From assembly GCA_002341825.1 (NCBI GenBank), contig DDOU01000065.1:1-28621 (forward strand): a DNA stretch of 28,621 nt. Reading direction: 5' to 3'. This document shows, one piece after another, positions 1 to 28,621 of this stretch. Each line of letters opens with the position of its first letter. Position 1 is the stretch's first letter. The position numbers were made by a program, and so were the translations under genes. The notes under the pieces were generated by a model. It made no database searches and was not told the DNA's origin. It saw only the letters and a program-made list of their open reading frames with translations. The DNA comes from Candidatus Igneacidithiobacillus taiwanensis. GTDB taxonomy: Bacteria; Pseudomonadota; Gammaproteobacteria; Acidithiobacillales; Acidithiobacillaceae.

Positions 1-36
1 AAGAGCGGCTTCTTCAAACGGCTCTTTGGAGGCTGA
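1..36 (+). CDS. minD: Septum-site determining ATPase MinD, C-terminal end only (partial)
   Basis: Only the last eleven codons and the stop are inside the window. They read [11 protein letters not shown], closely resembling the C-terminal amphipathic helix by which MinD binds the inner membrane in its ATP form (E. coli MinD ends in a near-identical KRLFGG). The stop codon ends one base before the minE start, the usual minD-minE coupling. MinD would recruit MinC to block misplaced division and MinE to be released from the membrane. Identification rests on this short tail plus the adjacent minE. Confidence 0.88.
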
Positions 37-37
37 A

Positions 38-289
38 ATGTCCTTCCTCGACTATCTCTTGGGTTCAAAAAAAAAGACGGCAAGCGTCGCCAAGGACCGC
101 CTCAAGCTCATCCTTGCCCACGAGCGTAGCGCTGGCGCGCCGGATTTTTTGCCTGCCCTGCAGGCGGAACTCCTGACCGTGATCAGTAAATATATCCCCG
201 TAGAAAAAGATCAGATTTCCGTGCATATGGAACGACGGGGAGACTTTGAGGTTCTGGAACTGAATATCCTCTTTCCCGACCAGCACTGA
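38..289 (+). CDS. minE: Cell division topological specificity factor MinE
   Basis: 83-residue protein, close to the usual size of about 88. MinE stimulates MinD ATPase at the membrane and drives the pole-to-pole oscillation that places the division septum at mid-cell. The N-terminal part (about residues 2-35), with SFLDYL, a basic stretch and [13 protein letters not shown], is the anti-MinCD/membrane-binding region. The rest is the dimerising topological specificity domain. I chose the ATG at 38 because GGAGG at 28-32, inside the last minD codons, lies five bases before it. An in-frame TTG at 26 would overlap that site and add residues not typical of MinE. Confidence 0.97.
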
Positions 290-307
290 CTTCCAACGAG
301 GAGCGGC

Positions 308-1414
308 ATGGGTAACCGGCGCTTCGTTTCACGTGAAACCAACCTGCATGCCCAAATGAGTCGACGTGGCCTTGCGCCGGGAACGCTTCTCGACGAGGGT
401 GGCGAGAGCCCAGCTACGCTGCGACTCCTGCGCTATCGCCCTGAGACCTGCGAACAGGAAGCAGCGCCGAGTTTTTCCCGAGCCGCGCAGCTCTGTGCGG
501 CCAACGCCGGAACCGTCTGGCTACACAGTAGCGGTATTCCCAACCGTGCGCAGCTAGAAGAGCTCGGCCAGCAATTCGGTATTCATCCCCTCACCCTGGA
601 GGACATCCAGGGTAGCTTTCACCAAGCCAAATTGGAAACTTTTGAGCACTATGTCTACCTCCAATGCCAGAATCTGAGTGTCCAGAACGAACGAGTGGAG
701 GTGGTGCCCTTTCACATCCTGCTCAAAGAGGGCTTGGTGATCAGCATCCTTTCTGGCGCCGACGACATCACCACGCCCCTATTGGATCGATTGCAAAATC
801 CGCAGTCCCGCCTGCGCCAGCGTGATGCCGGTTATCTCGTATATGCCTTGCTCGACCTTGTCGTCGATCAGGCCTTTCCTGCCCTGCAACGCTTTACCCA
901 CCAGGTCGAAGTCTTGGAGGAGGATCTCCTCACGCGCGTGCACAATGGCCAGATAGTCGCCATCCAACAGGCCAAGCGTGACCTCATCGTCTTCAACCAT
1001 GTTCTATGGCCCATGCAGGAAACCGTCTCCCGCCTCAACCACAGCATCGGTGAGCACCCCTTGCTGCGCAGCAACCTCCGACCCTTTCTCAATGACCTCT
1101 ACGACCACACCATCCAGCTCATGAGCCTCCTCACGAGTGAGCGCGACGTGGTGAGTGGCCTGATGGACATTTATCTCTCGATGGTCAATAACCGGCTGAG
1201 CGACATCATGCGGGTCTTGACCATCATCTCTACCATTTTCATCCCCCTCACCTTCGTGACCGGGATTTACGGGATGAACATCGACGGCATTCCCCTGCTC
1301 CACTATCGCTATGGCTATGAAATCGTCGTTACCTTCATGACTATCGTCGCGCTCAGCATGCTCTGGTATTTTCGTCGGCGCGGCTGGATTTTCCAGCGTC
1401 GTGGCCGTGCATGA
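308..1414 (+). CDS. corA: CorA-type magnesium/cobalt ion channel
   Basis: 368-residue inner-membrane divalent cation channel, the usual CorA length. The large N-terminal cytoplasmic domain includes TLEDI (about residue 96) and a long helical stretch. Two C-terminal membrane segments follow, at roughly residues 305-330 and 338-358. The selectivity motif YGMN lies just after the first segment, and a basic tail RRRGWIFQRRG follows the second. CorA forms pentamers that passively import Mg2+. The start at 308 is supported by GAGGAG at 298-303. A later ATG at 356 would give a protein beginning SRRGLAPGTLL, which is where similarity to other CorA proteins begins, but it has no ribosome site. The extra 16 residues contain a parS sequence. 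The stop overlaps the next gene's ATG by four bases (ATGA). Confidence 0.95.
   Translation: MGNRRFVSRETNLHAQMSRRGLAPGTLLDEGGESPATLRLLRYRPETCEQEAAPSFSRAAQLCAANAGTVWLHSSGIPNRAQLEELGQQFGIHPLTLEDIQGSFHQAKLETFEHYVYLQCQNLSVQNERVEVVPFHILLKEGLVISILSGADDITTPLLDRLQNPQSRLRQRDAGYLVYALLDLVVDQAFPALQRFTHQVEVLEEDLLTRVHNGQIVAIQQAKRDLIVFNHVLWPMQETVSRLNHSIGEHPLLRSNLRPFLNDLYDHTIQLMSLLTSERDVVSGLMDIYLSMVNNRLSDIMRVLTIISTIFIPLTFVTGIYGMNIDGIPLLHYRYGYEIVVTFMTIVALSMLWYFRRRGWIFQRRGRA
325..340. other. parS-like chromosome partitioning site (ParB binding) inside corA
   Basis: The sequence CGTTTCACGTGAAACC contains a 14-base perfect palindrome, GTTTCACGTGAAAC. It differs from the widely conserved bacterial parS (TGTTTCACGTGAAACA) only at the two outermost bases. 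It lies in the first codons of corA (encoding FVSRET). The dnaN-recF-gyrB block at the right end implies that the origin is roughly 30 kb away, and parS sites cluster near oriC. It would be the loading site of the CTPase clamp ParB. No second copy was seen here. Confidence 0.8.
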
Positions 1415-1977
1415 TGAAGACGGTCACACCGCCAGCACTCGGCGCCGCGCCACAAGCCCACGTCGCACCAAATCTGCAGATCCATCGCCTTTCTGCTTCG
1501 GATTGGCCGCGCTACGCGCTGGGCATAGGCGAATTGCTCAATCACGAGATTACCCATAGCGCCTACCTGTATCGCGAGGAAGTCTTCGACCGCGAAGAGC
1601 TCGAACGCTGGCTGCAAACGCGAACCCAGCCCCAGGGAATGCTCTGCGTCGCCATCCTCGAGGGCAACTTGGTTGGCTTTGCGAGCTATGCACCATTTCG
1701 CAGCTTTTCCGGTAGTGTCGATACCGTCGAGCACTCGCTCTATGTCAGCCAGTATTGGCGTACGCAGGGTATTGGTGGCAAGCTCTTACAAGCGAGCCTG
1801 CACATCGCCCAGCAAGCCGGGAAAAAATCTCTGGTCGGCGTTATCGATAGCGAGAACTTGCCGAGCATCCGTTTGCACGAGCGCCACCAATTCGATCACG
1901 TTGGCTGCCTGCGCGGCTTGGGGCGAAAGTTTGGGGTCTATCGCAACGCCGAGCTCTTTCAGCGACTGCTATCCTAA
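1411..1977 (+). CDS. GNAT-family N-acetyltransferase, phosphinothricin-acetyltransferase-like
   Basis: 188-residue acetyl-CoA-dependent acetyltransferase. The GNAT core shows the acceptor-side region with YREEVFDREE (about residues 48-57), the strand VAILEGNLVGFASY, and the acetyl-CoA loop RTQGIGGKLL (about 116-125). The segment ENLPSIRLHERHQFDHVG is typical of the Pat/Bar/YncA subgroup, which acetylates amino acids such as methionine sulfone or phosphinothricin. The substrate here is unknown. The start overlaps the corA stop (ATGA), so the two are probably translationally coupled. The second codon is also ATG, so initiation could be at 1414. Confidence 0.85.
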   Translation: MMKTVTPPALGAAPQAHVAPNLQIHRLSASDWPRYALGIGELLNHEITHSAYLYREEVFDREELERWLQTRTQPQGMLCVAILEGNLVGFASYAPFRSFSGSVDTVEHSLYVSQYWRTQGIGGKLLQASLHIAQQAGKKSLVGVIDSENLPSIRLHERHQFDHVGCLRGLGRKFGVYRNAELFQRLLS

Positions 1978-2031
1978 GTAAGCCCATACCGAAGCGGCGC
2001 CCTGTAAAGGCGCACTGGAAGAGATCTACCC

Positions 2032-3213
2032 ATGAATTCGACCATGCCGCACGCTTTACGTATTCTGATTGCGCCGGATCATTACAAGGGGAGCATGAGC
2101 GCCCCAGCGGCGGCGCAGATCATGCAGCAGGCCTTTGCTCGGCATTTCCCGGGCGCGACTTTCGATCTTCTCCCCCTTGCTGACGGTGGCGAAGGGACTG
2201 CCGCGGCCTTTCAGCAGGCCAAAGCCGGGCTTGTCGAAAAAGTTGCGGTGCGCGATCCTTTGGGGCGATGGCGCGAGGCGGACCTCGTATTACTCGATGC
2301 CGGCAAGACCGCCGTGGTGGAAATGGCGCAGGCAAGCGGACTTCTCCTGCTGCGTCCGGAAGAACGCAACCCCCTGCAGACGAGCTCCCACGGCACCGGC
2401 GAATTGCTGCGGGCGGCGTTGGAGCGCGGCGCCGAAACCATTCTAATCGGCCTGGGCGGCAGTGCCACCAACGACGGCGGCATGGGCATGCTCACTGCCC
2501 TCGGCGCCCGCTTTTATGACGCCAAAGGCAAGGAACTGTCTGCTACAGGGAAAGATCTTGCCCGCGTTGCCAAAGCCGATTTCAGCCAACTGCATCCGCG
2601 CCTAGCCGAAGTACACCTTCTCGCCATCTGCGATGTCGATAATCCCCTCCTTGGTCCTACCGGCGCCACCCAAGTCTATGGCCCACAGAAGGGGGCGGAT
2701 GCCGCCGCGCTCTCGGCTCTGGAGGCCGGCATGCGCAATTACCTCCATCATCTCGAGGCCGATAGCGGCAAAGCCCTTGCTGCCTTGCCAGGTGCCGGTG
2801 CGGCCGGCGGTTTGGGTATGGCCTGTCTCTTCTTGGGCGCGCAACTGCGTTCGGGCATAGGGGTCATTGCCGAGCTGCTGCAATTGGAAGAACGCATCGC
2901 TGCTGCAGATCTGGTCATTACCGGCGAAGGCTGTATAGATGAGCAAACCCTGCATGGTAAGACGATTGCCGGGGTGCTACGCGTCGCGCAGCGTCAAGCC
3001 CGCCCCGTCGTGGTCATCGCTGGCGCTTTGCGAACGGATGTCGAAACTTGGCGGAAATTGGGCGCCACGGCGGTATTCAGTAGCGTCGCCAGCTCGGCCC
3101 CGGAGGCGGACCTGCTTGCCTCGGGGCCCAGCAACTTAGAGCGAACCGCCAGCAGCGTTGCCGCCACCTTGGCCTGCGGCCTTGGCCTCGCTGCCCGAAC
3201 TGCCCAAGCCTAG
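2032..3213 (+). CDS. Glycerate kinase, class I (GlxK/GarK type)
   Basis: 393-residue ATP-dependent kinase of the GlxK/GarK family, which phosphorylates D-glycerate, usually to 2-phosphoglycerate. Family signatures are the opening IAPDHYKGSMSA, LADGGEGTAAAF (about residue 46), IGLGGSATNDGGMGML (about 139) and VITGEGCIDEQTLHGKT (about 295). It follows the acetyltransferase by 54 bases. An in-frame ATG at 2044 is an alternative start. Position next to an MFS transporter and a glycolate-oxidase operon suggests the last step of glycolate salvage, though it is on the far side of the convergent MFS gene. Its stop codon TAG shares the tetranucleotide CTAG with the MFS stop on the other strand. Confidence 0.93.
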   Translation: MNSTMPHALRILIAPDHYKGSMSAPAAAQIMQQAFARHFPGATFDLLPLADGGEGTAAAFQQAKAGLVEKVAVRDPLGRWREADLVLLDAGKTAVVEMAQASGLLLLRPEERNPLQTSSHGTGELLRAALERGAETILIGLGGSATNDGGMGMLTALGARFYDAKGKELSATGKDLARVAKADFSQLHPRLAEVHLLAICDVDNPLLGPTGATQVYGPQKGADAAALSALEAGMRNYLHHLEADSGKALAALPGAGAAGGLGMACLFLGAQLRSGIGVIAELLQLEERIAAADLVITGEGCIDEQTLHGKTIAGVLRVAQRQARPVVVIAGALRTDVETWRKLGATAVFSSVASSAPEADLLASGPSNLERTASSVAATLACGLGLAARTAQA

Positions 3214-4508
3214 CCCACGGCAGCACCCATATCGCCGGCGGGGGTAACACTACGCTTTGCCTCCAGATCGATGGGCAAGGGGATGCGCATGGCCCAGAGG
3301 TTGACGAGCATACCCAAGGCAGCCAAGACCGCCATTACCCAAAAGACACCGGACCAGCCAACCGTGCCAATGAGCACCGAGGAGGACACCGGTCCAATGG
3401 CACTCACGGAGTTGGAGATCAGGCCAATGGCGAAGGCGCCGGCGCCCATAGTCGCCACCGGAAAACAATTACACGGCGACGCCCAATAGTTGGGTGGAGT
3501 GGCCATGGTGCAGGCAACGACCAGGGCAGAAATCAAAAACCACGTGTAGGATATTGGTGCAACGTACAAAATCATCAGGGCACCGAGAATCACCGCACCG
3601 TTGGCAAAGCTGATCACACGCAGGCGCGCGTTGATGACACTACGGTGGGAGGCATCGCGCCGAGCCCGGAGATCCCCCAGAAGCGCGCCGAGGATGGCGG
3701 CCACAAAGCCCATCAGACCCCAGATGAACATGACATTACCGGTTTGCGTCGGTTGGTAGCCGAGATGATAGGCATACAGAGGCAAGAAGCCGCCAATGGT
3801 GAACAGCGCCCAATTATTGGGAATCTGGACGATGCCCATGATCCAGGTCATGGGATAGGACCAGGCGCTGCGATGGTGCCCAACCTTGGCTTTTTTGATA
3901 TCGCCGGCGTGGCTTGCGGCGTCCTTGGCGAAGAGAAAATAGATCACGGAACCCAGCACCATGATCCCGGCAGTAATGAAATAGACATCCTGCCAACCGA
4001 GGGCGGCCAGACTCCCGGTGACGATACCGCCAACGGCACCGCCGAGGGTAATGGCGCCCAGCATTGCCGCCAGGGAAATACCGCGCTGGCTAGACCGGAA
4101 CCATCCTCCGAGTTGCAGCGAGAAGAGCGCAATCATCATGATCATCAACCCTTGGCAGAAGCGCAGCACTACCAGCAGCAGCAAGGATTTGGTGAGGGGA
4201 ATGAGGATGGGCAGCAATACCTGCGGCACAATGAGAAAAACCTGCGCCAATAGTACCCCGAGTTTGATGCGCGTATCGAAGATGCCGCCGTGGCCAAGAA
4301 AAAAGGCCACGAACAACCCAACGGAAAAGGCGTCTACCCCGGCAGTGGCAAGGGTGGATGCGGAAACCCCCATGGCCTGCGCCATGGCGGGCGCGGCGAC
4401 TCCGAAGGCAGTCAACGACATGAAACTGGTGGTCATGATGATGCCTGCAACCGATGCCATTACCCAACGGTAGGGCGACGAGTATTCCGGTAATTCTTGT
4501 AGATCCAT
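3210..4508 (-). CDS. MFS transporter, probably for a small organic acid
   Basis: 432-residue inner-membrane carrier of the major facilitator superfamily with about twelve hydrophobic segments. These begin at residue 15 (WVMASVAGIIMTTSF) and are split by a basic central loop near residues 195-215 (KDAASHAGDIKKAKVGHHRS). RFCQGLMIMM (about residue 117) and WFRSSQRG (about 136) match the conserved helix 4-5 region, and DLRARRDASHRS a later cytoplasmic loop. The start is supported by GAGGAG about eight bases upstream on the minus strand. Lying downstream of the IclR gene and opposite glycerate kinase, it may carry glycolate, glycerate or a related hydroxy acid. That substrate is inferred from context only. 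It ends convergently with glycerate kinase, sharing the stop bases. Confidence 0.85.
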   Translation of the reverse strand: MDLQELPEYSSPYRWVMASVAGIIMTTSFMSLTAFGVAAPAMAQAMGVSASTLATAGVDAFSVGLFVAFFLGHGGIFDTRIKLGVLLAQVFLIVPQVLLPILIPLTKSLLLLVVLRFCQGLMIMMIALFSLQLGGWFRSSQRGISLAAMLGAITLGGAVGGIVTGSLAALGWQDVYFITAGIMVLGSVIYFLFAKDAASHAGDIKKAKVGHHRSAWSYPMTWIMGIVQIPNNWALFTIGGFLPLYAYHLGYQPTQTGNVMFIWGLMGFVAAILGALLGDLRARRDASHRSVINARLRVISFANGAVILGALMILYVAPISYTWFLISALVVACTMATPPNYWASPCNCFPVATMGAGAFAIGLISNSVSAIGPVSSSVLIGTVGWSGVFWVMAVLAALGMLVNLWAMRIPLPIDLEAKRSVTPAGDMGAAVG

Positions 4509-4541
4509 GGCTTACTCTCCTCTCAAAAACCAACGCCCCCA

Positions 4542-4566
4542 CCGAGGGGAGGGCTCGGCGGTTTTT
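4542..4566 (+). terminator. Hairpin followed by a T-run, terminator-like on the plus strand
   Basis: CCGAG at 4542-4546 and CTCGG at 4554-4558 form a five-pair stem with a seven-base loop. Two more G-C pairs are possible beyond one mismatch, and GG then TTTTT (4562-4566) follows. In plus orientation it resembles an intrinsic terminator that could stop readthrough from the minE-corA-glycerate kinase unit, which has no obvious terminator at its end. On the minus strand it would be a leader hairpin just upstream of the MFS ribosome site. No folding energy was calculated. Confidence 0.35.
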
Positions 4567-4639
4567 CGGGCAGCTCTGGATATAAGAGAATAATAATTTT
4601 TGAATACATAGAGTTACCGCCCTAACTTGCCGCTTTTTC

Positions 4640-4668
4640 AGGCTAGTTCCGGCTCTTTCTTTCCGCAA
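4640..4668 (-). promoter_or_regulatory. Candidate sigma-70 promoter for the MFS gene
   Basis: On the minus strand TTGCGG (4668-4663), a 17-base spacer and TAGCCT (4645-4640) form a weak -35/-10 pair. The -35 and the start of the spacer lie within ATTGCGGAAAGAAAG (4669-4655). That matches 13 of 15 bases of ATTGCGGAATGATAG at 5596-5610, which lies in the candidate promoter of the divergent operon. The resemblance supports a shared promoter or operator, possibly controlled by the adjacent IclR protein. Confidence 0.35.
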
Positions 4669-4750
4669 TATTCTATTATTCCACGATGTGGGATAAAGGC
4701 GCCGATTTGGGCCTGTGCGGCAGGATAATAAAGGAGAAAGGCTTGCCCGC

Positions 4751-5581
4751 TCAGCGCGCCATGGGCTTGTATTCCGGATGTTCTGGATAGTGCACGTTGA
4801 GGGTGACCTTACGACCGCGTAGGTTACGGACGATGCGCCGCCCCGCCTCGGACAGGAGTTTGCTCCAGACGAGTTGCCGGCGATCGATGGGCGCCGAGAT
4901 GCTCAGCCCCACCACCCAGGGCAACTTGGCCTCGAGCAGGATGGCAAGACAGCCAACCCCTTCCTCGGCCTCTTCGTTGTCGAGGGCAAAACCGCGCTCC
5001 CGGGTGGCCTGCAGTTCCGCGGTCAGGGCGGGAAGGCTTTGCAGGGAGTGGCGGGTAAGGGCAGGAAGGCCACAGCGGCGCGCATAGGCGGCAACGGCTT
5101 CGGCATCGCCGCGAGCCAGCATCAGCTTGCCGACGGCGGTGCAATGCAGGGGTGCGCGGCTGCCGATGATCTGCTCCACCCGCATCAGACGACGGGGAGA
5201 AACCCGCGCCACATAGAGCACCTCATCCTGCTCTTGAATGCTCAAATTTACCGTCTCTTGCACCTGATCGCGCAACCAGAGCATGGCGGGTCGGGCCAGA
5301 GTGCAGAGGTCGTTGCGCCCGGCAATGAGTTCGGCCCAGTCGGCAAGCTGTGCCGCGAAGAGATAGTGTCCTTGCGCATCGCGCGTCAGCAAGCCATTGG
5401 CCTGCGCCGCAGCAAGAATGCGAAACGCGGTGGAGCTGGCCAGGCCGGTTTCTGCGGCGAGCACCTTGAGGCTCGCCTCGCCGCCCTCGGCAGCGAGGGC
5501 ATCGAGGAGGGAACGTAGGCGGTCAATGACTTGTATTCCCGAAGAAACTTGTTTCTTCGCCACGTTTTTATTCCGCATCAT
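4751..5581 (-). CDS. IclR-family transcriptional regulator
   Basis: 276-residue cytoplasmic DNA-binding protein. An N-terminal winged helix-turn-helix covers about residues 14-75 (SGIQVIDRLRSLLDAL; LKVLAAETGLASSTAFRIL as helix-turn-helix). The IclR effector domain follows, with VLYVARV, LHCTAVGKLMLA (about 145) and EEAEEGVGCLAILL (about 200-213). IclR proteins bind small organic acids such as glyoxylate, pyruvate or aromatic acids. Being divergent from the glycolate-oxidase operon, it probably controls it, the MFS gene and itself. Two consecutive start codons (5581 and 5578) are possible, with no good ribosome site before either. Both lie inside an inverted repeat, so autoregulation is plausible. 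Confidence 0.93.
   Translation of the reverse strand: MMRNKNVAKKQVSSGIQVIDRLRSLLDALAAEGGEASLKVLAAETGLASSTAFRILAAAQANGLLTRDAQGHYLFAAQLADWAELIAGRNDLCTLARPAMLWLRDQVQETVNLSIQEQDEVLYVARVSPRRLMRVEQIIGSRAPLHCTAVGKLMLARGDAEAVAAYARRCGLPALTRHSLQSLPALTAELQATRERGFALDNEEAEEGVGCLAILLEAKLPWVVGLSISAPIDRRQLVWSKLLSEAGRRIVRNLRGRKVTLNVHYPEHPEYKPMAR
5541..5558. promoter_or_regulatory. Perfect 18-base dyad within the iclR-type 5' coding region (operator candidate)
   Basis: GAAGAAAC-TT-GTTTCTTC is a perfect inverted repeat with eight-base arms, inside codons 8-14 of the regulator. Its core AACTTGTT resembles the core AACAAGTT of the dyad at 5626-5639. IclR-family operators are short AT-rich palindromes, so this is a candidate autoregulatory site; it may also be partly a coding coincidence. 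Confidence 0.4.
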
Positions 5582-5605
5582 GAAAAATTATTTTCATTGC
5601 GGAAT
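5570..5605. promoter_or_regulatory. Imperfect 36-base dyad over the iclR-type start codon
   Basis: Outer arms ATTCCGCA (5570-5577) and TGCGGAAT (5598-5605) are perfect inverted repeats. They enclose a second inverted repeat, TGAAAA (5581-5586) and TTTTCA (5591-5596), offset by one base. The structure spans both possible start codons of the regulator and the -35 region of the candidate promoter for the divergent operon. It could be an operator or, in the regulator mRNA, a hairpin masking the start. Confidence 0.45.
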
Positions 5606-5625
5606 GATAGTTTTCTTCCTAGAGT
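5597..5625 (+). promoter_or_regulatory. Candidate promoter for the ThDP enzyme-DUF1537-glcDEF operon
   Basis: TTGCGG (5597-5602), a 17-base spacer and TAGAGT (5620-5625) form a weak sigma-70-like promoter ending about 30 bases before the first gene. The predicted transcription start falls within the dyad at 5626-5639. The direct repeat AGTTTTCTTCC occurs in the spacer (5609-5619) and again at 5633-5643. Confidence 0.4.
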
Positions 5626-5633
5626 GAAAACAA
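5604..5633 (-). promoter_or_regulatory. Candidate promoter for the iclR-type gene
   Basis: On the minus strand TTGTTT (5633-5628), an 18-base spacer and TATCAT (5609-5604) form a plausible -35/-10 pair about 25 bases upstream of the regulator start. It overlaps the opposing promoter, so RNA polymerase could not easily occupy both at once. Confidence 0.35.
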
Positions 5634-5639
5634 GTTTTC
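5626..5639. promoter_or_regulatory. Dyad between divergent promoters (operator candidate)
   Basis: GAAAAC-AA-GTTTTC is a perfect inverted repeat that overlaps the predicted start of the rightward operon and the -35 box of the leftward regulator promoter. Its core resembles the dyad at 5541-5558. The location suits a repressor site, and the neighbouring IclR protein is the obvious candidate ligand. Confidence 0.5.
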
Positions 5640-5656
5640 TTCCAACGGACCAAACC

Positions 5657-7882
5657 ATGCAAAGCTCTAACCCTCCGCGCAGCGAATCTCCCGATTTTCG
5701 TCACGGCATTCGGTATTTTGGTGCGCCCTGGAGCGCTGATACCGACTACGGCCGCGCGCCCGTGGTACAGAACGACAGCGGTCGTATTGCCGATCCGGCC
5801 GATCCGGCCGCGGCCTACCAGGGGCTTTTGCTGGCCGACGCCCTGCGCTATTGCACCCTCCAGGTCTGCGCCGCAAAGTCCTCGGGCCATCCCGGCGGCT
5901 TTGCCTCCAGTGCCGAGGCCTATGCCGCCTTGGTACTCCTCGGGCACACCAATATCGTGACGGAAGTGGGGCACCATGCCCCTGGCTTCTACAGCGCCAT
6001 GTTCCTCGATCGCTCCTTGGAGGCCATGGGGATACACAACATGCAGGATTTCATGGATCGCTATCGCGAGCGCCATGGCCTGCTTGGTCATCTTTCCGGT
6101 GCCATTCCCGGTCTTCTTGCCCCGGCCGGTCCCCTCGGTCAGGGACAGCACTTCGCCATGGCCGGCGCCTTGTTGCATCCTGGCGTTCTCTTTCCGGTGA
6201 CCATTGGCGACGGCGGCCTGGGCGAGCCCTACGTGCTGAGCAGCATGAAGCATTTTCATTTTGCCTACCCGCAAGTCACCAACTATCTGCCCATACTGGT
6301 CTGGAACGGCTTTAGCCAGGAACATCATTCGATGATCTCGCGCATGGGCAATGCGGAAATGATTGCCTATTGGCGCGCCCACGATTTTGACGAGGTGATC
6401 CTGGTCGATGCCAAGGACTTTGACGATGCCGGGCAGGATGGCGCCTACGTCGATTCCACCCGCTTCTCCCAGGCGGCTCGTATGGCCTTCATGCAGGCAG
6501 TGCTGACCGGTATGGCGAAGGCGGCGACCAGCGCCCTTAGTGGCCGCCACACCGCCTTTTTGCTCAAGCAGCTCAAGGGGGCCGGGGTACACACGACGGG
6601 AGCCAAGGCGCACAATCTCCATCCGCACGATACCCTGGAGTCGCCCGAGATCTGCGCTGCCCTGAGCGAACGCGCGCTTTCTCCCGAGGCCTGGGCTTTG
6701 GTGCGAGAAAACTGCGTACGTGCCGGTGGTGGACCGGCAGCAAAGACGGTGGTTACCGAGCGGGAGTTGGAATTACCTGCCCTGGGCGAGTTTCCCCTGC
6801 ACGAATACCGGCTCGGCGAAGCAGCAGTGCCGGCCAGCGCCATGGCGGCCTTGGTCGCTTGGCTGGGTGCCCGTGATCGCCGTTTTGTGGTCAGCAATGC
6901 CGACGGCACCGAAGCCTCGAACATGAAGGCCATCAACGAGGCCCTGAAGATTCGCCATCCCACCCCGGATCCGCTCTATCATCAAGAGCCGGGGGGCCAG
7001 GTTTATGAGCCCTTGAGCGAAGACGCCTGTGCCGGCCTTGCGGCGGGCCTTGCCCTCTTTGGCGGACGTGCGCTCTGGCTGTCGTACGAATCCTTTGCCA
7101 TCAATGGCTGGCCCATCGTGCAAACCGTTGGCCAGGCAATGGCGGAGCTGCGCCGACGCACGCCCTCGCTGGTGTGTATGTTTACCGCGGGCGCCCTCGA
7201 ACAAGGTCGCAACGGCTGGACCCACCAGCGGCCGGAAATCGAGAGTTACATCGCCGCACAGATGCGTAATGGCAATGTCTTTTTGCTCTATCCGCCCGAT
7301 GCCAACGGCATTCAGGCGGCCTATGAGATGGCGAGCACCAGTCACAACAAGATCATGACCATCATTGCCTCGAAGAGTCCGCTGCCCGTGCGCCTGAGCC
7401 TCGCCGATGCGCGCCGGGGCCTGCAGGCCGGCGCCGTGACCTTGGCCGAGGCAGGCGAGGGCCAGCGCGGCAGTATCGTCTTTGCGGTCTTGGGCGATAT
7501 GGTCTTGCAGTCGGTTTTTGCGGTGCAGGAGGATCTCGTGGCGGCGGGCTACCGGGTGCGTATCGTGGCGGTGATCAACCCTCGCCAGCTCTATCGTCCC
7601 GAGGATGTGGCGGGAACCGATGTGGCGGAGTTCGATGACCATTTTCTTGCCGACGACGCCTTTCATGCCCTCTTCGATGCCGATCTTTTGGTTGGCGTCA
7701 GCGGCGGGCCAGCCACCGCCCTCGAGCCGGTGTTGTTGCGCAGCCGCCATCGCGCCCGGGAGATTTTTGCCTGGCAACGCGGCGACACCACCGCCTCGGC
7801 GGGGCAGCTCCTCGGCCTCAACGGTTTAGCCCCGGAACAGATCCGCGCGCGTCTGCGCCAGCGCCTGGAGAGCTTGGGGTAG
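5657..7882 (+). CDS. Thiamine-diphosphate enzyme of the transketolase/phosphoketolase superfamily
   Basis: 741-residue cytoplasmic ThDP-dependent enzyme. The first half is transketolase-like: KSSGHPGG (74-81), VGHHAPG (104-110), GPLGQG (158-163) and the metal/ThDP-binding GDGGLGE (184-190). The second half looks like phosphoketolase: EPLSE (about 451-455, likely the glutamate that activates the ThDP aminopyrimidine), QGRNGWTHQRPE (516-527), LYPPDANG (544-551), KSPLP (about 573-577) and a late RGDTTASAG. The reading frame stays open upstream to 5531, but I chose ATG 5657 because earlier starts overlap the regulator and its operators. It is four bases from the next gene. Donor and acceptor are unknown; they could be xylulose 5-phosphate phosphoketolysis or ketol transfer to glyoxylate. 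Superfamily confident, reaction not. Confidence 0.85.
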   Translation: MQSSNPPRSESPDFRHGIRYFGAPWSADTDYGRAPVVQNDSGRIADPADPAAAYQGLLLADALRYCTLQVCAAKSSGHPGGFASSAEAYAALVLLGHTNIVTEVGHHAPGFYSAMFLDRSLEAMGIHNMQDFMDRYRERHGLLGHLSGAIPGLLAPAGPLGQGQHFAMAGALLHPGVLFPVTIGDGGLGEPYVLSSMKHFHFAYPQVTNYLPILVWNGFSQEHHSMISRMGNAEMIAYWRAHDFDEVILVDAKDFDDAGQDGAYVDSTRFSQAARMAFMQAVLTGMAKAATSALSGRHTAFLLKQLKGAGVHTTGAKAHNLHPHDTLESPEICAALSERALSPEAWALVRENCVRAGGGPAAKTVVTERELELPALGEFPLHEYRLGEAAVPASAMAALVAWLGARDRRFVVSNADGTEASNMKAINEALKIRHPTPDPLYHQEPGGQVYEPLSEDACAGLAAGLALFGGRALWLSYESFAINGWPIVQTVGQAMAELRRRTPSLVCMFTAGALEQGRNGWTHQRPEIESYIAAQMRNGNVFLLYPPDANGIQAAYEMASTSHNKIMTIIASKSPLPVRLSLADARRGLQAGAVTLAEAGEGQRGSIVFAVLGDMVLQSVFAVQEDLVAAGYRVRIVAVINPRQLYRPEDVAGTDVAEFDDHFLADDAFHALFDADLLVGVSGGPATALEPVLLRSRHRAREIFAWQRGDTTASAGQLLGLNGLAPEQIRARLRQRLESLG

Positions 7883-7886
7883 GGCC

Positions 7887-9200
7887 ATGGGCAAGATCAT
7901 CGTCATCGACGACGACCCCACCGGGTCACAGACGGTGCATGGCTGCCTCCTGCTCACGCGCTGGGACAGCAGCAGCCTGCGAAGCGCCCTGGCCGATACT
8001 GCGCCGCTCTTTTTTATACTGGCCAACACCCGCGCCCTGCCCGCCGCTGCCGCTGCCGACCGCCTGCGGGAGATTGCTCGGGGGTTGCGGGAGGCCCTGG
8101 CGGCATCGCCCTCGCCCGATGGCTATCTTCTGGTGAGCCGCTCCGACTCGACCCTGCGCGGTCACTATCCCTTGGAAACCGATCTCCTCGCCGAGGAACT
8201 CGGCCCCTTCGATGCCCACTTTCTGGTGCCGGCCTTTTTCGAGGGGGGGCGCATCACCCACAACGGCACCCATTATCTGCGGCAGGATGGACACTTGGTG
8301 CCGGTGCACGAAACGGAATTTGCCAGGGACGCGGTCTTTTCCTTTCACCACAGTTATTTGCCCGATTATGTGGAGGAGAAGACAAAGGGTCGCATCCCGG
8401 CTGCAGCCGTTCGCGTTCTGCGCCGCGCGGACTTGGTAGAGCAGGGGGAGGCGATTCTCCGTGGCCTGCGCGACAATGCTTGCGTGGCGGTAGATGCAGA
8501 AACGCCGGACGATCTCGCCTGTTTTGCCGCCGCGGTGCGCGCCGCCCAACGGGCCGGCAAACGTTTTCTCTTTCGCAGCGCCGCCAGTCTGCTCACCGCC
8601 CTGGCCGATCTGCCGCCACAACCGGTTGCCCCAGAGGCGATGGGGCAGTTTCGCCGTGGCACCACTCCCGGCGTGGTTCTCGTCGGCTCCCATGTCCGCA
8701 AGAGCAGCGAACAGCTCGAGGTCCTACTCGAGGAGGAGGGGGTTGCTGCCATTGTCGTGGACGTCGATCGATGCCAAGGCGAGGAGCGGGTTGCCTACCA
8801 GAACGCGGTGCTGCAGCAATGCGCGGCAGCCTATGCGCAAGGCCAAGATCTGGTGATCTACACCAGCCGCGAGGAACGTCGTTTTGCCAGCGATACCGAG
8901 CGTCTGACCTTTGGCGAGGCGGTGTCGCGCTTTCTCATGGAAGTTTTGCAAGGCCTGCCGCGGGATATCAGCTTTCTCATTGCCAAGGGCGGCATTACTT
9001 CCAACGACACCCTGAGCACGGGGCTCGCATTGGCAATGGTGCGCAGTATGGGGCAGATCTTACCGGGCTGTTCCCTGGTCCTCTGCCCCGCGGAGCACCC
9101 ACGTTTTCCCAATCTGCCGGTGGTGATTTTTCCAGGCAACGTCGGCGACCGCGACGCCCTCGCCCTGGTTCGTCGTCGGCTGCGCGGCGCGGGGGCCTGA
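7887..9200 (+). CDS. DUF1537 (four-carbon acid-sugar kinase family) protein
   Basis: 437-residue kinase of the DUF1537 family, whose characterised members phosphorylate D-threonate, D-erythronate, 3-oxotetronate or 3-oxo-isoapionate using ATP. The N-terminal substrate domain has DDDPTGS (8-14), SRSDSTLRGHYP (84-95) and PAFFEGGRITHNGTHYL (115-131). The C-terminal nucleotide domain has GSHVRKSSEQ (267-276), KGGITSND (367-374) and PGNVGD (416-421). The length is normal for the family. It sits four bases after the ThDP enzyme and two bases before glcD, so it is part of the glycolate operon. The true substrate is not evident from sequence; a four-carbon acid made from glyoxylate is my inference. 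Confidence 0.92.
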   Translation: MGKIIVIDDDPTGSQTVHGCLLLTRWDSSSLRSALADTAPLFFILANTRALPAAAAADRLREIARGLREALAASPSPDGYLLVSRSDSTLRGHYPLETDLLAEELGPFDAHFLVPAFFEGGRITHNGTHYLRQDGHLVPVHETEFARDAVFSFHHSYLPDYVEEKTKGRIPAAAVRVLRRADLVEQGEAILRGLRDNACVAVDAETPDDLACFAAAVRAAQRAGKRFLFRSAASLLTALADLPPQPVAPEAMGQFRRGTTPGVVLVGSHVRKSSEQLEVLLEEEGVAAIVVDVDRCQGEERVAYQNAVLQQCAAAYAQGQDLVIYTSREERRFASDTERLTFGEAVSRFLMEVLQGLPRDISFLIAKGGITSNDTLSTGLALAMVRSMGQILPGCSLVLCPAEHPRFPNLPVVIFPGNVGDRDALALVRRRLRGAGA

Positions 9201-9202
9201 CC

Positions 9203-10666
9203 ATGCTGGCGCCGCGGGAAGAAGAATTTTTTCGCGCCCTGGCAGCGTTGCTCCCCAAGGACGGCCTGTTGCGGGATGTCGAAAGCCTGCGTCCCTATGA
9301 GTGCGATGGCCTATCCGCGTTACGCAGCCTGCCGTGGTGCGTCGCCCTGCCGGAGACGGCGGCAGCGGTAGAGGCAATACTCCGTCTCTGCCACGAATAT
9401 GGCGTTGCCGTGGTGCCGCGCGGGGCGGGGACCGGGCTCTCCGGTGGGGCGCGGCCCTCGCATGCCGCCTTGTTGCTTGGCCTCGCCCGCCTGCGGGAAA
9501 TGGCCGAGCCGGATCTGCGCAGTCGCTCCATTCGCGTCGGTCCAGGGGTGCGCAACCTGGCGGTTAGCGAAAAGGTTCGTCGCCATGGTCTCTACTACGC
9601 CCCTGACCCTTCCTCGCAAATCGCCTGCAGCATTGGCGGCAATGTGGCGGAAAACTCCGGCGGTGTGCACTGCCTCAAATACGGTCTCACCACCCACAAT
9701 GTCCTCGCGGTGGAGCTCTGCGACAGCAGCGGTGAACGTCTACCCATCGGCAGTCTCGCCCCCGATACTCCGGGCTTCAATTTGCTCTCTTTGGTCATTG
9801 GTAGCGAGGGACTCCTCGGTGTGGTCACCAGTTGTACACTGCGCCTCCTGCCCCTCCCACCCCAGACCCTCGTCCTACTGGCCGCTTTTCCCTCGCTGCG
9901 GCAGGCGGCCGATAGCGTCGGTGCCATCATCGCCGCCGGCATCCTGCCAGCTGGCCTGGAGATGATGGATCAACTGGCCATACAAGCCGCCGAGGACTTC
10001 GTTCATGTCGGTTATCCGCGGGAGGCGGCGGCGATCCTCCTCTGCGAATTGGACGGCGAGGAAGATGAACTCCAGGAGCAACTGCAGCAAGTTGCAGAAA
10101 TCCTGCGCCAGCAAGGAGCGACGGAGCTGCGTGTCGCCCGCGACGAGGCTACCCGCATGGCCCTGTGGAAGGGGCGCAAGGCGGCTTTTCCGGCGGTGGG
10201 GCGCATTGGTCCCGACTACTACTGTATGGACGGCTCCATCCCGCGACAGCGCCTGGCGGAGGTACTCGAGCAAATCAACGTCTTGGCCCGCGACTATGGT
10301 CTGCGCGTTGCCAACGTTTTCCATGCCGGGGATGGCAACCTGCACCCGCTCATTCTCTACGATGCCAACCAGGAGGGGGAACAGGAACGGGCCGAGGCCC
10401 TCGGTGCGCGCATCCTCGAACTCTGTGTTGCCGTTGGCGGCACGGTCACGGGCGAACATGGGGTTGGAGTGGAGAAGCTCGACGGGATGTGCGTGCAGTT
10501 TTCGAGCGCCGAGCTCGCGCAACTCCATCGCATCAAGGCGGCCTTCGATCCTGCTGGTCTGCTCAACCCTGGCAAGGCGGTGCCGAGCCTCCACCATTGC
10601 GCCGAGCTCGGGGCCATGCATGTGCACGGCGGCCAGCTCCCGTTTCCCGAACTGGAGCGCTTCTGA
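9203..10666 (+). CDS. glcD: Glycolate oxidase FAD-binding subunit GlcD
   Basis: 487-residue flavoprotein, close to the 499 of E. coli GlcD. With GlcE and GlcF it oxidises glycolate to glyoxylate and passes electrons to the respiratory chain. The FAD-binding (PCMH) half shows PRGAGTGLSGG (72-82), PDPSSQIACSIGGNVAENSGG and VIGSEGLLGVV. The C-terminal half shows FHAGDGNLHP (about residue 373) and VTGEHGVGVEKLDG (about 415), typical of the glycolate/D-lactate branch, and ends in a LLNPGK motif. The frame is open far upstream inside the kinase gene, but ATG 9203 just after the kinase stop gives the normal family length. One base separates it from glcE. Confidence 0.95.
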   Translation: MLAPREEEFFRALAALLPKDGLLRDVESLRPYECDGLSALRSLPWCVALPETAAAVEAILRLCHEYGVAVVPRGAGTGLSGGARPSHAALLLGLARLREMAEPDLRSRSIRVGPGVRNLAVSEKVRRHGLYYAPDPSSQIACSIGGNVAENSGGVHCLKYGLTTHNVLAVELCDSSGERLPIGSLAPDTPGFNLLSLVIGSEGLLGVVTSCTLRLLPLPPQTLVLLAAFPSLRQAADSVGAIIAAGILPAGLEMMDQLAIQAAEDFVHVGYPREAAAILLCELDGEEDELQEQLQQVAEILRQQGATELRVARDEATRMALWKGRKAAFPAVGRIGPDYYCMDGSIPRQRLAEVLEQINVLARDYGLRVANVFHAGDGNLHPLILYDANQEGEQERAEALGARILELCVAVGGTVTGEHGVGVEKLDGMCVQFSSAELAQLHRIKAAFDPAGLLNPGKAVPSLHHCAELGAMHVHGGQLPFPELERF

Positions 10667-10667
10667 A

Positions 10668-11732
10668 ATGGATCGCAGCGACGAGATCCGTGCCCAAATA
10701 GTCGCTGCCTACGAGAATCGCAGCGCCTTGGCGATCCGCGGCGGCGGCAGCAAGTCCTTTTATGGGCGCCCGGTGGCGGCATCGCGGACTCTGGAATTGG
10801 GCGGGCATCAGGGCATCCTCGAATATGAACCCAAGGAGCTATATATTTGCGCCCGCGCCGGCACCCCATTGTCGGAAATCGAGGCGGTTTTGGCGCAACG
10901 GGGGCAGATCTTGGCCTTTGAAGCACCGCATTTTTCTCCGCACGCCACCCTCGGCGGCTGCGTGGCCAGCGGTCTTTCCGGCCCCCGTCGACCCTATGCC
11001 GGAGCCGTGCGCGATCACGTCCTCGGGGTGCGTATGCTCAACGGTCGTGGTGAGGATCTGCGCTTTGGCGGCAAGGTGATGAAGAATGTAGCCGGCTATG
11101 ACGTTTCCCGACTCCTGGCGGGTTCGCTGGGAAGCCTGGGCGTGCTTCTCGAAGTCACCTGCAAGGTGCTTCCGCGTCCAGTCGCTACCCGCAGCCTCGC
11201 TTTCGATATGTCGGCTGCCGCGGCCCTCGAGCAGCTGGTGACTTGGTCTCTGCGTCCTAGTCCCATCAGTGCCGCCGCCCACGATGGCGAGCGGCTCTAC
11301 TTGCGTCTCGAGGGCGCCGCCAGCCGGGTGGAGAACTTTGCCCGCGCCGTCGGCGGAGATCTTCTTGCCGACGATGTGGGCGATCGCTTTTGGGAAGATC
11401 TGCGTGAGCAACGATTACCTTTCTTTGCCGGTACCGCTCCCCTCTGGCGTTTGGCTCTGCCGGCTGGATCGCCGCCCGTGCCGGAGAGCTTTGGTACGGT
11501 CTTCTACGATTGGGGCGGACAGCAAGGCTGGTTGCGCGGCCCCCTCGATGCCCCGGCATTGCGGGCTTGGGCCGCGCGCCAGGGCGGCCATGCCACCGCC
11601 TTCCGCCACCCGCCTGATGACGCCGTCTTTCAAGACCTACCTCCGGCACTCCTCGCCTTGCAACAACGTCTGAAGGCGGCTTTTGATCCTGCCGGTATTC
11701 TCAATCCCGGTCGTTTCTATCCTGGTCTATAG
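10668..11732 (+). CDS. glcE: Glycolate oxidase FAD-binding subunit GlcE
   Basis: 354-residue second FAD-binding subunit (E. coli GlcE has 350). It carries a shortened version of the PCMH fold: IRGGGSKSFYGRP (about 24-36), ATLGGCVASGLSGPRRPYAG (about 88-107), GGKVMKNVAGYDVSRLLAGSLG (about 136-157). The C-terminus, LKAAFDPAGILNPGRFYPGL, is characteristic. ATG 10668 was chosen because it follows the glcD stop by one base and restores family length. The subunit has no known independent activity and acts with GlcD and GlcF. Order and spacing match canonical glcDEF operons. Confidence 0.95.
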   Translation: MDRSDEIRAQIVAAYENRSALAIRGGGSKSFYGRPVAASRTLELGGHQGILEYEPKELYICARAGTPLSEIEAVLAQRGQILAFEAPHFSPHATLGGCVASGLSGPRRPYAGAVRDHVLGVRMLNGRGEDLRFGGKVMKNVAGYDVSRLLAGSLGSLGVLLEVTCKVLPRPVATRSLAFDMSAAAALEQLVTWSLRPSPISAAAHDGERLYLRLEGAASRVENFARAVGGDLLADDVGDRFWEDLREQRLPFFAGTAPLWRLALPAGSPPVPESFGTVFYDWGGQQGWLRGPLDAPALRAWAARQGGHATAFRHPPDDAVFQDLPPALLALQQRLKAAFDPAGILNPGRFYPGL

Positions 11733-11742
11733 GAATCAGTCG

Positions 11743-12966
11743 ATGCAAACTCGTCTCGCCCCACAATATCAGAGCAATCCGCTCGCCCAGGAGGCCGAGA
11801 CGATTCTGCGCAGCTGTGTCCACTGCGGCTTCTGCAATGCCACCTGCCCGACGTACCAGGTGCTCGGCGACGAGTTGGATGGTCCGCGCGGCCGCATCTA
11901 CCTACTCAAGGAACTGCTGGCCGGCGCCACAGCAGCGGAGAGTACCCGCTTGCATCTCGATCGTTGCCTATCCTGTCGGGCCTGCGAAACTACCTGCCCC
12001 TCCGGGGTGCGCTATGCGCGCCTGCTCGAGATCGGTCGCCACTTGCAGAATGCTGCCTTGCCCCGCGCTCCTGGAGAGGAATTACGGCGGCGAGCGATTC
12101 GCGCCATCATCGGCCAGCCCCGGCGCCTACGGCCGCTCCTGGCCCTCGCCCAGACCCTGCGACCGGTGCTGCGCGCACCCATCGCGCGCCATATTCCTGT
12201 GCCAGCGCCGGTGCGCTCACCATACCCCGTCACCACCCCGCAGCGCGGGAAAGTCCTTGCCCTTGCCGGCTGTGTGCAGAGTGTGGCAACCCCACAGACT
12301 GAAGCAGCGCTACAAAAGATCCTCGCCCACCTTGGTTACACCTTGTTGCGTGGCGAGGGCTGTTGTGGCGCCCTGAGTCTGCATCTGGATGCCTGGGAGG
12401 AGGCCCACGAGCAGATTCGGCGCAATATCGATGCCTGGTGGCCCGTCGTTACTGCCGGAGTAGACGCCATCCTCGTCAGCGCCAGCGGCTGTGGCAGCGT
12501 CGTCAAGGACTACGGCGATATCCTCCGCGACGATCCGCAGTACGCCGCCAAGGCGGCCCGCATAGCAGCCCTGGCCAAGGACCCCTCGGAGTGGCTGCAG
12601 GCTCATCGTGAGGCGTTGCCAATGGCAACGGAGGAGCGCGCTCGCATCGCCTTTCATGCCCCCTGTTCCTTGCAACATGGCCAGCGCATTCAGGGCGTCG
12701 CCGAGGCAATTCTGCAAGGCTTGGGCTACCGTTTACTGCCGGTGACCGACGCCCATCTCTGCTGCGGCTCGGCCGGCAGCTATTCCTTGCTGCAGCCACA
12801 AATGGCAGAGGAGCTGCGTAGGCGCAAGCTGGAAAATCTCGAAGCCGAACAGCCGCAATGGATTGCCACCGCCAATGTTGGCTGCCAACTCTTTCTCAAC
12901 CAAGCCGCGCAGGTACCCGTTCGTCATTGGCTGGAATTGGTGGCAGAGGCCTTGCCGGAGGCGTAG
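11743..12966 (+). CDS. glcF: Glycolate oxidase iron-sulfur subunit GlcF
   Basis: 407 residues, the same length as E. coli GlcF. Two ferredoxin-type [4Fe-4S] motifs lie near the N-terminus, C25-C28-C31-C35 (CVHCGFCNATCP) and C75-C78-C81-C85 (CLSCRACETTCP). Two CCG domains typical of heterodisulfide-reductase-like proteins follow (EGCCGALSLH and LCCGSAGSYSLL). GlcF relays electrons from the FAD subunits towards the quinone pool at the inner membrane. ATG 11743 was chosen over an in-frame upstream start inside glcE because AGGAA precedes it and family length is exact. Last gene of the five-gene operon. Confidence 0.96.
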   Translation: MQTRLAPQYQSNPLAQEAETILRSCVHCGFCNATCPTYQVLGDELDGPRGRIYLLKELLAGATAAESTRLHLDRCLSCRACETTCPSGVRYARLLEIGRHLQNAALPRAPGEELRRRAIRAIIGQPRRLRPLLALAQTLRPVLRAPIARHIPVPAPVRSPYPVTTPQRGKVLALAGCVQSVATPQTEAALQKILAHLGYTLLRGEGCCGALSLHLDAWEEAHEQIRRNIDAWWPVVTAGVDAILVSASGCGSVVKDYGDILRDDPQYAAKAARIAALAKDPSEWLQAHREALPMATEERARIAFHAPCSLQHGQRIQGVAEAILQGLGYRLLPVTDAHLCCGSAGSYSLLQPQMAEELRRRKLENLEAEQPQWIATANVGCQLFLNQAAQVPVRHWLELVAEALPEA

Positions 12967-12995
12967 ACCGGCGGCGCGATGATATTTTTTTATGG

Positions 12996-13050
12996 GACGA
13001 AAATCGCTTGTGCAACGCCCAGGCGCGAACTATACCTAGACGAAATCGTC
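12996..13050. promoter_or_regulatory. Repeated GACGAAA-TCG motif flanking the glp promoter (operator candidate)
   Basis: GACGAAAATCG at 12996-13006 lies just upstream of the -35 box, and GACGAAATCGTC at 13039-13050 spans the expected transcription start. The second copy is an inverted repeat, GACGA-AA-TCGTC. A motif on both sides of a promoter is a common arrangement for repressors. A GlpR-type regulator is possible, but no regulator gene is in this operon. Confidence 0.35.
13008..13036 (+). promoter_or_regulatory. Candidate sigma-70 promoter for the glp-dha operon
   Basis: TTGTGC (13008-13013), a 17-base spacer and TATACC (13031-13036) lie in the 133-base gap between glcF and glpD. It is the best promoter-like match in that gap and leaves a leader of about 55 bases. 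It suggests that the glycerol genes are transcribed separately from the glycolate operon, although readthrough cannot be excluded because no clear terminator follows glcF. Confidence 0.5.
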
Positions 13051-13099
13051 CGTAGAACTCTCGATACAAGGCGACAGTAGCAGCGAGTGGAGGTGATCG

Positions 13100-14617
13100 A
13101 TGGCGGCAACCTACGACATCCTCATTGTTGGCGGCGGCATCAACGGCGTCGGAATTGCCAGGGATGCGGCCGGGCGCGGCCTTTCGGTCCTCCTGGTGGA
13201 GCAAGACGACCTCGCGGCCCATACCTCGTCTGCCAGCACCAAGCTGATACATGGTGGCTTACGCTACCTGGAATACTACGAATTCCGTTTGGTGCGGGAG
13301 GCACTACAGGAGCGAGAGCGCTTACTGGGAATTGCCCCCCATATCATCTGGCCGCTCGAATTTTTGCTGCCCGAGGGTCCAGGCGGGCGAGCCCGCTGGA
13401 AGATACGGGCCGGCCTATGGTTGTACGATCACCTTGCCAGCCGGCAGAGTTTGCCGGCCTCGCGAGCGCTCGATTTCGCCACGCATCCCGCTCACGAGAT
13501 CCTGCAGGAGCCATACCGACTGGGCTTTAGCTATGCCGACTGCTGGGTGGAAGACAGCCGCTTGGTGGTGCTCAATGCCCTCGACGCCAAGGAACGTGGA
13601 GCGGAGATTCGCACCCGCTGCCGCTTGCTGTCGGCACGGCCGGAACCGGGCCACTGGCGCGCGCAGCTACAAGAGCCATCCGGCACTACCTACACCGTCA
13701 CGGCATCCGTCTTGGTCAACGCCACCGGCCCATGGGTAGGAGATCTTCTGCACCGCGAGCTCGGCCTCGCAAGCCAGAAAACCGTGCGCAAGGTAAAGGG
13801 CAGCCACATCATCGTGCCCAAATTATACGCCGGTGACTTCGCCTTTCTCCTACAAAATCCCGACAAGCGCATCGTCTTTGCCATTCCCTACGAAAGCGAG
13901 TACACCCTGATTGGCACCACCGATATCCCCATGCAGGGCGATCCGGCCAAGGTGGAGATTTCTCCGCAAGAGACGCAGTATCTGTGTGCGAGCGTCAACG
14001 CCTATTTCCGCAAATCCATTACTCCGCAAGATGTTTGCCGCAGCTATTCGGGTGTTCGTCCCCTGTACGATGACCATGCTGCCAACGCCTCGGCGGTGAC
14101 CCGCGACTACGTGCTCGACCTGCAACAAGATGGGCACCCGCCCCTGCTCTCGGTTTTTGGCGGCAAAATCACTACCTATCGGCGCCTGGGAGAGCATGCA
14201 CTGCAACTCCTCGCACCAGCACTGGGACTTGCCAACATTTCTTCCTGGACGGCCAGCGAGGCCCTGCCCGGCGGTGCATTGGGCGGAAGCTTCGAATCCT
14301 TTCTGGTCCGCCTTGGGCAGCGCTATGCCTTTCTGCCGCCGGCACTTTGCCGGCGTTTGGCGCGTGCGTACGGGAGCCGCGTCGAAAGCATCCTCGGCAC
14401 CGCCCAAAGTCTCGCCGACTTGGGGACAGATTTTGGCGGCGGGCTGTATCAGGCCGAGGTCGATTATCTCTGGGATCAGGAATGGGCCAGGGAGGCGGAA
14501 GATATTCTCTGGCGTCGATCCAAGCTCGCCCTCCACGTGCCCGCGGAAACCCCCGCTCGCCTGGAGGCCTATCTACAGCAACGCAGCAGAGGAGGACGGG
14601 AAAGTATTGGCAACTAA
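13100..14617 (+). CDS. glpD: Aerobic glycerol-3-phosphate dehydrogenase
   Basis: 505-residue FAD enzyme (E. coli GlpD 501) that oxidises sn-glycerol 3-phosphate to dihydroxyacetone phosphate and reduces quinone at the inner membrane. The N-terminal Rossmann motif GGGINGVGIARDAAGRG is at about residues 11-27. It is followed by SSASTKLIHGGLRYLE, GPWVGDLL, YTLIGTTDIP and SGVRPLYDD, and by FGGKITTYRRL near residue 355. GGAGGT at 13089-13094, five bases before ATG 13100, fixes the start. First gene of a six-gene operon, 31 bases from glpK. Confidence 0.96.
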   Translation: MAATYDILIVGGGINGVGIARDAAGRGLSVLLVEQDDLAAHTSSASTKLIHGGLRYLEYYEFRLVREALQERERLLGIAPHIIWPLEFLLPEGPGGRARWKIRAGLWLYDHLASRQSLPASRALDFATHPAHEILQEPYRLGFSYADCWVEDSRLVVLNALDAKERGAEIRTRCRLLSARPEPGHWRAQLQEPSGTTYTVTASVLVNATGPWVGDLLHRELGLASQKTVRKVKGSHIIVPKLYAGDFAFLLQNPDKRIVFAIPYESEYTLIGTTDIPMQGDPAKVEISPQETQYLCASVNAYFRKSITPQDVCRSYSGVRPLYDDHAANASAVTRDYVLDLQQDGHPPLLSVFGGKITTYRRLGEHALQLLAPALGLANISSWTASEALPGGALGGSFESFLVRLGQRYAFLPPALCRRLARAYGSRVESILGTAQSLADLGTDFGGGLYQAEVDYLWDQEWAREAEDILWRRSKLALHVPAETPARLEAYLQQRSRGGRESIGN

Positions 14618-14648
14618 CCGCAGGTAACGCTGTCGAGGAGGAGAAAAA

Positions 14649-16172
14649 ATGTCGAAAGAATATATCGGCGCCATCGATCAAGGCACCACCAGCACGCGCT
14701 TCATGGTCTTCGATCGCGAAGGCAAGGTCATCAGTAGCGCCCAGAAAGAGCATCGACAAATCTACCCACAACCGGGATGGGTAGAACATGATCCGCTGGA
14801 AATCATCGATAACAGTAACGAAGTCATCGGCGCCGCTCTGGCGCGCGCCAAGCTCAGCCCCGAAAACCTCATTGCCGTGGGCATCACCAATCAGCGCGAA
14901 ACGACCTTGCTTTGGGATCGCCACAGTGGCAAACCCCTGTGCAATGCCCTGGTCTGGATGGACACCCGCAACGACGAGCTGGTGCAGCGCTACGCCCAGA
15001 ATGGCGGACAGGATCGCTTTCGTAGCCGCACCGGGCTGCCCTTGGCCACCTATTTTTCCGCCCTCAAACTTGCCTGGATCCTCGAGCAGGTTCCGGGCGC
15101 GCGGCAAGCCGCCGAGCGTGGCGACGCCCTCTTCGGCAATATCAATACCTGGCTTGCTTGGCAGATGACTGGGGGGCCCAAGGGTGGGCTGCATATTACC
15201 GATGTCAGCAATGCCAGCCGAACCATGTTGATGGATCTCGCCAGCTGTCAGTGGGATGCCGATCTCCTGGCGGAATTTCGCATTCCCCCCGCCTGCCTGC
15301 CGGAAATTCGTCCTTCTGCCATGGTCTACGGCGAACTCTGCTGTGCACCCCTGCGCGGCACCCCCCTGGCCGGCATGTTGGGAGATCAGCAGGCCGCACT
15401 TTTCGGGCAAACATGTTTTCGCCCCGGCGGCGCCAAGAATACCTACGGTACCGGCTCCTTTTTGCTGATGAACACCGGCAACAAGTTGGTGCACTCGGCG
15501 GCCGGCCTGCTATCGACCATCGCCTACCAAATCCAGGGAGAAGCCCCGGTATATGCCCTCGAGGGCGCCATCGCCATCACCGGTGCCCTGGTCCAGTGGT
15601 TACGCGACAATCTTCGGCTTTTCGATGTTGCCGGGCAGATCGAACCCCTCGCACGCAGCGTCGCCGACAATGGCGATGTCTACTTCGTGCCCGCCTTTTC
15701 TGGACTCTATGCCCCCTATTGGCGCGATGATGCCCGCGGCGTCATCGCTGGCCTCACCCGCTTTGCCACCAAGGCTCACATTGCCCGGGCCGCCTTGGAG
15801 TCTACGGCGTATCAGGTCCGCGATGTGGTCGAGGCCATGGAACAAGACAGTGGCATTGCCCTTAGCCGTTTGCGCTGCGATGGCGGTATGGTGGTCAACG
15901 AGCTCCTCATGCAGTTTCAGGCAGACATGCTCGGTAAACCGGTCCTCCGTCCACGCATGATCGAAACTACGGCCCTGGGCTCCGCCTACGCGGCGGGCCT
16001 GGCTACTGGATATTGGCAGAATTTTCAGGATCTCGAGGCCAACTGGGGCATTGATCGCGAGTGGCAACCTGCCCTCGCGGAAGGCGAGCGCGCGCGTCTC
16101 TACCATTCCTGGAAAAAAGCCGTTGCACGTTCCTTCGGCTGGGTAGAACAAGGAGAACGACATGTCAACTAA
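14649..16172 (+). CDS. glpK: Glycerol kinase
   Basis: 507-residue FGGY-family kinase (E. coli GlpK 502) converting glycerol and ATP to sn-glycerol 3-phosphate. Diagnostic stretches are [16 protein letters not shown] (about 6-21), [28 protein letters not shown] (about 79-96), [27 protein letters not shown] (about 262-276) and the C-terminal [19 protein letters not shown]. Its strong ribosome site GAGGAGGAG lies just before the start. The last eleven bases overlap glpF, and AAGGAG within the gene's end serves glpF. Its product is the substrate of the upstream glpD. Confidence 0.97.
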
Positions 16173-17163
16173 TACTTCTCGTCCCGGATATGGCGTAAAG
16201 ACCGGCTGGCGCGCCGAATCCATCTGGTCGGAGATGCTGGCGGAATTCTTCGGCTGTTTTGTTTTGCTCGCCTTTGGCGCCGGCTGCGTTGCCGTGGCCG
16301 TGGTCGGCCTCACCGAATCGGGACGCACCAGCGTCATCTTTCAAGGGGCGGGGGGCTGGATGCTCATCGTCTGGGGCTGGGCCTTCGCTGTGATCATGGC
16401 CATCTATGTTGCCGGAGGGGTCACCGGGGCACATATCAATCCCGCCGTGACCCTGGCTTTCGCCCTCAAAGGGGATTTTCCCTGGCGTAAGGTTCTGCCC
16501 TACTGGTTAGCGCAGGTCGCTGGCTGCTTTGCTGGCGCGGCCATCGTCTTTCTCGACTATTTCAAAGCAATCGATGCCTGGAATCTCAGTCATCAGGTGC
16601 TCAGCCGCGCCGATCCTGGGGGTATGACCACCTTCAGCATCTTTGCCACCTTTCCTGCGGCGTATTACGGTAACGAGATGGGTCTGGCCTTGCTCGATCA
16701 AGTGATTGCCACCTTCTTTTTGGTGCTCTTCGTTTTTGCCATCATCGACAACATGAATGTTGGACCACGCGCCAATCTTGCCCCCTTTCTAGTCGGCCTT
16801 GCGGTGGCTGCCATCGGTGCCTCGTTTGGAACCGGCACTGGCTATGCCATCAACCCCGCCCGCGACTTTGGCCCGCGTTTCTTCTGTTGGCTGGCCGGCT
16901 GGGGCAGCAACGCCCTGCCAGGACCGCACGGCTATTGGTGGGTGCCGATCCTCGGACCCCTCATCGGTGCCAGCCTCGCGGTTTTCGCCTACGACTGGTT
17001 CATCAGTAGGACGCTCTGCGCCCGCGCCAAGCTACTACGCGAGCGCCAACCCCATGTAGAGCAACACGGCTTGGGCTTCAAGCTCGAAAAATTGCAAAGC
17101 GCCCTCGAAGAGGTCCGCAAGGAAATGGAAGCCGACCGAAAGGCGGCGGGAGAATCTTCATGA
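16162..17163 (+). CDS. glpF: Aquaglyceroporin (glycerol facilitator) with C-terminal extension
   Basis: 333-residue MIP-family channel with six membrane helices and two half-helices carrying NPA motifs at 93-95 and 231-233. The second motif reads NPARD, where the aspartate after the arginine is typical of glycerol-conducting members. It would admit glycerol and probably dihydroxyacetone. The core ends near residue 285. About 45 further residues include a charged segment, [20 protein letters not shown] (about 307-326), with a heptad-like pattern that may form a cytoplasmic coiled coil. E. coli GlpF (281 residues) lacks this. It starts eleven bases inside glpK and its stop overlaps the dhaK ATG. 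Confidence 0.94.
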
Positions 17164-18170
17164 AAGCCCTCGTCAATGCCCCCGAAAATGTCGTAGCCGA
17201 AGCCTTGGAGGGGATGGCCCTCGCCTATCCCGAGTTGCTACACGTCGAGACCGAGCCGCGCTTTCTGCGCCGCAGCGACGCGCCCCGGCGCGGCAAGGTC
17301 GCCCTGGTTTCGGGCGGCGGTTCTGGTCACGAACCGCTGCACGGTGGCTTCGTTGGCAGCGGCATGCTCGACGCCGCCTGTCCGGGCGAAGTCTTCACCA
17401 GCCCCACTCCCGACCAGATCCTTGCCGCCGCTCAGGCGGTGAATGGCGGTGCCGGCGTTCTGCTCATCGTCAAAAATTACACCGGCGATGTCCTCAACTT
17501 CCAGCTCGCAGCGGAGCTCTTGGCGGCCGCCGACATCCCCACGGAGACGGTATTGGTGGATGACGATGTCGCCGTCACCGACTCCCTCTACACCGCTGGC
17601 CGGCGCGGCGTGGGTGCAACGGTGCTCATCGAGAAGATCTGCGGCGCTGCCGCCGAGGCGGGAAAGAGTCTGGCCGATGTTGCTCGCATCGGACGCGAAG
17701 TCAACGCCGCCGCTCGCTCCATGGGCCTTGCCCTTACCCCCTGTACCAATCCCCAGGCCGGACAGCCCAGCTTCCAGCTCGGCGAACAGGAAATCGAGTT
17801 CGGCATTGGTATTCATGGCGAGCCGGGACGCAGCCGTATTCCCCTGGCCAAAGCAGACACGCTCACCGAGATGCTCCTCACTCCCATTCTTGCCGATCTT
17901 CCCTTCCGCTCTGGCGATACTGTCTTGCTCTTTGTCGATGGCTTGGGGGCCACACCGCTACTCGAACTCTATATCGTCTACCGTGCGGCAACGCGAATTG
18001 CCGAGCAACACGGCCTGCGAATTAGCCGCCGCCTGGTCGGATCGTATATGACGAGTCTGGATATGGCCGGGGTTGCCATTACCCTACTGCGCATGCAGGA
18101 GGACTGGCTCGGCTACTGGGATGCGCCGGTACGCACCCCTGCCCTCTCTTGGGGTGCAACGCCATGCTGA
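17160..18170 (+). CDS. dhaK: PTS-dependent dihydroxyacetone kinase, substrate-binding subunit DhaK
   Basis: 336-residue subunit (E. coli DhaK 356). [15 protein letters not shown] (52-66), NYTGD (106-110) and GIGIHGEPG (215-223) form the active site. His219 corresponds to the histidine that binds dihydroxyacetone covalently as a hemiaminal, and His57 and Asp110 to the other catalytic residues. It presents dihydroxyacetone to the ADP-bearing DhaL for phosphorylation to dihydroxyacetone phosphate. ATG 17160 overlaps the glpF stop by four bases (ATGA), which implies translational coupling. ATP-dependent DAK enzymes are single chains; here separate DhaK, DhaL and DhaM genes indicate the PEP-dependent type. 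Confidence 0.96.
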
Positions 18171-18775
18171 CGACGACGAATCTACGCGCCTGGCTCGACT
18201 GCCTGCACGGCCGCTTGGTGCAAGAGAAGGATCAGCTCAACGCCCTCGACACCGCCATCGGCGACGCCGACCACGGCAGCAATCTGTTGCGCGGCTTTCA
18301 AAAAGTGCAGGAAAAATTGCACGATAACGATCCACCGGACATTCCCGCCCTATGCAAGCTGGTGGGTATGACCCTCATCAGCACCGTTGGTGGTGCCTCT
18401 GGCCCCTTGTACGGCACCTTCTTTCTCGAGGTGGGAAAGTCGATCGCGGCGGGCAGCACCGCCGTAGCGCCGGAAAGCTTCGCCACTGCCTTGGCCGCTG
18501 GGCTACGAGGCATTCAGCGACTGGGCAAGGCAGAACTTGGCGACAAGACCATGGTCGATGCCCTAAGCCCCGCCATCGATGCCTTGCTCGCAAACCAGAG
18601 CCCGGCAACCGCCGCGCAGGCCGCGCGTGCGGGTCTGGCGGCAACCATCCCCCTCGTGGCGCGCAAGGGTCGGGCGAGCTATTTGGGGGAACGCTCCCGG
18701 GGTCATGCCGATCCCGGCGCGGCGTCCGCAGCACTACTCTTCGACTGTCTGGCCACAGCCACACCGAGTAGCTGA
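18164..18775 (+). CDS. dhaL: PTS-dependent dihydroxyacetone kinase, ADP-binding subunit DhaL
   Basis: 203-residue all-helical subunit (E. coli 210). [10 protein letters not shown] places Asp29, Asp34 and Asp36 to hold two Mg2+ ions and a permanently bound ADP, which DhaM rephosphorylates. [23 protein letters not shown] and the C-terminal [15 protein letters not shown] are family signatures. ATG 18164 overlaps the dhaK end by seven bases. A TTG fifteen bases earlier is in frame but would add residues absent from the family. dhaM starts three bases after its stop. Confidence 0.96.
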
Positions 18776-18778
18776 ACG

Positions 18779-21133
18779 ATGCAAAGCCGGGTTGCCCTGG
18801 TTCTGGTCAGCCACAGCCGGCCCTTGGCCGAGGGCCTGCTACGCATGCTGCAGCAGGTGGCGGGTGACCTCCCGATGGCGATCGCCGCCGGGGTGGGAGA
18901 AGGAGGCCAGGACCTGGGGACCGACGCCACTGCCATTCTTGCAGCCCTGGAGCACCTCGACAATCCCGCGGGGATCTTGCTCCTGGTCGATCTGGGCAGC
19001 GCCTTGCTCAGCGCCGAGACCGCCCTGCAACTCGCGGAATCCTCACTGCTGGGGCGCGTGCAAATCTGCCCGGCGCCCTTCGTGGAAGGTGCCATTGCGG
19101 CCGCCGTCGCCGCCGCTGGTGGTCTCGAGCTCACCGCGGTTTGTAGCGCGGCGCGTACGGCGCTGGACAGCAAAATGCAAGCCTTGCGCGGCGACGACAC
19201 GACAGCGGCCGGCGCCGCGACTGCCGACCACAAAACCATTCGCAGCACCCCAGAGGCAGACGAGGACTGGGAAAGTCTGGAGCTGCAACTGCAAGATCCC
19301 GCCGGACTCCATTTGCGCCCAGCGGCAGCGCTGCTGCGTCTGGCGGCGGAGGGAGAGTCCCCCACCTTTCTTGCCCGCAATGATCTAGCCGAGCGGATTC
19401 CCCTCGACAGTCTCAGCGGCCTACTTTCCTTATCGTTACGCCAGGGAGATCGCCTGCATTTATACACCCGAGGCCCGCACGCGCAACAACGTCTCGCCGC
19501 TATGGCGACGCTATTGACCCGCGAGACACCGTCGCCCCTTGCACCGGCAACCAGTTCACCACGAACCGCCGTGCCCGGAACCGCCGTTGCCCCCGTCTAC
19601 GCTCTACGTCAGTCGCCGGTGACCCTGCCGGTAAGTCCGGCGGTAGACCCCGAGGCCGAGCTTGCCGCCCTTCGCGAGGCCATCCGGGCGGTAGAAAAAG
19701 AGAGCGCAGATGACGAAATTCTTGCCGCTCAAAGACTCTTTCTCCAAGACAGCGCCTTGCTCGGTGCGGCCGAGCGTGGGATTCGAGAGCGCGGCCTGAG
19801 CGCGGCCCAGGCTTGGCTCGAGGCAGCGACGGAGATCGAGCAAAGGCTAGCAGCGATACCCGACCCTACCCTCCGCGCCCGCCGAGCCGACCTGCTCGAT
19901 CTCCGTAACCGGGTTCTACAGGGCCTCGGGGTGTCCTTGCCCTGGCAAGTACCCGATCTACCCTCCTTTATCCTGCTTGCCGACGAACTCCCCCCCTCTG
20001 TGGCAAGACGCCTCGATCCGGCACGGGTTTTAGGCGTCCTCGATCGACGCGGCGGGCAAAATTCCCATGCCGCGATATTGTTGCGCGCAGCGGGGATTCC
20101 TTACCTGGTTGGCATCGGCGCGCAGCCCATTGCCGATGGCACCCTGCTGGCCATGGATGCCGGACAAGGGCGGTTTTGGCTCCATCCCAGTCCCGAAGAA
20201 GTGCAGCAACTGCAAGGTCGGCAAGCCACGCTGGCCGCGACTCCCGCAAGTTTTGGACTGCTGTCCTGCCAAGATGGCAGTACCCTCGAATTTTGGGCCA
20301 ATATCAGCAGTCGCGCCGAAGCCGAGGCGGCAGCGCGGCTCGACGTCCGGGGCGTCGGTCTCTTGCGCAGTGAATTTCTCTTTCTGGACGCCCGCGCGGC
20401 GCCGACGGAGGCCGCGCAAGAGGCAAGTTTCCGCAACCTCTTCGCGCCGCTGCAGGGAAGACCCATCGTTGTACGTCTACTCGATGCCGGTGCCGACAAA
20501 GCTCTGCCTTTTCTGCAGCTGCCCAAGGAGACCAACCCCGCCTTGGGCCTACGTGGTATTCGCGCTTTGGAACGTCGCCCCGAGTTTTTGCATCAACACC
20601 TGCGCGCCATCCTGCGCGCTGGCGCCGGCCATGATCTTCGCCTGCTGCTACCGATGGTGACGGCGCCCGCCGAGGTCACCCGCTTTCGCGCGGTGCTACG
20701 TGAAATTCATCAACAACTAACCGCAGAAAATCTGCCACACCCTTGGCCCGTCGCCGTCGGTATCATGGTAGAGGTACCGGCAGTTGCCCTCGACATTGAC
20801 GCATTTATTGCCGTTACCGACTTTTTTTCGCTGGGTACCAACGATCTCGGACAATACACTGCCGCCCTCGATCGTGAGCAGACCGACCTGCCGGAACTCG
20901 AGGCGAGCAGTCGCGCCGCCCTACTCGAGCTCTGCGCCCGTACGGTTCAGCAGGGCAAGCGACCCGTATCGGTATGTGGTGAGGCCGCCGCCGATCCCGC
21001 CATGGCGCGGGAGTTTCTGCGCATTGGCCTACGCCGACTATCCTTGGCACCGGCCCGTCTACCCGCGCTCTACGTCAATCTGCAAGCGGAGTGTGGGACC
21101 GGTCGCGAGGCTCAGGCCCGCGCCAAGACGTGA
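18779..21133 (+). CDS. dhaM: DhaM-HPr-enzyme I fusion, PEP-dependent phosphodonor for dihydroxyacetone kinase
   Basis: 784-residue multiphosphoryl-transfer protein. Residues 1-135 are the DhaM EIIA-like domain (VSHSRPLAEGL, His12; DLGSALLSAETAL). Residues about 165-248 are HPr (GLHLRPAA, His178). Residues about 285-480 hold the enzyme I phosphohistidine domain (GGQNSHAAI, His430). Residues about 500-770 form the PEP-binding barrel with GLLRSEFLF, NPALGLRGIR, GIMVEVPAVA, FSLGTNDLGQY and the catalytic SVCGEAAADP (Cys733). E. coli DhaM stops after a short enzyme I fragment and relies on separate PTS proteins. This one has every site needed to take phosphate directly from PEP and hand it to DhaL-ADP. 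Its last 22 bases overlap the opposing gene. Confidence 0.95.
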   Translation: MQSRVALVLVSHSRPLAEGLLRMLQQVAGDLPMAIAAGVGEGGQDLGTDATAILAALEHLDNPAGILLLVDLGSALLSAETALQLAESSLLGRVQICPAPFVEGAIAAAVAAAGGLELTAVCSAARTALDSKMQALRGDDTTAAGAATADHKTIRSTPEADEDWESLELQLQDPAGLHLRPAAALLRLAAEGESPTFLARNDLAERIPLDSLSGLLSLSLRQGDRLHLYTRGPHAQQRLAAMATLLTRETPSPLAPATSSPRTAVPGTAVAPVYALRQSPVTLPVSPAVDPEAELAALREAIRAVEKESADDEILAAQRLFLQDSALLGAAERGIRERGLSAAQAWLEAATEIEQRLAAIPDPTLRARRADLLDLRNRVLQGLGVSLPWQVPDLPSFILLADELPPSVARRLDPARVLGVLDRRGGQNSHAAILLRAAGIPYLVGIGAQPIADGTLLAMDAGQGRFWLHPSPEEVQQLQGRQATLAATPASFGLLSCQDGSTLEFWANISSRAEAEAAARLDVRGVGLLRSEFLFLDARAAPTEAAQEASFRNLFAPLQGRPIVVRLLDAGADKALPFLQLPKETNPALGLRGIRALERRPEFLHQHLRAILRAGAGHDLRLLLPMVTAPAEVTRFRAVLREIHQQLTAENLPHPWPVAVGIMVEVPAVALDIDAFIAVTDFFSLGTNDLGQYTAALDREQTDLPELEASSRAALLELCARTVQQGKRPVSVCGEAAADPAMAREFLRIGLRRLSLAPARLPALYVNLQAECGTGREAQARAKT

Positions 21134-24100
21134 TCGAGCCAGTGGCTCGAGAGCCGTTCGAGGAGGCGATTTTGGCTCTGACGGGCAACGAGGTTGTCGA
21201 GATCGACCCAGCCCAGGGGCTGATCCTGACCGGCGCAGGTGAAGACCGCGCGGGTGCGTTGGCCGGTTTCCGGGTCGATCTGCCACTGCAGGCACTGGGC
21301 ACAGACCCCCTTGAGCATGCACTGCATGGGGCTGCCAACGGTGGCCACCGCCTCCAGGTGGGCGGGGAAGGCAGTCGCCAAGTCGCCGCGCAGGGCCGAC
21401 TGAAAGCCCTTGAGAAGCCCCGTCGAGCCCATGACCATGAGGCGATCGACCGCAGCCAAGGGTATGCCCTGTGCAGCATTCTGCCCTGGCAGTTGGCCCG
21501 CCGCGTAGTCGCGTAACAACTGCACCATATCGCTGGCTTCGACGCTGAGATCTTGCGGACGCCGCGCCGCAATGAGCGGACCCTTGGCGGTACACCAGAG
21601 AATTTGATCCGCTGCCGCCTCCAGCTCGTCTTGATGGTCGAGCTCGCTCGCCTGGGCAAAGGCCGCCACGTACAAGACGCGGTTGCCCGCGGCCCGCAGG
21701 GCAGGGCCAATGTCGAGCATCACCGCGGCCCCCCAGCGTCCGGCCACTACGGCAATGGTCTTGCCCTGCGGAATATCGGTGGGTGCCCCCGTTGGACCCA
21801 TGAGCAGGACCGGCTCGCCCTCCTGCAAGCGCCCGGCAATACGTGGCGCCGTTCCCCATTGCAGCACCAGAAGGCGAATCAGATCGCCTTCCACCCCCGC
21901 ACCGCTAACGGTGAGGACGGGAATCTGCAAGCGCGTGTTCTCCACCACGGGGCTTCCCGTCTCAAAGGTCTGCAAACGAAAAAACTGCCCCGGCGCAAAG
22001 TTTTTGGCTGCCGCCGGTGCCTCGACCCAGAGTTCGCAAACTGCCGGATTGCTGCGATCGATGCGCCGCACCCGCGCCTGCAGGCGTGCCGCCAAGCGCT
22101 CCTGAAAACCGGAGAGATCCGCAGCCGATGCCGCCGGCAGCAGCGCCATGGCGGCAAGAATGTCGGGGTAACTGCGCTTGGCCGAGGCAATGGCCTTGAC
22201 CACACTACCGTGATACACGGGATGGGTATCGCCGATAAAGCTCACCCGATGCCCCAGCGCGTCTTGGTAGGAGGTAAACGGACCCGGCTCTGCCGCCTTG
22301 CAGTGCTCCGCCACCTGCACCGCCTGCATACTGGCGTCGTGGTGGGCAAGGTAGGGCTGGAAATGATCGCCGTCGAGCTCCAAGGTACCGGGATACTCGC
22401 GCTCATAGATGGTATTGGGGACGGTACCAGCAGCCACAAAAACCCCCCGTGCCGGCAGGGTGAGCTCCTCGCCCGTGGAAACCCAGCGACCATCCTCTTC
22501 GCGCAACTTCCGGAAAACCATGCTCTGCACGTGCCCATAGGCATCCAGCTCGGCGCGCAGGGGATCGACACCCTCATGGTAGAAGAGGCCTTCCTGCATG
22601 GCCTTGATCAATTCCTCGTGGTTGCGGGTATAGGCCGGCGACTGGCGCATGCCCTTACGGTAGGCCAGGGTCACGCCGCCCCAGGCGTGGAGCAATGGGA
22701 TGAAGTTGGGCGCCTCCTGGGCGGCTGCCGCCCGTTCGCGCTCGGCGCGCACCGCTCGACCATGGGCGAGGAATTCGTCGAGAATGCCGGCGTCTTCTTC
22801 CGAAAGACCGGCGCGCAGTTTCTGCTCGCCCAACTCCGGCAGCAAGGCCTCATAGCGTGCCAGTACCTTTTCCACTTGGCGGATGTAGTAGGCCTGCACC
22901 TCGGTGGCGGTATCGACAGCGGTAAGGCCACCGCCAATGACTACCGCCGGCAGACGTACCTGCAGGTTGGCGAGGCTACTTTTTTTGCCGGCGCCGGTGA
23001 GCTGCAGGGCCATGAGAAAATCGCTGGCCTGACGCATGCCGCGGGCAAGACTGCCGGGCATGGAGAGAACCCGCGGCAGCCCCGCACCGGTGGCCAGCGA
23101 AACATGATCGAAGCCGAGAGCCCAAGCATCTTCGAGGCGCAGGGTACCGCCCAGACGCACCCCGCCAAAGATCTGGAAACCCGGGCGGCGCAACAGGCTC
23201 ATATAGATGAGCTTGAGGAAGTTTTTATCCCAGCGCACGGTAATGCCGTATTCCGCCACACCGCCAAAACCGAGGAGGATGCGTTCATCGAGATCCTCCT
23301 GCAGGGCATTCCAATCGCGTACCGGCGCGCGCAGCAAAGACTCCGGCAAGGGCTCGATCTTTAAGCCATCCACCCCCGCAACGGCACAACCAGCCTGCAA
23401 CAAGTGATGCGCGAGAGTGAAACCCGCAGGGCCCATACCCGCAATCAAGACCTTGCGGCCGTTGTACGGCGCGGCGCAGTACTGCTCCCGGCGTAGGGGA
23501 TTCCAGCGGGTGAGCAGATCGTAGATTTCCACTCCCATGGGCAGTGCCAGCACATCGGTGAGGATCCGCGTCTCCACCTGCGGGATATTGACCGGATCTT
23601 GCTTTTGGTAAACGCAGCCCTTCATGCAGTCGTTGCAGATGCGATGCCCCGTAGCAGGGACCATGGGATTGTCGACCATGATCATGGCCAGGGCGGCAAT
23701 GCTGAAGCCATCGCGACGCAAGATCTGCATCTCGGAGATTTTCTCTTCCAAGGGGCAACCGGTGAGGGTAACGCCCAAGGGATCGACCTTGAAACCGAGC
23801 TCGGGCACCCCCTTCTTTTCCGGGAAGCCGCGGGAGCAGAAGTCACCGTCGTGATCGTGGCAGTAGAGGCAGTAGTGGACCTCGCTCTGTACGCTGCGCA
23901 AGTCCATGCGGGTATCGGTGAGGTGAAAGGCATCGCGGCGACGCCACTGCGCGGGGTCGCCGGCCAAAGGTTGATCCGGGCGCGCGGTGAAATACTGCAG
24001 GGGGACGAGATGCTCGTGATCCATCCGTTCCGGCAGCCGAAAGCTCGACCAGCCACGCACCGCCAAGGCCGCCGCCGGATCCGTAAGGGCCAGGGCACAC

Positions 24101-24594
24101 CATTGGGTCAACCGAGCAATCTTCTCGGCCTGGGCGGCTTCGTCGGCCAACCAGCCCATCCCCAGGCGGGCGATGGACCATTCGCGATCGGTTTCGGGCA
24201 GGGCGGCGGCGCGGATTTCTGCATCCAGCCAACGCTGCAAATCGGCAAAGCTCGCGGTGTATTCCCCCCGGAAACGGCGGCCACGGCGCAGCACAAACTG
24301 CTTTTTGAACTCCATGACCACATCCTGATCACGGATTTTTTTCTGCAATTCCTGGTTTTCGTCGGCGATAGCGAAAAATTCCGCCAGAAATCGCTCTACA
24401 TGCGGGGCCACAGCCAAGAGTAGGGCGCTGCGTTCTTGGCCATCCTGCGCCGCACTACCGGCGCGGTAGGCGAGTAGGCGCTGGGCCAACTGCGCATCGC
24501 GGGCCTGTAACTCCGCAACGAAGGCGCTATCCAAACGCTCCGTGGCGGAGGCCTGCAAATAGTCCGAAAAGGCAAAATCATTCAGCTGTAACAT
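21112..24594 (-). CDS. Iron-sulfur flavoprotein oxidoreductase, NfnB/GltD-like module fused to NfnA/PyrK-like module
   Basis: 1160 residues. Residues 1-235 are an unrecognised, mainly helical region. Residues about 236-345 hold GltD/NfnB-type [4Fe-4S] cysteines at 242, 245, 253, 280 and 320, 323, 327. Residues about 380-730 form a two-dinucleotide fold with GMGPAG (386-391, FAD), GGGLTAVD (554-561, NAD(P)H) and GTVPN (723-727). Residues about 840-1130 resemble dihydroorotate dehydrogenase electron-transfer subunit PyrK, with [2Fe-2S] cysteines at 1092, 1098, 1101 and 1120. NfnAB, which links NADH, NADPH and ferredoxin, has these same modules on two chains. Bifurcation here is inference. ATG 24594 follows AGGGAG with good spacing; a TTG at 24633 lies in a hairpin. 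Follows gyrB by 57 bases. Confidence 0.8.
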   Translation of the reverse strand: MLQLNDFAFSDYLQASATERLDSAFVAELQARDAQLAQRLLAYRAGSAAQDGQERSALLLAVAPHVERFLAEFFAIADENQELQKKIRDQDVVMEFKKQFVLRRGRRFRGEYTASFADLQRWLDAEIRAAALPETDREWSIARLGMGWLADEAAQAEKIARLTQWCALALTDPAAALAVRGWSSFRLPERMDHEHLVPLQYFTARPDQPLAGDPAQWRRRDAFHLTDTRMDLRSVQSEVHYCLYCHDHDGDFCSRGFPEKKGVPELGFKVDPLGVTLTGCPLEEKISEMQILRRDGFSIAALAMIMVDNPMVPATGHRICNDCMKGCVYQKQDPVNIPQVETRILTDVLALPMGVEIYDLLTRWNPLRREQYCAAPYNGRKVLIAGMGPAGFTLAHHLLQAGCAVAGVDGLKIEPLPESLLRAPVRDWNALQEDLDERILLGFGGVAEYGITVRWDKNFLKLIYMSLLRRPGFQIFGGVRLGGTLRLEDAWALGFDHVSLATGAGLPRVLSMPGSLARGMRQASDFLMALQLTGAGKKSSLANLQVRLPAVVIGGGLTAVDTATEVQAYYIRQVEKVLARYEALLPELGEQKLRAGLSEEDAGILDEFLAHGRAVRAERERAAAAQEAPNFIPLLHAWGGVTLAYRKGMRQSPAYTRNHEELIKAMQEGLFYHEGVDPLRAELDAYGHVQSMVFRKLREEDGRWVSTGEELTLPARGVFVAAGTVPNTIYEREYPGTLELDGDHFQPYLAHHDASMQAVQVAEHCKAAEPGPFTSYQDALGHRVSFIGDTHPVYHGSVVKAIASAKRSYPDILAAMALLPAASAADLSGFQERLAARLQARVRRIDRSNPAVCELWVEAPAAAKNFAPGQFFRLQTFETGSPVVENTRLQIPVLTVSGAGVEGDLIRLLVLQWGTAPRIAGRLQEGEPVLLMGPTGAPTDIPQGKTIAVVAGRWGAAVMLDIGPALRAAGNRVLYVAAFAQASELDHQDELEAAADQILWCTAKGPLIAARRPQDLSVEASDMVQLLRDYAAGQLPGQNAAQGIPLAAVDRLMVMGSTGLLKGFQSALRGDLATAFPAHLEAVATVGSPMQCMLKGVCAQCLQWQIDPETGQRTRAVFTCAGQDQPLGWVDLDNLVARQSQNRLLERLSSHWLDHVLARA

Positions 24595-24615
24595 CGCAAA
24601 CTCCCTGCTTGCTCT

Positions 24616-24631
24616 GCCGGCAGAAGCCGGC
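24616..24631. repeat. Intercistronic hairpin between gyrB and the flavoprotein gene
   Basis: GCCGGC-AGAA-GCCGGC is a perfect six-pair G+C stem with a four-base loop in the 57-base gap. On the minus strand it is not followed by a T-run, so it is not a standard intrinsic terminator. It could slow 3'-end decay of gyrB mRNA or weaken readthrough. Confidence 0.45.
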
Positions 24632-24651
24632 AATTGTGCGCTGCTCCGGCC

Positions 24652-28093
<3,442 letters not shown>

Positions 28094-28094
<1 letters not shown>

Positions 28095-28621
28095 CACAGT
28101 CGGATGGGCATGACGATATACAAAGGATTATCGCTTTCCACGCCGCGAATCAGGGCACTACTGCTACTGTCACGAATCTCCAGCAACAATTCCTCCTCGC
28201 TCACTATCTGCTGCACATCGAGGAGATAGCGGGCATTGAAAGATATCTCGGTTGCCGAGCCAGTAAGATTTGCGGGTACCGAGACTTCGCCCTCTTCTTG
28301 TTCTTCGTTGCGACTGCGCAAGATGATTTCGTGGGGATGGAACTGCACCGAGCAGACGGGGTTCTTGTCACTGGCGATGACATCGATCTGTTGCAGTGCG
28401 GCGCGGAAGCTCTGTCGATTGACTTGGCAGCGACTCGGCTGCCCCATGGGGATGACGCGTCGATAATCCGGATAGTTCGCATCAATCAGGCGACAGGCAA
28501 ACTGTTGTTGACCCTGTTCGAGGACGAAGCCGCGGGTATGAAAGTGGCAAACGGTGTCGCCAGCAGCCAGAATCCGCAAGAGCTCGAGCACCGCCTTGCG
28601 CGGCAGGATGCCTTGATAGGC
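28094..28621 (-). CDS. dnaN: DNA polymerase III beta sliding clamp, C-terminal half (partial)
   Basis: The 175 C-terminal residues of the sliding clamp; the 5' half lies beyond the right edge. The visible part starts AYQGILPRKAVLELLRIL, matching the PRKGVIELMRML region of E. coli DnaN, continues through DANYPDYRRVIP and ends YIVMPIRL, the usual C-terminus that lines the client-binding pocket. Reading continues to the window edge without a stop, so this is a window truncation, not a broken gene. dnaA and oriC are expected further right. Confidence 0.97.

Follow-up and report, generated by a model that had tools for sequence, protein, structure and literature searches.

In this study, we found that a ThDP enzyme and a DUF1537 kinase encoded side by side in Candidatus Igneacidithiobacillus taiwanensis behave as one evolutionary and functional unit, since the two genes co-occur in both of our genome surveys. 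The pair is no local oddity and belongs to a family spread across cyanobacteria and many proteobacterial autotrophs, and the distribution and neighbours of this two-gene unit fit phosphoglycolate salvage. A joint role of the two proteins in glyoxylate metabolism is well supported, and the pair is tied to glycolate oxidation, Rubisco and an AllR/BhcR-like regulator. Among the readings compared, the best mechanism would be ketol transfer to glyoxylate followed by formation of DHAP and CO2, and we consider the chances even that the operon is a phosphoglycolate-salvage unit leading from glyoxylate through 3-oxotetronate and its 4-phosphate to these products.

The window analysed here is the whole stretch of 28,621 nucleotides from contig DDOU01000065.1 (GCA_002341825.1). 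Five genes occupy positions 5657-12966 on the forward strand. They encode the ThDP enzyme, a proposed ketol transferase to glyoxylate (741 aa, 5657..7882; Pfam, NCBIfam and alignments), the DUF1537 (four-carbon acid sugar) kinase, a proposed oxotetronate 4-kinase (437 aa, 7887..9200; Pfam and alignments), and the glycolate oxidase subunits (Pfam and NCBIfam) GlcD (487 aa, 9203..10666), GlcE (354 aa, 10668..11732) and the iron-sulfur subunit GlcF (407 aa, 11743..12966). The initial annotation had described a tight five-gene run, and the reading frames, the gaps (4, 2, 1 and 10 bases in gene order) and the Pfam and NCBIfam matches agree with it. GlcE (470.8 bits, curated cut-off 284) and GlcF (554.8 bits, cut-off 333) scored above their NCBIfam thresholds, and GlcD scored 736.7 bits to PRK11230.1, below the equivalog cut-off of 897. 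The organism had also been called an autotroph, and its genome indeed carries the Rubisco large subunit. Current annotations name the two proteins 'phosphoketolase' and 'four-carbon acid sugar kinase'.

In the proposed route, Rubisco oxygenation would yield 2-phosphoglycolate and then glycolate, which GlcDEF, by homology, would oxidise to glyoxylate. A ketose phosphate of the Calvin cycle (xylulose 5-phosphate, fructose 6-phosphate or sedoheptulose 7-phosphate) would donate a two-carbon ketol unit, which the ThDP enzyme would pass to glyoxylate as acceptor, giving 3-oxotetronate for phosphorylation at C4 by the kinase. The 4-phosphate would then give DHAP and CO2, either spontaneously or via a class II FBP-aldolase-type enzyme, whose DHAP enediolate chemistry would fit because the substrate is formally DHAP plus a carboxyl group. 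In total, C2 plus a C5 phosphate and ATP would yield two triose phosphates and CO2. We regard it as an evenly balanced proposition that this is a new, natural and widespread photorespiratory route, which would need no ammonia, glycine or reductant to bring 2-phosphoglycolate back into the cycle as triose phosphate. Its cost, a point against it, would be one CO2 lost per glyoxylate, twice that of the glycerate pathway.

We surveyed 184 genomes of the class, and found the ThDP family and the kinase clade in the identical 13 genomes, side by side. These counts follow the removal of one match from 14 raw ThDP matches (G101, a match at E 5.6e-22 with 33% identity that spans just residues 441-732 and was judged to be a canonical XFP) and of two from 15 raw kinase matches (G095, 43% identity; G152, a 124-residue fragment). 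The window's own genome is one of the 13 and is 70% complete, so absences in it are weak. All 13 genomes have Rubisco and GlcF, and within this class set the pair is confined to genomes having both. The suggested co-occurrence with Rubisco was thus borne out in the class set of 184 genomes, to which the Rubisco survey applies rather than to the cyanobacterial set; Rubisco matches include some Rubisco-like proteins, and all 13 pair-bearing genomes matched at E below 1e-130. Hypergeometric values (3e-20 and 4e-25 for co-occurrence of the pair, 2e-4 for Rubisco, 2e-4 for GlcF and 3e-14 for GlcF closeness) presuppose independent genomes and serve as guides only.

In the cyanobacterial phylum (116 genomes), all 45 genomes with the ThDP gene also have the kinase, and there the two genes are non-adjacent. 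Seven further genomes have the kinase alone, and in G247, one of the 45, a stop codon lies inside the kinase frame; both observations count against the proposed route. The window proteins are about 60% identical to their cyanobacterial relatives (ThDP enzyme 59-65%, kinase mostly 52-62%). Outside cyanobacteria, the two genes are adjacent in 37 of 38 loci, the exception (L009) having only 0.4 kb of contig left beyond the ThDP gene. Conservation of the pairing in other genomes had been set beforehand as a refutation test, which the ThDP-kinase pair withstood. Chance gene order was rejected, since the arrangement is conserved across genomes.

This distribution also bears on a reading in which the pair would supply the oxotetronate 4-phosphate precursor of pyridoxal phosphate and so fill the cyanobacterial PdxB/Epd gap. 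The PdxB domain PF11890 was found in only 1 of the 13 pair-bearing genomes, versus 39 of 184 overall, and 4-hydroxythreonine can be phosphorylated by a DUF1537 kinase (PMC10971088). However, both genes are missing from 64 of the 116 cyanobacterial-phylum genomes, though the gap is said to be universal, and the restriction to genomes with Rubisco and GlcF and the linkage to glcDEF would be left unexplained. We therefore consider this reading most improbable.

The linkage to glycolate oxidation, which the initial annotation took from a single operon, stood in part. GlcF is present in 13/13 pair-bearing genomes, but glcDEF is a frequent rather than a constant neighbour, seen in 15 of 38 non-cyanobacterial loci. 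GlcF lies within 10 kb of the pair in 8 of the 13 genomes; in the other 5 it lies elsewhere or on another contig, which speaks against the proposed route.

To place the ThDP enzyme, we compared it with known families, and found that it is a separate family combining a phosphoketolase (XFP) fold with a transketolase-type GPLGQG motif. It scored above both Pfam domain cut-offs (PF03894, 53.1 bits against 22; PF09364, 33.2 against 23.7), with XFP at E 4e-14, XFP_N at 3e-8 and Transket_pyr at 3e-7. Its best phosphoketolase NCBIfam score was 110.3 bits against a cut-off of 962, far under all those listed, and the transketolase equivalog was likewise not reached (28.9 bits against 488). The GPLGQG motif (residues 158-163) is invariant in 44 aligned family members and aligns with TktA; this motif is shared with transketolase, whereas the sequence match to TktA is only weak and local (E 0.005), the SRQ of TktA is SKS in the window enzyme, and the proposed acceptor is an oxo acid.

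These features have to be weighed against a divergent phosphoketolase that would make acetyl phosphate, with the kinase and GlcDEF serving a separate acid-sugar or glycolate step. The fold and the weak XFP Pfam match are shared with phosphoketolases (Bifidobacterium, cyanobacterial Xfpk), and H78, H145, H319 and H523, invariant in the 44 members, correspond to the XFP residues H64, H142, H320 and H553 that were mutated in 3ahg/3ahh/3ahi/3ahj. With these residues and the QN motif of XFP retained, phosphoketolase chemistry may still be compatible with the sequence. However, GPLGQG stands in place of the XFP motif EGGELGY, the invariant R518 replaces a His, among other substitutions, and a canonical phosphoketolase coexists in 8/8 autotroph genomes checked with the ThDP enzyme (the window's own genome not being among them). 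The claim that the protein is not a standard phosphoketolase was thereby upheld, and a role as stand-in for an absent phosphoketolase was rejected. Recombinant Anabaena Alr1850, which we take to be a member of this family, reportedly has no phosphoketolase activity. Nor would a divergent phosphoketolase explain the presence of the kinase in every ThDP-bearing genome of the two surveys, and we consider this reading doubtful, although PMC7744508 treated sll0529 as a second phosphoketolase from a tree and a model.

Alternatively, the ThDP enzyme could substitute for Gcl, condensing 2 glyoxylate to tartronate semialdehyde for a reductase and glycerate kinase, with the DUF1537 kinase accessory. A glycerate kinase gene lies in the window (2032-3213), a GlxR-like gene directly follows glcF in L015 and lies farther away in L006 and L007, and Gcl exceeded the curated cut-off in 0 of the 13 pair-bearing genomes. 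This absence is weak evidence, because so few of the 184 genomes have Gcl: 90 matched at E 1e-100 and only 3 exceeded the cut-off, the remainder probably being acetolactate synthases. Against this reading, E. coli Gcl gave only noise-level matches to the ThDP protein (best E 1.6), no glycerate kinase relative was found in the stretches examined of 80 other loci (best 80 of the 153 found), and the constant kinase would be unexplained. We thus regard it as very improbable.

A ketol transfer with another donor or acceptor (e.g. hydroxypyruvate as donor, tartronate semialdehyde as acceptor), with the kinase acting on the resulting acid sugar, would still be glyoxylate metabolism and has identical linkage evidence. 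Judging by the GlxR-like and class V aminotransferase genes close to some cassettes, hydroxypyruvate or tartronate semialdehyde may be available; such neighbours also suit a C2 or glycerate route, a point against the proposed one. This variant is rather unlikely, because it requires an extra enzyme without constant linkage and the DUF1537 kinases reviewed in PMC10971088 act on four-carbon acids.

Ketol transfer to glyoxylate would deliver such an acid to the kinase. The kinase has the full-length DUF1537 fold, with SBD_N and NBD_C above the Pfam cut-offs, and scored 80 bits, far below the D-threonate kinase cut-off of 450 (NCBIfam). DUF1537 kinases are also common to the otn and L-threonate pathways (OtnK-OtnC; 2-OtnK with an F_bP_aldolase-type 2-OtnC). 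In contrast to those pathways, no threonate or erythronate dehydrogenase was recognised in the window, and the four-carbon acid would arise by ketol transfer. In line with the earlier remark, tblastn with E. coli YgbL and two FBP-aldolase-type proteins (E 1e-8 or 1e-4) found no OtnC-like gene in the window. A dedicated decarboxylase, if any, would be at least as likely of the FBP-aldolase type (2-OtnC) as of the E. coli OtnC type, because an F_bP_aldolase gene follows the kinase in one autotroph locus (L015) and the window kinase resembles a Deinococcus kinase from such a cluster (42% identity, E 2e-94) more than it does E. coli YgbK (26%, E 8e-7). L015 is the only one of 80 loci (best 80 of 153) with this candidate linked to the kinase, which counts against the proposed route. 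Among three kinase relatives inspected outside Calvin-cycle genomes, only that of Deinococcus has an FBP-aldolase neighbour, with none at E 1e-8 in L162 and L163. An Aldolase_II-type OtnC as general decarboxylase was set aside as unlikely, since PF00596 was found somewhere in 22 of 25 pair-bearing genomes but not in G188, G191 and G274, and many hits may be other family members. The downstream glycerol/DHA operon as constant partner was also rejected, since the stretches examined (best 80 of 153 loci) showed no relative of dhaK, dhaL, dhaM or glp.

The proposed route shares its start, glyoxylate from GlcDEF or an equivalent in Rubisco organisms, with the glycerate pathway, the C2 cycle, the oxalate route and the malate cycle. 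It differs from known salvage routes in its carbon balance, and the pair-bearing genomes have no Gcl above cut-off and malate synthase in 4 of 13. According to a 2020 paper, phosphoglycolate salvage was worked out in Synechocystis and Cupriavidus and was uncharacterised in other Calvin-cycle chemolithoautotrophs, other routes being left for the future (PMC7486775). The same source reports that Synechocystis does not grow at ambient CO2 once the three known routes are deleted; therefore a fourth route would not be strong there, if the pair is present. We found no published description of a ThDP-kinase glyoxylate route in the open-licence literature. If true, it would extend core photosynthetic and chemolithotrophic carbon metabolism by one more route, active in many cyanobacteria and chemolithoautotrophs without Gcl and malate synthase, and would lend itself to engineering as a natural nitrogen-free bypass. 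Flux models in which the ThDP enzyme figures as a second phosphoketolase would then also need correcting, provided that sll0529 is a family member. A Synechocystis double mutant of slr0453 and sll0529 is described in PMC9034593.

Divergent from the operon lies an IclR-family regulator gene (4751..5581, reverse strand; Pfam, NCBIfam and AllR comparison), and 32 of the 38 loci outside cyanobacteria carry a homologue. The window protein is 27.6% identical to E. coli AllR (E 2e-26), and its best NCBIfam model is BhcR (141 bits, under the cut-off of 350). The regulator is probably glyoxylate-responsive, and would sense glyoxylate and control the operon; it differs from AllR and BhcR in its operon, and glyoxylate is its predicted ligand. 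In 33 of the 38 loci the ThDP gene is preceded by a shared operator-like motif, TTTCRYATTRTGAAA. With at most 1 mismatch allowed, the 598 kb of these 38 loci hold 47 sites, and all 47 fall in the 430 nt that precede the ThDP gene, the motif having been derived from the very loci in which the sites were counted. A motif scan placed a degenerate copy, TTCCGCATCATGAAA, at 5571..5585 on the forward strand, overlapping the iclR start codon. This putative operator has 2 mismatches to TTTCRYATTRTGAAA, and the window holds no other site when up to 2 are allowed.

Translation and domain profiles agreed with the initial annotation of five close-set genes on the plus strand, namely those for the ThDP enzyme (5657-7882) and the DUF1537 kinase (7887-9200), followed by glcD (9203-10666), glcE (10668-11732) and glcF (11743-12966), with gaps of 4, 2, 1 and 10 bases. 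The genome of the window, a 1.69 Mb draft that is 70% complete, encodes a Rubisco large subunit and contains one DUF1537 gene. The closest named ThDP protein (90%) comes from Acidithiobacillus sp. AMEEHan.

We examined the loci of the best 80 of 153 ThDP-gene relatives among GTDB species (38 non-cyanobacterial, 42 cyanobacterial), and found the kinase directly after the ThDP gene in 37 of the 38 non-cyanobacterial loci. In the 38th, the contig ends. No kinase was found near the ThDP gene in the sequence around the 42 cyanobacterial loci. Across 184 genomes drawn from the whole class, 13 (spanning 12 families) carry a ThDP-family gene, and members of the kinase clade (E < 1e-140) occur in exactly these 13. 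The two genes are adjacent in all 13, with gaps of at most 0.9 kb (split over contigs in genome G033), and two of these genomes, G019 and G165, have congeners without either match (G151 and G038, respectively). The cyanobacterial phylum was surveyed in 116 genomes: the ThDP gene occurs in 45, each of which also has the kinase, in one case (G247) with a stop codon within the kinase frame; the smallest distance between the two genes is 21 kb, also in G247. Neither gene was found in 64. The other seven (G227, G243, G268, G290, G292, G299, G303) have a kinase without a ThDP match, perhaps reflecting assembly gaps or another use of the kinase; those of G290 and G303 are clade-like (E < 1e-150). The pairing seen in the window is conserved beyond it. 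That the two genes occur together even where they are not closely linked is good evidence for a joint function, although kinship among the genomes means that they do not count as independent cases. A Rubisco-encoding genome without a ThDP match carries a 124-residue stretch (G152:C9:14086-14457) that is 59% identical to the kinase C-terminus, perhaps a remnant.

All 13 class genomes with the pair encode Rubisco and GlcF, which occur in 99 and 98 of the 184 genomes, respectively. In 8 of the 13, GlcF and the pair are no more than 10 kb apart. A Glc subunit is encoded around 15 of the 38 non-cyanobacterial loci (from the best 80 of 153), where many stretches are short. Gcl scored above the cut-off in 3 of the 184 genomes and in none of the 13, and malate synthase was found in 65 and 4, so nine genomes with the pair have GlcF without either of these two glyoxylate sinks, one of them being the incomplete genome of the window. 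For malate synthase, Claassens et al. (PMC7486775) give 0% among 9 Acidithiobacillales and 2% among cyanobacteria. Furthermore, a class V aminotransferase gene adjoins the cassette in loci L005, L010 and L053, and L009 has one of the same cluster roughly 3 kb away from iclR. A GlxR-like reductase gene directly follows glcF in L015 and lies 6-7 kb from the kinase in L006 and L007. By sequence, these neighbours are predicted to be further glyoxylate-related genes. Taken together, it is very probable that the pair jointly serves the glyoxylate metabolism of Calvin-cycle bacteria.

The exact reaction, in which ketol transfer to glyoxylate would give 3-oxotetronate and phosphorylation and CO2 loss would then lead to DHAP, has in our view an even chance of being correct. 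As the initial annotation pointed out, no OtnC-like decarboxylase is encoded in the window. The fullest cluster among the loci, L015 (2209-11497, a gammaproteobacterial MAG), has the order iclR, ThDP, kinase, F_bP_aldolase, glcD, glcE, glcF and GlxR-like; its aldolase-type protein is 40% identical to that beside a Deinococcus kinase. Among the best 80 of 153 loci, F_bP_aldolase adjoins the kinase in L015 alone, and the one other relative is 6 kb from the ThDP gene in cyanobacterial L030. With this gene beside the kinase only in L015, CO2 loss elsewhere would be spontaneous, or would proceed via an unlinked gene or the Calvin-cycle class II aldolase. DHAP-enediolate chemistry would fit, because the substrate, 3-oxotetronate 4-phosphate, amounts in formal terms to DHAP bearing a carboxyl group on C3. 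Aldolase_II genes were found in 22 of the 25 genomes with the pair and not in the other three.

The strongest objection comes from Synechocystis, which did not grow at ambient CO2 once three known routes were deleted (PMC7486775); this weighs on a high-capacity route there, if the pair is present. Its sll0529 has been termed a second phosphoketolase (PMC7744508). The cyanobacterial genomes of L040, L056, L066 and L080 each encode just one canonical XFP plus just one member of the ThDP family, from which we infer that sll0529 belongs to this family. That is not obviously in agreement with the clustering of sll0529 and alr1850 with fungal and algal phosphoketolases in PMC7744508, which also gives sll0529 expression in ambient-CO2 autotrophy as only 1.10- and 1.21-fold higher.

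Our searches of the open-licence literature listed no paper describing the proposed route. PMC7895386, which compared the genomes of Calvin-cycle bacteria other than cyanobacteria, did not find phosphoketolase significantly enriched, and its accessible sections make no mention of DUF1537. The enzyme parts belong to known superfamilies; the route as a whole would be new.

An IclR regulator (4751-5581) is divergent from the operon. Its best NCBIfam profile is BhcR, with a score below the BhcR cut-off, and it is 27.6% identical to AllR. Divergent iclR genes were found in 32 of the 38 non-cyanobacterial loci (from the best 80 of 153 ThDP relatives), and the palindrome TTTCRYATTRTGAAA recurs in the region between iclR and the ThDP gene. 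Across the 598 kb of sequence from the 38 loci, the motif has 47 sites with no more than one mismatch; every one of them falls in the 430 nt upstream of the ThDP gene, and together they cover 33 loci. Since the motif was derived from these same loci, the informative part of this count is the absence elsewhere. In the window, positions 5571-5585 differ from it by two mismatches. In 21 cyanobacterial loci (including L027, L031 and L033), a gene judged P450-like from its sequence is near the ThDP gene, mostly divergent and immediately upstream.

Beyond the regulator are a glycerate kinase (2032-3213) and an MFS transporter (3210-4508), possibly for glycerate or glycolate handling. A glycerol/dihydroxyacetone set (13100-21133) begins 133 bases after glcF, with glpD, glpK, glpF, dhaK and dhaL read from the sequence and a dhaM-HPr-PtsI fusion from the domain scan. 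Neither flanking group has a relative in the sequence around the best 80 of 153 loci. The dihydroxyacetone kinase could also catch dihydroxyacetone from spontaneous decarboxylation of 3-oxotetronate. On the minus strand, 21112-24591 encodes a large flavoprotein-like enzyme of 1159 aa, one part of which is a pyridine-nucleotide oxidoreductase; PRK06567 is its top-scoring NCBIfam model, at 611 bits against a cut-off of 1072. The minus-strand region 24652-28591 holds what we take to be gyrB, recF and the end of dnaN, so the operon is near a probable replication origin.
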